Source: Limnoperna fortunei (Eukaryota > Mollusca > Bivalvia > Mytilida > Modiolidae). From it: a DNA stretch of 64,000 nt. The stretch covers positions 2,897,494 to 2,961,493 of the forward strand of contig OX104116.1 of the NCBI GenBank assembly GCA_944474755.1, given 5' to 3'. Positions 1 through 64,000 of the stretch are shown here, piece after piece; positions within the stretch are counted from its first letter, which is position 1, and the number at the start of each line of letters is the position of its first letter. The translations under genes were made by a program, and so were the position numbers. Under the pieces are notes generated by a model. The model was not told the DNA's origin, did not search any database, and saw only the letters and a list, made by a program, of their open reading frames with translations.

Positions 1-2223
1 GTATCGAATTGTAAGCGAACTAAGCAAGGCTGATTTATGCCAAATATGGTTTAGACTGGTGAAGAAGGTTAAAGATGCAAGAGAAAATAAAAACCGACAG
101 GCGTGCGAGGGACAGTTTATAAAAACTTTACCCCAACCTTCTCTAAGGTGAGCTAAAAGTAGGGGTTTGGAACCCCGGTGCAACTTCCCTACTAGCTATA
201 ATACACATAAAGTTGCAAACGATTTCCTGTCCTTAGAATAGGTTTCAGGTTGGTTTGACAAGTAGATTTTTTAATCGTTTAAATGCAAGCTTGCATTTGT
301 GTTTGTTTGTTAAATAACTTTTTTAATATTTTTTTTTCGTTAATATCTTGTGAAAACATAAAACATTAATACTAGCAGAACTGTTAGAGAAAGGATAAAC
401 CATCGTTTTTTCATGGCCAATAAAAAAGACCGTTGTCGAAATATATTAATGATAGACTACTTGAAATGTTACAGGTAAATCTTTCTCAACACCAAATTTA
501 TGTTTTTATTCACCCAGCTGATGCAAGGATATTAAACAAAATGTATCAGATCGGGAGTCTTCGATTATTTTTCAATGTATTTTTAATCAACACGCTTTAG
601 ATTATTTAGAATGCAGTATTCACACAAATAGTACAGAATAGTTAATGCGTTAAAACCTGTTTAAACATCAGGAAAGGAATATTATTCACTATTCAGACTG
701 CATTTACATCATAAAATACTTGTTAATCGTAAATCCATGCCTGCTGTGGTGTTTATTTTGTAGAGAAGGAAAAGATTTCAGCAATTTGAAACACTGAAAT
801 CTGTTTTCTTAATCAAATACCATGACTACATTTATACACATCAACCTTTCAGCTATATAACACAGCCAATAATCACTTTGTTCTATTTCTTGTAGTATTA
901 TAACTCAAATGTATTCAAGATGCGTTTTTCTGTTTCTAGTTTAATCGCACACGTAAAGTTAAAAAAATTATATTATTTAAGTAATATTTCAAATTTCTGA
1001 GGAGGTTATACGAAATAACACGATTTGGGTCTGTTTACGCCTAATAAACCGCGAAACTGGTAAACAGACCCAAGCCATGTTATAGAGTATAATCTGTTCA
1101 AAAATTTGAAATATTCCGTATAATTTAATGTTATCTATAAATCTTAACAATTTTAATGGTAAAAACGTTGAAAACGTCATGGAACTATTTGAATTTTAAC
1201 GGCGTAAGAATAGGTCAAGGCCACGCAAGTTCAGCTTACAAAGCAAATTAAATTATATAAAAATACATTATCATTGATTTAGAAATATGTTCGCTTTAGA
1301 GAATACATGTTTATAAGGTGTCTTTGTGTGGCAATAACGACAATCGCAAAAACATTTCGTTAAAATGTATTATACTATTAGCTAAAAACAGCATAAAAGG
1401 GCGGTGGTTGCGGCTCCGGATCATTCCGCGTCCCTAAATTACATCCAGTACAAAAGGGATAGAAATTCACAGGAGACCGCAAAGTTATTAAAGAAGTAAA
1501 TTATCATTTGATTAAAACTTGAATGCATAAATATAAAGTCGCATTAAAAAGCTTATAGCCTTATTATCTACAATTTTTTTCGAGACAGAAACAGAGCGTA
1601 CTTTCTACATCGTTAGTTTGCTCGAGTAAATATTTTTTGCAATATTACGTAGCGATGGCAATCATACAATTACACTGAACTGTAGACGCAGAGAAAGAAC
1701 CTCTGTAAGACCTACAATGTTAGAAATAGAGATAAAATCATCTATCCCAATATGAAGAGTCGTTTGTGTTCTTCATTTATTAGCCAGAAAAATATTAACA
1801 ATACATGTCGAGAAAAAAGGGATAATAAAATACACGGGTGTGCAAGTTGCGACATGTAATAAAGTTTGATTTACCACCGTACACCTTGCATGTGCAACTG
1901 TTTCCGATGATTGTGCACGTATAATTATCTTTCGACAGTAAATGTATAGCAAGAAATTCAGAGCTTGACTTTAATAAAATGTTTAAAAAAATACTAGAAA
2001 CGACTTTCATAAATTATTTCGATTCTAATATTTGAACTTTCGAAACTAAGCCATGACGTTATTTGATTTGTATATGATGCTGTTATTCGACTTATCTAAG
2101 TACTATGATAAAATTGGGGCCTTGGAGTGTGAGTGGTTAAGATACTGGTCGTCTACATGTACTATCGATCACGTGGTCTGTCAACACTGCGGTTACGTGT
2201 TCGAGTTAGTTACACGTCTGTAG
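1..2223. other. Noncoding AT-rich DNA, no supported gene
   Basis: All open frames here are short, lack domains and show no convincing splice structure. The only clear structure is the fold-back element listed separately at 982-1116. I see no gene. Confidence 0.5.
982..1116. repeat. Fold-back element (MITE-like hairpin)
   Basis: Two arms of about 55 bases are inverted copies of each other around a loop of about 20 bases. The innermost 14 bp are perfect (TTGGGTCTGTTTAC and its reverse complement). The outer part matches with a few mismatches (AATATTTCAAATTT on the left, AAATTTGAAATATT on the right). There is no coding capacity, so it is probably a small nonautonomous element. The family is unknown. 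Confidence 0.6.
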
Positions 2224-2350
2224 TCCGACATCCCAATAGTCCGACAGCCCAATGGTCCGAAACCCGATAATCCGACAACCCATTAATCCGACAGCCCAAT
2301 AGTCCGACAACCCAATAGTCCGACAGCCCAACAGTCCGACAACCCACAAG
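2224..2350. repeat. Tandem repeat, about 15-bp unit (AGTCCGACAACCCAA)
   Basis: At least seven degenerate copies of a unit like AGTCCGACAGCCCAAT follow one another. This is a short minisatellite. Neighbouring sequence is unique and noncoding. Confidence 0.8.
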
Positions 2351-3720
2351 AGTCTAACAAATTATCACATATTAGGTCGGACGAAATCGATAATTAAAAA
2401 TATATATATATAATTTCTATGCTCCACCTACGTACCGGAATATATGTATATATAGCGTTTGGGTCTGTTTATCCGTCCGTACGTTTGTTTCATATTTACT
2501 TTACGTTCAGGTTTAGCGGGTGTGTAAGTTGGTCTTGTACGCCCTGAAAAACGTTTAAAAAACTAAATAAAGAAGGAATGTGTTTATTGGACACGGATGC
2601 CCCCGTTGGCCCCAAACAGGAAGTAGAAGTCCGTCAGGTCTGAAAGTCGTTAAGGACGTACAGTTCGTCATACTGAACCATCCCAAGTTTTAAGTCATTA
2701 TCAGGTACGATTATTACGCGCTGAGAAAAGCTTGACGGAAATTTGTACGTGAGGGCGGACGGACGAACATACGGACATGAGTCAAACTATATGTCGCCGC
2801 GTGGGCATAAAAATCTGTCCAAGTCAAGAACATCCGGAAGTAGGCCTGAAATCCCACGGTATAGGACTCCACGCTGATGCTGCATCCCAAATATCAAGAA
2901 CCCTTGATAGTTGTTGCTGAGAATACTGCTTCGAAAATATTTTCCGTGATCGCCCGCCCGACATTGACAATCCAGAAATTCGGCCAATGAACATGGAATG
3001 AAGAGAAATATGAAGATGGAATAGAAAACAAAGGAACAGTAATTTTAAAGAGAACGAAGATCAACCTATTTGGCCAACTAGGGTACACTCCTTAATTGAT
3101 CCGTGGTCGACCTCTTACAATAAGCTGGACACTGAGTCGGACCACTAGGGGCACGCACGAAGGAAATCTTCACGCAACTTTATACGTATATGCACCAACC
3201 TATGAACTAACATCATTTGCACATTTATGTATGTCCCACCAACTCCATGATGAAGAAAAAAATCGGCCCTAATTAACCACATTCTCTGTAACATATACAT
3301 GTAATATAACCAAATCATAGCTAGTATTCCTAATATTAAGAAATTCCTACCAAACAACCAACTTAGTTAGGTTTGCATTTATAGAACGTTTAATGTTCTT
3401 TGGATTGTGTCTGAAGGTTTATAGTATTTTTCAAAACGAGAGATAAAGCAACATTTTATCCGGACAAATTTCTGATGACTTGGCAGAGTGGGAAACAAAA
3501 TTGTCGTATTTTAGAGTTGAATATCGATGGTATCTGTTTTGATGTCTACACAAGTATATATTTTCATAATGTATGATATATCATATATATAACATATAGT
3601 ATGACATTGATTTAAAATAGCCGTCGTTACCTGGTTACAATGTTATCGTAAGTGAGTTTAAGCATTAATTCAGATGCCTCAGAAATGATTTTTTGATTCG
3701 CAATTTAAACACAATTGAAG
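2351..3720. other. Noncoding stretch
   Basis: Contains a short TA-rich run near 2400 and another near 3580-3600. The reading frames are short, overlap on opposite strands and resemble no family. No gene seen. Confidence 0.45.
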
Positions 3721-3744
3721 TTTTTTTTTTTTTTTTTTTTTTTT
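3721..3744. repeat. Poly-T tract (24 nt)
   Basis: An uninterrupted homopolymer of T. It could be the tail of a minus-strand retro-insertion or a plain microsatellite. No element body could be recognised next to it. Confidence 0.7.
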
Positions 3745-4835
3745 GCAAAATATTGCTTTTGAGCACATTAACAAGTAGACGATGAATTCTATTTTATTGT
3801 CTATTGTCTAAGCATATATTTTCATCCCTGAATAATGTTCTATATGTATATAAATATATTTATTTGCTCCAGACTCTAAAATGATACCATATGTAGCTGG
3901 TTTTTTTTCAGAAATATAAAAACGCAATACCTCTAAAGAGTTTAGGCAATATTTGTAAAAGTTTCAAATATTGGAACAAGAAATAAGTCTAGTATGTGAT
4001 TATTCCTCATTATTGTCTATTGCTTGTTCTAGTCTGTCAAACATTTACATTGATCAAAGTTGATTATATTTAGAATCAATAACGTATTGTAGCTGTAAGT
4101 TCGATACATTGAACAAATACATTTCGTTTTCGTATCCTCATTATTGCTGTTGTATTGTGCTAAATTTCAAGGTCTTAAATTTCGCACAGATAAACTTATC
4201 GCCTCATCATTAAAGCGGTAATAAATCTGCAATACTTTAGTCTACTGACCTCGTGGGAAAGTGGGTTAATTGAAATTTTGCCTTTTATTTAGAACATATA
4301 GATTAAAGTGTTAAAATATGTACAGTTTAAGGTGATAATTTAACAGCATGCAATGTTTTTGAACGGACATTTAACTTTCACCGTTTTAATTCTTTTCACT
4401 TATTTTAAGAATAGTATTAATTGTGATTCTTTCAGGTAATTTTTTGGTTTCCTCACTCGAGACATTTTCAGTAAACGGCGAAACGGTTAGTTTCCCATAC
4501 AGAAAAGTACATCGTAGAAAACAGATCAAAATATATTCTACTTACAACAGAAAAGCAAAAAAAAAAGGATATGCAATTAATCTACATCGACATCACACTA
4601 TATATGACGTCTACGCTAATGACATTCAGTGCCAAAACGAAATTAGTCAACATCTACTTGAATCCAACAAAACAATCTTATATGTCGACTACTGTAGGGT
4701 TCTATCTAAGGTAGTACCCTACATTGTGCAAAGAACACCATTTTTTCTCACGAAGAAAACGTTACTTTATCGTCAGCAATTGCGGTGTCACACTACCTAA
4801 CAATACATCATTTCAGACTATAATCGGGATAGTTC
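3745..4835. other. Noncoding stretch with one unsupported 125-codon frame
   Basis: A plus-strand frame at 4423-4800 starts just after an acceptor-like CTTTCAG. It has no recognisable domain, no matching upstream exon and low-complexity lysine runs, so I do not call it a gene. Confidence 0.4.
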
Positions 4836-4967
4836 GTTATACACGTTCAAATTAGTGGATATGGAGATTTTAACACCTTCAGCACCCTGTACAACCCTCG
4901 ACTTCGGGATGTACTTGGGCTTTCAAGTGTTAAAATTTCCATATCTACAGATATGAACGTATATAAC
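4836..4967. repeat. Fold-back MITE, about 130 bp
   Basis: The arms GATATGGAGATTTTAACAC and GTGTTAAAATTTCCATATC pair with one mismatch. The outer ends (GTTATACACGTTCA and TGAACGTATATAAC) also pair with one mismatch. The loop is about 50 bases. It has no coding capacity. Confidence 0.65.
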
Positions 4968-4979
4968 TAATAATATTCA

Positions 4980-6250
4980 CATCGACCTGTAGATTCTTAG
5001 AACTGTAGAAGATGTTGACCTTTAAACTCGAAGATCTATTTATAATGTCACCGCATCTATAGACGGATACAATCGTCGACCTGTACACTCATATAATAGA
5101 TCTCTAGGCATTTTAGACAAGCCAATGGACATATATACCTGTCAACCCGTAGGTATGTAACCCTATAGACTTATATTTATGTGGACCTGTAGACTCGCAT
5201 ATATGTCAGCCTATATTCATATATACCCGTCCACCTGTACACTCGTAGATATGTAGAGATGTCACCCTATAGATATATATACATGTCCACTTGTAGACCC
5301 TTAGAACTATAAAGAGTGTTAGCCAACAGACATATACGGATGTCGACCTTTATACTCTTTGCACTGTAGACTTCAGTCTAAAGATGTATATACCTGTTGA
5401 CCTGTAAGCGCCTAGATCTGAAAACATATAAACCCGTCCATCTATAAATTTGTATACTTGTAGATATATTTGCGCATAAACATACACAACTGTAGACCTG
5501 TTAGCCCAGCCCATAGAGATATACCCGTCGACCTGTAGCCGAAAGACATATATCTGTAGACTAGTAGACCTGTAACCATGTCAGCCTGTAGACAAAAATA
5601 AACATCGACCTGTTAAGTCCTAGAACTGCATGTAAGCCTAAAGACATATGCATGTCGACCTGTAGACTAGTAGACCAGTAGTCCAGTAAACATTAGTCAG
5701 CCTATAGAAATATATAACCGTAGGTTTGTAGACATATAAGCCTATAGACATCTATACCTTTCCACCTGTAGACTAGTAGACTTGGAGACATGTCAGGCCA
5801 ACCAATAGACATATTTACCCGTAGACCTGTAGACTAGTAGACATGTTAGGCCAGCCTATATATGAACATCTAATACATGTACCTGTTGACCTGTAGATTC
5901 TTAGATCTGTCCACATTTCAGTCTATCGACATATATACATGTGGACTTGTAGACACTTTGAATTGTAGACATGTCAGCCTAAAGACATAAATAATCGTCT
6001 ACATATAGACTCGTAGATCTGTAGACATGTCAGCCTATAGACATATACATGTCCACCTGTAGACCTTAAGAACTGTATAGATATTAGCCTATAGACATAT
6101 ATTCCTTTTGACCTGTAGACTCTTAAAACTGTTGACCTGTCAGCCTATAGACATATATACCCGTCGACCTGTAGACTAGTAGACCTGTAGACATGTCAGC
6201 CAATAGACATTTATACCTTTCAACCTATAGACGTATCAAACTAAAGACAC
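4980..6250. repeat. Degenerate satellite-like tandem array (GTAGACATGTCAGCCTATAGACAT motif family)
   Basis: About 1.3 kb consists of imperfect copies of a 50-75 base unit built from phrases such as CCTGTAGACTCGTAGA, ACATGTCAGCCTATAGACAT and ATATACCCGTCGACCTG. Copies are diverged and vary in length. A detached block of the same phrases lies at 6670-6880, beyond the fold-back at 6262-6351. No open reading frame of interest lies in it. Confidence 0.8.
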
Positions 6251-6261
6251 ATAAACATGTT

Positions 6262-6351
6262 ACACAGGGTTTTCTATATCAGGTCCCATATTATTCCTAG
6301 TCGAGTCGTAATCGATGAACGACATAGGATCTGATATTGAAAAGCCTGTGT
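6262..6351. repeat. Fold-back MITE, about 90 bp
   Basis: The left arm starting ACACAGGGTTTTCTATATCA and the right arm ending TGATATTGAAAAGCCTGTGT pair with few mismatches. It separates the satellite array from its detached downstream block. Confidence 0.6.
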
Positions 6352-6669
6352 CATAAAGTCATACAGTTTAGCCGAAGACCTATTTCTTTATATTGGACTT
6401 CGCGTATATGACAATTTTCTTGCTTAATATTTCTCTTTTGAAACATAGGTTGTGTTTTAATGTTAAATCTGGACGAAGGGCTGATATCGATGCGTATTAG
6501 TCATCGAATCTGCCCGTCGTCAATATTAAGATCATCAATATCAGCTTGCCGTCAATGGTGACGTCGCGGGTCAAAGAAAGTGATGTTGTGTAGAAATTTA
6601 TAATTTTGAATATAAAATGAAATTATTTTTTAAATCAAATTTTAAGACAAGTTTTAAATTGTTTTTGGT

Positions 6670-6885
6670 TCAAATATGTGTCCACCCTTGTACTCATTCC
6701 CCTGCGGACATGTCTGCTTATTTCGACCTGTATGAATGTCAGGCTATAGACATATGCCCTTGTCTACATATAGACTCGAAGACATGTAGATATGTCAAAC
6801 CAGCCTATATAGACTTGCATACATGTCGATCTGTAGACATGTAGACCTTTAAACCAGTAGACTCATAGACTCTCATGTCTTTCAT
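6670..6885. repeat. Detached block of the 5-6.2 kb satellite
   Basis: Contains phrases such as ATAGACATATGCCCTTGTCT, TAGACTCGAAGACATGTAGA and GTCGATCTGTAGACATGTAG, matching the main array. Possibly split from it by insertion of roughly 400 bases. Confidence 0.6.
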
Positions 6886-8849
6886 GTCTTCAGTGCAATG
6901 TTTGAATGAACAAGGTATATAAGTCTTTTTCGGATTGTCACAATTTTAGAGAAAATTTCTCCAACTTTGATGGATACATGTATTTGTTCAAGGTGTATTC
7001 GCCGTACCCAACATCACTCAATATTCTTTTTTTCAACTGGATCGCTCGATTATCGATTCATAACGTTAGACGTGGTATTGTATTGAAATATAATTGTTTT
7101 AACTTAAACTAAGAGATGGATACTTGCTTACTTAAATATGATAGATCTAGGTATGTCTAAATTAAACTTTTAATGGAGATGTATCGTAACCAGACATTAC
7201 ACTCGTGAACAGGTATACATGCATAAATTAAACAATTACAATTTAGTGGTCGACCCCCCCCCCCCTCCCCCAACCAACAGCTTAAAAAATAATAATAAAG
7301 GCATAAAACTGTCGTCTGCATCCTATGATACTGACGATGGCCACAAAGTATTTCGATTCTAGGTAACATAACAAAGTTTTTTTATAAATGAGGTGCGCAC
7401 CCCCCCCCCCCCCCCCCTTTTCTCACGGCCATGGTCACTGCGAGAAGAATTACAATGTAATATTTTTACTGAACCAAAAATTCAAAACAAAATGCTAAAG
7501 TTTATGATGCTAGAAATATCGAGTATACGAGATCCTACTTTAAGGGCATACCAACTCAATGGTCTTGCATATCATTTATCGACTTCAAGTGGTTGCGAGC
7601 CCAATCAACGATTCGTTCTGTATTTATTTCACTGTCAAACTTTCTGTTCAACTTTATTAACACCCACTCTAAACCACTTTCACAAGACCGATGATATGTA
7701 CGTTAAGGAATTCTTCAACGCATCCTTAAGGTTGTACATACCTAAACCGTTGATTTTTTCTTATTTTACCATTAGCTGAACTTGATCAATGAATAAATAT
7801 GTAATATTTAAATCAAATTTACTCAGTCTACGGATAAGTGAATTTTTGACAGACAATAATATACCAGTGCCTGATTTGGGATGTATTTAAGTTTGAATGT
7901 CGTTTAACGCCACTTTCAGCAATTTTTCAGCTATATCCTGGCGTCCAGTTTTTATTGAAGGGGGAGGAAAACAGAGTACACGGAGCAAAAACCCCGACCT
8001 TCGGTATGAAACTGGCAATCCTTGTCAATTAAGATTGCAGTGGAGTATACACCCTGCCCGCAGGCCAGAGTGTACACTAATATTATTGCATATCAGTAAT
8101 AAATTAGTACATTTGATTAGCTAACAACCGATCAGCTGACATAAAGAAATGCGAAAAAGCCAGCGGTCCGATTTTCTCATATGGCCTGATAGCTAACAGT
8201 CCAAATTAGAAAATCGAACTGCTAGCTATGGATTAAATTTTACAGTTTTTTCCCTTCCTTTTTCGTTTTTCAATGAATGGCTAGTAAAATATCAACACAC
8301 TACACGGAAAAATACTTGATGAAGAAAAAACGGACCTTTTATAAAAAAAAGAAAGAAAAACCGCAAAAATTACATGCACAAATTTATCAATGTATTTATG
8401 ATTCTTCAGTGCAATAATAACAGAATAGTTGATGTTGCTGATGGCAAAATTAAAAAATTTGGACAACCCTTGGGTCGTGACATGGACAGCCCAAATTTCT
8501 TATATGACCCTTGCATTCAGCTCGGGCCATATATCATGCAGATTCTTGGTCCGTATCGCGACCCCGTGGACAGTCAAAATTTCTGAATTAACAGAAATTG
8601 AAATTGGTATGGATGATTTATTTGGAGTACGTTACCAAGTTTTACCCGATATATAGCTTCGCCCTCAAAACAAAATGATCTTCGTTACCAAAAATAGAAC
8701 ATCTTTTAAAAGCGGTTTCAACTTTACTCTTTTTTCTTTTGTGTATATTCGAGTATTCGAGGTAAAAAAACTTGAATAACGGTCAATCATATTTTATAGT
8801 ATAAAACATGTAAAATAATATTACTTTCATACAAAACATACCGATGTTT
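6886..8849. other. Noncoding flank left of the EnSpm element, with poly-C tracts
   Basis: Two C-homopolymer tracts occur (about 7255-7270 and 7400-7418). Several short frames exist, the longest being 128 codons at 7393-7779, but this one begins inside the poly-C run and has no domain. No gene supported. Confidence 0.45.
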
Positions 8850-9475
8850 CACTGCATGAAAACTTGCCTTTTGCAAGCATCAAAAGGCATAGAAAAGGCC
8901 ATATTTTGACCACCTTCTGAAACCTTTTAAAAGCCTTTTTGAAAAATACAAAAGGTACAAAAGTTCACCTTTTTGTTACCTTTTGTTGTACCAAAAGGTA
9001 GTCGAATGGCCCACTTTTGTTTTAACAAAAGGTGAATAACATATTGCCTTTTAACCAAAAATAAAAGGCCACAAAATGCAACATTTTGTAATTGCAAAAA
9101 TACATCGAAAGGTAACCTATGAAATATGGAAATCTGACACAAGACAATCTTCTGATTTTTCAAACTTATATAAAAGGTCTCTTTTTTCTACTGAAACGTA
9201 CAATGAAACCTTTTGTTGGAACAAAAGGTACATAAAAGGTCGCCTTTTTAATACCTTTTGACAGGAATCAGGTGCCTGTAACCTTTTGTTGGAACAAAAT
9301 GCATATGAAATATTGCCTTCTTAATACCTTTTGACAAGAACTGGTTGACAAAATTTGCTCAATGTCATCTTTTGTTAGAACAAAATGTATATAAAAGATC
9401 CCCTTCCTAACACCTTTTGACAGAAACTGACAAGCATCATTTTACCTTTTGTTGTAACAAAATAAAAAGGACATG
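8850..9475. repeat. Left terminal inverted repeat and subterminal repeats of the EnSpm element
   Basis: After the 14-bp terminus come about 15 copies of CCTTTTG or its complement. Several are paired as palindromes such as CCTTTTGTTGGAACAAAAGG. CACTA elements use arrays of short subterminal motifs as binding sites for their TNPA-like protein, so these are probable transposase or accessory-protein sites. Function is inferred from family. Confidence 0.8.
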
Positions 9476-9665
9476 TATACCATGACAAAATAGCTGCAAT
9501 ATATTCATCTTATGAACAGAGTAAAATCCAGTCCATTCTACATTTTCAAGTTTCATCAGTTATTAGATATTTTAATACTATGCCATACTCAGTGTCAAGT
9601 TATATCAGTACCTTGACATATAACAATTATGCCAACAACACAAAAACAAAACGAGTGAATGAAAA

Positions 9666-12600
9666 TTATTCTTTTAATATCCATCTACATTGTTCAGGCA
9701 CCTCAGGAGCCTCTTTATCATGGCTTGTGCCAATGGTCCTTTTCTGTAGAAGTCTTAGACTTGATTTTGTGCATATTTGTTTATAGGTATTGTCTAATGT
9801 TTCTTTATATTGTTTGAATTTGGCTGATTGCCAAGAAGGCTGGTGGGTGATGAACCCCTCTTCACCATTATCTTCATCAGACGACATATATTTGGCCTGG
9901 AGAGCGTCTTTAATAATTGCTCTTTTTGCATCAGTGCAACTGAACTTTTCCAATGCAGTCCTCCTTCTCTTAGCCTTCTACAAAAGTAATAATAAAAGAA
10001 GGTAAATTTCATTCAAAAATCATCATTCAAAGATGTCATAAAAAATGTTAGCTGAAACATTCAGATATGTATATGTATTTGTTTGAAATCCATGAAAGTA
10101 TGCCAAATCTTTTTCCACATATATGCCAGTTTAAAAATATTCATTTATAGTGGATTGAGAAGCAACTAGCTTTTGCCAGTCAATCTCTGGTTAGCAAGTT
10201 TTTGTGAGTGTGATCTTAATAGTAGGCCTACCCTTCAGGTGAGTAAAATAAACAAGAAATACTGTGAGCGATAACCCCGCTGAAAGGATAACCCCGGCCC
10301 GTTTCATATTGGACTCTATATTGCAAAAAAACCTCAAGTCAAATTATCTCCACTGAATGGTATTCGAGCACAATAAAATTTCTTCCTGCAAATCTCTATA
10401 TGATGAACTTTCTTCATGCAAAGTTTCATCAAAATCCATTGGGCGGTTTATGAGGAGTTGTGCTTAGGTCTCCATTGACCACTATATTTTAAAAACTAAA
10501 GTCCAATTGTCTCCTCTAAATGATATTCAACTTAATTTCTGTGTGCACATTTCCATATGATGTACTTCCTTCATGTCAAGTTTCATCAAAATCCATTTAG
10601 CGGTTTACGAGGAGCTGTGCTTACAAGGTCTCACACTTTCCACTATATTTTAAATTTTCATTAAAATCTATCAAGCGGTTTAGGAGGAGTTGTATTTACG
10701 AGATATGTAGATAGACGGACGGTCAGACAGACAGAAAGGGTGATTCCTATATACCCCCCAATTGCAAGCTTTGTTTGCGGGGTATAAAATATCTACCTTA
10801 AGAAAGTGAATTATCGCTATTTTGCAGTATTTTTCTTTGATCTTTGTGTGCGATATTATTCCATCTCACTCTACTAGCTTGAGATGGCCCATCTCAGCTC
10901 ACTGTCAAGACGTCGTTAAGTAAACACTGTGACGTCACAATGTTACAAAACAGCGATAAACAGATTATTTACGTTTTATGAAACTCGATGCATTTTCTCG
11001 TCATCTCATCTCAGGGCTGTCAGTGGCGTAGCTGCCTATACGCGAGTACGTGGCTGAATCCACATGATTTTGACAACAAAAACAAAAATTGCAATCAAAA
11101 AACTGTCGACTTTCAGTACTAAATAAAGCACCTTAGATTTAAAAAAACCCAAGAAATGGCACCATTGTTTTCAAATTTTTCGGGAGGAGGCATGCCCCCG
11201 GATCCCCCTAGTTATTTTGTGAGTCCACATTGTAACTAGTCTAGCTACGCCCCTGGCTTTCGCCCTTCGATGAGATATGGACGAGAAAACGCATCTCGTT
11301 TCAAAAAACGTAAATAACCTATAATTATCCAATGTTACTCCCTCATATCACTTCATATTAATTGTGTTAAATTATAACATATACCTCCTTCTTTCTTTCA
11401 TATGATGCTCTCCTCTTCTTCTCTGTAATATGCCTATCCTTTTGTTTACTTGACTCTTCTTGCTTTTTTGTCAAGAAATATCTTGACATTGCACCTTAAA
11501 ATAATAAAAGTAATGAATTTCCTAAAGAAGTGAAAGACAAAAAAATATATGATCTTGAGTGTTCCGGTCAATATTTTTTTTCTATAAAATAAAGATTTTT
11601 AGATTGCCTTTGCTAGAGATCAACATCATTTTAGCACAATATTATAAATAGAGATGTCACTTCTGTGTTGGGGCGTACATAAAGGACATGAGTTAATCAA
11701 ATAATCAGGACAATTTGTGGCACAACATAAAAAGTGGACCAGCTGAGTTGAGATCTAGTTTTACATTAAAAAAAAGAGGTAAAGCATGTTTTACTCTCAA
11801 CAACTGGAAATAAAGAAATTAAACACTTGGATATTATTTTATAAATATTCAAGACCGTATATTGTATTTAAATACTTACAATTAATGACTGTGTGGTCTG
11901 AATAGGTTGGATTATATCCCTTAACAAAAGTGATGATGTGGTCTGACATCATTCTGTTTTCAGCATCAGTCATTCTGCAAAAAAATATTTGTACATTGAT
12001 TTAATAAACATCATTTCTGAGATCAAAAATTTGCAAATTTCTGAGCAAATGTAATCTTGTTTTGATATTCCTGAAAACACTTATATTTTATAAAATTCTA
12101 GATCTGTCATTCACCTCATGTACATGTTGTCTGCATCAGATTAGCATAATCAATTATGTTCCTTATACAAACATGCAACATGCAAGGATATTAGGAGTAG
12201 GAATATCATGTTATACAACAACTCTTCTTTAAGTTAATCAGTCCATGAAAAATGAGGAAAATTAAAGCAAAAGTTATTAAGAAAGATATTAATAATCGGA
12301 TCCATGAGATACATGTATATTGCATACATGTACATACCTTTGATTTTGAAGTGTGTGTACAGTAGTTGTAATGCATATATTTTCATAATGTCCTCTAAAA
12401 TCTCATAGTAATAATACAATAAATAATAATATGAGGCAGGTTCACCCGTGACGCTCCCAAAATTACAATTATACGTATGTATCTTTAAACATTTTACAAG
12501 CTAAAATAAAATTTTTTAAATGTTTAAAACGCAATAAATTTTTAAAATTTATATATTTTTATTCTAAAATAAAACAATCTAGCTTTTCCTGTGGGTCACA

Positions 12601-15600
12601 TGTGCGCTTAATGACATATGAAAATTTCGAACAAAAAGCGTTAAAAAGACACTGAAAGTTCTGGAAAATGAGAATGCTAAACTGGAGGTTGAAGGAAAAT
12701 TCAGCTCATACATGTAGTACTTTAAAATATTGACTTCTCTACTATTTTCCCAAAGGAAGCGTATAATTTAGTTGCAGTCTTGACACCAACCAGAATATAT
12801 TTACAGAGACAGTTAATGTCAACCTAATTTTACAAGCAAGTACATGTATATTAGTAAAATTTCTAATAAAAACTTAGATTTTAACCAGCTTGACTCTTTT
12901 AATAAACTTGTAACTATATTATATTTTGATATGAATGTTTTGCCCATTATTATTGATTTTATAAAGCAATCTTTAGAGTTGCGAAAATAAGATCCATACC
13001 GGTCAAATCCATACATACTTGCAATTTGTTATATATCTTATGTCAATATTTGTTACATATGAATATATGCTTGTATGTTATATGTTTTGTTCAAATGTTG
13101 TATTGCTATAGCCAATTAAGTTATTTTGTTTGCAATAAATAAATAAATAAATAAATATTAACTTGTTAATAATTTCTTAACATTTTTAACAGCTTACCGT
13201 TTTGACCCATCAAAATGCCACTTTAATCCCCTCTCATTTCCATCCTTGTACCCATACTTAACAGCATTCTAAAAGTTAGAAAGAATTATAATATGAACTC
13301 AGAGAATAGCTTATTTGATGCATTAATTTGTGTATATACAAAAGGCTCCCAGGAGCCTGAATTGCTCACCCGACTTCATTGGCTAAGATAAAAAAAACCA
13401 ACTGTTTATACATTTTATGATTTAAAGGACCTTAAGTTTGAGGTAACCTGACAACGTCATTGACTCGGTACATTTAGTTCACTTTTAGCGTTCTAAGTAA
13501 AGTGTAATAATTCCTAAGTTTGATTGCAATTAGATTTAAATAAAGGTTTCAGCTGCCTTAACATTTAGTTTAAACTTATTTATATACCCTGGATTGGGAA
13601 ACAATCTTGAATCTTATATAAATCCCTCTCCAGCTTGCAATTATGGCCTTTGTAGCAGCCCCCATTGAGCCTACTCTTATCACACTCTACAAAGGTGTCT
13701 TTAACGTGCACAGGGAATTGCTCTCTCCATACGTGGGACAACCTTTTTTCATCCCTTCCAAAGGACCAGCATCCTTCTTCGAGACCATCCTCTCAAATGA
13801 GAGTAAGAATATTGGTCCATGAAATTTTCACCCAAGACTAGGATTGTCCTGTTAACCACTACACCACCGGCTCTCTAGTTAACATTTAAAAAGATGAGCT
13901 AAAATCCTAATTTCTGGGAATATAACAATGTCAGGTTTCATTATTATTTCTGCTTTCTGTGGGTCGCAGTAAACCACTAAAATTAGAATCTAATGAAAAG
14001 TTTAAATTTCGATTGATTTCTACTGGAAAATAGGCAAACCATGAAATTAAAAAAATTTATTTTATATATATGTATATATATAAACCTTTCACACAAACCT
14101 TTACTCCATTGGGAACTTTAATATTTTCATCATTCTTTGAGGTCTTTTTATTCTGGACGGATGCTAATTCTCTTTCAATTTTCCTGAGCCTTTCATTGAT
14201 TTCTTGCTGACCATTTAATATCATATCCAGCTTCTCATCTACAATTCATTTAACAAACATTTTAGGATACAGATGTCAGGAATTGGTATAAAATCTAAGT
14301 TGGTACACCCTATTTCTATTGTTTTATTTTTTTAAATATTTATTGTTTAATTAATTTGATAAACTACAATGGTGGTAAACAGGAAGTAAGTGTAACGGGC
14401 ATAAAATCTCTTTACACCATATAGTACTATAGGAGGAAGCTACATGTACATGCCAAATATCAAGAGGCTGTGTTATGTGGTTGGCCAGAAAAACTGTGGC
14501 GGAAATTTTGGTGACACCGCAGGACGACTGATGACGGACGGTGCCAAAGTGACTCCCATATGTCGCTTTGCAACATCAAAAAAGATTTCATCAGAATTTT
14601 TTTTTCATTACGTGGATATTTAAATTGTCGTTGATTAACACTTATTCCAAACCTCATTATTTTATATCTTACCGATAGTTCTTCTACTTGTTGAATTAAT
14701 ATTTGTACCAGATCTAGCGGTGCAGTGTTCATTGGTGTTTGGTGTACTGGGAGACACAAGAATAGAACTGGTGCTTCTGTGTGCATCTCTAACTGGTGTA
14801 CTACTACAGATTGGCATACTGGCAAACACTAGAGATGAACTGGTGCTTCTATGTGTGTCTCTAGCTGGTGTATTATTTCTAGTGGATTCAGACCCAAAGC
14901 TGTCTCCTAATCTTCGGCCTTGTGTGATGTGACTGGTGACCCCTCTGTCTCTCACTGGTGTACATCTGTTAGTGATTGTGGTTGATGTAGACACATCTTG
15001 CAAGTCTTGGCCAGGTGTGGAAACCTCCTGCTCGCTCTGTCCAGAGCTGTATAGAAGGCCGTGGACTTGACTTATTGTTAACCTCTGCCTGTCATTGTTT
15101 TCTATCAACAGATCGTCCTATAAATACAAATAAATTGTGGTGAAAATGCATGCATGTTGCTATTTGCGAGGAATGATAACACAGTAGACAGGTCAGGGTT
15201 TTAACTTAAGAATTTTGGCTTGGTAGCCCACAACTGAATTTTAAGTAGTCCATCCATATGGTTCTACACTAAAAAGGTCAAATATTCTAGAACCCCCCCA
15301 CCCCCCGAAAAAATTATGGAAGAAATGCAAGCAAAGACTTGTCCTAGCAGAATTTCTGAGAAAAAAAATATATAGTCTCTGTTATGTGTGTCACACACTC
15401 GAATTTCGTCCATACTCGGCGATTTTCCTTCATACACTGTACTGTATGATACAGGAATGTGTAGTAAAATATGAGTGGGAGACCAAGTGGGGTTGCTAAT
15501 CCCAGCTCCCAGAGGTGGGGTAAAGTTGGAGCCCTATGTGTATGTGCAATTACCTGATAATACCCGTCAGTAAGATGGCGTCTAGTCTCTGTAGCAGAGA

Positions 15601-16073
15601 AGGTTCCTCACACCACCATGCGTCTACGTCACACACTGCACACTGCACTCACCGCACTGCATACGGATTCCTCTAGGTTCTTCATCCGTCCAGCATCAGC
15701 TTCTTCTTCTTCTTGTGTATCTTTACATCCTGTCTAGGACAACCATCCAACGGTGTAGTTGAATGTTAAACAATCCATCACCCCTATACAACACCATTAC
15801 CATTTAATTAAGTACGGATCCGATTGGATCACTGACATGCAGTGTTAGTTATCTAGTTTGCTTGTATGTACATATCGATATGCTCTAGGATTATATACAT
15901 TGGGCTCGACCTTCGCACCAATAAAAGTTACTCAATTATTAGTTAAAAGTCTAAAAACGTGTTGGTCTATTAGACTTGTTAAAAGTTCAGTATGATAAGA
16001 TTTAGAAAAAATAAAAACCTTCACACTACAATCTGACTCTGTGGCAGTATAATAAAAAGCTTATAATAAAAAC

Positions 16074-16126
<53 letters not shown>

Positions 16127-19100
16127 CACAGCACGGAATGTCTATATGCCATCTAGTGACATTATTGTAAAATAAAATTTGGCTCTATGTGTTTATGTGT
16201 TGCATTACAATAAAAGTTAAGAGCACTATTAAAATCTAGAATTTCGCACTATGAATGGTCTCTATTTAACACTGTTATAAACACTGAATTTGATAAAAGT
16301 GTAAATTGTTATATTTAGCAATGATATAAAAAGTTGGGTTCTATAAAATCTAAAAAAAAAAAAAAAAAAAAAATTTATCGATTCGGACAGGAACAGAGTC
16401 ATTATCTTATGCTTATCAATGTTATCTGGACTTAGAGCCAGCACGTACGTCGTGGAAGATCCCACTGTCGACTGCTACTAACTCAAGTCACTAGACATAG
16501 AATAACTAATTATTAATATCTCTTGAGAATCAGTTGGCGGACGAAAAATTAAAAGCATATTGAAAAATTATGATCACAACAGTGTTGATTGGCTGCCCCA
16601 CAGTCCCAACCCTACCCCCCGCTCCCAACCTCTCATTGCCATGGTATTTGTTGCTACTTCTTCAGGATCAACCTACTCCTGGCATTGTGAATCAGGTAAA
16701 TCATCCTCCTAGCGTGGTACTCAATTTGGAATATAACTTCATCTGGAGTGTTCTTTGATTTGAGTTTGGTGATATCAAGTAAAACCTGTGTTTTATTTTC
16801 TGTATCTAACCTGTCCCACTCTGTATCACTGTTACTATTCCACAGATTTCTGACGTAGTTCAAGGAATTCTGTCTATATTCATCCCATGCTGGGCATTCA
16901 ATTAGTAGGTGTTCTGTTGTTTCTACCTTTGACTTACATGCACCACAGAGGTATTCAGCACCTTCTCCGTAGATTTTGTAGCGAAGTGGCTGTAAAATAT
17001 ATGTTCCTGTTAACAACCTTAGTTTGGTTGGTATTCTAACAAGGTCCCCTGCTAGATGACTTCTGCGTTTCAATAGTTCATGAATTTCTCCAGGTTTGAA
17101 GTTTTGGGCGTTGAGATAACGTAGGCTTGTGTATAGTGAGGTATTGAATGTGATTTGGGAAGTCCAAAATTTGTGTATTCCTCTTTTCAACTGACAGATT
17201 CGTACAGATTTTTTCTTACCATCATCTAGCCATTCCCTTGCATTGCCAAGGTCATATTTCAGGATTAGTTTTTGTACATCTATAAACCAACTTTGACTGC
17301 TCATTGGTTTAACCTCCAACTGCCTTCTGGCTAATCTTTTCTCTAGGCTGTTTTCACCCTGTTCACATATATTACAGTAAAAAGTCAGAGTTTTAATATG
17401 GATTTGTCCCTCCACTGGTAATATTCCCGTAAGAACATAAATTGACGGGTCTGGGGTATTTGTTGGCAAGGAAAGTAGTTGTTTCAGCATTTTTTTCTGG
17501 AAACGTTCTAGGATATCAAGATTTTTTGTCCTTGGAATAATTAGTTCCATGCCATACAGGAGTACCGGGATGATGTAGGTCTTATAAAGGTGTATTGTTG
17601 TCTCAGGATCTAGCCCATTTTCGCCATGGAATCCACTACCAAATAAAGCGTATGCACTTCTGCGTGCTTTCTTGATGTTTTCTTGTACATTAACCTCAGC
17701 ATTTTGAGCTAGGTTACTTGTTCTGATGATTCCAAGGTGAGTGGCCTTTTCTACCATCGGCATTGGTTCTGCATTCAATGTGTATTGGTGGGACTTTGCT
17801 GGTTTCTTGGTAGCTTTTGGTTTAATATTGATGGATACACTCTTTTGTGGCTGTAGTATATAACCCTCCATCATTGCAAAATCGTTTGACATGTTGATTT
17901 GGACTTGCATCTCAGTTGGGGTGGTTCCTAATAGTGCAACATCGTCTGCACAGGCTGTTGCATTACACATTACGTTTCCAATTTTACATCCATTCGCTGC
18001 GTGTTCAAGTCTATCCAATAGTGGATTTACGTATAGTTTATATAAATCAGTACTCAAAATGCCCCCTTGTCTGACTCCTTGTCCCACCTCAAATGTTTTG
18101 GAAATCTCTCCACTCAATTTTATGGCACTGCTGGCATTGGTATGCATACTCTGAATTACGGCCCAATGTAGATCGTCTACCCCCGCATGGAATAAACGTC
18201 TTAAAAGATGATTATGGATGACAACATCAAATGCTGCTTTTGCATCAAGGAGTACCAACTCATAATCTTGGTTAGTGTCCTTGGACTCTCTATAGATCTC
18301 TTCCACTGGCAAAGCTGCGTTGATTGGTGACGAGTTTCTAGTAAAGCCCCTTTGGGTCGGGTTTTGGGTTGCAAGAACATATGGTTGGATTCTGACTCTC
18401 AGTATAGCTTCTATGATCTTATTTATAACTGGAAGTACTGTTATTCCTCTATAATTTGTAGACTGGTTTTTATCTCCTTTATTTTTATATAATGGAGTTA
18501 GGAGGCCTACTTTAAGTACATTTGGTATTTGTCCCAGTTTAATGATTAAGTTAATTAACATCAAAAGAAAGTTTTGTAGTTTGTGCCCTCCATTATGGAT
18601 ATGTTCTATGGTGATTCCATATATATCAGCGGATTTCCCTCTGTTGATCAATTTAATTGCTTCTTGTAACTCTTCAGTTGATGCTGGTGAAATATGCTTG
18701 TTTTGGATTAACTCTTCAATCAGTTTAATTTCATAATTGACATTACGGTGGTATTTTTGATCCCCATTGTAGGCCGATTCGTTAAGCATCGCTAGAGAAC
18801 TGAAATGTTGCCGGAATCCCTCGATGACTAGATCACCCTCATAGAGTCGCTCGTCAACAATGATTTCTTGTATATTGGAGTTCTTGTATCTGTTATTTCT
18901 GATTAGCCGGTGGAACAGCCTTGGATCTTTAGTTCTAGTTTCCATTATTCTCTGCTTTTCTTGGTCCCTGACCCTAGCCTGCTCAATTCGAACCTGTCGC
19001 CTAAACTCCTTCTTTGATTTGATCCTGTTTTTATAGTTAGTGTCATCTGGTTGTCGTGACTGGCCATTCTTTACCCATATACTGTAGTAATGCCTCATTT

Positions 19101-22100
19101 CGTTCAATGCTTTTTTGATTGCTGGTGTCCATACCTTTAGTTTTGGTTTGGATACAAAAATTTGTTTCCTGTTTGTGCAACTGTTGGCAGATTCTTTAAG
19201 CATATCATGTAATTCATGTAGCATCTCATCTGCATCCTTAATTGACTCAAGGGGTTTGCTGAGTAGCGATTCTAGGTGCTTGTTTACCATAGCCTCATAC
19301 AGATCTTTGTCAACTTTATCCCATTTAATTGATAAGCAGTTTGTCTTTTCACTGGGTTTAGTTGGTTTGTCTCTATTTGTAAAGACTTGTTCAATTTCTA
19401 TTTGGATCGGGTAATGGTCCGATGTATTGCTGATGATATCTTTCATGATGCTTTTCCCAGGATCATTAGACTTAATCTTAAGTAGAAAGTAGTCCAGTTC
19501 TGAGCATTCCTCCCCATTTGGTCTGATAAAGGTTTTTCCAGAATTTTTGTAGATGACACCAAGTTCCGAAATAAACTGCAGTAAATAGTCTTTTCGCTTG
19601 TTATGCCTAGAGTCATTTGCTAAGTCTTCGTTCAGATCCCCTCCAATGATGATTTCATGGGTGTTTTGATATTTTTGTACTATTTCGTATAACTGATCTA
19701 TTGTATCTTTATAGTCATCATCATGGTTACGACTCCCAATCGATGGTAAATAGACTGAAGCAATGAGAAACATTCTACTAGTTGAGCCTTGAATTTCAAT
19801 GCACTGTATTCTCTCTCTCCCATCCTCTAACGGTTTAACTGTATTATCTAGATTTTGGTTCCATATGATTGCCACACCCCCAAATCCCCTTGGTAGGTAT
19901 TGTGGTGATAATTGTTCATATTTATCAACGCCCTTTCCTGCATAGCAGATGTCTTTCTCAAGATCGGACAATGTATCAATATGAGATTGGAAGAGCCATG
20001 TCTCCTGAAGCAGTACGATATTGTTGTGTTTTATGAGCTGTGCAATGGTATGCCAGTTTGCCTTCGCTCCCTTACAGTTGAAAGATACCACCTTTAAATT
20101 TGAGTTTGGACTCGATGGGCTCTGTGTTATTGCCGTTGGTGCAGGAGGCTTGTGTGGTCTAAAAAAAGATTCTGTTGAGGAAATTGACTGTTTTTCGTAT
20201 TCTGGCCACTTTGCCTAGTTTGGTTATAGGTATCAGTACCATTGAAGTAAGTATGTGTGCTATGGTTAATGGAGGTAAGATGTTGTCCAGATTGCGTGCC
20301 AGTTTGTTCCTCATGCATCGAGTTATTTATTCTATTTAGGTGTTTCCTATCCCTGACCGTGATGTGGTTCCTTTGCTGTTGTGGTTGTATATGTGGAACG
20401 GTTTGCCTCAAGGGGGAATAAGCCGGTGCTATAGTTGGAATATGAACTTGCTGGCATGGTATTGGTTGAAGATGAATTGGGGTGTCTTGATATATGAATA
20501 GTGGAGTTCCCATCAGATGCGTATGTGAAAAAGTTGATGTAGTTAGTTTTGTTTCACCTGCTGTTTGGGTATCTTCATTTCGTTTAGTGTGATCTTGTTG
20601 GCGTCTGCCCTCTGCAAATTCTTGCTGACTAACTTGTGATTGATATCTGTGCTGTCTTGGTTCTAAATGTTGGAGAGGGGTGCCATTCTCGCTTCCTTTC
20701 ATGGACTGTGGTATTCCCCAGTTTGTTGCTATTACATATGGTTCTTGCCTTTGAATTGTTGGAAATTGTTGTTGAGTAGGGTTGCTATTCTCGCTTACTC
20801 TCATTGGTGTGGTCTGAGGTTTTCCCCAATTAGTTGTTACCAAATCTAGTTGGGATTCCACTTGATCCATAATGAGCCCCGTTATCTTTTCGTGAATAAT
20901 TGCTATCCGTGCTTGAAGCTTATCTTGTGCTTGCTCTATGTGTTTACTGCCTGCCAAAGGTTGTTGAGGATATGCCGAGCTGTTAGGGGTGGTAAGTCCA
21001 TCCACTCGTTTTTTCAGAGTTACTACCAGTGCTTCAAGTTCAGTATTTCTTGCCTCTAAGTACTGACATCTAGTCTCTAATAGAGTTATTTTCGATTGGT
21101 CCTCTTTGAATATTTTTTCTTTCAGTTTAAATTGCTCTTCAGCTTTTCTTAGTCTTAGCTCCCGATCTCTTAAGTCTTTTTGTTTGGTTTGTTCATCGGA
21201 ATTGGTATACTCTTGATTGTGAGTAATAATTGTGGGTTCCAGCAACTGCTTGGATCTCTTTTTATTCTTTTTGATATCTGCCTGTTTAGTACCTTGTTCT
21301 TCATGCCCATTGTTGGATGGATTCTTCATTGCCACTGCTCGACTTGCTGGTGGTCCTACGTCTTGGTTGGGAATCCTTTTTACAGATGTTGTATCATCAT
21401 CTAGGCTTTCTTCGTGTTCTGTATTATTGGGCTTGATGTTTATGGATGTTATGTTCTTAACGACATCTAAACATGGATAACAAGTAAATTGGTCACCGTC
21501 TATTGTCATACAGTTCATGTGAAGCAGCACATTACAGGCTATGCAAATATCACCCTCCTCTCCTTGGATAAGTTGATCACATGATGGGCAGTTTTCTAAT
21601 TGTTCGGATACTTCATCCGTCCTACTTGTCTCTTCATCTAGAAGACTATTAGCCTTGTGATTGTGATTAAGACGCATAGGTGTCACCAGCCTTTGGTCAG
21701 CATCAGGGGATAGTACGTTGGAGTTTGTTTGTTCAGTAGCATGGTTAGTTGTTATACATAGTTTACAGGTGTAGTCATGGTTATCTGGTTCCTTTTCTAC
21801 TTCCTCTATCTCCTGCTTTGATAGTCGTTGGCAGTTGTGATGGATCCAATGTTGCCCCTTGTTGCAAAAGGTCCCATTTGTTCTACATTTTTTCTTGCAT
21901 TTCTTACAATCTATTGATAGTGCCTGTTGTAACTTCTCTTTCAGTATATTGTTGAGCTGTTGGACAGTAACAGATGCATTCCCAGACATTGAGGTTTCTA
22001 TCATCTTTTGAATCTCAGGCATATCCCGGTCCATGAAGACAGAATGGTCCTTGCCATTAACCATTATTCTACTCTTAGTCAAATATAAGTTGACAGTAAA

Positions 22101-24387
22101 ATTATGACCATCTTCTCCTTTAACTCTAATGACTATTTGTGTAATTATTGTTCTGGTCTCATCATATTCCTCCTGGACTTTGGTCGTAGCTACAGATTTT
22201 GGCAGTCTATTGTAATACTCTACAGTTGCTTGTTTTATTAGCTCAAATGATGCTACATCAGCAGTAAAAACTATGCCTCCATTTGTAAATTTGTATTCTA
22301 AGTTGACTTCTCTATCTGCTGCCTCAAGCTTCTTTATTAACGCCTTTTCTATATTTAGTGTGTAATTCTTTACAATAGTTCTTTGCTGTGTTTTCCCTCT
22401 TTGCTGTCCCATCTGTTTCGTTGGTATGGCTAGTTGACTCTTATTTTCTCCTCTTGCCATCATGACCGATCTGAGAGTTCGAGAACTGAGAGCCAGCATG
22501 TACGTCGTGGAAGGTCCCACTGTCGACTGCTGCTAACTCTAGTCTCTAGTCACAGATTGTCACTGATAACAGTCGGTTTGTACCTGCCTTCCAATTTTCT
22601 TCAACCAGACCTTGGACAATGTTGGTGCTGGGTGGATACCGTCCTGATATAATGTAAAGTTGTACTTGTCGGATTCCCTGTGGTGCCTGTTCTTAGAAGA
22701 TTTTTGTTGATTGTGACTTATGTCTTGTACCAGAGATGGGGCTCGTACTTGTAGCCTGGAGTTGAGGTCTTTGATTTTCTGGTTAATTGCCTGGATACCT
22801 TTGGCAATGATGATATCTTGATTTTTAAATTGATTTACCTCTGGATGGTTCTGTCTGCTGTTCCAAATGAAAATAGAATATGGAGGTACTTCTAAGAAGG
22901 TGATTTTACAGGCAGGGTACGATGCAACGATCTCTGCGATTTTCTCTAAATTCTGGATTGCATTCGTTGTTGCTTCCTCTATATTCCCATTCAAGGACAA
23001 ATATCTAGATTTATGATCATATAAGGTTAAATCACAGGTTCCCAGCCACACATAGAGAGAGATATTATCCAGTTGACCAACCTTTTGTTGCCAGTTATTC
23101 CTCATCCATTCTAGCCCGTCATGTGTTGACCGACCTTTAGCTGACCAAAAACGAATTTGTGACGTTATGCCTGGTCTTATATGCCTCTGTAGGTAGTTGC
23201 CTTTGCTATCAGATAATAAGGCTGGAATTAAGATGCGGGTCCCAGATAATGGTTCATCTGGTTTGGACAGATACTTTTGTAGTTTAGCCAGTGACATACC
23301 CTGTAGATATACTGTATTGAGTTGTGTGTTGGGGAGGGAAGTGGCAATGTGGGAACAGCCAAGCCCTAGCCTAAATCTAGTTTATCTAATTTATGTAAAT
23401 CGTGTGAAAAATGAAGAATTTACTATGAAATTTATATAACAGTGCTTTATAATATTACAATAATATTGCTTTACAGTATTAAAATATTAAAATAATCGTG
23501 TGAAAAATGAAGAATTTACTATGAAATTTATATAACAGTGCTTTAAAATATTAAAATAATATTGCTTTTCAGTATTAAAATATTAAAATAATATTGGAAA
23601 CCCCAAAGTTTATCACTCAGAGTAGGAGTTCAATGTCTGGTGTCACGGTTCGGTAAAGCCCGTGCAAGCAAATTATCGAGATAAAGTTAGTCTACACCAT
23701 TTTTATTTGTTCGGCCAGTGACCCAAAGTGTAAGATGATGTTTTGAAAAACTATGCAATGTTATTGTTTGGAATTCCTGGTATATTTTCACAATTTTTCT
23801 CAAACTTTTTCCTCTGTGTAAAAGATGTCTGCCGTCCTAACCGGAAGTCCAGCGGTAATGCACATCCCCAAGTAACCCCGGGCGTAACTGGGTCTGACTA
23901 ATCCCCATAATAATTTCACCACAAATGTAAGCAATTAACCCCAAGGCTAAATTACTGTTAAAATATCTTGCATTTATTGCTCTAAACAAATGACCCCTAA
24001 AAATAAAACACAGTGCGTTCCAACGAAATAAACGTCCGTAAAAGCGACACACTTTCATCGCCGAAATTCGAGTGTACTAGCATACATTAGACGTAACCAC
24101 GTGTGAGTCACGTGTGGCATGTCAACAAAGATGGCGCTATCAACAGCGAAAATTTAAAACAGAAGAAACCAACAAACAATATTTACCGGGGAAAATAAAC
24201 ACGAACATAAAATATTGGCATGCTATGTCAAACTTACATTCCTATCCGACTCCCGGGACTCTTCATCACTGTCGAAACGATAGCGAGTGCGGGCTGATCT
24301 GTTTTTCTTGGTAGTCTTGGACAACTTTATCTCTTCTAACTCATGCACATCATGGTTATCATCATCAGACACCATTGAATCACTCAT
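9666..24387 (-). CDS. Seven-exon gene of the EnSpm element, 440-aa protein of unknown function
   Basis: I rebuilt this gene by hand from splice borders and reading phase. Minus-strand exons are 24387-24238, 15117-14673, 14238-14099, 13268-13198, 11974-11880, 11494-11385 and 9977-9666. Every intron has GT-AG borders (for example GTAAGT after exon 1, TTTTGTAG before exon 7). All phases join, and the sum is 1323 bases, exactly 441 codons with a stop. The protein starts acidic (MSDSMVSDDD). A Ser/Thr-rich segment with repeated TPVRDxHRSTSS-like phrases follows (exon 2), then a charged helix likely to form a coiled coil (exon 3), a conserved-looking region with KWHFDGS and MSDHIITFVKG (exons 4-5), and a very basic stretch (exons 6-7). 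I recognise no named domain. By position it may play the accessory DNA-binding role that TNPA has in plant CACTA elements, but that is inference. Intron 1 (9.1 kb) contains LINE A in the same orientation. Confidence 0.7.
10250..10790 (-). repeat. Dispersed repeat, GGGGTATATAGGAATCACCC family, copy 1
   Basis: On the minus strand it begins with a GGGGGGTATATAGGAATCACCC-like phrase and a CTGTCTGTCTG run. It then contains degenerate repeats of about 170 bases with CAACTCCTCATAAACCG, GATTTTGATGAAACTTT and GAGATAATTGGA phrases. The same sequence occurs on the plus strand at 31740-32165 and 32690-33105. Noncoding, within an intron of the 440-aa gene. Confidence 0.75.
10962..11320. mobile_element. 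Palindromic MITE interrupted by a second MITE
   Basis: Outer arms at about 10964-11016 and 11271-11320 are inverted copies (TTATTTACGTTTTATGAAAC on the left, matched by the complement of GTTTCAAAAAACGTAAATAA on the right). Between them lies a separate 235-bp element at 11021-11255 with its own inverted ends, CAGTGGCGTAGCT and AGCTACGCCCCTG. The inner ends resemble those of many nonautonomous hAT-like elements. I could not find a clear 8-bp duplication around it. Confidence 0.6.
13010..13160 (+). repeat. Possible 3' end of a LINE ending in an AAAT microsatellite
   Basis: Sequence rich in TATATGTTTTG-like phrases ends GTTTGCAATAAATAAATAAA. Such simple tandem tails are common at 3' ends of CR1/L2/RTE-type LINEs. 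No coding part is attached. Confidence 0.35.
13600..13877 (-). repeat. tRNA-derived SINE candidate
   Basis: Read on the minus strand, the segment begins GAGAGCCGGTGGTGTAGTGG. This contains a good RNA polymerase III A box (TGGTGTAGTGG at 13856-13866). A degenerate B-box-like GGTCTCGAAG lies about 70 bases downstream (13777-13786). The body extends to roughly 13600. It lies in an intron of the 440-aa gene. Confidence 0.5.
15840..16375 (+). repeat. Two poly-A tracts beside LINE A
   Basis: A run of about 49 A (16076-16124, preceded by AATAAAAACTATA) and a run of about 23 A (16351-16373). They read as tails of plus-strand retro-insertions, or as 3'-terminal T runs of LINE A. The bodies upstream share phrases such as CAATAAAAGTTA but no family was recognised. 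Confidence 0.45.
16654..20159 (-). CDS. LINE A ORF2: APE endonuclease, reverse transcriptase, zinc motif
   Basis: About 1145 residues are visible from the endonuclease onward. The apurinic-type endonuclease has FNCKG, QETWL, GGDLNED and SDHYPI. The reverse transcriptase follows with NYRGITVLP, LLDAKAAFDVV, GVRQGGILS and the catalytic CADDVALL near residue 714. The C-terminal zinc motif is CGACKSKVETTEHLLIEC. This gives nicking of target DNA and target-primed reverse transcription. No ATG lies near the start of the frame: the first residues of the endonuclease are preceded by an open frame overlapping the end of ORF1. The frame is entered at a -1 slippery heptamer (20160-20166). So it is probably made as an ORF1-ORF2 fusion, which is unusual for a LINE. 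The start coordinate given is the first base after the slip site. Confidence 0.85.
20127..22463 (-). CDS. LINE A ORF1: PHD-like zinc fingers and coiled coil
   Basis: The start is taken at the ATGATGG at 22463, which has a good Kozak context. An earlier in-frame ATG at 22499 is weaker. Two cysteine-rich PHD-like fingers are visible. The first begins CKKCKKKCRTNGTFC and ends HDYTCKLC. The second begins CPSCDQLIQGEEGDIC and ends FTCYPC. A long charged coiled coil of about 60 residues follows (LRDRELRLRKAEEQF onward). The tail is Gln/His-rich. LINE ORF1 proteins bind the element RNA. Here the fingers and coiled coil suggest a multimerising RNA- or chromatin-binding protein. Near its end, codons CTT TTT TTA form a T-TTT-TTA slip site leading into ORF2. 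Confidence 0.8.
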   Translation of the reverse strand: MMARGENKSQLAIPTKQMGQQRGKTQQRTIVKNYTLNIEKALIKKLEAADREVNLEYKFTNGGIVFTADVASFELIKQATVEYYNRLPKSVATTKVQEEYDETRTIITQIVIRVKGEDGHNFTVNLYLTKSRIMVNGKDHSVFMDRDMPEIQKMIETSMSGNASVTVQQLNNILKEKLQQALSIDCKKCKKKCRTNGTFCNKGQHWIHHNCQRLSKQEIEEVEKEPDNHDYTCKLCITTNHATEQTNSNVLSPDADQRLVTPMRLNHNHKANSLLDEETSRTDEVSEQLENCPSCDQLIQGEEGDICIACNVLLHMNCMTIDGDQFTCYPCLDVVKNITSINIKPNNTEHEESLDDDTTSVKRIPNQDVGPPASRAVAMKNPSNNGHEEQGTKQADIKKNKKRSKQLLEPTIITHNQEYTNSDEQTKQKDLRDRELRLRKAEEQFKLKEKIFKEDQSKITLLETRCQYLEARNTELEALVVTLKKRVDGLTTPNSSAYPQQPLAGSKHIEQAQDKLQARIAIIHEKITGLIMDQVESQLDLVTTNWGKPQTTPMRVSENSNPTQQQFPTIQRQEPYVIATNWGIPQSMKGSENGTPLQHLEPRQHRYQSQVSQQEFAEGRRQQDHTKRNEDTQTAGETKLTTSTFSHTHLMGTPLFIYQDTPIHLQPIPCQQVHIPTIAPAYSPLRQTVPHIQPQQQRNHITVRDRKHLNRINNSMHEEQTGTQSGQHLTSINHSTHTYFNGTDTYNQTRQSGQNTKNSQFPQQNLFLDHTSLLHQRQ
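20160..20166 (-). promoter_or_regulatory. Programmed -1 frameshift heptamer T TTT TTA between ORF1 and ORF2
   Basis: In the ORF1 reading frame the sequence is X XXY YYZ = T TTT TTA, the heptamer used by HIV-1 gag-pol. Slipping back one base moves translation exactly into the ORF2 frame (next codon AGA). ORF1 would otherwise stop about 33 bases downstream. Function is inferred from placement. No downstream pseudoknot was verified. Confidence 0.65.
22485..22556 (-). repeat. Intergenic module of LINE A, repeated at about 16425-16505
   Basis: The phrase GTCGACAGTGGGAYCTTCCAC followed by GACGTAC and TGCTGGCTCT occurs here, between the SGNH ORF and ORF1. It occurs again about 6 kb downstream, past the ORF2 stop. 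GTGG and CCAC around GATCTT or GACCTT can form a hairpin, and flanking GTC/GAC can extend it. It might guide translation restart or reverse-transcriptase recognition. That is speculation. Confidence 0.6.
22560..23297 (-). CDS. SGNH-hydrolase-like ORF at the 5' end of LINE A
   Basis: 245 residues. It has the four conserved blocks of the SGNH/GDSL hydrolase fold: block I LLSDSKG (nucleophile Ser in SDS), block II around SAKGRST (Gly), block III WLGTCD, where most family members have GxND, and block V DGIHP with the catalytic Asp and His. The catalytic Ser-Asp-His set is present, and the oxyanion-hole Asn is replaced by Cys. Esterase domains are known in ORF1 proteins of CR1/L2-type LINEs, but here it is a separate upstream ORF. 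It is clearly homologous to the SGNH ORF of the gypsy element at 60728-61507, sharing the N terminus, SDSKG, GTCD, a WN-HP-FK pattern and DGxHP. The substrate is unknown. Confidence 0.8.
   Translation of the reverse strand: MSLAKLQKYLSKPDEPLSGTRILIPALLSDSKGNYLQRHIRPGITSQIRFWSAKGRSTHDGLEWMRNNWQQKVGQLDNISLYVWLGTCDLTLYDHKSRYLSLNGNIEEATTNAIQNLEKIAEIVASYPACKITFLEVPPYSIFIWNSRQNHPEVNQFKNQDIIIAKGIQAINQKIKDLNSRLQVRAPSLVQDISHNQQKSSKNRHHRESDKYNFTLYQDGIHPAPTLSKVWLKKIGRQVQTDCYQ
23400..23596. repeat. Two tandem copies of a 99-bp AT-rich unit
   Basis: The phrase GTGTGAAAAATGAAGAATTT begins both copies (about 23400 and 23499), and each ends in ATTAAAATATTAAAATAAT. Located just upstream of the LINE A 5' end. 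Confidence 0.75.
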
Positions 24388-24531
24388 TATTAAAAAAATT
24401 TTCTAAAGCAAATTCAAGCAATGTCTTTTCCAAGCGATGTATGGCAGCCGCGTGAAAACGAATCTTCTTGTAGTTCGTAATCGGTGGCGGGCTGCCTCCG
24501 CCGTACTTCGATTGGCTAGAGATAAGAAACC
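24388..24531. promoter_or_regulatory. Presumed divergent promoter between the two spliced EnSpm genes
   Basis: Only 144 bases separate the start codons of the minus-strand 440-aa gene (24387) and the plus-strand 183-aa gene (24532). The spacer is locally more GC-rich and includes an inverted CCAAT box (ATTGG, about 24511-24515). Two CACGTG E-boxes (24098-24103, 24109-24114) lie nearby in intron 1 of the minus gene. A shared bidirectional promoter is inferred from spacing. Confidence 0.4.
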
Positions 24532-27500
24532 ATGAAGATGCTGACCATTTTTGGAATGGAAAGTTCCACAGGAAGTGAAATTTGCAGGGAGAAAAAAGCG
24601 CAAAAACCGCGTTGTTGGCAGCCATTCTTGAAACTGAAGACAATTACAACAGAAAGACCCTGCCAACCTTTCAAAAATTTGTAAGTAACAGCATGCTATT
24701 TTTGTTACAAATCAAATGAAATTTAACCTGTTATTTAATGTTTGAATTATTTAGATTAAAAAAACTGTATGATACATGTAAATCAGTTAACATTATCATT
24801 TTTGTTGTATTAGATGTCCACAATATGGGAGAGGGGTATTTTCTGGGCATTCTACATGTTTTTCTCAAGATGAAAATGTACATGCATAGCTATATAGTTT
24901 GCATTACTTTGTCTAGGAATTCAATATGCAGTATTTTAATTGAATGATATGCCTGATTGATGGGATTCTAGCATTGCAAACTTGTACCATTTGATTAATG
25001 TGACTGTTGTACATTTTGAAGTGTAAATTGTACCACAAAATGCACATTCTAAGTGTAGGTACAAATTATTCACAAATGAACCTACATGTACAGTAGTACA
25101 TGTATCAACTCATGTATATGACAAAATGTGCCTGCCGGGAGACCAAGTCAGATAAAAATTGCTTTGGTCAAAAAGAAAATTTAGAAAAAATTAAGTTTAA
25201 ACATTACATGTATGAAATGACTATGAGATTACAGTCATTACATTTTACATGTTTGTTTTGGACTAGAAGACCATTCCAAACACACAAATATTATAGATGT
25301 ATCATATGTACATGTATATTAGGATCAAAAAAAAAAATGTTCCCTTGTGATATCAACCACATGCATGTGATAAGGTTTGTAAGTAACCTGCCCAAGGTCG
25401 GTGGTTTCATCTGGATGCTCCTGTTTCATCTACCATCAAAACTGACCGTCCTACAATGTATATGACCCAAGTGCATCGAAAAGGGTGTTAAACCCTAACA
25501 CACACACACAAGAAATTAGTTGGATATACAATGTATATAGGAGCACATTGTTTATTTTTTAGGTACTTGTCAACAGCTAATAGTATAGATGGTAGCTACA
25601 AGAGAGCTCGAGTGATACAGATCCAGACCATGTACATGTTTTTCATTTTATGTAAGTAAATGTACATCATTCTCCTGAACTTCACGAAGAATGAGTCAAA
25701 AGTAAACTATTGCTGCATTCTTCTTTAATTTAATGGCTAAGGTTAAGGTTTTCCTCAAGGTCCTCAGCAACTACAACTACATGTACTGGTACATGTAGTC
25801 ATGTATGCATGATGGGGATACAAAAAAATATAGCCTGTGAATGATATCAGACATGGTAGATTTTTTTAACCCGTATCTGCTGAAATGAAAAGGATATATG
25901 TACATGTATTTGTCGGTATTATAAATACCGACTTTTTATTGTCATCTGCTAATCATTTACTGCACATGAATTTTTTTTTTAAGGATTTACAATCCTTTCT
26001 TTTGAAAATTTTCAGAAGTACATGTACAATGTACTTAATTATTAAACCCTATAAAACAGTAATCTAGCCAGAAAAATGAAAAACTCACAAGAAATAATTG
26101 AAATAATTAATACATTGTATAATGTACTTAAGTATTAACTACAAAAAATATTTTCTCCATCGAGGGATAACAAAATTTCTGTTTTGCACATTATATAATC
26201 TGACAAAGTGATGTGAATGACATAGACATAGAAACTTTATTTGAAGTCGGGTTATAAATACAAGTAACATAAGCTCTGTAGAGCTTTTAACCGACAAACA
26301 ATAACAACATACATGATACAACAATACATATTAATCAGGCTTAGACACATAAAACATTCTATTATATAAAACTATGTTAGCATGTAAGAAAGTACAGAAC
26401 ACAGTACATATAACACACAAAGAGACACATAAAACCTACTCGATATATATAAAACTAAGCTTGCATGTAATAAAGCACAATTAAAAGACCAGACATGCAT
26501 AAGCAATAGGTAGGACATGCATTAGCACTAAGCACAACACTTACAAAGAAAACATGAATAAAACATAAAATCCAGAACAGAGTTAGAATATAAAAAGCAC
26601 AATTATTTGGAATTAAAATCTATATGTAAAGATATGCATAGGCACTAGGACATACACAAGCCTAAAAATTGAAGCACAGTACATAAAAAACTCTGAAGTA
26701 CAGCACATAAGCACAAAAAATACATGAAGCATAAAAACATAAAAGTAACGAGCCAAATATAAATAGGAAATACAGGATTAAGATCTGCAGGAGCTACATC
26801 TGCAAGAGTTGCCATTCCAGTTATTAATCAGGCTCTTGAACTGGTTAATGTTTGTCTGTAAACGTAATTCATTTGGCAACTCATTCCAGAGTGTGGCTCC
26901 AGCATACCTTACTGAGTGAAGTCCACATCCTGTAGTCCTTACCTGAGGTATCTCGACCAGATTGTCCTTTCTAAAAGAATAATGAGATTGTTTTAAAGTA
27001 ATTACATCATGTAGGTATACAGGTGACTTTTTATGTACAATTTTAAAAACTTCTAATGCCATTGTTCGTAAACGTCTAATTTTAAGGGTAGGTAAGCCTG
27101 ATTTTAATAAAAGTTCCTCATAATTACAGTCGTATTGTTCATAGATAAAGCGCAAGGCACGTTCTTGTATTTTTTCCATCTTTTTTGTATTATTTTCCCC
27201 ACAGAAATGCCAAACAACCGGACAGTAATTAAAATTGGACATAATAAATGAATAATAAATTGTTAACCTTCCCAATTTTGATAAATATTTTCCAATGCGT
27301 TTTAATATGTTTAACTGCCTTGATGCCTTTTTACAAATATTTGAAATATGGGTATCAAACTTCAATTGATAGTCGATTGTCACACCCAGGAGAGTAACTT
27401 CATCCTCACATGAAATTTCATTCCCATCCAAATTGAATTTTAGACCCCTAGATTTAGTTTTTTTTCCAATGGCAATTGCCTGAAATTTTTCTGGATTAGC

Positions 27501-30500
27501 CTTCATTTGATTATTCGAAAACCAATTGATTAAAACAGCACTTTCATTTTCCAAAGTTTTGACTAATCCTTCAATGTTTGAGTCTGAGTGTGACAATGTA
27601 TTATCATCCGCATAATTGTACAGTGTACTTTCTTTAACAAAACAAAATATGTCATTTAGAAAAATATTAAATAGAACAGGACCAAGGATAGAGCCTTGGG
27701 GGACACCCTTATAAATATTTTGCCAAGTGCTACTAGCTGAACCAACTTTAACACATTGAGATCTGTTTGACAAATAACTATTTAATAAATTAATAGCAGC
27801 TCCAGTTAAGCCATAGGCTTTCAATTTTAACAATAGTAAATCGTGCGGAAGACAGTCAAATGCCTTTGAAAGATCCATCAGGACAGCAGCTACATATTTA
27901 TTATCATCAACCGCTTTTTTCCAATCTTCAATTACCTTTAACAATGCTGTATTACAGCCATAGCCAGGTCTAAAAGCCGACAAAAATGGATTAAAGATAT
28001 TTTCAAAATAATCTATGAGCTGCTGGTAGATGGCTCTCTCAAAGATTTTTGACACTGCCGGCAAAATACTGACTGGTCTATAGTTACCAGAATCTAATTG
28101 GCTGTTTTTCTTGTGAAGTGGCACAACCTGAGCTTTTTTAAGAGCATCAGGAAATGTTGATGTTACAATAGACTTATTGACAAGTTTTGTTATTGGTTGT
28201 AGCAAGGCAGGCTTACCTATTTTTAACATTTTTACAGATATACCGTCTATTCCAGTTGCCTTATTTACATTTATCTTATTAATCTGTTTTTCAACAAAGT
28301 CATAATCTATGTGTTCGAAATTCAAATTACCTCTTATATTGCAATTTTCAGCAATTGCTGCTATACTTGGGTGGTTATTATCTGCCTGGCAGCTCCCATT
28401 TCCAATATCTTTAGCTACATTGACAAAAAAATTGTTAAAAGTTTCTGCAACATCAGATTGGTTATTTATAATTTGATTTTCATTACATAATACAATATTA
28501 TTTTCAAAAAAACTACCTTTGTTTGTCAAAAAAGGCTTTATTGTAGGCCAGAAATCTTTTTGCTTGGGACCCCCAAAACAGCGTTCAATAAAGTAGTGAC
28601 GAATTGATTGTCTTTTTAATTTGTTAACATAATTGCGTTGTATTCTGTAATATTCCCAATTTACCTTTGATTTGGTTTTTAAATACTTGTTGTGAAGCAT
28701 AGATTTTTTGTAGATGGCATGTCGTAGCTGGTGGTTCATAAATGGTGCTTGGTTTTGTTTGTTTTTTCGTTTTTTCATGGGGATGTGTTGGTCAATTATA
28801 GTTGTAACCTCAGTTTGAAAGTAATTATAAGCTGTGTTAATGTCATTCTCCTGGTCTATCTTGTTTGATAGATTAGCTTGATTCAGATCTTTTATGAATT
28901 CTTCTTCATTTAATTGCTTATAACTTCTGTATTGTTTAAATTGGTTTTTAATTGGTGGAATGTTAGATTTTATTTGTGCTGAAATAATATTGTGCACATC
29001 ACTCAAACCACAGTTAAAATTTGTGATATTTTGTAGTAGGTTTTTACTGTTGGTTAAAATGACATCATTGAGTGTTGGACTTGCTCCTTTCGTAAAGCAT
29101 GTTGGCCCTTTGACAATATTTTCTAAATCACATACATCACACACATTTTGTAATGGGTTACACCTGTCTGCTGTTAATAAATCATAATTTAAGTCACCTA
29201 AAAGCATAATATGGTCATATCTTACAGAAATTTTGTCATATGTTTTAATGAAATCATGTGAGAAAATATTGTCCGTGATAGTTTGTGGTCTGTACAGTCC
29301 AGATATCAGCCACTTTTTGTCATTGATGGAAATTTCAACTGTTATTGATTCAATTGTCTCACATTCAAGGTCTTTCTTTCGATCACAGGCAATATCAGAT
29401 CTTAAATACATAGCAAGACCGCCACCACTAGCTGTTCGATCTTTTCTCCAAAGGTGGTAATTGTCTACTTTAAATTGGGCATCAGGGAAAGAGCTGTCTA
29501 TCTTGGTTTCTGCTATTACAAGAAGGTCAACTACTTTTGCACTCAACAGATCTATGATGGAGGAAAACTTGTATCTCAAACTGTTTATGTTTAAGTAAGC
29601 ACATATAAATTTACTTGGATGTTTTTTCTTTATGTCATATAGTACCTGAAATATATTGTTGGAACATTCAGGGCTTACCAGCAGCGGAGTTTCATCTTCC
29701 AAAACATCCCCGTTGTCACAGACAGATTCTCCGGATGTTGACACATGGTTACTAAAATCTACAGCAGATGCGGATAGATCAGTGTCATAATCCGCATCTC
29801 GATCGTTGTGTGGATCAATAAAGAAGGAATCGCTGAATTTCGGCAAACGATCGGAGCAATTAAAGCAGTAGAAATGGTCGTCACAGTTTGAAAGACGTGT
29901 GTATTCACCGAGTGAAAGTTCTGTACACTTAAGGTGTGTCCAAAAATCACAGAAGTCGCATTGAAGTGCTTTTTGATTACCTTTTACAGGCTTGCAGCAG
30001 CAAGTGCAAGGGTGTTTTACAGGTCCAGGGTTGAGATGGATGTCACCGCTCAGTAAAATGGCTAAAATTGTCAAGTAGTTGGTCGGATTTTCAATTTTTC
30101 TTTCTATCACTTTTGTTGTTATAGGTCGGCCATGTTGATTAAAAGAGTTCACGACTAATGTACTCATAGATTGTAAAATAAGTTCACATTTTGGAATAAT
30201 TGTTAAGTCCAAACATGCATAGAAACCTAAGTCTGAGGCATGGTAATCATGTTGGTATAGCTGAAGGTTGTTCTTTGGGCATATTCGTAGTATCAATGTT
30301 GAAAGTATCAGAGCCCACATAATGCCTCCTTGTCCGACCGCCATCTTATCCTTCTACTGTGGTGTCAAAACATGAACATCAACAACATCAGACAAATATA
30401 AGCTTTTTCCTACTAGAAAATAAGAATCTATTATTCTTTAAATGTTTAAAAATGTTTTGAATATGATATCAAAACAATATTGCATATTTTTTCTAGTCAA

Positions 30501-33500
30501 TAATGCAAGTTTTTATATTATCTTATTTACATGTATACAATTTTCTCATTTCAGATGCTGATGAATCTTGTCACACTGTGTTAGCGCTAATAGGTCGCCA
30601 CAGTCGCCAATGAGAATTAAACTTTAATGTGGCGAAGTGTTATTCATTCTCGTTCGCCACGTTGGCGAAGTGAAAGCGAAAGTAAAATGTTGACTGTCGA
30701 AATCTAAAATAAATCTTTGAGATAAAGTTCGGAGCGGTAACGATATATATCCGGGAAATTTCAATGCGTAATTGTCTATTCCGTAAAAACATTACCCTTG
30801 TCCGAATTTGTTTTCAATTTTACTCAATACCGAACTGGTTCCCATTGAAGTAATTGATCTTAATTCCAGTTTAATTTTGTCAAGCATGGCGAAACGCCAG
30901 CTTTCAATGCTTTCGTTCTTACGGTTACTCTATTATCATCTGGTTAAATGTTTTCATTTAAAAGTTGAACCTCAGCACTAAATCTAAATTCTTCAAATGA
31001 AGAACAGTTGTAAAAGACCTGGTTGTGACCTATGAATGGAATTAATCCCAAATTTTAGTGTTGCTCATCACATATTCCCCCTTTTCTATACAAGTCATTT
31101 AAATTTACAGCTTCCATATTTTGCACACACAAATTTTGCTGAAATGTTGTGGCTAACAAATTTCAAATGTGGCTAAGTAAAATTTGGATGTATTAGCCAC
31201 ATTGGCTAATGGAAATTTTGAGGTAGTGCTAACACAGTCACATCCAAAAAAAATTATGGATTAAAAAGAAAACCATAACGGAAACATAAACTGGGTAATT
31301 ATTTTTTTAAATTTACATGTATGTATACATACATTTGTATATGTTCTACATGTACATTAAAACTACATTTGTTTACATTAAAGATTTTCTCAAAAAGTTA
31401 ATGTACATGTACAATATCAGTAATCCTTTCTCATATGGATGTTGACTAAGTATATAGTTAGTAGCCAGTTATACATGTACCTCCAAGCCCTTAGGTAGGT
31501 GTTTCTAGGTCTTGTAACATACATGTATTAACAATGGTTTAATTAGTATGACTAGGGCTTATTAAGGTGTATAAGGTTTATACATGTACATGTATATCGT
31601 CAATCCTTTTTAGATGTTTATGCTACACAATATTCATATGCCGTTATTTGTGATTACTCATTTGAGACCAAAACACTATTTAGTGTTGAAGTAGATCAAA
31701 GTGTGAAAACTTGATGATGCCTACTTTTTTGTAGTAGCTTCCATAGTTACCCCCCCCCCCCCCCCGCAGATGTACAGAATATACATGTAGGAATAACCTG
31801 GTCTTTCTGTCCATCCATCTGTCCATATACATCTACATTTTAAGAGCAAGTCCTTCTTAACCGCTTAATGAATTTTGATAAAACTTTACATGAAGGAAGT
31901 ACATGTACATCATACAGTGATGTGTATTAAGAAATTTCACTGTGTTCAAATATTTTTAAACTAAATCTGGTGAGATAATTGAGCTTTAGTCTTGTTAAGT
32001 GGTCAATGGAAGAACTACTCCTAAAGTGCTTAATTGAGTTTGATGAAACTTAAGTTGAAGTAAGTATGTCAGAAAGAGATATGCATGAAGCAATTTCATT
32101 GCACTCGAGCATCATTCAGGCGAGATAATTTTACCTAGATTCTGTATAGGACTTCAAAAATTTTGCTCATATGATTATGACATATGGCCATGTTGTTATT
32201 GTTGTCATCTGGGGACATTTGGTTTCCTTGCAAACACTTCAGTAAATGGTAAATTATTGTTATGAAGTTTTGTTATGATTTCTATATGAAAAAATATTAT
32301 AATATCTGCGTTTGTACATGAACCCTTAAGACTTCTTGTTTCTAACATGCATTGAAATAAAAAAATATATAAAACTTTTTTAGATACATGAAGAGAAATA
32401 AAGAAAAAGTAAAAGATAGGACTAGAAGAAGACGTAAACTGAAGAAACAAAGGTAACAAAAACTATTTAAAAAATCATGTCCATGTTAGGCCAATATAAA
32501 AAATATCCTTCTCATCCCCTCCCACACTGATTTTTCAGCCACCTGAAACAAAATTTTTTTAGGATTTTTTGGCAAAGTGTTCATTTTTTGTCATTTTTTT
32601 TAAAGGGTAGAACATTTGATCAAAATGGATAAAAAATTAAATTATTTCTTTTCAAGAAATTTTAGATGAGAATCAATTAATTATTATACCCACTCACAAA
32701 TAAAGTTTGGGGGGGTATATATATATAGGAATCACCCCGTCTGCCTGTCTGTCCCTCTAGATCTGTCCACATACCTTGTAAGCACAACTCCTCATAAACC
32801 GTTTCATGGATTTTTATGAAACTTTACATGAAGTAATTACATCATATGGAGATGTGTGTGAAGAATTTTGGTTTCAGGGGAGATAATTGGAGTTAGACTT
32901 TTAAAATATAGTGCTCAATGAAAGACCTCTAAAGTGCAACTTCTCCTAAACGGCTTGATGGATTTTGATGAAACTTTCCATGAAGGAAGTACTTCATATG
33001 GAGATGTGCATGAAGAATTTTCATTGCTGTTGGAAATCATTCAGGGGAGATAATTGGACTTAATTTTTTTTAATCAATGTAGTGTCCAATATGAAGTAGA
33101 AAAAGACAAGACCCACTGCTTGTGCTAGGCCATTGATATTGTATGCAGATGCAACAACATTATTATGGTACAGATTTATCTAGTCATACTTTTGTTTTAT
33201 CTATAGTCTTTTGACTTTGTTTATATCCAACTCTCATTAATATATTACAACTTGTTTATGTCTGGATAATGGCTGAAATATCGCTGGCAACAATCAACAG
33301 TCAATAAACCTTGCTGTCAAAGGACAATGATTTTTGGTATGCAGGTGCATAACAACATGTATTTCTTCATTTGTAGACTACTGAATGTGTATTCTCAGAT
33401 AGTCCTGCTTCACCTGTTCAGGTTTTTAACAATTCTCACGTCAAACAATTTTGTCGAGCAAAAACATTATTTGCCAGACATGCAGTCTTTAGTCACCACA

Positions 33501-33979
33501 CCAAATTTCAGGCAAGATTTTATTCTTGATCTTGAAGACTATAAATTTTAAAATCTTATCAAATTTTCAATGTGTACCATAAAATGTCACCACACAGTTG
33601 TTGTCAATAAACGAAAAGCTTTAAACTCAAATCTTATTTTAACAGGTATCTTAGTCAAAAAAGAAAAGCATGTGAGGTAAAAGATTCAGGAACGGATGGA
33701 AGGATACATGAACAGGACAACTCAGAGTCCTGTTTCTCCATAGACAGCAGATACTTACATGTAGGTCCCCCTAGTGATGGTTTGATGTCAGTAAAGAGGA
33801 CTAATGAAAATTCAAAGACAGGGAAGAGGAAAAAGTCGGTTTCTTCCACCATGCCACTTGAAAAATTCAATGAACTCATGGATGATCCCCTATTCACGGA
33901 AATGCTTAAATACCAACAAAGCAAGCGATTAACAGTATTTTTGCATGAGAGAGTTCAACATGCTAACCCTACAGTTTAA
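24532..33979 (+). CDS. Three-exon gene of the EnSpm element, 183-aa basic protein of unknown function
   Basis: Rebuilt by hand: exons 24532-24680 (donor GTAAGT), 32384-32452 (acceptor TTTTTTTAG, donor GTAACA) and 33646-33979 (acceptor TTTTAACAG, stop TAA). The phases agree and the total is 552 bases, 184 codons. The start is the first ATG after an in-frame stop. The middle exon encodes an arginine/lysine-rich stretch (DRTRRRRKLKKQR), a likely nuclear-localisation or nucleic-acid-binding segment. The last exon has a hydrophilic part and a short predicted helix (MPLEKFNELMDDPLF). No named domain was recognised. It runs toward the transposase gene and may be an accessory transposition protein. 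A possible alternative exon lies at 25562-25650 (acceptor TTTTTTAG, donor GTAAGT), but its phase does not join the middle exon. LINE B lies antisense in intron 1. Confidence 0.55.
26130..26212. repeat. Half copy of the 43.9 kb hairpin MITE
   Basis: TTAACTACAAAAAATATTTTC, CTCCATCGAGGGATAACAAAA and TTTTGCACATTATATAATC match one arm of the palindromic element at 43886-44042. It lies directly beside the 3' end of LINE B, as if the LINE inserted into or truncated it. Confidence 0.65.
26216..30362 (-). mobile_element. LINE B: single-ORF CR1/jockey-like non-LTR retrotransposon, apparently full length
   Basis: One intact 1188-codon ORF with a 5' leader of some 20 bases and a 3' UTR of about 550 bases. 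The 3' UTR ends, on the minus strand, in tandem CTATGT hexamers (26225-26236). The reverse transcriptase and the C-terminal WNELPNELR motif are typical of CR1/Rex1/jockey-type LINEs. Inserted antisense in intron 1 of the 183-aa gene. A related but broken copy lies at 50113-51222. Confidence 0.8.
26778..30344 (-). CDS. LINE B polyprotein: 2A-like motif, PHD finger, endonuclease, reverse transcriptase
   Basis: 1188 residues from ATG in good context (AAGATGG). Residues 1-108 form a leader with a hydrophobic N terminus that ends LLSGDIHLNPGP, a 2A-like motif. A PHD-type zinc finger follows immediately (begins CTCCCKPV region, ends FYCFNC). Then comes an apurinic-type endonuclease (AETKID, LYRPQ, LGDLNYDL, SDVHN) and reverse transcriptase (NYRPVSILP, LMDLSKAFDCLPHDLL, GVPQGSILGPVLF, YADD near residue 910). 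The C-terminal domain is the one usual in this group. Canonical 2A is DxExNPGP. Here the E is H, so cleavage activity is uncertain. The endonuclease SDH block reads SDVH. The gene is intact and may be active. Confidence 0.88.
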   Translation of the reverse strand: MAVGQGGIMWALILSTLILRICPKNNLQLYQHDYHASDLGFYACLDLTIIPKCELILQSMSTLVVNSFNQHGRPITTKVIERKIENPTNYLTILAILLSGDIHLNPGPVKHPCTCCCKPVKGNQKALQCDFCDFWTHLKCTELSLGEYTRLSNCDDHFYCFNCSDRLPKFSDSFFIDPHNDRDADYDTDLSASAVDFSNHVSTSGESVCDNGDVLEDETPLLVSPECSNNIFQVLYDIKKKHPSKFICAYLNINSLRYKFSSIIDLLSAKVVDLLVIAETKIDSSFPDAQFKVDNYHLWRKDRTASGGGLAMYLRSDIACDRKKDLECETIESITVEISINDKKWLISGLYRPQTITDNIFSHDFIKTYDKISVRYDHIMLLGDLNYDLLTADRCNPLQNVCDVCDLENIVKGPTCFTKGASPTLNDVILTNSKNLLQNITNFNCGLSDVHNIISAQIKSNIPPIKNQFKQYRSYKQLNEEEFIKDLNQANLSNKIDQENDINTAYNYFQTEVTTIIDQHIPMKKRKNKQNQAPFMNHQLRHAIYKKSMLHNKYLKTKSKVNWEYYRIQRNYVNKLKRQSIRHYFIERCFGGPKQKDFWPTIKPFLTNKGSFFENNIVLCNENQIINNQSDVAETFNNFFVNVAKDIGNGSCQADNNHPSIAAIAENCNIRGNLNFEHIDYDFVEKQINKINVNKATGIDGISVKMLKIGKPALLQPITKLVNKSIVTSTFPDALKKAQVVPLHKKNSQLDSGNYRPVSILPAVSKIFERAIYQQLIDYFENIFNPFLSAFRPGYGCNTALLKVIEDWKKAVDDNKYVAAVLMDLSKAFDCLPHDLLLLKLKAYGLTGAAINLLNSYLSNRSQCVKVGSASSTWQNIYKGVPQGSILGPVLFNIFLNDIFCFVKESTLYNYADDNTLSHSDSNIEGLVKTLENESAVLINWFSNNQMKANPEKFQAIAIGKKTKSRGLKFNLDGNEISCEDEVTLLGVTIDYQLKFDTHISNICKKASRQLNILKRIGKYLSKLGRLTIYYSFIMSNFNYCPVVWHFCGENNTKKMEKIQERALRFIYEQYDCNYEELLLKSGLPTLKIRRLRTMALEVFKIVHKKSPVYLHDVITLKQSHYSFRKDNLVEIPQVRTTGCGLHSVRYAGATLWNELPNELRLQTNINQFKSLINNWNGNSCRCSSCRS
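30575..31238. mobile_element. Nonautonomous DNA element, 664 bp, with 15-bp inverted ends
   Basis: The left end is ACTGTGTTAGCGCTA and the right end is TAGTGCTAACACAGT (one mismatch as inverted repeats). Each is flanked by CAC, a plausible 3-bp target duplication. The interior holds no ORF but repeats TTCGCCAC/GTGGCGAAG and GTGGCTAA phrases. Located in intron 1 of the 183-aa gene. Confidence 0.6.
31740..32165 (+). repeat. Dispersed GGAATCACCC-family repeat, copy 2, preceded by poly-C
   Basis: Starts at a C-rich run (about 31750-31765), then has the CTTTCTGTCCATCC, GAATTTTGATAAAACTTTAC and GGTGAGATAATTGAGC phrases shared with the 10.25 kb and 32.7 kb copies. Noncoding. Confidence 0.7.
32690..33105 (+). 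repeat. Dispersed GGAATCACCC-family repeat, copy 3
   Basis: Begins TTATACCCACTCACAAATAA, followed by GGGGGGGTATATATATAGG, and contains two internal copies of a roughly 170-base unit ending AGGGGAGATAATTGGA. Lies in intron 2 of the 183-aa gene. Confidence 0.75.
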
Positions 33980-34433
33980 ATAGTTTTATGTTTATTTATA
34001 ATTTACATTTTTAGTTTGATAGATTTTTATTTTTGTTAATATGTCATACAAACCTAGACATCCTCTTCTTAGTTGAATTCATTCATTGTACATTTCAATG
34101 CTATAGTCTGTAGCAAATTTTTTTAATTTATCATTTTGTTTTTACATGCGTTTTATTGGTTCATGTAATTGTAACACTTGGTAATTATTTAATGTACTTG
34201 TAAAAATTGAAGTCAGATAGTTTTGGAAGGGCAACTTTTGCTTAACTTTTTATTTTATCTTTATTCACATTCAGCGTTTATCTTGCCTCATTTGTTTGGC
34301 ATCTTGTAAATGTGTGGTCATGTTTGATGGATGGCTTGTACTGAGATAGTATCTTGGCTGCAGCAACCTCAAACACACATGACCGCTTTTATCAAGATTT
34401 GTTCAATACAAACGTTTTGAATAGCATATAGCA

Positions 34434-37349
34434 ATGGACCAGCAATCTAAAAGGTCTAGGAAAACATGTATTTATTGTAATGAAGATTTTTCTGACAGGC
34501 ATTTTAGAAGACACGTTAATTTTGTTGAATGCAAAAAAAGTGTCACCAATGATCTTAATGATAGGTTAAGTATATGTCATACACAAAATGCAGCTGTAGG
34601 TTGTGATGCTAATGAAAATGACACTTCTGAAGATTATTTGCATCAAGATTTTATAAGTGATGACGAACAACCGATAGATTATGATAAATATTTTAGTGGG
34701 GAAAAAAACTTTTTAGACTGTAAAAACTTAAATGAAGAGGATGTTAGATGTTATTTTGATGAAAATGAACCTGAGCATTTTCAAGATTGTATAGATGACT
34801 TCTCTGATTATGAATTGTCAGATGAAGAAATTGAACTTTTCAATGAAGATGTCTTAAACAAAAGATCAAAAGATATTACTACAATATATACATACTGGTT
34901 TTGTCGTGTCCTTATGTTATGGAAATTTGTATATTATATATCTGATTCATCTTTTGGATTTCTATTGAAAGTTTTACACATGTTTTTTAAATTGTTTTCA
35001 AAAACAAGTGAAACTTTAAGAAAAATATTTAACTTTTTCCCACAAAATTTATATATGATGTCAAAAATTTTGAAAACTGGTTCAGAAAATTTTGAAAAAT
35101 TTGTTGTTTGTATTAAGTGTTTTACCTTATATGATTATAGAGAATGTTCTCATGTAATTGAAGGTGTTGTTGTTACAAAGTATTGTACAAACATAGAATT
35201 TCCTAATCATCGAGTCCTTGGAAGAAGATCTCCTTGTAATCAAGCGCTTTTAATGGAAGTTAATAATGGACAATTAATAAGACTTCTACCCTACAAAATA
35301 TTTTGTTACAAGTCTATCAAATCTACCCTTCAAAAATTTGTTCAACGTTCTAATTTTGAAGACCTTTGTGAAAAATGGAGATCATTGGAAAAAAAAACTG
35401 GAATTTTCCAAGATGTCTATGATGGTCATATGTGGAATAAATTTAATGGGGGTGACTACAATTTTTTTGGTACAGAAGCAAATTATGGACTTATGCTTAA
35501 TGTTGACTGGTTCCAACCTTTTAAGCACACAAACTATTCTATTGGTGCAATTTATTTAATTTTCTTAAATTTACCAAGAGAAGAACGTTTTAAGAGGGAA
35601 AATATGATATTGGTCGGTATAATACCTGATATGAAGTCTGAACCACCTACTAACACATTTTTACTTCCATTGGTGAATGAATTGAAAATTGCGTGGTCAA
35701 ATGGATTTTTTTTAAATTCCTACAAATCCCCTCAGCATTTGAAATGTTTCAAACTTGTCCTTCTTCTAGTTGGATGTGATGTACCGGCAAGCAGAAAGCT
35801 ATGTGGGTTTCTTGGCCATTCAGCAACTGTAGGATGCAACAAATGCAAAAAAGAATTTCCGGGAATGATTGGAGAAAAGAACTATGGAGGGTTTGATAGA
35901 GCTTCATGGCCAGTAAGAGACAATTTAACTCATCGTGATGAATGTAAAACAATTTTAGAATCTACAAGTAAAGGAGATAAACAATCATTAGAAAAACAAT
36001 ACGGTACTAGATATTCATGTCTTTTAGAATTGCCATATTTTGACCCCGTGCGCATGACTCCTATTGACCCCATGCACAACTTATTCCTAGGTACCGCTAA
36101 ACACATGTTTAAGGTTTGGAAAACAAAGGGACTCCTAGATGATGAAAAATGTAAGATGATTGAAAAAAAGATTCTTCCATATAGTTGTCCATCTGATATC
36201 GGCAAACTACCCAAAAAAATTTCCACAACTATGGGATCATTTAATGCTGACCAATTAAAAAACTGGACTATTTTATTTTCCATATACGCCTTAAAGGGGA
36301 TATTACCAGATGATCATTTAGAATGCTGGAGAAAGTTTGTCCTTGCATGCACTAGATTGTGCTCCAGATATATATCGATTGGGAATGCAAAAGTTGCAGA
36401 CAGATTGTTGATATACTTTTGTAAAATGTTTGAACAGCTTTATGGGGAAGACTTTGTTACTCCCAACATGCATTTACATGGACATCTTCTTGACTGTGTT
36501 CTAGATTATGGGCCCATTTATTCGTTCTGGTTATTTAGCTTTGAGAGGCAAAATGGTATTTTGGGGTCATACAAAACTAACAGAAAAAATGTTGAAGCTC
36601 AAATTATGAAAAAATTTCTTGGAGAGTCCAGGTCCAGAGAAAAAGATGATGATATCGATAATCATTTCACGGATATGTTTAACGAGTTAGCAGGAACAGA
36701 TAGAGACCGTGGTACATTGGGTGATGTTCATAGTTTGCAGCATTCAACTCAAAGTTCAATAGAGCGATCCTCACTCAGTTTTATTGTAAAAGATAAACCT
36801 TGGTACTTGTCAGATGGCATTCATTTTCAGAATCCAAAATCTGATTCACTGTCAGATGAAGATATAAGAGTTTTGTATGAATTTTATAATTTTTTGTATG
36901 ATTTTGATTTTGAATTTTGTAAATCTAAACAGTGGGCAAAAGAAGTGTATTTAAATGGATCAGTTTTAGGTTCTAAAATGAGTAGGAGTATACGATCTTC
37001 TTATGTTATGGCTTTTTGGAGTGATGATGATGGTAACATTACTGTAGAGAATGAATTAACAGCTCGTCCTGGACAGATAGAAAAATTTGTAAAGCATTCT
37101 ATTATTGTAAATGGTGAAACAAAGTGTCATTACCTAGCAAAGGTACACTGGTTTAAAAAGTTAGAAGATCCATTAAGAAACTTTTATGGAAAACCAGTTG
37201 AGGTTTGGTATTCAAATATGTATGTACCGATGGGTTCTGCATCATTTATTCCCATTCATAGAATTAAATGTAGATTTGTTTTTGTTCACACTACCCTCCT
37301 TAATAAGGATGTAATGGTCATTTCACCAAGAGAGCGTTACATTTTGTGA
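34434..37349 (+). CDS. tnp2: TNP2-family (EnSpm/CACTA) transposase
   Basis: 971 residues in a single exon, intact. An N-terminal C2H2/C2HC-like finger (CIYCNEDFSDRHFRRHV) is followed by an acidic stretch to about residue 145. The TNP2 transposase core follows: NVDWFQPF near residue 357 (the counterpart of the DGFNPF acidic motif in plant TNP2), LPREERFKRENMILVGIIP, a zinc-binding GCNKC-x-K element, and DPMHNLFLGTAKHM near residue 544, a signature of this family. It would cut and join the element ends at 8850 and 39254. Codon use is AT-rich like its surroundings. It is preceded by about 450 noncoding bases after the 183-aa gene and is likely transcribed separately or as a downstream exon of the same unit. 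Confidence 0.88.
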   Translation: MDQQSKRSRKTCIYCNEDFSDRHFRRHVNFVECKKSVTNDLNDRLSICHTQNAAVGCDANENDTSEDYLHQDFISDDEQPIDYDKYFSGEKNFLDCKNLNEEDVRCYFDENEPEHFQDCIDDFSDYELSDEEIELFNEDVLNKRSKDITTIYTYWFCRVLMLWKFVYYISDSSFGFLLKVLHMFFKLFSKTSETLRKIFNFFPQNLYMMSKILKTGSENFEKFVVCIKCFTLYDYRECSHVIEGVVVTKYCTNIEFPNHRVLGRRSPCNQALLMEVNNGQLIRLLPYKIFCYKSIKSTLQKFVQRSNFEDLCEKWRSLEKKTGIFQDVYDGHMWNKFNGGDYNFFGTEANYGLMLNVDWFQPFKHTNYSIGAIYLIFLNLPREERFKRENMILVGIIPDMKSEPPTNTFLLPLVNELKIAWSNGFFLNSYKSPQHLKCFKLVLLLVGCDVPASRKLCGFLGHSATVGCNKCKKEFPGMIGEKNYGGFDRASWPVRDNLTHRDECKTILESTSKGDKQSLEKQYGTRYSCLLELPYFDPVRMTPIDPMHNLFLGTAKHMFKVWKTKGLLDDEKCKMIEKKILPYSCPSDIGKLPKKISTTMGSFNADQLKNWTILFSIYALKGILPDDHLECWRKFVLACTRLCSRYISIGNAKVADRLLIYFCKMFEQLYGEDFVTPNMHLHGHLLDCVLDYGPIYSFWLFSFERQNGILGSYKTNRKNVEAQIMKKFLGESRSREKDDDIDNHFTDMFNELAGTDRDRGTLGDVHSLQHSTQSSIERSSLSFIVKDKPWYLSDGIHFQNPKSDSLSDEDIRVLYEFYNFLYDFDFEFCKSKQWAKEVYLNGSVLGSKMSRSIRSSYVMAFWSDDDGNITVENELTARPGQIEKFVKHSIIVNGETKCHYLAKVHWFKKLEDPLRNFYGKPVEVWYSNMYVPMGSASFIPIHRIKCRFVFVHTTLLNKDVMVISPRERYIL

Positions 37350-38900
37350 ACTTACCAAATCAGGACCGATATTAAGTTATTCTTTGTATTTTTCCAGTGA
37401 AATAATACTTGACGGAAAAGTGAATGTTACAATTGTTTTATATATTATATTTGTGTGTTTACAATTTTGTGTTAAAGTTTTTAATGTATTTTTTATTATA
37501 TTTAAGACGTAGATCAAGGTGTGAAAATTGTATCATTGTCTCTTGTCAAAATATGCGTCTCCTGTGGAAATAGGCTGCAATTTATTAAAAATATTTAAAG
37601 TCAAATCATTGAAAACAATTTGTTGTCAAAAATGAGAAATACTTAGTGCTTTTTGACAATTTTCAATATTTATGAAAGATAGATAATTTTGCTAAATATC
37701 ATTGCATTTTGACAAATATCAACAATAATGCACTTTAGTGAAAACCACCTGTTGACATCCAACTTTTAGTTTGTATATGATACGTATACCTTAGAAGAAA
37801 AAACAATGATTTTTTTAAAACCTGATCCTCTTTTTCTGGTAATGAACATATTTATACTTATATTAATAATCTACTTAAGTAGATAGTTTTGTAAAATGAT
37901 GTTTATTGTGTACATGTCAATTCAATTAAATTCAAACAAACATTATTCATAAATAATAAACTTATTATACTTTTTAAGTAGACTACATATGTAATTATTA
38001 CATTATTTAATGTATAATTCTTGAAAAAATACACTTGTTTATACTCATTGAAAAAGCAACTCTGTAAATCTTCGAACAAAATGAACTTTAAAAAAAAAAT
38101 AAAGAATTTTTGTATTTTCTATATGGTTTGTTTTTGCTTTGTAGAAATGAAAAAAAGAAGAATTGTTTGCAGCACAAAACTATAGCTAAAATGAACATTT
38201 TTTTTATTTCACTTTAATATTTGTAATTACATACACATAAAGTAACGTTTCAACTTATATTTGTGAAAGGAGCAAAGATGTACCACTGGAGCAATCGAAT
38301 GTGAGTAAAGTTATTTACAAACCGAATAACCATGGAATCAAAATGTTGTAATACTGGCACAGTCACATGTGATTCTTTGTCACAGTTAAAAATTGTTCCT
38401 GATCCAATTCTTGGAATGTGTAGAAACATGCAGGAAATTTTGTAAGCTGTATCAAATTAAGCTAAAGCAGGACTGCAGAATTGCAGGATACAAAAACTGA
38501 AGATTTTTTTTCAGTTTCAGTTCGTAACAATCACTAAAAAATGGTCTTTAAAATCAAAGTGAAAATAAAAAGCAGAGAAAAAAAACAATAAAAAAAAGCA
38601 AAAACATGGAATGGTGAAATACTACAGGAATACTGTATTTCAGGTGTTTAGCAATTACAATGTAAATAATCAATCAATGATAATTCAAGACAAAGGCCAT
38701 GAAGTTAGTACTGGAAAAATCATAAGGTGTTAAGGATCCAGCTCTTCCAATCTTAAAAAAGTGATGTTTGTTCAGCTTGAGAAAAAAACAGCACTCATGA
38801 CCACTACTTCATATCTGTATTACACTTTTGCATATTTGGCTACTGCAACATATCTATATATATATTAATTATTTAATTATATATTTAAATAAGCGTGTCT
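37350..38900. other. Noncoding spacer downstream of the transposase
   Basis: Very AT-rich, with no ORF or repeat I recognise. It probably holds the transposase 3' UTR and polyadenylation signal, with several AATAAA-like words (for example around 37955-37970 and 38097-38102). Confidence 0.5.
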
Positions 38901-38904
38901 GATC

Positions 38905-39254
38905 ATTAAATTTTGAAGGATCAAAAGATGCAAGATGACATTTTGATAGCTTTCGAAGAATTGAAAATGTGAAAGACCATCTTTTCATGGCATTTTGTTT
39001 TAAAAAAAGATGCAAGGTAACATTTTATACAACTTTTAACAGACTCAAAAGATGAAAGACCGTCTTTTAGTAGCCTTTTGTTTTAAAGAAAGACGCAAGG
39101 TGACATTTTATACATCTTTCATTGGTCGCAAAAGATGAAAGGTTACCTTTTGGTTGTTAAAAGGTGAGAAAAGGCAGACTTCCAGTGTTGGTGACCTTTT
39201 GAACTCATTTTTTATCCAAAAAAAGGTAACTAAAAGGTATGTTTTCATGCAGTG
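38905..39254. repeat. Right subterminal repeats and terminal inverted repeat of the EnSpm element
   Basis: Contains repeated CAAAAGATG and GACATTTTATAC phrases and CCTTTTG motifs, ending GTTTTCATGCAGTG and followed by the TTT duplication. It mirrors the left end in motif type but not in order. Confidence 0.8.
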
Positions 39255-40960
39255 TTTAATATTTTAATTTTAATATTTTGGATTTCGAGATGATTTTGAG
39301 TTTCGGACGGGTGAAATGTTAAACAGGTGCCATTATTATCCTATTGTGAAAAATTGAGATACCAGTAAGAATTCACTGGAGAAAAAATATTAGTTAAAGG
39401 GATATCGCTGCAATAATACGATGGGCAATATTGGACGGCAGACAAGATTTTTTTTATTATAGTCAAAGCTAATTATTTTTCACGTAAAACAATAAAAGCA
39501 TAAACAGTTTTCTACTTTGTCGCTACAAATAACTGATAATGTGTTGCAATTATTTTTATGCCATTTAAATTTATGCCAACCCGTCCACCTCTTATAATGA
39601 AAATTGAAAAGGAAAGACGATTCATTGGTTCATACTATTTAATTTGCAGCCACAGATTACAATATCCCATAATTATTATAGTAATAAAAGTTGTTTTATA
39701 AGAGTTTAAAGGTGTATGAACGAGACGAAATTATTCACTAACTAAACGAAGCAGAGGTTTTGTTATAGTGCTCGGAGGTAGTGCCTATTTTCATATTAGG
39801 ATATTAAGAGAAGTTGATTTTTCTGCTGTTGGCAGAAATGCGCTTCCATAGGCAACGCTAATGGTACAAATAAGATCGATAAACCTAGTATAAGTCACCA
39901 CCCTTTTCAGTTTCTGGTAAAAATTGTATATACTTAGTAACTCGTTGTCACGACTAATTAACTTGTGACTTTTAAGTATATTAGGGGTGAAAAGGAGGGG
40001 GAGGGGGGCTAGATATTAACAGTAAATTAAAAATAATAACAACTTATAACAACAATTTACATGAGAAAACAGAAAACAGTGAGTTCAAAAATCGAAAAAC
40101 AGATAACAGCAGAATCTTATTGAAGTGGATACGGCGAGAAAATGCATATATTAATCAGTATGTCCGTAGTTACTAGTATTTGATCCTTATGTATTCACAG
40201 GAAGACTCAATTACATTAAAAAAGTGGTGAATAAAATGAATTAACAGATACAAAATTTGTAAAGCAGTTAACATCAAACAGGGTTTTTATTTTCATTATA
40301 ACAGTAAAGAACAATGTCAATTTTTAGGAAAACAGATAACAGCTAAATGTTTGAAAACAGTTAACAGTTGCTTTATTTAAAAAAAAACAGTGTACAAATT
40401 TTCAAAAATACGTTAACAGAAAAGATCTTGCTCAACCTCCCCCTTCAAACACTCCCCCCCCCTATATACTGTCTTTTGCTCACCTAAATAGGATTTCAAC
40501 TAGTACATTGCAATTTATGACATATTTATAGAAAATTAAGTGGTCAGTATCCAGTTCGCTGGTCAATATGATAAATGTTCGTCTATAAAACAATGAACAC
40601 TTCCATTCTATTTTCTTGAATTTTGGTACATGTATCGGCTAAGTTATTTTACCGTTGCTGTAAAAATAACAAATTTACGGCTTTTTCGTGATAAAGGGGT
40701 TTTCTTGCAATAAAGTTTTAACTTACAAATATCTGCAGGTTAAACCCATAACTATCATAAAGCCAGGGACAATCTATATTACTTAGTATAGACTGTCCTG
40801 ATAAAGCTGACAATATAAATATTTTTAAGTGGGTGGGATGAAGACAAAACAAAGTGGGGTGAAAAACACATCTGTTAATTGGAACGATAGATAACTTATG
40901 ATGTTTAATTATTTTTTCGAATAAAAACGACCACTAGCAAATAAAATCTTAATAAGGGAT
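39255..40960. other. Noncoding flank right of the EnSpm element
   Basis: AT-rich DNA with no open frame above background. Around 40040-40430 the words AACAGATAACAGC, AACAGTTAACAG and GTTAACAGAAAA recur, a faint degenerate repeat. No gene seen. Confidence 0.45.
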
Positions 40961-40964
40961 TATA

Positions 40965-41990
40965 CAATTCAATTCAATTCAATTCTTTTATTGTCCAATT
41001 TGGTCCCACTGGGGGCATACAACATATAACAATCATGATTATTAAGACAAAGACAGACCAGAACTTTACAGTTACAATAGAATAACAAGATACTACAATT
41101 AGGTAAAGTTAGGAATACACAGATTGATGTGGTGTGTTTGTAATCATGTTTACAACTACAGCTATAATAAGGTAAATAAATAACATATTTGTGTTTACTT
41201 ATTACATGCCAAAACCACAGCTCAGAAGAGTTTTAAAAGAGAAAAAAAAACCGTATGATTTAATGTTATTATTAAAGACGAAGGAAATTAATATTTTTTT
41301 TTAACTAATTACAGGTACTGACGAACTTCTAAAATTGACTTTTGTCTGTTTGCAAAGGGCACCAAGGGACGATGCTCTAGGATATGCGTGATGTTTTGAT
41401 ACATCACTGTATTCCTCCTTGTGCCCAAAGCAAACACACACAATAGCAATAGATAACAGTAAATTAAGAATTTGTCCATCTACAAATGGCACCAAGGGAC
41501 GGTGCTCTAGGGCATGCGATTCAATGTCTTGAATCTGCATACCCTCCTCGTGCCAAATGTAGATTAACAAGTTTGTCAAGTATGATTGGAAATAAATTTT
41601 CCTAATAGTTTTAATATCTCAGGGTTTTCACATGATAGTATCCATATTAATTTTTTTTCTGGATCAAGATTTTGAAAGGACATACAATTTTCAAAAATAC
41701 TTTTCATTAGAATTTCTCTTTCATCCTTGTACTTTTGACATCTAAACAAAAAATGTATTTCATCTTCTACTTCTCCAGAGCTGCAGTTCTGACAAATTCT
41801 ATGATTAAGGAGAAGACCCTGGTACCTGCCCTTCTCTATCTGCAATTGATGGGCAGAAATTCTGAATTTACACAAATTTTTCCTCAGCTCAAAATTGTTT
41901 ATTATATTGATATAATTTTCAAATCCAAATTTATCTTTTACTTTTGCATAAGTTTTATACAAGTTAGATCAAAGGGAGGTAATTCAAGAT
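40965..41990 (-). mobile_element. 5'-truncated LINE: C-terminal coding end, 3' UTR and GAATT tail
   Basis: On the minus strand a reverse-transcriptase C-terminal region (41962-41576) is followed by a 3' UTR. The UTR contains two related hairpin-like blocks (41357-41470 and 41488-41570, each with GGCACCAAGGGACG), and the element ends in tandem GAATT repeats (40965-40985). Upstream of 41990 similarity to coding sequence stops. Dead 5' truncations are the usual result of LINE insertion. Confidence 0.7.
41576..41962 (-). pseudogene. C-terminal fragment of a LINE reverse transcriptase
   Basis: 128 codons in an open frame with the zinc-type motif CQNCSSGEVEDEIHFLFRC (CxxC-x8-HxxxxC). This motif closes the ORF2 of many Jockey/I-type LINEs, and LINE A has the equivalent CGACKSKVETTEHLLIEC. 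The preceding polymerase and endonuclease parts are missing. The sequence is distinct from LINE A, so it is another family. Confidence 0.7.
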
Positions 41991-41999
41991 AGCTTTACA

Positions 42000-43235
42000 A
42001 TCATTGAAGAGTTATCTCTCACCACGTGTTGAGCACGTGTTTTTAATCGACAATATTTGAGCGTAATTCGCTCTGGAAATAGGCAATTCGCTTTAACCTC
42101 AATGCGATATTCTGTAACTGATATGATTGTACATATAGGGAAAATTATTCAATAGTCCAGGAAAATTCATTTAATCGAGAAAAATAAATTTGAACAGAAC
42201 CGGAAGTCTTATATTTTAGGATGCGACGTAATCTTTATGAAAAATTACGAAAAAATGTAATAATTCCCATTACAGGTTCGTGTAACTTTCTGGATTTTTA
42301 CACTTTTTTGTAAATTTACGAAAAACTGTAATTTTTGTAGGAAAGTTACAATTTTATGTAAATTTACATTTTTGTGTAATTTTACAATTTATCGTAAATT
42401 TACAATTTTCTGTAATGGTCCGGACTCAGCTTATTCCTTAAAACTTGAATTTTGACTACCTTTATGACTGAGGAAAATGCGCCCAAAATGGGGATATTTT
42501 TGTAATTATCTTTTATATAAATACTTTATAAATGTTTATCACAAAGTTTATTACCACATTTTCAATTCAAGACAATGCAATTGCAGTTAGTTTTTTCTAA
42601 AGACAGTATTTTGTTTGTCAAATACTATTAAAGTTCTTTTATTTAATTATTAAAATATTTACATCTAAATTAAACATGTTACAAATTTCTGAGATATAAT
42701 TAAACCATAAAAATACCACACATCCATCTCCCTTGTCTAAACCACGTGGTCTGAACTGCCGCCATGTTAAAAATTGTAAAATGAGCTAATTTCAAATGAA
42801 ATGAGAAGTATTAAGATCAAAAATTAAAGTGTTAAAAATGTGAAAATTAAATAGATCAATATGTCTACTATTTGTATATATTTGCAAAACTATGTTTATA
42901 CGAACTGTATTTATGCAATTTACGTCAGAAGTGGAGCATATTTGACAATTTCCCATTGAAACAATGTAACCAGGAGGCAGAAAATAAGGCTTTTTTAAAA
43001 AAAAAAATGGGAAGTATTTTGCAAGTAATTTAAACTGATAAAATTCATATCTTTCGAAAGATAAGAGACTGTAGAACTGGGAACAATGTGCAAAACATCT
43101 ATATTTTATTTATTTAACAAGATATCAGCGTTTTTTAAATCGCCCCATTGATTTTCTATTGAGTGAAATATCCAATATGGCTGACAAAAATACGTCACAG
43201 AAGTCACGTGATGTCGCTTATAGTTGTATATGTTT
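42000..43235. other. Noncoding stretch with a palindromic GTAAATTTAC cluster
   Basis: Between about 42230 and 42420 the words GTAAATTTAC, GTAATTTTTAC-like and ATTACAG/CTGTAAT recur in both orientations, probably a degraded fold-back element. The rest shows nothing recognisable. Confidence 0.45.
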
Positions 43236-43239
43236 GGTG

Positions 43240-43402
43240 AATGTCTGTTAAACGTCGTAAATTGGTTGCAAAAAACGTTAAGGCGACGTTAAGAAAACCA
43301 TCCATTTTTTCGTAAAAATAACGTTATATCGTAACGTTACTGCAACCAAAAACTTACATTTTAACGACGTTTCTACGACGTAAAATTGTTTGCTGGGGGA
43401 TT
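43240..43402. repeat. End of a nonautonomous DNA element (CCCCAGCAAAC terminus)
   Basis: Repeated AACGTCGTAA/TTACGACGTT words converge on GTTTGCTGGGG at 43390-43400, the reverse complement of a CCCCAGCAAAC-type end. The matching other end was not found, so it is partial. Confidence 0.4.
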
Positions 43403-43404
43403 AA

Positions 43405-43560
43405 ATATATGAGACATAATTTTAGCCCTGGAACGCGTTAATAAACTGTAGGATTGAAACGGTCTGGACGTGGATTACATGTATAGGACATAATTTTAGG
43501 TCCTGAACAGGCTACTATACAGTAATATTGAAACGGCATGTGCGTGGATATACGGCCTAT
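43405..43560. repeat. Direct duplication of an ~85-bp unit
   Basis: GACATAATTTTAG followed by CTGAACAGGC or CTGGAACGCG and GATTGAAACGG/ATTGAAACGGC occurs twice, at about 43412 and 43488. Confidence 0.55.
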
Positions 43561-43614
43561 CCGGTGATCGGTCCAATCGGTGATCTCCCGCCAGCTGCCT
43601 ATCGGAGCGGTAGC

Positions 43615-43740
43615 TCGAATAACAGAAAACAACCGAAAAAAAGAGGAATAACCGAAAACAATACAACCGAAAAAAAGAGGAATAACCGAAAACAATACAA
43701 CCGAAAAAAGAGGAATATCCGAAAACAATTAAAAAAATGA
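43615..43740. repeat. Tandem repeat, about 34-bp unit (AACCGAAAACAATACAACCG)
   Basis: Three to four copies of AATAACCGAAAACAATACAA followed by CCGAAAAAAAGAGG. Reading frames through it on either strand are repeat artefacts. Confidence 0.8.
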
Positions 43741-43885
43741 CCGAAAAATGCATTAAAGTTAATGTTTTTTGTTCAAAACTGTATGTTTAACGTAATAGAA
43801 ACGCTATTCAAAAAGTTTTATGAAAAAATATTAATGTATGACAAAGTTAGTTCACTTTTTTCTTCATGATATACAATTAGGGATT

Positions 43886-44042
43886 AACTACAACAAATAT
43901 TTTCTCCATCGAAGGATAACAATTTCCGTTTTGCACATTGTATAATCCGCGTAGCGGATTACGCGGATTATATTAAATGTGCACAACGGAAATTTTGTTA
44001 TCCTTCGATGGAGAAAATATTTTATGTAGTTAATACTTATAA
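43886..44042. mobile_element. Palindromic MITE, about 155 bp
   Basis: Arms of about 70 bases are near-perfect inverted copies (TTAACTACAACAAATATTTTC on the left; GAAAATATTTTATGTAGTTAA on the right), meeting at TAATCCGCGTAGCGGATTA. TTAA at both ends may be the target site. A half copy lies at 26130-26212. Confidence 0.75.
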
Positions 44043-44126
44043 ATAAATTCAAACAATAGAATACACTCAACAATTTTTTTTTTTGTAACTGGACATTTTT
44101 TAAAAACGAGATCAACACAAAACTGT

Positions 44127-46465
44127 AGTCTGGGATCCTGACTGGAGTACTAAATTTATTTACAAAGAAAGAAAAGAAAGAAAGAAAATTTATAGCGAAA
44201 TAAATAAGTGAAATATGTTTTCTATGATAGAGAATTGTCAGAATTTGGATAAAAACACTCTGTTTTTATGTCAGTATATTTGGAAATAAAAAAAGACAAC
44301 ACAGTTTTTGTGTCCCATAAAATGCTGTGAATTACGTTACAATTTCATGATAGTCGTATTGCAAACAAATTTGATTAATACAGTAATGATTCGTGAACGA
44401 ATATGTACAAAAATGCTTCAAAATATTTATAAATCATGATTAAAAGGTGTATGAATAATTTTGGCCTAAAAACTAGTCTTTGATTTCAATTTTTTATTTT
44501 TTGCATTTAATTGTGAATTACGTTACGGTACCTTCCTCATAATAGGTATATGCTATAAGCGTCAAACACTGTGAGTAATAAACACACTGATGTTAACCAT
44601 AATTGCCATATAAACATTGTTTTTAGCTGTTAAAACATTTCTCATATATTTGCAAATGCTTATGTCCGTAAATTACGTTGCAGTGAATTACGTTACGGTA
44701 TATTCAGTAAACATGCTTTAAAACTTATTTCCTAGGAACAAATTACCTGGAAACATTATTTTTTGACACCGCCTAAAATAAGGGCGTTTATTGAAAACTA
44801 AGTTGCCAAGCGGGAGACATTTGAAACATTTTCTTGTGTAAACATTACCATCACTCGTAAGTACACATTTATTTAACAAGAACACATATTATATAGCATT
44901 AATTGTCAGCGAAAATTATTATTAAACGACACAATATATAATATACTGCAGAACTGTGAATATGGAATATTGATTCCATTTGTATTTATGTCACGTGAGG
45001 GCACAAAGTTTAGTGTAACGTAATTTACGTATTGTAACGTAAATCACATGCACATTTATGTTATAATTTGTTTCCAAAAAATGGTAAAAGTTGATAAAAT
45101 GATGTGAAAAAAATGTTTAAACACTAACCGAAGATAGGCATACAATTTAGAAGGAGTTAGGCATTTGGAAACGTTGACATTTCCTTATCGATACTACCAA
45201 ACACCAGTTGGATATATCATTTTGTTTTAAAATGGCACTTTCATTTTAAATTTTATCTTGCTATAATTGAAAGCATTTGCAAAAAATAAGTATAAATTAT
45301 AATACAACACCATGACAATAAATAGTTTAGAAAATCATGTAGTAAAGATCTATCACTCTTACTTTCTTGTGTAACGTAATTCACTATTGTGTAAAAAGAC
45401 AATTGTCAATACAACAGTACTGAATACACAACCATTTGTTCCAAAACATTTAATGGTGTGAAATGATCATAGCCCATTGTTTATCTTTAATCAAACCGTT
45501 GTGAACAGCACAATTTCATTTGTGTAACTGGAGATTTTTTTAATATTTCTTCGCATTGGGAATTTAATGTGACATTTTAAAAGATTTTATGTTTTATGTG
45601 TTAAAATCGTTGCAAAGATATTGCAAATCATTGTACCAAAAAAAATAATCATAACCCAAAAGCTCTTTTTCAATAATGGTTCCAATTTAAACATAAGATA
45701 ACAAGATTGTATATATTTTATGGACTTCTGTGAATTACGTTACACATGGTACTACTACTGTAAAGTGTAATAAATATCTGTTTGATAAAATTTCAAGTCT
45801 TTTAAATTTGTTAAGTATTATCTTTAATGGTCAACAAACGAACATATTTATTTAAATGGTCTTCAGACTTGGAAAATAAAAGAGTATCAACATTGAAAAA
45901 TAGACACTTTTTCTTTAAAGCGTCTATTTTCCTTTTTATTGTTCAAGTATCAAGGAGTTGACTGATATCTTTTAGAGTTGGTTAATGTTGGGTTTCTTAA
46001 ATGTTTTATTTGGTAAATCAATCATATATCTATCATATAAATGTGTTTTATATGCAATTGTGGTTCTTTTTACGATAAAATATGTTTGATATAGTTACAG
46101 TAGACAGAAGTAACGTAATTCACCATCCAAAATACCACCACATGTATATTCATGTTTTTCTTGATGTGAACTTGTTATTCAAGAGCTACCTTTTTTGTTT
46201 TCTAATTGTTCAAATATAGTTCTTACAAAATAAATACATTTGTCTTGTTTTCAAAGCCGAAAATCTTCAGCCGTTTTTCCTGTGCAAATGGCGCACTTTA
46301 ACTGACTTTGAACCTAAACGTCTGCCATCCGGTAATTAAATTCAAATAAAAATAGTTTATGAAAAAATGCTTTTATAGATTTATGTTTTGATTGTGGAAA
46401 TAACTCTAAAGAAATGGCCAGTTTAACTTGAAAGCCGTAAAACAAGTAGTCTGGGATCCTGACTA
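44127..46465. repeat. 2.3 kb block with dispersed GTGAATTACGTTAC motifs between two GTAGTCTGGGATCCTGACT repeats
   Basis: The 14-mer GTGAATTACGTTAC or its reverse complement GTAACGTAATTCAC occurs at 44327, 44513, 44683, 45371, 45730 and 46110, with near copies at 44668, 45015 and 45034. The spacing is 15-400 bases in otherwise AT-rich unique DNA. A 19-base direct repeat GTAGTCTGGGATCCTGACT lies at both edges (44127-44145, 46446-46464). No ORF. Possibly a nonautonomous element whose motif is a protein-binding site. Confidence 0.55.
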
Positions 46466-46873
46466 AATATTCTCAATACCGTAAGCGGACTTCCGGTTCT
46501 AATATACAGTCAGGTCACCAGCAATGTAGGTTGGTTCCCGACGTAATATTCAGTATGCCTTTGGAATATTCAAATATAAAGAAAGATGATAGACAGGGAA
46601 CCAGACTACCAGCAATGAATCCGGTCAAAATTTTGACCGGTTTGCAACATTCGGAATGCCGCAAAATTTACGTCATTATTAACAGTAACTGACGTAACTC
46701 CGATACAAAGCATTATGACGTAACGTCCGACATCCAGGTAAACAAATCAAATAAAAATACAGTTTATCAAAAGAATGCTTTTATAGATTTATGTCTCGAA
46801 TGTGGGAATAACTTACAGAGATTTCTCAGTTTAACTCGAAAGCCGAAAACAAGAAGCAGGTAGCTACTTTATT
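46321..46873. repeat. Pair of ~140-bp direct repeats
   Basis: The segment 46321-46450 (AAATGCTTTTATAGATTTATG, CAGTTTAACTTGAAAGCCG) recurs at 46728-46873 with about 85-90 percent visual identity. The second copy ends directly at the protease-like fragment. Confidence 0.6.
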
Positions 46874-46879
46874 TATTGT

Positions 46880-47167
46880 ATGGCGTTTCATTTCCCATAC
46901 AATGGACCACCCGAATTTTTCGATTCGTTTGGAAGAGCGCCGGAAACGTATCATCCACGCTTCAGAAACGTACTGATCGTCAACGGACCCCAATACAAGT
47001 TCAGCAGAGTGCAAGTGCAACCCGAGGATGGAGATAGTTGTGGCCTGTACTGCGTTCATTTCGTCAAATACAGATACAAGAACTTTAGCATGGAGGACAT
47101 AGTGAAGGAACTCTCTGGTAGAGATCCGCTGATTATAGAGAACAGACTGAAAGACCTGTACCAATGA
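46880..47167 (+). pseudogene. C-terminal fragment of an adenain/Ulp1-type cysteine protease, probably a Polinton/Maverick remnant
   Basis: 95 codons with FFDSFGRAP and, 30-odd residues on, QPEDGDSCGLYCVHF. In the adenain-like proteases the latter region supplies the oxyanion Gln and the catalytic Cys. The catalytic His, expected shortly before the first conserved stretch, is not seen: the in-frame upstream residues read YFIYC rather than a GHW-like motif. So this is a truncated, inactive piece. Polinton/Maverick elements and adenovirus-like agents carry such a protease, and other transposons carry Ulp1 relatives. No capsid or polymerase gene lies nearby. Polinton origin is the likelier reading but not proven. 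Confidence 0.5.
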
Positions 47168-47169
47168 CT

Positions 47170-47503
47170 CTATCGTTGTATATATTCGTGTATTAAATTT
47201 TATGTCATTATTAATAAAAGTCATCTCTATCATCGTTTCGATTGATTTCGCCATTTAAAAAAATTGATTGTTTAACTGGTAATCCCTGGTAATTGATGTT
47301 TGTTTATTTAATCCTAATCAAATCAAGAGTATGACGTCTGGCACGTGTCGGTGTAAAGGTTACTTGAGACAATGTTGTTGATTGTTATCAGTGTATATGA
47401 AAGGGTAATTAGAGGATAAACTTGGGGATGACCATAGAAAAGAAAATATGAGAACTACATGATATTTCATATAACAGATTTGACGATAAGCTCCACATGT
47501 TGA
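47170..47503. other. Noncoding, left part of a duplicated unit
   Basis: From about 47446 (AATATGAGAACTACATGAT) it matches 49509 onward, the copy lacking the DNA transposon inserted at 47504. No gene. Confidence 0.5.
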
Positions 47504-49300
47504 CCCAGATAGCAACACTACGTTGGCCATTTGTTGGCATGGTTGGTAAATGGTTGGCGTTGGCGTTCTAACATCGGCCCAACGTTGGCCCATCGTAATG
47601 TGACCATCTGTTGGCTTTTTAACATCGACGCAACGTTGGCCCATCGTAAGGTGACCAACTGTTGGCCTTCCAACATCGACCCAACGTTGGCCCATCGTAA
47701 CGTGACCAACTGTTGGCGTTCCAACGTCAACCCAACATAAATTGTTCACACACAAAAATTTATGCGCGATTAAATTAAACAATGTAAATGGAAATATATG
47801 ACATAAAAAGTGCAGTTAATAATCAAATATGAGTGCATTTAGATCATACGTTTTATAACCTTGCTAGTTAATTAATTAATTCAACACATGTGGGACATCC
47901 TGACATCTGGGATATATATTTATAGTTAAATCTGATGACCTATAAATTGTTAGAACAATTAGTGTGCAGATTAGACGCGAGGCATTAGTATTCTATTTCA
48001 GATAAATTTCGCGCTAATCCATAGCATCATCACATCGGTCGCCATTTTGGACAGCTTGGAGTATTTTATTTAACACAAAATAGAATGTAAGTACATGAAT
48101 TTATTAGTTTAAATTCTGAGTTTTTTATTATTAAATATGTATGTTTTAAGCTAAAATATTCAGTTTTTTTTATTAATGAACAATGTATGTTATTTAACTG
48201 CATCCTACTTTTCCGCAGGCTTATTTTGTTTGATTGTTTTTTTTCAACTTGTGTTTATTATATTTCGTAACATAATGCAAATATAAAACATATAAATCTT
48301 GTAAAAAGTATTCCAGAAAATATACATGGAAGAATTAACAAATTTGTTTTATTTATATACTACAGTGTACTAGTATTCATGAATAAATCATCGAGGCCCA
48401 TGTTACAGAATAGGATAGGCGCACAATGAAGAGTTATGTAAAGACAATACATGTACGCTAGAAAGGGCAAGGGATAAAAGATCCTACTGAATGTCCAGTA
48501 ACAGGTAAGTTCATGTACGTTTTTAGACTATATCTACGTTTTTATGTGCTTTGTTGATGAATCGTTTACATAAAAAATTACAATAATAACAAAAACAAAA
48601 TGACAAATGAAAATACAATATTGAAGGTATTTTTATGACAAAAATATATTTTACAGTCTATATTCCATTTTTTTCAGGGTATGTGAGAAGAAGGGACTAA
48701 GTGTTCAGCTAGTGACAGTCATATTGACAATGTACTTAAGGACTGGTTAAAATTCGCAAGAGATATACATGTAGAGTTTTTAGAAAAAAGTCTTTCGTAA
48801 AAAAAGAGAAGAGAAGCTGCTGATAAAGCTGAATTGGAATAAAGTTGATCATAAATTTTATGTTCTTGTAATTGACAGCCAACCAAAATATACATTGTAT
48901 ATACCAACACAAATTTCAGTGTTTTATAGCAGAGATCACTGATCCTTTGACTTGTTTAAAATGCGACAAGTACAAAACAAGCAATTTTGAGCTATTGACT
49001 GAGAAAATCCCACACAAACCTGTTGGTAAGATGTTGGCTAACTGCCTATTTAGCAGGCTAAATCAAGTTGGGCCAACGTTGGCCCAACCTAAATTCACAC
49101 ACATGCATGTTGGCAAGATGTTGGCAGTGTGCAGTCTAAGTTGGCTATGTCTCATGGGGCCAACGTTGGCCCAACCAGTTGGCCCAACATAGGGCCGATG
49201 AGCAAAATTACGTTGGGCCAACGTAGTCTGCCAACGTTGGCCCAAACGAAGTTGCCAACATTAACCCAACGTTGGCCCAACGTGTGATTGCTATCTGGGG
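47504..49300. mobile_element. Nonautonomous DNA transposon, 1.8 kb, with CCCAGATAGCAA inverted ends
   Basis: The left end is CCCAGATAGCAACACTACG and the right end is the complement of CCCCAGATAGCAATCACACG. Subterminal arrays of CCAACGTTGGCCCA lie inside both ends (47520-47735, 49025-49290). The flanks GTTGA and GATTTAATT join in a paralogous copy at about 49555-49565 as GTTGATTTAATT. That copy is an empty site and implies a 2-bp GA target duplication. No transposase ORF is present. The family was not named. Confidence 0.75.
47525..47735. repeat. Left subterminal tandem repeat (GTTGGCCCATCGTAACGTGA unit, ~60 bp)
   Basis: Three to four copies of a unit running CAACGTTGGCCCATCGTAA, CGTGACCAACTGTTGGC, TTCCAACATCGACC. 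Frames on both strands are repeat-driven and not genes. Confidence 0.8.
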
Positions 49301-50112
49301 ATTTAATTGAACGTGAAAGATAATCGTATAAGCTATAAATAGGTTCACTAACGTGTTATGACTTGTGTGGTAATTGAATTCGGCGCTATGTTTGAAATAT
49401 TTGTTTCATCAATAAATTAATGGTTTAGATATAATAATTAAAATCATTATTGACAGAAATACCACCACTTAAAATTGTATCTGTTTATATACAGACGGAA
49501 AATTGTAAATATGAGAACTACATGATAACAGATTTGAAGATAAGCTCTACATGTTGATTTAATTATACGTGAAAGATTAATCGTACAGGCTATAAATAGG
49601 TTCACTAACGTGTTATGACTTGTGAATTGAATTCGGCGATATGTTTGAAACAATTTATCCAATAAAATGTTTTAGATGTTTAATTAAGCGAATGAGAATT
49701 AATTCCTTAAAATTATTCGTTTTCATTAATTGAAAAATATATATGGAATGATAATTGTACGCCGCGCGATGACTCATGGTCGCGCGTCATGGAAGTATCC
49801 TTATTAGCAGACACGATGACTCATTGGAATCGGTTGACCAAATAAGGTTTTGCGCGATGATGGAATCTCCGATGACTCACGTACTTCCTGTGATGTCATG
49901 AGAAACGTATGTTTTGAGCGATGGTGAAATTTCCGATGACTCACTTCCGGTGACCATATAGAAAGGAGGCGGGGCTTCCTCCCTTCCTCCCTGGGGTTTT
50001 GGGTTGACTAAAACATCACCGACCCTACTACTAACATCGTGGTTACTACAAGTCAAGTAATGTTCTTTTCATTCAAAATTGTTTTTATGCCATTCAAACT
50101 GATGATCAGGCT
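49301..50112. other. Duplicated noncoding unit and GC-richer leader before LINE C
   Basis: 49301-49420 and 49560-49670 are two copies of one unit (CGTGAAAGAT, GCTATAAATAGGTTCACTAA, GTGTTATGACTTGTG). Near 49770-49960 CGATGACTCA is repeated four or five times (GATGACTCATGG, GATGACTCATTGG, GATGACTCACG, GATGACTCACTT), a small cluster of AP-1-like TGACTCA words that may be promoter sequence of the LINE fragment downstream. Confidence 0.5.
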
Positions 50113-51222
50113 ATGAATGCATTCGAGGTAAAATTTGCCGACGATCTAAATATTAACCCGTATCATATACTGTACTATCACATAAAACATACAAGACCAT
50201 TAAACTGCCACATTCCCATAGAATTCAAACAAAGATGGCAGAGGTTACTGGTCATACTTTTGATCAGCGGAGATATTGCGTTAAACCCTGGTCCAATACG
50301 GTTCCCATGTGGCTATTGCGCCAAACCTGTGCGAAAAAACCAAAATGGGATTGAATGTGAAATATGCAATTTCTGGATCCACGCCAAATGTATCAATATG
50401 GACAAAGAGACGTATGAAAAACTTTCCATATCAACTGAAAGCTGGTTTTGTCAACCCTGTACCCTTCCGAATTTTACGGATTTTTTTTTTTGAGCAGTCA
50501 ACTGTTAACGATCAAACAATAGTAGATGATGTCAATAATGAAACTTATGATACATGTATTTTCAAAGAACTCGTAGACCTGAGGATAAAGTCACCAGCAA
50601 ATATTAATAGCTACCGCTACAAATATGAGCATATAGTAGAGCTACTCCAGAGAAATGTGGTAGACATTATGTACCTAGCAGAGACTAAACTGGATGATTC
50701 TTTCCCGAATTCACTATTTAATGTTGAAAATTTTTCTTTTATATAGATCTGACAGAAATCGGCACGGGGGTGGAGTTTTAGCGTACATGCGGTCAGACCT
50801 AGCCGGAGATAGAAATAAACTGATGATTCTTTAAGACGGAGATCGAAATAAACAGGCTGAGTTTAAAGACATTGAGTCCTTATCACTAGAGGTAACATCT
50901 GACAAAGAAAAATGGTTATTTGTAGGTGTTTATAAACCCACAAGCATGCAAAACAGTAATTTTTATGACGATTTTAACAAAACAACTGACAAAATTGTAA
51001 AAATGTATGATAATTTTATCAGTATGGGTGATATGAATTTTAATATGTTAGACAATGTTAAAAATGAAACTTAGAATTTTTTGCCTAAAAAATCTTGTGA
51101 ATACACCACATGTTTTAGTAAAAATTTTAAACCAACCCTCATTGATGTTGTTTTAACAAACCAAGAAAACAAATGTGGGAAAGTCTGTAATTTTGGCTTT
51201 GGGCTAAGTGACTGTCATAATC
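50113..51222 (+). pseudogene. LINE C: broken 5' half of a LINE B relative
   Basis: The first frame (50113-50493) carries a leader ending LLISGDIALNPGP (2A-like, residues 51-61), then a PHD finger (CGYC ... WFCQPC). A run of T at 50482-50492 shifts the frame, and the next frame continues into the endonuclease (LAETKLDDSF). Stops and further shifts follow, but GVYKPT, MGDMNFNML and LSDCHN can still be read. Similarity ends right after the SDCHN block, where a CACTTCGGTAC repeat begins. No reverse transcriptase remains. It is a 3'-truncated copy, opposite to the usual 5' truncation, so a deletion or secondary insertion is likely. Confidence 0.7.
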
Positions 51223-51224
51223 GG

Positions 51225-51325
51225 TATCAGGTCACTTCGGTACACGGTCACTTCGGTACTGACATAATTAGTCACTTCGGTACTCGGTACTGGACACTTC
51301 GGTACCTGTTTAATTTTCGGTACTT
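51225..51325. repeat. Short tandem repeat, GTCACTTCGGTAC
   Basis: Four to five copies of GTCACTTCGGTAC with variable spacers abut the break in LINE C. Origin unknown. Confidence 0.7.
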
Positions 51326-51630
51326 TGAAGTATTTGTTTATATGTTTTATCAATAAAACAAGAAAATGAGTTATGTATACAGACGAATTAATAACTGATT
51401 ATGTTTTGATACGAATGTTTAACAGTTTCACTATTTATAATCAACTATAAATGGCATTTATGTTCAATGATTGGCTTTGTTTGTAAGATCATCAAAGTTA
51501 ATTAACAAAACTAATTTCTTTTAATCATAAATCTCTTTTGTCACGACTACCAAGAAAAAAATTAGTAATTGCAAGCTAAAATTATTTTGAGAAATATTGC
51601 AAAATATAGAAGAAGAAATAACTACACACA

Positions 51631-52258
51631 TGTAAGTGGCGAGGGATGAAGTCATAAAACTTAATTCATCTCATTCATTCATTTATTTCCAACGTAATAT
51701 GAGAAGATTAACTACAATGAGAAAATTACAATAATAAACGCTTGTGTCAAAATAATATGTTTACAAAATACAAATAATTACGTTTAACACCAATCATATA
51801 GCAAATATTCAAATCTTATAATACACTGAAATATCGAGTAGTACTTTGCTAACAGTGAAAATATATAATTCAAGTAGGACAGGTTTTAGCATGTAAATAA
51901 TCAACCATGTGTAAATGTGTAATATTTGAAGGAATGACGTGCAATATATTTTTGGTGTTGTAATTAGTTGTCTCATTTTATGTATGTGTTTGTTACCCAA
52001 TGTCAAACTAAAACAACAATATCATGGCATAATGCATATGAAAAAGAATACATATCACCTGGGTTTTCATAAATAATCTTACATACCGTATTGGTAGACT
52101 CATTAAACCCTCAAAATCATTCTTCATTAACTAGGTATGTATCAATATTGTTATCAAAGGGTCATTTTGTGAAAGGGAAGAGAAACTACCTTAAGTGAAC
52201 TGGATCTGTATAGCGAAAATTTAATTAAAAACCAAAAAGAAACACTTTGGCCTCTACA
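51631..52258 (-). repeat. 3' LTR of the BEL/Pao element
   Basis: 628 bp, aligned end to end with the copy at 58433-59077. It lacks the stretch GCAGACAGACATGTGCATCT found in the other copy. Confidence 0.85.
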
Positions 52259-52393
52259 TTCCGGCCCCTTAATTGTGGTTAAATAAACGCAATTACCAAA
52301 ATTATCTTAAATAGGCAAAAGTGACAAAAATATATATATCCAGTCCATGAATGTTTCACTTAATCAGTCACAAATAAGTACATAGTAAGTATA

Positions 52394-54028
52394 TTAGTCA
52401 TTTTCTACTAACATACACAGTTTCGTAATCGGCCTAGTCAAAATAGAAGTGGCTGTCTTTACTTTTGCTGAGCGAACGGAACCTACATTGTCCATAAACA
52501 CTTCAACCACTCTTCCTAAATTCCAAAAGTTTCTAGGACAATTGTCATGTATGATTACAATATCGCCTACTTTCACGTTTCGTTTTTCTACTATCCATTT
52601 TTGTCTCCTCTGTAGTAACGGTATATATTCTGAGGTCCATCTTCTCCAGAATAAATCGGTCAAATATTGTATCTGTCTCCAACGCCTCTTGACGTAGTTA
52701 TCAGTTTTACAAAATGTTCCTGGTGGAAAGTATTCTCCAGGTCGTAATAAGAGAAGATGATTCGGAGTAAGAACCTTGGTGTCATTTGGACTTTCAGATA
52801 CATCGGTAAGCGGGCGATTGTTAAGTATAGACTCAACTTCGCACATGAATGTCATGAGTCCTTCATCATCTAGTCGAATATTCTGTTCTTTTATCACGGA
52901 GTACAAAATCTTTCTTACTGATCGTATTAGCCGCTCCCAAACTCCTCCAAAATGAGAAGCTGCCGGTGGATTAAATTCCCATCTGATACCTTGCTGAGTC
53001 ATGGAGCTATTGATCTTCTCAGCATTCCATTTGAAAATTTCCTCACGCATTTCTCGTTCAGCACCTATCAGATTTGTTCCATTATCGGATCGGATGAACT
53101 CGGGTACTCCTCTACGAGCAATAAAGCGTCTTATCGCATTGATACATGAGTCAGTATCCATTGAATACACAATTTCTAAATGTACTGCGCGTACTGACAT
53201 ACAGGTGAATATCATGCCATATCTTTTCACCGTGCTTCTCCTTTGTTTAATGTATAACGGTCCGAAAAAATCGACACCTACTGTCGAAACTGCAGGCTTA
53301 TCCGGTGTAAGTCTCTCAGTTGGCAAATCTGACATCTTTTGCTCGAGTAACGGCCCTTGATATCTTTTGCAGATGACACACTTGGATATCAATCCTTTAA
53401 TGATAGAACTAGCACTGATGATCCAATATCTTTTTCGAAGCTCGGATAGTATTGAATTTCTTCCGAGATGTCCTATTGAACGGTGTATGTAATTGATTAT
53501 CAATATGGAAACATTCGAGTCCTTTGGCAGTATTATAGGATGTTTGGCGTCGTAAGGCAGCTCTGATCGGTCTAGTCTACCACCTATTCGCAAAACGCCA
53601 TCGCAGTCTAGAAACGGATCAAGTTTATAAAGTTTCGAAGTTCTCTTCAGTACTTTCTTTGGGTCACTTCGTAGAGAATTTATTTCATCAGCGAAGTGTT
53701 GACGTTGAACGAATCGGATAATACATTTCTCTGATCTTTTTAACATATCTATTGTGATCGTTCCAATATTTATATCCATTTCGGTTCTATTTTTGTTACA
53801 GTTTCTTTTCAGAAGGTCGAAGAATGTGAGAAGTCTACAAACAACTCGTTTTAATTTTGTCCAATCCGAGAAGTTTGTCATAAGTTTACCAAACAGCTCA
53901 GGTCTCGGTTCTGCTACGACGGTATTAACTACTTCCTTCACTTCGTAGTCTGTGTTTGAAATTGACTTGTCGATCTCCTGCTCCGGCCATTCGCATTCAT
54001 GTTGTCTGAGAAAATTAGGTCCGTAAAG
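52394..54028 (-). pseudogene. BEL/Pao integrase region
   Basis: Same frame as the reverse transcriptase but separated from it by TGA codons at 54113-54115 and 54029-54031. An N-terminal HH-CC zinc region is visible (HRSIGHLG ... CVICKRY). The DDE catalytic core has Asp in VGVDFFGP, Asp in IRSDNGTN and Glu in GGVWERL. A C-terminal DUF5641 domain begins LTPNHLLLLRPG. It would insert the cDNA into the genome. The catalytic triad is intact, and only the upstream stops prevent synthesis from the polyprotein. The longest ATG-initiated part begins at 53941. Confidence 0.85.
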
Positions 54029-54112
54029 TCAGTCAGAATTCGTTGCAAAGTTTGACGCTTTCATTCCCCTTGACGCATAGTCCGCTGGGTTAATTTTCGT
54101 GTTGACATATTT

Positions 54113-55762
54113 TCATTGCTCGGGTTTCGTTGCTTCTTGGATAACATCTAGCCGATTAGCAACAAAAGTGTGAAATCTCGATTTCCGATTGTTAATATAA
54201 CGTACAACCGATATACTATCTGTCCAAAATATAATTTTGTCAATAGTGTAGTTTATTTCCTTTACGATAATTTTGCTTAACTTGACGGCCTTAGCAGCAG
54301 CTGTGAGTTCAAGTCGCTGTATTGTTATCTTCTTGAGCGGAGTGACTCTAGATTTTCCAAGTACAAACGCACAATTGATTTGATCTGAATTATCAATCAT
54401 TCGGAGGTAAAATACCATACCATATCCTGTTTCGCTAGCATCAGAAAAGCAATGTAGTTGACAAGATTTGACCTGTCCAAAATTGACAGGTTTGTAGCAC
54501 CTCGGTAATCGTATACTCTCTAGATCGCTAATTTGAGAAAGCCATTCGTTCCATTGCTTAAGCTCAACTCCTGTGAGTTCCTGATCCCAACTATAACCAT
54601 GTTTACACAATCTTTGCAAAATTAACTTTGCTGTTAGCAAGAACGGTGACATAATTCCAATAGGATCAAAGATAGAACTTGTAATCGAAAGAACACTTCG
54701 TCTACACGCTGGTTTGTCCTTGAACGTAACTTTGAATCCCAAACAATCGGTCGCCATGTTCCACTGAACTCCCAAAGCCCGTTCAACTGGGAGACCATCT
54801 TCTAAGGTCCAATGCTGAACACCTTTCGCCCGATCGTCCTCTGAAATTGATTGAATGACATACGGTGCATTACTGATCCATTTAGTCATTTTAAATCCGC
54901 CATCTCTGCACAAAGAAGTAACATCTCTGATAGCATTAATTGCTTTGTCTTCAGTTTCTACAGATGCAAGGCAGTCGTCGACATACATACTATCAGTCAT
55001 TATTTGCGATACGGATGGATCGTATTTGTGTCCGAAATCTTCGATAGCATGATTTAAGGCAAAGTTGCAACAACTAGGTGAGGATGTTGCCCCGAAAAGA
55101 TGTACGGTCATTCGATACTCAACCGGTTCTCCATCTACATTACCATTAGGCCACCAAAAGAATCGAAGACAGTCTCTATCTGTTCGCGGAACTCGAACCT
55201 GGTGAAACATTGCTTCGATATCCCCGAGAATAGCAACATGTTCCTCTCGAAATCTCAAAAGTACAGTAAGTAAATTGTTTGTAAGGTTTGGTCCTTGAAG
55301 TATCTGGGAATTCAACGAAGCACCCAAATACGTAGCGGAACAGTCAAATACTACTCGTATCTTGTCCTTTTGTGCACGATAGACTCCGTGATGGGGCAGA
55401 TACCACACCCTACCATCATTTCTGTCCAAGTCTTCTAGTGGGACGATTTCCATATAGTCTTTGTCTATGAGCTTGTTCATGAATTCAATATAATCGTCTT
55501 TAAATTTTGGATTTCTAGAAAACTTAATTTTCAGTCCTTTCAGACGTTGTATACATTGTGATGCATTATCTGGAAAGGTTATGTGCGCATCTCTAAACGG
55601 TAAACATATTTCATAATGTCCATTTTTGAAGTCGACGGACTCGTTCAATAATTCCAAGAACTTCTTATCTTCGATTGAGCTTTCCCGCTTATCATCGACT
55701 ATACGTTCGGAAAAATCGTAGTTCATAGAATTTCTAAATAATTGTTCTTGAATCGTCTTCAT
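54113..55762 (-). pseudogene. BEL/Pao reverse transcriptase and RNase H region
   Basis: 549 codons. It shows the BEL reverse-transcriptase start (WYLPHHGVY), RVVFDCSA, MFHQVRVP, the catalytic YVDD near residue 259, a DUF-type connection, and RNase H (CFSDASETGYG, FWTDSISVV). It ends at TGA in a place where relatives have a Trp (EQ-stop-KYV). It is offset +1 from the gag-protease frame, which stops at 55734 within a 29-base overlap. The offset could be a programmed shift but is more likely decay, given the other lesions. Confidence 0.85.
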
Positions 55763-58115
55763 CTAAAGATTGAATAGACATCAGTTGTGCTCTGTTCAAT
55801 ACTTGATCCGAGTCCTCAAAGTCTCTAAGCATATTCCATATGATCCAGCCTAATCTAGTTCTAGTAGCGTGAAGTGATCCACTGGGACTGGTAACAATCT
55901 CGATCGGCATGTATGCATCAGGAACGTTGTTTCCTATCACAAGACCTATGCCACAATCAGGTGAATGCCATCGTATTTTGGATAGATGACTCCAATTTGA
56001 AATTTCGTTTTCTTTCGGAATATGTACACTTGAGACCGGCATCTCACCTTTCGTGTAGACTTTCGGGAGGTTGACAACATTTTTCATATCGTAGTCCATC
56101 ACTTGTAATCCTGTAACAGCGTAAGTATTCATATTAAACGGTTTTCCCATTGTGTTCAGTTTTATATTCATTCTTTTACCACTTCCGCCCAAACGATACA
56201 GTAAATCTTCGGTACAAAGGGAAACGCTACTACCAGAATTAAAAAATGCGTAAGTGTCAATCACAGCAGGTTTATCTCTAAGCTTAACCTTCACTGGTAT
56301 GATAGCCATGGCACATGAAGTTTCTCCGGCCCCTGATTGGGTGGAACTAGTAATCGAATTGGTATCTTGCAGTCTTTCAGTTTGTGTTGATCCTGTCGTC
56401 TTAGTCGTACTTTCCTGTTGTCTTTCACTGTTGTGTAGAAGAGTCGGGTGTCGTTTATGACAAGCCTTACATGTAAGTCGGTTTCTACAATTCGCTGTCC
56501 TGTGTCCTACCTTAAGACATCCGAAACAGTGACCCTTTCCTTTCAAGTGTTCGTAACGCTCATTGATGCTTAGTTTCAGTATATCTTTGCAATTTTCAAG
56601 ACTATGATTTTTTCCACAGTATGAACATTTCTGGTCGGTCACTAGTTTTGGCGTTTCTGGTTTGATCTCAGCAGCAAAACTACCTTTAGTACATTCCTTT
56701 GCCTTCTGTGTCTTAGTTTTCGGAAGCCTTGAGTTTTGTGAGTTAGTCGTCACTGCAGCTTTACCATATACAGGGTCATTCAATTTCTTCGCTTCCGTTT
56801 TAACGAATTCCACGAAGTCAGAAAATTTCACTACGTGTTTCTTGTCTCTTATTTTCGATACTACGTTTCGCCAACGATCGTGCAAGTACATTGGAAGTTT
56901 CTTCAACAACAATTTTATGTTTTCCGAGTATTCTAGGATTCTAATAGCGTCTATACTCTCGATTGCATTCAAACATTCAATAAGAAAAAGTGAGAATTCG
57001 TCCAAGGCTTTAGAGTCCCCTGAAGCAGTGTCAGACCATCCTAGTGCCTTTTTAATAAATGCGTTGGCGGCTATTACTTCTTCATCTCCATATCGTTCTT
57101 GCAATTGTTTCATCGCTGATGTATAAGCATGCTCTCCTGTTAGCTGACCAAAACCAGATACTACTCTGTTCGCTTCACCATAGGTAAATTGCTCAAGATA
57201 TGTCATTTTCTCGTCTTCGGTTTCAGCATTTACTACGATTCTAGCAGTGAATTGCCTAATGAATTTTCTAAACTCTAGTGGGTCACCACCAAATTTCCGA
57301 ATATCTGTTACAGGTTTTCGTAAGTGTTTAACGATAGACGACATCTCTAAATCTGAACATTTATCATTTCGATATGAGGCGGTATAATTATCGACCTGTG
57401 GAATTAAAGAATTGTCAACGGTTTGTTTAATTGGTTTAGTTATAGCGTCGACCATTGTTTCTATGTGTCCATTTTCTCTAACATTTTCGACGTTCGACGA
57501 ATTCTGTATATCTCTGTCGTGTTTAGGTGTATATGGCTCTGCATGTACGTTTAGACTACTGCGTTTTATTCGATTTTCAGTGTAGAGACGATCACCAAGT
57601 TTCTTGCTGCTTTTCTCAGTGCTACATTTGTAACTATGTACACTTTCGATTTCAGATTCGTACTTATCCAAGACCTTCTGTTTAGCATTGGATATGGCCA
57701 TGTTTGTTCTGATCTCAAGCTCTTCTTCTTCGAGCGTAATATTCATTTTAGCAAGTTCTATTTCTTTTTTCTTAGTTAACACGGCCATCTTGGCTTCAAG
57801 TTCTGCTCGTGTCTGCTCTTCCTTGAGTCGCTTAGAAGATATACTACTTTGTAAGCTACGAGTACTTGTTACCCTACTGGACAAAGCACGTGATGCATGT
57901 GAAGTGTACCTCCTTGATCTAGATCGTCTTTCATCTCTCTCAATTCGCTGTAAGTCTTGATTTGCAGCATTGAAATAATTGTTCAATGATGTTATGAACG
58001 TTCTAAGTATTGTGTTTCTGTCATTAAATGTTTCTATGTATGTTTCTTTATTATCGGGATGAATTCTAGGAATAATGTTTTGATGGTGCTTTAGAAATGA
58101 CTCATACTTATCCAT
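55734..58115 (-). pseudogene. BEL/Pao gag, zinc knuckles and aspartic protease region
   Basis: 793 codons. A charged coiled-coil part is followed by a BEL gag domain (around LRKPVTDIRKFGGDPLEFRKF), CCHC-like knuckles (CSYCGKNHSLENC, CFGCLKVGHRTANC, CKACHKRHPTLLH) and a DUF1758 aspartic protease. The expected active-site Asp of the D-S/T-G motif is Asn here (FFNSGSSVS near residue 625), which should abolish cleavage. The N-terminal end of gag is in another frame (58408-58091). Confidence 0.82.
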
Positions 58116-58408
58116 CCATAAGCTATGTTTTGCTCAAAAGACTGCTTTTGATCTACCATATCGATTATGGTTTTAGACAAATTCTTCAAAGTAGTAAACT
58201 GCTTACTTGCTTTGTCAATCTCGAAACGTTCTCCTTTTGGTGCAAAGGTTCTAGGACGTGCTCCCTGGTCCTCATATTTAAATTCCTTGACATTCATTTC
58301 ATCGGATGTTTCTACTTTAGCTTCTGCTGTAGCCCCAGCAACGGTCGTGTCACTCGTAGCAGTGGCTTCTGATATAACATCGTCACCTTTGTCTTCCCTT
58401 TGATCCAT
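58091..58408 (-). pseudogene. BEL/Pao gag N terminus, split off by a frameshift
   Basis: 105 codons from ATG 25 bases inside the 5' LTR. The frame should continue into the one at 58115, but around TATGGATGGATAAG it must shift -1. The GGATGGAT duplication there suggests a small insertion. The protein is acidic and Thr/Ala-rich, as BEL gag N termini often are. Confidence 0.65.
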
Positions 58409-58432
58409 ACCTTCCGGTCAATACGTTAATGT

Positions 58433-59077
58433 TGTAAGTGGCGAGGGATGAAGTCATAAAACTTAATTCATCTCATTCATTCATTTATTTCCAACGTTAT
58501 ATAAGAAGATTAACTACAATGAGAAAATTACAATAATAAACGCTTGTGTCAAAATAATATGTTTACAAAATACAAATAATTACGTTTAACACCAATCATA
58601 TAGCAAATATTAAAATCTTATAATACACTGAAATATCGAATAGTACTTTGCTAACAGTGAAAATATATAATTCAAGTAGGACAGGTTTAAGCATGTAAAT
58701 AATCAACCATAAAATGTAATATTTGAAGGAATGACGTGTAATTTATTTTTGGTGTTGTCATTAGTTGTCTTATTTTATGTATGTGTTTGTGCAGACAGAC
58801 ATGTGCATCTCATACCCAATGTCAAACAAAAACAACAATATCATGGCATTATGCATATGTAAAAGAATACATATCACCTGGGTTTTCATAAATAATCTTA
58901 CATACCGTATTGGTAGACTCATTAAACCCTCAAAATCATTCTTCATTAACTAGGTATGTATCAATATTGTTATCAAAGGGTCATTTTGTCAAAGGGAAGA
59001 GAAACTACCTTAAGTGAACTGGATCTGTACAGCGAAAATTTAATTAAAAACCAAAAAGAAACACTTTGGCCTCTACA
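58433..59077 (-). repeat. 5' LTR of the BEL/Pao element
   Basis: 645 bp, paired with 51631-52258. On the minus strand it would carry the promoter. The gag start codon follows within 26 bases, leaving little room for a standard primer-binding site. Confidence 0.85.
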
Positions 59078-59190
59078 ACATCAAAAGAAGACGTTAAATA
59101 TCAACATAATCTTTTTATTGTGTGTGTGGTTGAGGAGGGGGGGGGGGTGTTCAAGAAAGATGGTAGTGTGATAGGGTCGATATTTTTATA

Positions 59191-60456
59191 TGTAACCATT
59201 AAATACAATATCTAATGTGTATTAGTATTATATCAATTCACTAATTGATAATCACAGGTGTATAAATGTTTTAATCCTTACAAGTGACCTCCAGCTAATT
59301 TGTATATGTTATTGATTTTTAGTATTACAGGTATAGATGACCAGGTGTTAAATCATGTGACTTGTTTATGGTCATTCACTGTATGATGTATTTTGAAAGT
59401 GAGGTGTGATGTAATGTTTGTATGATGTAAGTCTGAGAGAACGATTTGATTGGCTGGATGGTATGTATGAGTGATGTCAGAATGATTCTTTATGTGTGAT
59501 GTAGTGGTGTCCGAGAGATGTGATTGGTTGTTTAGTCATGAGGTACGAAAGAGAGTACTCGATTGGCAATTAGTGTTGGAGGGAAATTATGTTTAATTTT
59601 TCACTTTCACTCATTGTGTAAAGAAGTAGATTTGTTTGATATTTTGTGGAACATTTCTGCATAATTTATATTCGGAAGTTTACAGATATTTTGGAATACT
59701 CCTGTGTTCCACATCATAAAGGTATTTATATTTTTATGTTATATATACTTTATTTTTCATGTCTTTGTAGAGTAATCCGTCAGATTGCTTTTTCAATGTA
59801 ACGAAGACTCAAATTGTGAGATTGTTCTTCTTTAATTATTTTTATATTTGTCTAAGCTGGAGTCACTAGTTAAAGGTTATTATAAATGTTTACATGACAA
59901 GTTTAAGCTATATATATTTTTAATATATTTTTCACACGGATTATTTATACATTGTGGTCACATAGGTGTAGTTAATGCATAGCATACTTAGCATGCATTC
60001 ATATTATTTCAGATGTAGATCCTGTATATATTTGTCCTTGAGTTCTGGACTGTGTCTAAGTTGTTCTTGCAACCTAAGTCCCATAGACAGGTATTCAATA
60101 GTTCTATATTTATTTATTTATTACATCAATGATTAGATTAATTGTCTTACATTGTATCATACATTTTTATATACATTTCAAGATAATGGGTTTTGCATAA
60201 TTTGCATAGCTTACTGTATTTCATATTATTTCATTTCATATTTTTACTTTGAATATTTACTGAATATAATGAAATTATTTTCATATGGATCTATAATACT
60301 TATGTGACATGTTTTATTTGCATAATGTGATATAATTGTTGAACTATTTGTAATTTCAATTTATTGTTATTACAGGGTTGTTTTGTTCTATTATAATAAA
60401 CAACTACTGGATCTCAGCTGTGTTTGTTTTGAACACCCGAACCACCCCCGGTTACA
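59191..60456 (+). repeat. 5' LTR of the gypsy element (predicted borders)
   Basis: The borders are inferred from matching inverted tips TGTAACC (59191) and GGTTACA (60456), followed directly by the primer-site candidate. A TATA-like TTATATATACTTTATTT lies near 59740. The partner LTR is outside the window, so the left border is provisional. Confidence 0.55.
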
Positions 60457-60480
60457 TTTGGCATCCTCGGCATTGACTGG
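60457..60480 (+). promoter_or_regulatory. Candidate tRNA primer-binding site
   Basis: TTTGGCATCCTCGGCATTG begins two bases after the LTR end. TGG matches the CCA tail of any tRNA. The tRNA was not identified. Confidence 0.5.
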
Positions 60481-60727
60481 AACAACAGGAATTCCTAGGA
60501 AGAAATTCTACTGCAGGAGGGGAGAGAATCAATCGACAGTAATTGTGTTTTATATATTACCCTTGTATATTTTTGAATACCGCACCACTCCTCCTTGTAA
60601 TAATTTTTATACTATACATTTAACAAAGTAAGCGTGTTATTACTTATATATCAGTTCTTTTGGTATCGTTGTGTCATACTATATTGGTAAGTATCTACTA
60701 TATTAAGCATATAGTCACAATATACCT

Positions 60728-61507
60728 ATGAGCAATCGTCTTAAGAAGTACATTAATGAACAACCACACCTACCTGATGGTTTCCGATACAGAGTACCAA
60801 TATTAGTCTCAGACAGCAAAGGGTTTACACTCAGAAACCATTGCCAAGACTACCAATTTCCACTTGAAATTTGGTGTCATCCCGGAGCCAGGACTAAGCA
60901 ACTTGTTGATATAATAGACTCCAGGATCCAGAAAGCAATTCGCCGACACCACAATATAATTATCTACCTTTGGGCTGGTACTTGTGACATCACTCGTAAG
61001 GAGGGAAGGTATATATTTCTGCGCCACAAATCCCAAAAGGCAGTTAATGAGATACTTGAGCAATATAGGAGAGCTATAACTATAGTAGACAAATACAAGC
61101 AGGCTGATATTAAATTTATAGACTGTCCGTTGTTATCTATTGCCAAGTGGAACGCCACCAAGGGACACCCTCAACCAGAAACATTTAAGGAGGCTGATTT
61201 AGAAGCTACTAACCAGATAACAAGACTTAATAAGAAAATTTGGGAGTTGAATGCCATTTTAGGAAAGACCTCCATTAAAGTCAGCCGATACTTTATTAAA
61301 AGACGGAAGTCAAGATCTAGGACAATCAGGAAGTCAGTTGTACTGTCCATCAACAACAGAGACGGAGTACATCCTGGTAAATTACTTAGTTTGGCCATCA
61401 GTAAACATCTATTACTAGATACGTACAAGGAGTGTTACCACATCACACAGGAATCCAGACAGTTGCAGATAAGGGTAGAGGAGGAGGAACTTTTGTCTCT
61501 CTTTTAG
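60728..61507 (+). CDS. SGNH-hydrolase-like ORF in the leader of the gypsy element
   Basis: 259 residues, intact, between the primer site and gag, 103 bases upstream of the gag ATG. Block I is LVSDSKG with the nucleophile Ser, block II is around HPGARTK, block III is WAGTCD, and block V is DGVHP. It has the Ser-Asp-His catalytic set but Cys in place of the block III Asn, exactly as in the LINE A ORF at 22560-23297. The two also share the start (MS-x-LxKY), the spacing between blocks and a WN-HP-F-K pattern in the middle. The C terminus is Lys/Arg-rich, then acidic. Gypsy elements sometimes carry an extra ORF, usually env-like and downstream of pol. An upstream hydrolase is unfamiliar to me. 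Role unknown: perhaps membrane-lipid or acyl-ester hydrolysis. Confidence 0.82.
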   Translation: MSNRLKKYINEQPHLPDGFRYRVPILVSDSKGFTLRNHCQDYQFPLEIWCHPGARTKQLVDIIDSRIQKAIRRHHNIIIYLWAGTCDITRKEGRYIFLRHKSQKAVNEILEQYRRAITIVDKYKQADIKFIDCPLLSIAKWNATKGHPQPETFKEADLEATNQITRLNKKIWELNAILGKTSIKVSRYFIKRRKSRSRTIRKSVVLSINNRDGVHPGKLLSLAISKHLLLDTYKECYHITQESRQLQIRVEEEELLSLF

Positions 61508-61610
61508 CTGTAGGTGTGTTTATCGTACCACGCTAAAGGGGGTTGACAACAACCGAAACCGATACCTGAACCCTGCATACAAAGGATTGAGATAAAACAA
61601 CACTCATAAA

Positions 61611-62831
61611 ATGGCCACGAGTGATCCTAGCATTGAACAACAGAAGTCAGGTGAGCTGACTGCTGATGATGAGAAAATACTATTAGAGGCTTTTAAGAAA
61701 CTTGGAGCAAAGCCAAAGATTAAAAACCCACAAGACCTGAACGAGTGGATGTTGAATTATTTAGGAAACACTATAAAAACTGAGCAGACAGAAACAACAC
61801 CACAATTACCAAGTACACCATCATCTAACCAAGGAACACAACCAAATGTTCAAGCATCTAATTCACAATCATCATCACATATTATTCACAGGCCAGACTC
61901 AACAACATACTCGCCTAAAATATCAAATTTCTTTGGAGATGGTAAAGGAGAAGCCCCCTATGACTTGTGGAAATATGAGGTTGACACACTTAGAAAGTCC
62001 CAGCTAGCACCACCTGTTATTGAGATAGCTGTTAGGCGATCATTGAAAGGTGAGGCCGCTCGTGTAGCTATGAGGCTTGGAAGCGAAGCGAGTTTAGATG
62101 AACTGCTTAACAAGCTAGAAACAATATATGGTCTATCCATTCAGAATGACAAGCTAATGGAAGAATTTTACAGTTCCAAACAGAGACCAGGTGAAGATGT
62201 TATTTCCTGGGCAAATAGACTTGAAGACCTGCTCTATAAGGCTAAGCAAAGACACATGATACAGGAAACTGAGAGTAATTCAAAACTATGTTCCATGTTT
62301 TGGAGTGGACTAAATAAAGATTTAAAGAGCATGTCGGGTCATCTTCATTTCATTGTTAAAGACTTCGACATCTTGAAGCAAGAGATGCGACAGATAGAAG
62401 CCGATATGAAGAGAGAAGAAAAATCTACTACATCCAAGATGGCTTCCACTAGAACGAATGAGTCTAAAGATGATGATGAATTAAAGGCCATGATACAGAG
62501 AATGGCTACTGACATTGAGGCACTGAAAAAAGATCGAGATAGACAATACAAACCTCAACAATGGCAGAGATATGAGAAAGGTCAATATAAAGGTCAGGGA
62601 AATAGACAATTTAATAATCAAGGTAACAACAACAATAGACCAAGGCAGAAACAGAATGACAGGGCAAACAATTATGATGAAAATGAACAACATCAAGAAC
62701 AACCACGACAAGATGAGCCATCTAAAGACGTTATATGTTGGCGTTGTCACCAGAAAGGTCATTTAAAGATTGGTTGTCGTGTAAGATTAGATCATAGCAG
62801 AAAGGCTTTAAACGGGAAGAGATCAACATAG
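61611..62831 (+). CDS. gag: Gypsy gag (PNMA-like capsid, CCHC zinc knuckle)
   Basis: 406 residues. A retrotransposon gag/capsid domain lies at about residues 105-240 (YDLWKYEVDTLRKS, LKGEAARVAMRLG, RPGEDVISWANRLEDLL), of the type shared with vertebrate PNMA proteins. A coiled-coil stretch, an Asn/Gln-rich linker and one CCHC knuckle follow (CWRCHQKGHLKIGC, residue ~375). It forms the capsid that packages element RNA. Near its end is the T TTA AAC slip site leading to pol. Confidence 0.85.
   Translation: MATSDPSIEQQKSGELTADDEKILLEAFKKLGAKPKIKNPQDLNEWMLNYLGNTIKTEQTETTPQLPSTPSSNQGTQPNVQASNSQSSSHIIHRPDSTTYSPKISNFFGDGKGEAPYDLWKYEVDTLRKSQLAPPVIEIAVRRSLKGEAARVAMRLGSEASLDELLNKLETIYGLSIQNDKLMEEFYSSKQRPGEDVISWANRLEDLLYKAKQRHMIQETESNSKLCSMFWSGLNKDLKSMSGHLHFIVKDFDILKQEMRQIEADMKREEKSTTSKMASTRTNESKDDDELKAMIQRMATDIEALKKDRDRQYKPQQWQRYEKGQYKGQGNRQFNNQGNNNNRPRQKQNDRANNYDENEQHQEQPRQDEPSKDVICWRCHQKGHLKIGCRVRLDHSRKALNGKRST
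62807..62813 (+). promoter_or_regulatory. Programmed -1 frameshift heptamer T TTA AAC
   Basis: In gag frame the codons are GCT TTA AAC, giving X XXY YYZ = T TTA AAC, a canonical slippery site. A -1 shift enters the pol frame, which is open from 62798. No downstream structure was verified. Confidence 0.7.
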
Positions 62832-64000
62832 TGGGGCATATGTTTGGTCGAAACTATCGAAGCTCCAGCAGCAGACAAAATTATTTAACAGAGTTAGTTG
62901 GAACATCAAATGAGACCAATTTACAAGTAAATGCCATAACAACCACTGGTTTATTAGACACAGGCTCTGCAGTATCAACAATTAGTAGATCCTTTTATAA
63001 AGAACATCTGTCAGAATTGCCCATCCATCCAGTCCAAGATCTGCTTACTATTGAATGTGCTGATGGCAATGATCTACCATATGATGGTTTTATTGAAGCA
63101 GAGATTAGCATGAAGGCAAATGACAATGACAATACCTTAAAGAATTGTCTATTATTAGTTGTTCCAGACAGTAAGTACAATACCAAAGTACCTGTCCTAT
63201 TGGGAACAAATGTTTTGACATCATTGATCGACACACTTTATAATCAATATGGAGATAGATACCTTCAAGAGGCAAAACTGATTACACCAGTATACATGGC
63301 ACTCAGGTGTTTGAACCTTAGAGAAAAGAACCTGAAACGACAAAACCATCGTCTAGCAATAGTGAAATCAGCAGAAAAGAATAGAATAATCATAGAACCA
63401 AACAAAGAAGTTACCATATCTGCATACTTTGACAAGAAAGCACCATATCACCCAGTTTGCGCCTTGTTACAGCCAACAGACAAGTCAGTTATTCCAACAG
63501 ATTTAGATATTACACCATCACTGATACCATACAGCTATGATCGAAACTCTATGGGAATAACAGAAGTAATTATTACTAATCCCACTACAAGAACAGTAAC
63601 AATATCTCCACATAGCATTCTTTGTGAACTTCAGCCTATTCACATTGAGACAATACATAAGCAGGATGAAGCAACAGTAGAAGCATGCGCAGAAAAGACC
63701 GAAGTAATAGATGGAATCACTCTTTGTACAGATGGGCTAACTAAAGAACAGATAAGAAAAGGAAAAGAGTTAATTATGAAGTTTTCAGACATAATGTCCA
63801 AAGATGATCTGGACATAGGACATACCACCATGGTCAAACACAGAATAGAACTAATTGACGATACACCATTCAAACAGAAACATCGTAGAGTACCACCATC
63901 AATGTACGATGAAGTACGTGACCACTTGCACTTACTTCTTGCAAGCGGCATCATTCGAAGATCATTTTCACCATGGACATCGAAGGTTGTATTATGTAGA
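62814..64000 (+). CDS. pol: Gypsy pol, partial: aspartic protease and start of reverse transcriptase
   Basis: Open to the window edge with no stop. It lies -1 to gag and is reached through the slip site. The first ATG in the frame is 62840. An aspartic protease with LLDTGSAVS lies at about residues 35-45 counted from that ATG, with LLGTNVL as the second conserved strand. A linker of about 200 residues follows, then the N-terminal fingers of the Ty3/gypsy reverse transcriptase (HRIELIDDTPFKQKHRRVPP, LLASGIIRRSFSPW). The polymerase active site, RNase H and integrase are beyond the window. Intact catalytic motifs suggest a functional copy. Confidence 0.85.

Follow-up and report, generated by a model that had tools for sequence, protein, structure and literature searches.

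In bdelloid rotifers, a GDSL/SGNH gene, ORF3, is carried both by the Vesta LTR retrotransposons and by the Athena Penelope-like elements. The relevant sections of that report propose gene sharing, template switching and a membrane role, mention esterases in Neptune-like Penelope-like elements of fish and mollusks, and state that LINE esterases did not cluster with the GDSL ORF3s of the rotifer LTR elements (Rodriguez et al. 2017, PMC5408684). Esterase ORF1s of the ZfL2-1 type are known from CR1/L2/RTEX LINEs and some Penelope-like elements, according to the pertinent part of their description (Schneider et al. 2013, PMC3905857), and ORF1 evolution in the Jockey superfamily is presented, in the passages concerned, as reticulate (Metcalfe and Casane 2014, PMC4120745).

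The ORF described here, from a 64,000-nucleotide stretch of the Limnoperna fortunei genome (the window), resembles that of ZfL2-1 in placing an SGNH fold with a Ser-Asp-His triad in the first coding region of a LINE. The sections of the ZfL2-1 paper used for comparison, however, describe the esterase as one domain within a multidomain ORF1p, with an oxyanion-hole Asn195, whereas the mussel family consists of stand-alone ORFs of about 245–260 aa, has Cys, and occurs in LTR elements too (PMC3905857). As a separate ORF with Cys, it falls outside the type IV esterase ORF1 of CR1/L2 elements, which is defined by a multidomain ORF1p and an oxyanion-hole Asn. As in the Jockey case, where ORF1 types including the esterase type were transferred between LINE lineages, the gene has apparently moved; the Jockey case concerns LINEs, with no LTR element reported in those passages (PMC4120745). 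The initial annotation had considered a separate SGNH ORF upstream of gypsy gag non-standard. The rotifer ORF3s do anticipate that an LTR element can have an additional SGNH ORF: as far as the sections on them go, these are likewise an extra SGNH-type ORF of LTR elements common to another retroelement class (PMC5408684). What is different here is that the mussel ORF is first, 5' of gag, while ORF3 lies 3' of pol; that Cys replaces Asn, while the invariant residues are intact in ORF3; and that one family spans LINEs, Ty3/gypsy and BEL/Pao (PMC5408684, same sections). A literature search, with subscription papers and Repbase entries outside its scope, returned no account of this ORF from LTR elements of molluscs.

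The features of the window that bear on this comparison are as follows.

16654..20091, minus strand: endonuclease-reverse transcriptase (EN+RT) ORF of LINE A (Exo_endo_phos, RVT_1)
20127..22520, minus strand: second ORF of LINE A, 797 aa from GTG, 790 aa from ATG
22560..23297, minus strand: SGNH-fold ORF of LINE A, first in the element, 245 aa (ORF reading, alignment, fold prediction)
59167..60456, plus strand: 5' LTR of the Ty3/gypsy element (LTR comparison; end inferred)
60728..61507, plus strand: SGNH-fold ORF of the Ty3/gypsy element, 259 aa, with the 5' LTR on one side and gag on the other
61611..62831, plus strand: gag of the Ty3/gypsy element, PNMA-like capsid region (CCHC-like knuckle by eye)
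62831..64000, plus strand: start of the pol frame, exiting the window (weak aspartic protease match below the Pfam cut-off)

The initial annotation had placed two homologous ORFs at 22560-23297 and 60728-61507, and both were recovered there with lengths of 245 and 259 aa. They aligned over nearly their full length (241 residues, 28% identity, 48% positives, E=1e-28 in a single comparison) and shared the motifs SDSKG, GTCD, WN..HP..FK and DGxHP, as had been claimed. Each heads its element, the order in LINE A being SGNH-fold ORF, 797-aa ORF and EN+RT, and the gypsy ORF preceding the PNMA-like gag with 103 nt between its stop and the gag ATG. The observation that one SGNH ORF heads unlike retroelements is thus confirmed as real. 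The second ORF of LINE A had no significant Pfam domain, and a Cys/His-rich stretch was seen in it by eye. In the 5' LTR of the gypsy element, positions 59167-60361 (1195 bp) are identical to the downstream LTR, and we placed its inferred end at 60456 (TGTGA...TTACA). Downstream of the pol start, RT and integrase were seen in this genome (L010). The host of the second ORF has the LTRs, the gag and the RT-RNaseH-integrase order of a Ty3/gypsy element.

Structure prediction gave the SGNH fold confidently for both window ORFs, in agreement with the original assignment; the signature departs from it in one residue, Cys replacing Asn. The signature was read from an alignment of 152 rows, comprising 28 locus or window rows and 124 of 135 proteins (200–310 aa), with same-locus copies omitted. 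Among rows with a letter at the position, the block I nucleophile Ser was found in 150/151, the block II Gly in 140/151, and the Asp and His of the block V Asp-x-x-His in 143/146 and 141/147, respectively. The block III position is Cys in 150 of 151 rows and Asn in one (L029). This Cys signature could be overrepresented, since the database search requires shared five-residue words. Neither window ORF matched an SGNH family in Pfam; among 46 family members, Lipase_GDSL matched two (best 1.1e-4) and Lipase_GDSL_2 one (0.043), and one protein (P0118) bears a precomputed PF13472. Searches of the Protein Data Bank with each window ORF yielded no sequence match at E<=10 and, by profile, nothing convincing (best 0.068), so the SGNH link is visible from the predicted folds only. 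ZfL2-1 was absent among the 50 matches listed for these folds, which excludes nothing.

The protein would be a hydrolase of esters or lipids that acts, possibly in trans, when element particles assemble or associate with membranes, as proposed for the ZfL2-1 esterase. The Cys may, however, reduce or remove classical SGNH catalysis. The OSK domain of Oskar has an RNA-binding role. Oskar itself is described, in the part of the paper that treats it, as a non-catalytic SGNH protein (PMC3905857). A comparable non-enzymatic binding module that keeps the fold is a somewhat unlikely reading of the mussel protein, as such a module would not need the Ser, Asp and His that are conserved together in 137 of 145 rows.

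In this genome the ORF stands at the front of elements from several LINE lineages, several Ty3/gypsy lineages and one BEL/Pao lineage, and it is the first ORF in all loci that were read and typed. The carriers initially named, a LINE and a gypsy element, were therefore correct as far as they went, but BEL/Pao has to be added. The BEL/Pao locus (L024) has the Pao peptidase A17, DUF1759 and LTRs, and its RT is 42% identical to the window BEL RT. At one further locus with the ORF (L030), the 6.7 kb downstream contained none of the query-set RTs. No relative was confirmed when the family alignment was run against viral contigs. In bacterial genome contigs, a single relative was found, on a contig filed under a symbiont of the deep-sea mussel Bathymodiolus (L001), which we read here as host DNA.

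We used two trees of the SGNH family. The 95-row tree held 24 locus rows and 71 of the then 84 proteins (225–300 aa), leaving out a broken frame (L016), a nested, decayed locus (L021) and copies (L004, L011, L020); L039, whose downstream part is disrupted, was labelled BEL from its ORF alone. The 21-row tree was additionally without L015, L023, L030 and L039, with L012 represented by 224 aa and L033 carrying additional N-terminal residues. The SGNH tree disagrees with the RT tree, so the ORF has apparently passed between kinds of element. A single clade of all LTR-borne SGNH copies was rejected (AU p=3e-16, 21-row tree). Exchange between classes, as initially suggested, is thus supported by incongruent trees, but not between the two window ORFs: these fall in different main clades and are not each other's exchange partners. 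Direct exchange between them was rejected, and the close partner of the gypsy ORF is that of LINE C, at 62% identity. Synonymous sites between the latter two are saturated (pS 0.90), so no recent transfer was caught in the act.

We consider it probable, at roughly three in four, that the SGNH-fold family with the block III Cys is a mobile 5' module that has been passed several times among bivalve LINEs, Ty3/gypsy and BEL/Pao elements. The homology, the predicted fold, the position between LTR and gag and the conflict between SGNH and RT trees are the parts of this reading that the analysis established directly. Transfer could have occurred by RT template switching between element RNAs meeting in the same cell; alternatively, one element could have inserted into another and the two been mobilised together. 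It may have run in either direction, since of the RTs around the gypsy at 65–74% identity 0/42, and of those around LINE C at 55–89% 0/33, have a listed SGNH. In a more specific version, somewhat less likely than not, the three kinds of element in one animal would share a stock of one mobile first gene encoding a trans-acting, SGNH-like enzyme with a Cys oxyanion position ("SGCH"), swapped among them by copy choice during reverse transcription, with elements that lose it still spreading. Reverse transcription takes place in different cell compartments for LINEs and for LTR elements, two groups usually regarded as evolving separately. That a gene moves between them, as tested against RT trees, suggests contact and recombination of their RNAs and points to a stage of the life cycle possibly common to unlike elements.

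Independent capture, in which each class took the ORF from the same host gene family without transfer between elements, is improbable. In its favour, the SGNH superfamily has many members, long branches lead to several of the clades, and the rotifer study, in the sections concerned, reads LINE and LTR esterases as separate captures (PMC5408684). Against this stand the 62% identity of the window gypsy ORF to that of LINE C and the block III Cys common to the clades in 150/151 rows, a signature possibly enriched by the search. The clades also share a short stand-alone ORF, the same kind of N-terminus and the first-ORF position, and no host gene of this SGNH type was identified in the protein database or this genome.

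Vertical descent from a very old ORF-bearing common retroelement, with massive loss, is very unlikely, although each RT lineage includes many relatives that lack an adjoining listed SGNH, which loss could explain. Two gypsies with 75% identical RTs and 50% identical gags have SGNHs that are only 32% identical and lie in different clades; LINE C and LINE D have 51% identical RTs but 29% identical SGNHs; and AU tests reject descent unless the tree model misleads. The least credible reading is a LINE fragment that landed by chance in some gypsy copies, or a chimeric assembly: the genome does have nested, decayed stretches (L021, L039), but several loci have the ORF bracketed by paired LTRs ahead of gag, in constant order and, in window-type copies, with 2.6–3.4 kb from ORF to RT, which excludes the stray fragment in a single gypsy copy that the initial annotation had allowed for, and the independent L001 contig has ORF, gag, RT and integrase in order.

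The strong selection for a hydrolase that had been proposed finds partial support. In its favour are the conserved triad and some low dN/dS values; against it, a deletion subfamily of the window gypsy multiplied while retaining no more than a remnant of the ORF (matching residues 202–259), present at six places, so the intact ORF is dispensable in cis. Five of the six have RTs 97–99% identical nearby, and the two remnant copies that were read share one junction. In one BEL pair dN/dS is 1.37 (13 changes), and a LINE C pair differs by four changes, none synonymous. A missing SGNH entry next to an RT does not prove that the ORF is absent, as the SGNH places are the best-scored candidates only (best 150 of 521 and best 147 of 430). 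LINE copies are frequently 5'-truncated. Close RT copies lacking a listed SGNH made up 2/7 in BEL (at least 90% identical; one has an SGNH about 10.5 kb off, outside the limit), 4/10 in LINE C (at least 90%) and 7/10 in LINE A (at least 88%). The RT-neighbour count covered all 119 gypsy-2 rows; 79 of 80 BEL rows, the omitted row belonging to a copy already counted through its other half; of the 127 window-type gypsy rows, 56 (the best 55 and one 86% copy picked from the list end); and 46 of 145 LINE C rows, namely the best 43 and three at 52% that were picked for their adjoining SGNH and are not a fair sample. Since one genome holds several natural swaps and losses, the purpose of LINE esterases can be tested by setting elements that carry the gene against those that lack it. 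The count of 14/108 was unchanged when the SGNH places were raised from 47 to 186.

The window holds two copies of the SGNH ORF, each in a retrotransposon of a different class:

22560..23297, minus strand: SGNH ORF of LINE A, 245 aa, the element's other ORFs being one of 797 aa and one for endonuclease-RT
60728..61507, plus strand: SGNH ORF of the Ty3/gypsy element, 259 aa, followed by gag (PNMA-like) and a pol with RT-RNaseH and integrase

The gypsy 5′ LTR, which precedes the SGNH ORF, starts at 59167 and is identical, over the first 1195 bp, to an LTR located downstream, beyond the window. Among the matches listed, there was no SGNH ORF upstream of the window BEL/Pao element (54113-58115, minus strand; Peptidase_A17 and DUF1759).

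Genome searches with the ORF gave 150 and 148 matches, drawn from the best-scored 150 of 521 candidates in the first and 147 of 430 in the second; merging left 184 SGNH places among the matches listed. Most named relatives were Mytilus sequences; Pinctada and a bacterial symbiont assembly contributed one each. The initial annotation had proposed looking for further gypsy and LINE elements with the ORF; several lineages of each were found in this genome, as were BEL/Pao elements.

Fetched loci (L0nn) headed by the SGNH ORF, with the LTRs found on either side of it
LINE A types: L027, L028
LINE C: L013 (PHD, endonuclease and RT frames), L014
LINE D: L029 (typed on RT alone)
LINE E: L031 (typed on RT alone)
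Window gypsy family: L010; L011 (470 bp, 100%, cut by the fetched stretch); L012 (98.7%); L015 (95.0%)
Gypsy W2, related to the window gypsy: L040 (677 bp, 100%, cut by the fetched stretch)
Gypsy 2: L016, L019, L020, L022, L023, L026 (234 bp, 100%, ATAAC at both sides), L032, L033, L034; L001 (Bathymodiolus symbiont assembly)
Gypsy 3: L017 (99.4%), L018 (100%)
BEL/Pao: L024 (722 bp, 100%; Pao peptidase and DUF1759), L025
Other: L039 (BEL-type ORF, downstream part disrupted), L021 (nested, decayed)

The ORF starts 73 nt past the LTR in L024 and 104 nt past it in L026. A further SGNH ORF, L030:485-1258 (plus strand), is 46-51% identical to clade I members (see below), and no RT was found in the 6.7 kb downstream; it is possibly an orphan or part of another kind of element. 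In L023:1353-7335, a 2997-bp tandem duplication (99.8% identical) spans the SGNH ORF and part of the gypsy 2 gag. Bivalve-like retroelement DNA or protein also turned up, as L001 and the database protein P0071, in assemblies whose records name bacterial symbionts (Thiodubiliella, Thiodiazotropha); host carry-over is the most likely source.

Placement was counted per RT row as an SGNH place, among the matches listed, lying 1.5-7.5 kb upstream in the same orientation. Such a place was present for 44/119 gypsy 2, 7/79 BEL, 14/56 window-type gypsy, 14/108 LINE A-type and 9/46 LINE C-type rows, three of the last having been picked for an adjoining SGNH. For the same rows, SGNH was on the opposite strand once each for BEL and LINE A and never for the other three types, and downstream in four gypsy 2 rows and in none of the others. 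Within the window gypsy RT group, SGNH was upstream in 11/11 rows at ≥90% RT identity and 3/3 at 75-89%, several being a remnant only, and in 0/42 at 65-74% among the matches listed.

Unrooted SGNH trees were calculated from 95 rows and, more carefully, from 21 typed rows. Both contained two main clades: clade I (100/99), comprising gypsy 3, LINE E, LINE C and the window gypsy, and clade II, comprising LINE A, LINE D, gypsy 2, BEL and gypsy W2. LINE and LTR copies are intermixed, with at least three changes between them. The AU test rejected a single clade of all LTR copies (p = 3e-16; same split from the LINE side, p = 1e-117), a single clade of all gypsy copies (p = 5e-91) and a grouping of the window gypsy with W2 (p = 1e-10), values to be taken as very strong rather than exact, because the locus-based groups were partly named after the first tree. 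The RT tree, in contrast, separates LINE from LTR at 100/99, with a warning that long branches meet at that split. The comparison of hydrolase and RT trees suggested in the initial annotation thus revealed incongruence. The conflict is sharpest for the window gypsy, whose RT and gag are 75% and 50% identical to those of L040, while its SGNH ORF is only 32% identical, falls in a different clade, and is 62% identical to that of LINE C. LINE C and LINE D are 51% identical in RT and 29% in SGNH.

We therefore consider it likely (probability about 0.8) that the SGNH ORF was exchanged between retroelement classes. The initial annotation had also offered independent capture of a host gene, the interpretation given, in the available sections of a rotifer study, to LINE esterases that fell outside the LTR esterase cluster (PMC5408684); here, unlike there, one SGNH family spans LINE and LTR elements. 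Exchange may have occurred by template switching, a route also proposed in those sections. SGNH ORFs in LINEs have already been published, as has, in the available part of PMC4120745, the movement of ORF1 types between LINEs. Fish and mollusk Penelope-like elements bear esterases, and rotifer LTR and Penelope-like elements share GDSL ORF3s (PMC5408684, available sections; see also the review PMC6431247). The suggestion that an SGNH ORF upstream of gypsy gag is non-standard thus appears to hold for its position, but less so for its presence in LTR elements. We found no earlier account of such an ORF across these bivalve elements in the open-access literature, against which the following combination appears to be new: one SGNH family common to bivalve LINE, Ty3/gypsy and BEL/Pao elements, placed ahead of gag, its exchange tested by trees, with Cys for Asn and with a subfamily that lost the ORF.

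The active-site alignment covered 152 rows, of which 124 were database proteins of 200-310 aa and the other 28 came from the window or the fetched loci. Among rows with a letter, the block I Ser was present in 150/151, the block II Gly in 140/151, and the block V Asp and His in 143/146 and 141/147; the triad was complete in 137/145. The eponymous Asn is replaced by Cys in 150/151 rows (Asn in L029 only), a share that may be inflated by the database search, which depends on short words in common, and we therefore use "SGNH-fold" rather than imply a proven SGNH hydrolase.

A comparison of the window gypsy ORF with that of LINE C gave pS 0.90 and pN 0.26. Synonymous sites are saturated, which makes the transfer old on the scale of synonymous change, and the protein has been under constraint. 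Two distant gypsy 2 pairs were likewise saturated (L022 and L034; L019 and L032). Among near copies, dN/dS was 0.13 (L027 and L028), 0.23 (window gypsy and L012), 0.37 (L024 and L039), 0.60 (L022 and the L021 copy), 0.79 on 4 changes (L017 and L018) and 1.37 on 13 changes (L024 and L025); L013 and L014 differed by 4 changes, 0 of them synonymous. Selection is thus visible in some pairs, but not all.

At six places among the matches listed (L042, L043, C2:82009205, C4:101764397, C7:47258546 and C11:23530892), only residues 202-259 of the window gypsy ORF were matched. In five, an RT 97-99% identical to that of the window lies 2.6-3.4 kb off. Two partly read copies share a deletion of ≈589 bp with identical junction letters, which removes most of the ORF past the first codons and shifts the frame; in both, ≈400 bp of other sequence separates the start of the ORF from the LTR side. 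The shared deletion and near-identical RTs indicate that a lineage without an intact SGNH ORF has multiplied. Such spread argues against a cis requirement for the ORF and is compatible with trans help or with a benefit that is conditional. The strong selection for a hydrolase originally proposed is borne out only in part, by the conserved triad and the low dN/dS of some pairs.

The SGNH ORF is the first ORF, and its stop lies ahead of gag. From the last stop base to the next ATG there are 104 nt in the window gypsy, 117 nt in L040 and 187-320 nt in gypsy 2 and BEL. In gypsy 3 (L017:6258-7025, minus strand), 2 nt separate the stop TAA from the ATG that opens a gag-pol frame of ≈1935 aa, a spacing that would suit termination-reinitiation. 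In the other elements, gag might be translated via reinitiation, internal entry or a spliced RNA. We lean slightly towards the SGNH-fold protein being an enzyme; by analogy with ZfL2-1 (PMC3905857, available part) and with the rotifer proposal (PMC5408684, available sections), it could be a hydrolase that helps particles assemble or contact membranes, although a membrane role is put forward only tentatively.

In LINE B of the window (26778-30344, minus strand), a Cys/His-rich region is preceded by a 2A-like motif, GDIHLNPGP; the corresponding motif in P0023, an M. edulis gene model in which the SGNH ORF is joined with a PHD domain, is GIETNPGP. A 971-aa ORF at 34434-37349 (plus strand) matches Transposase_21 (tnp2).
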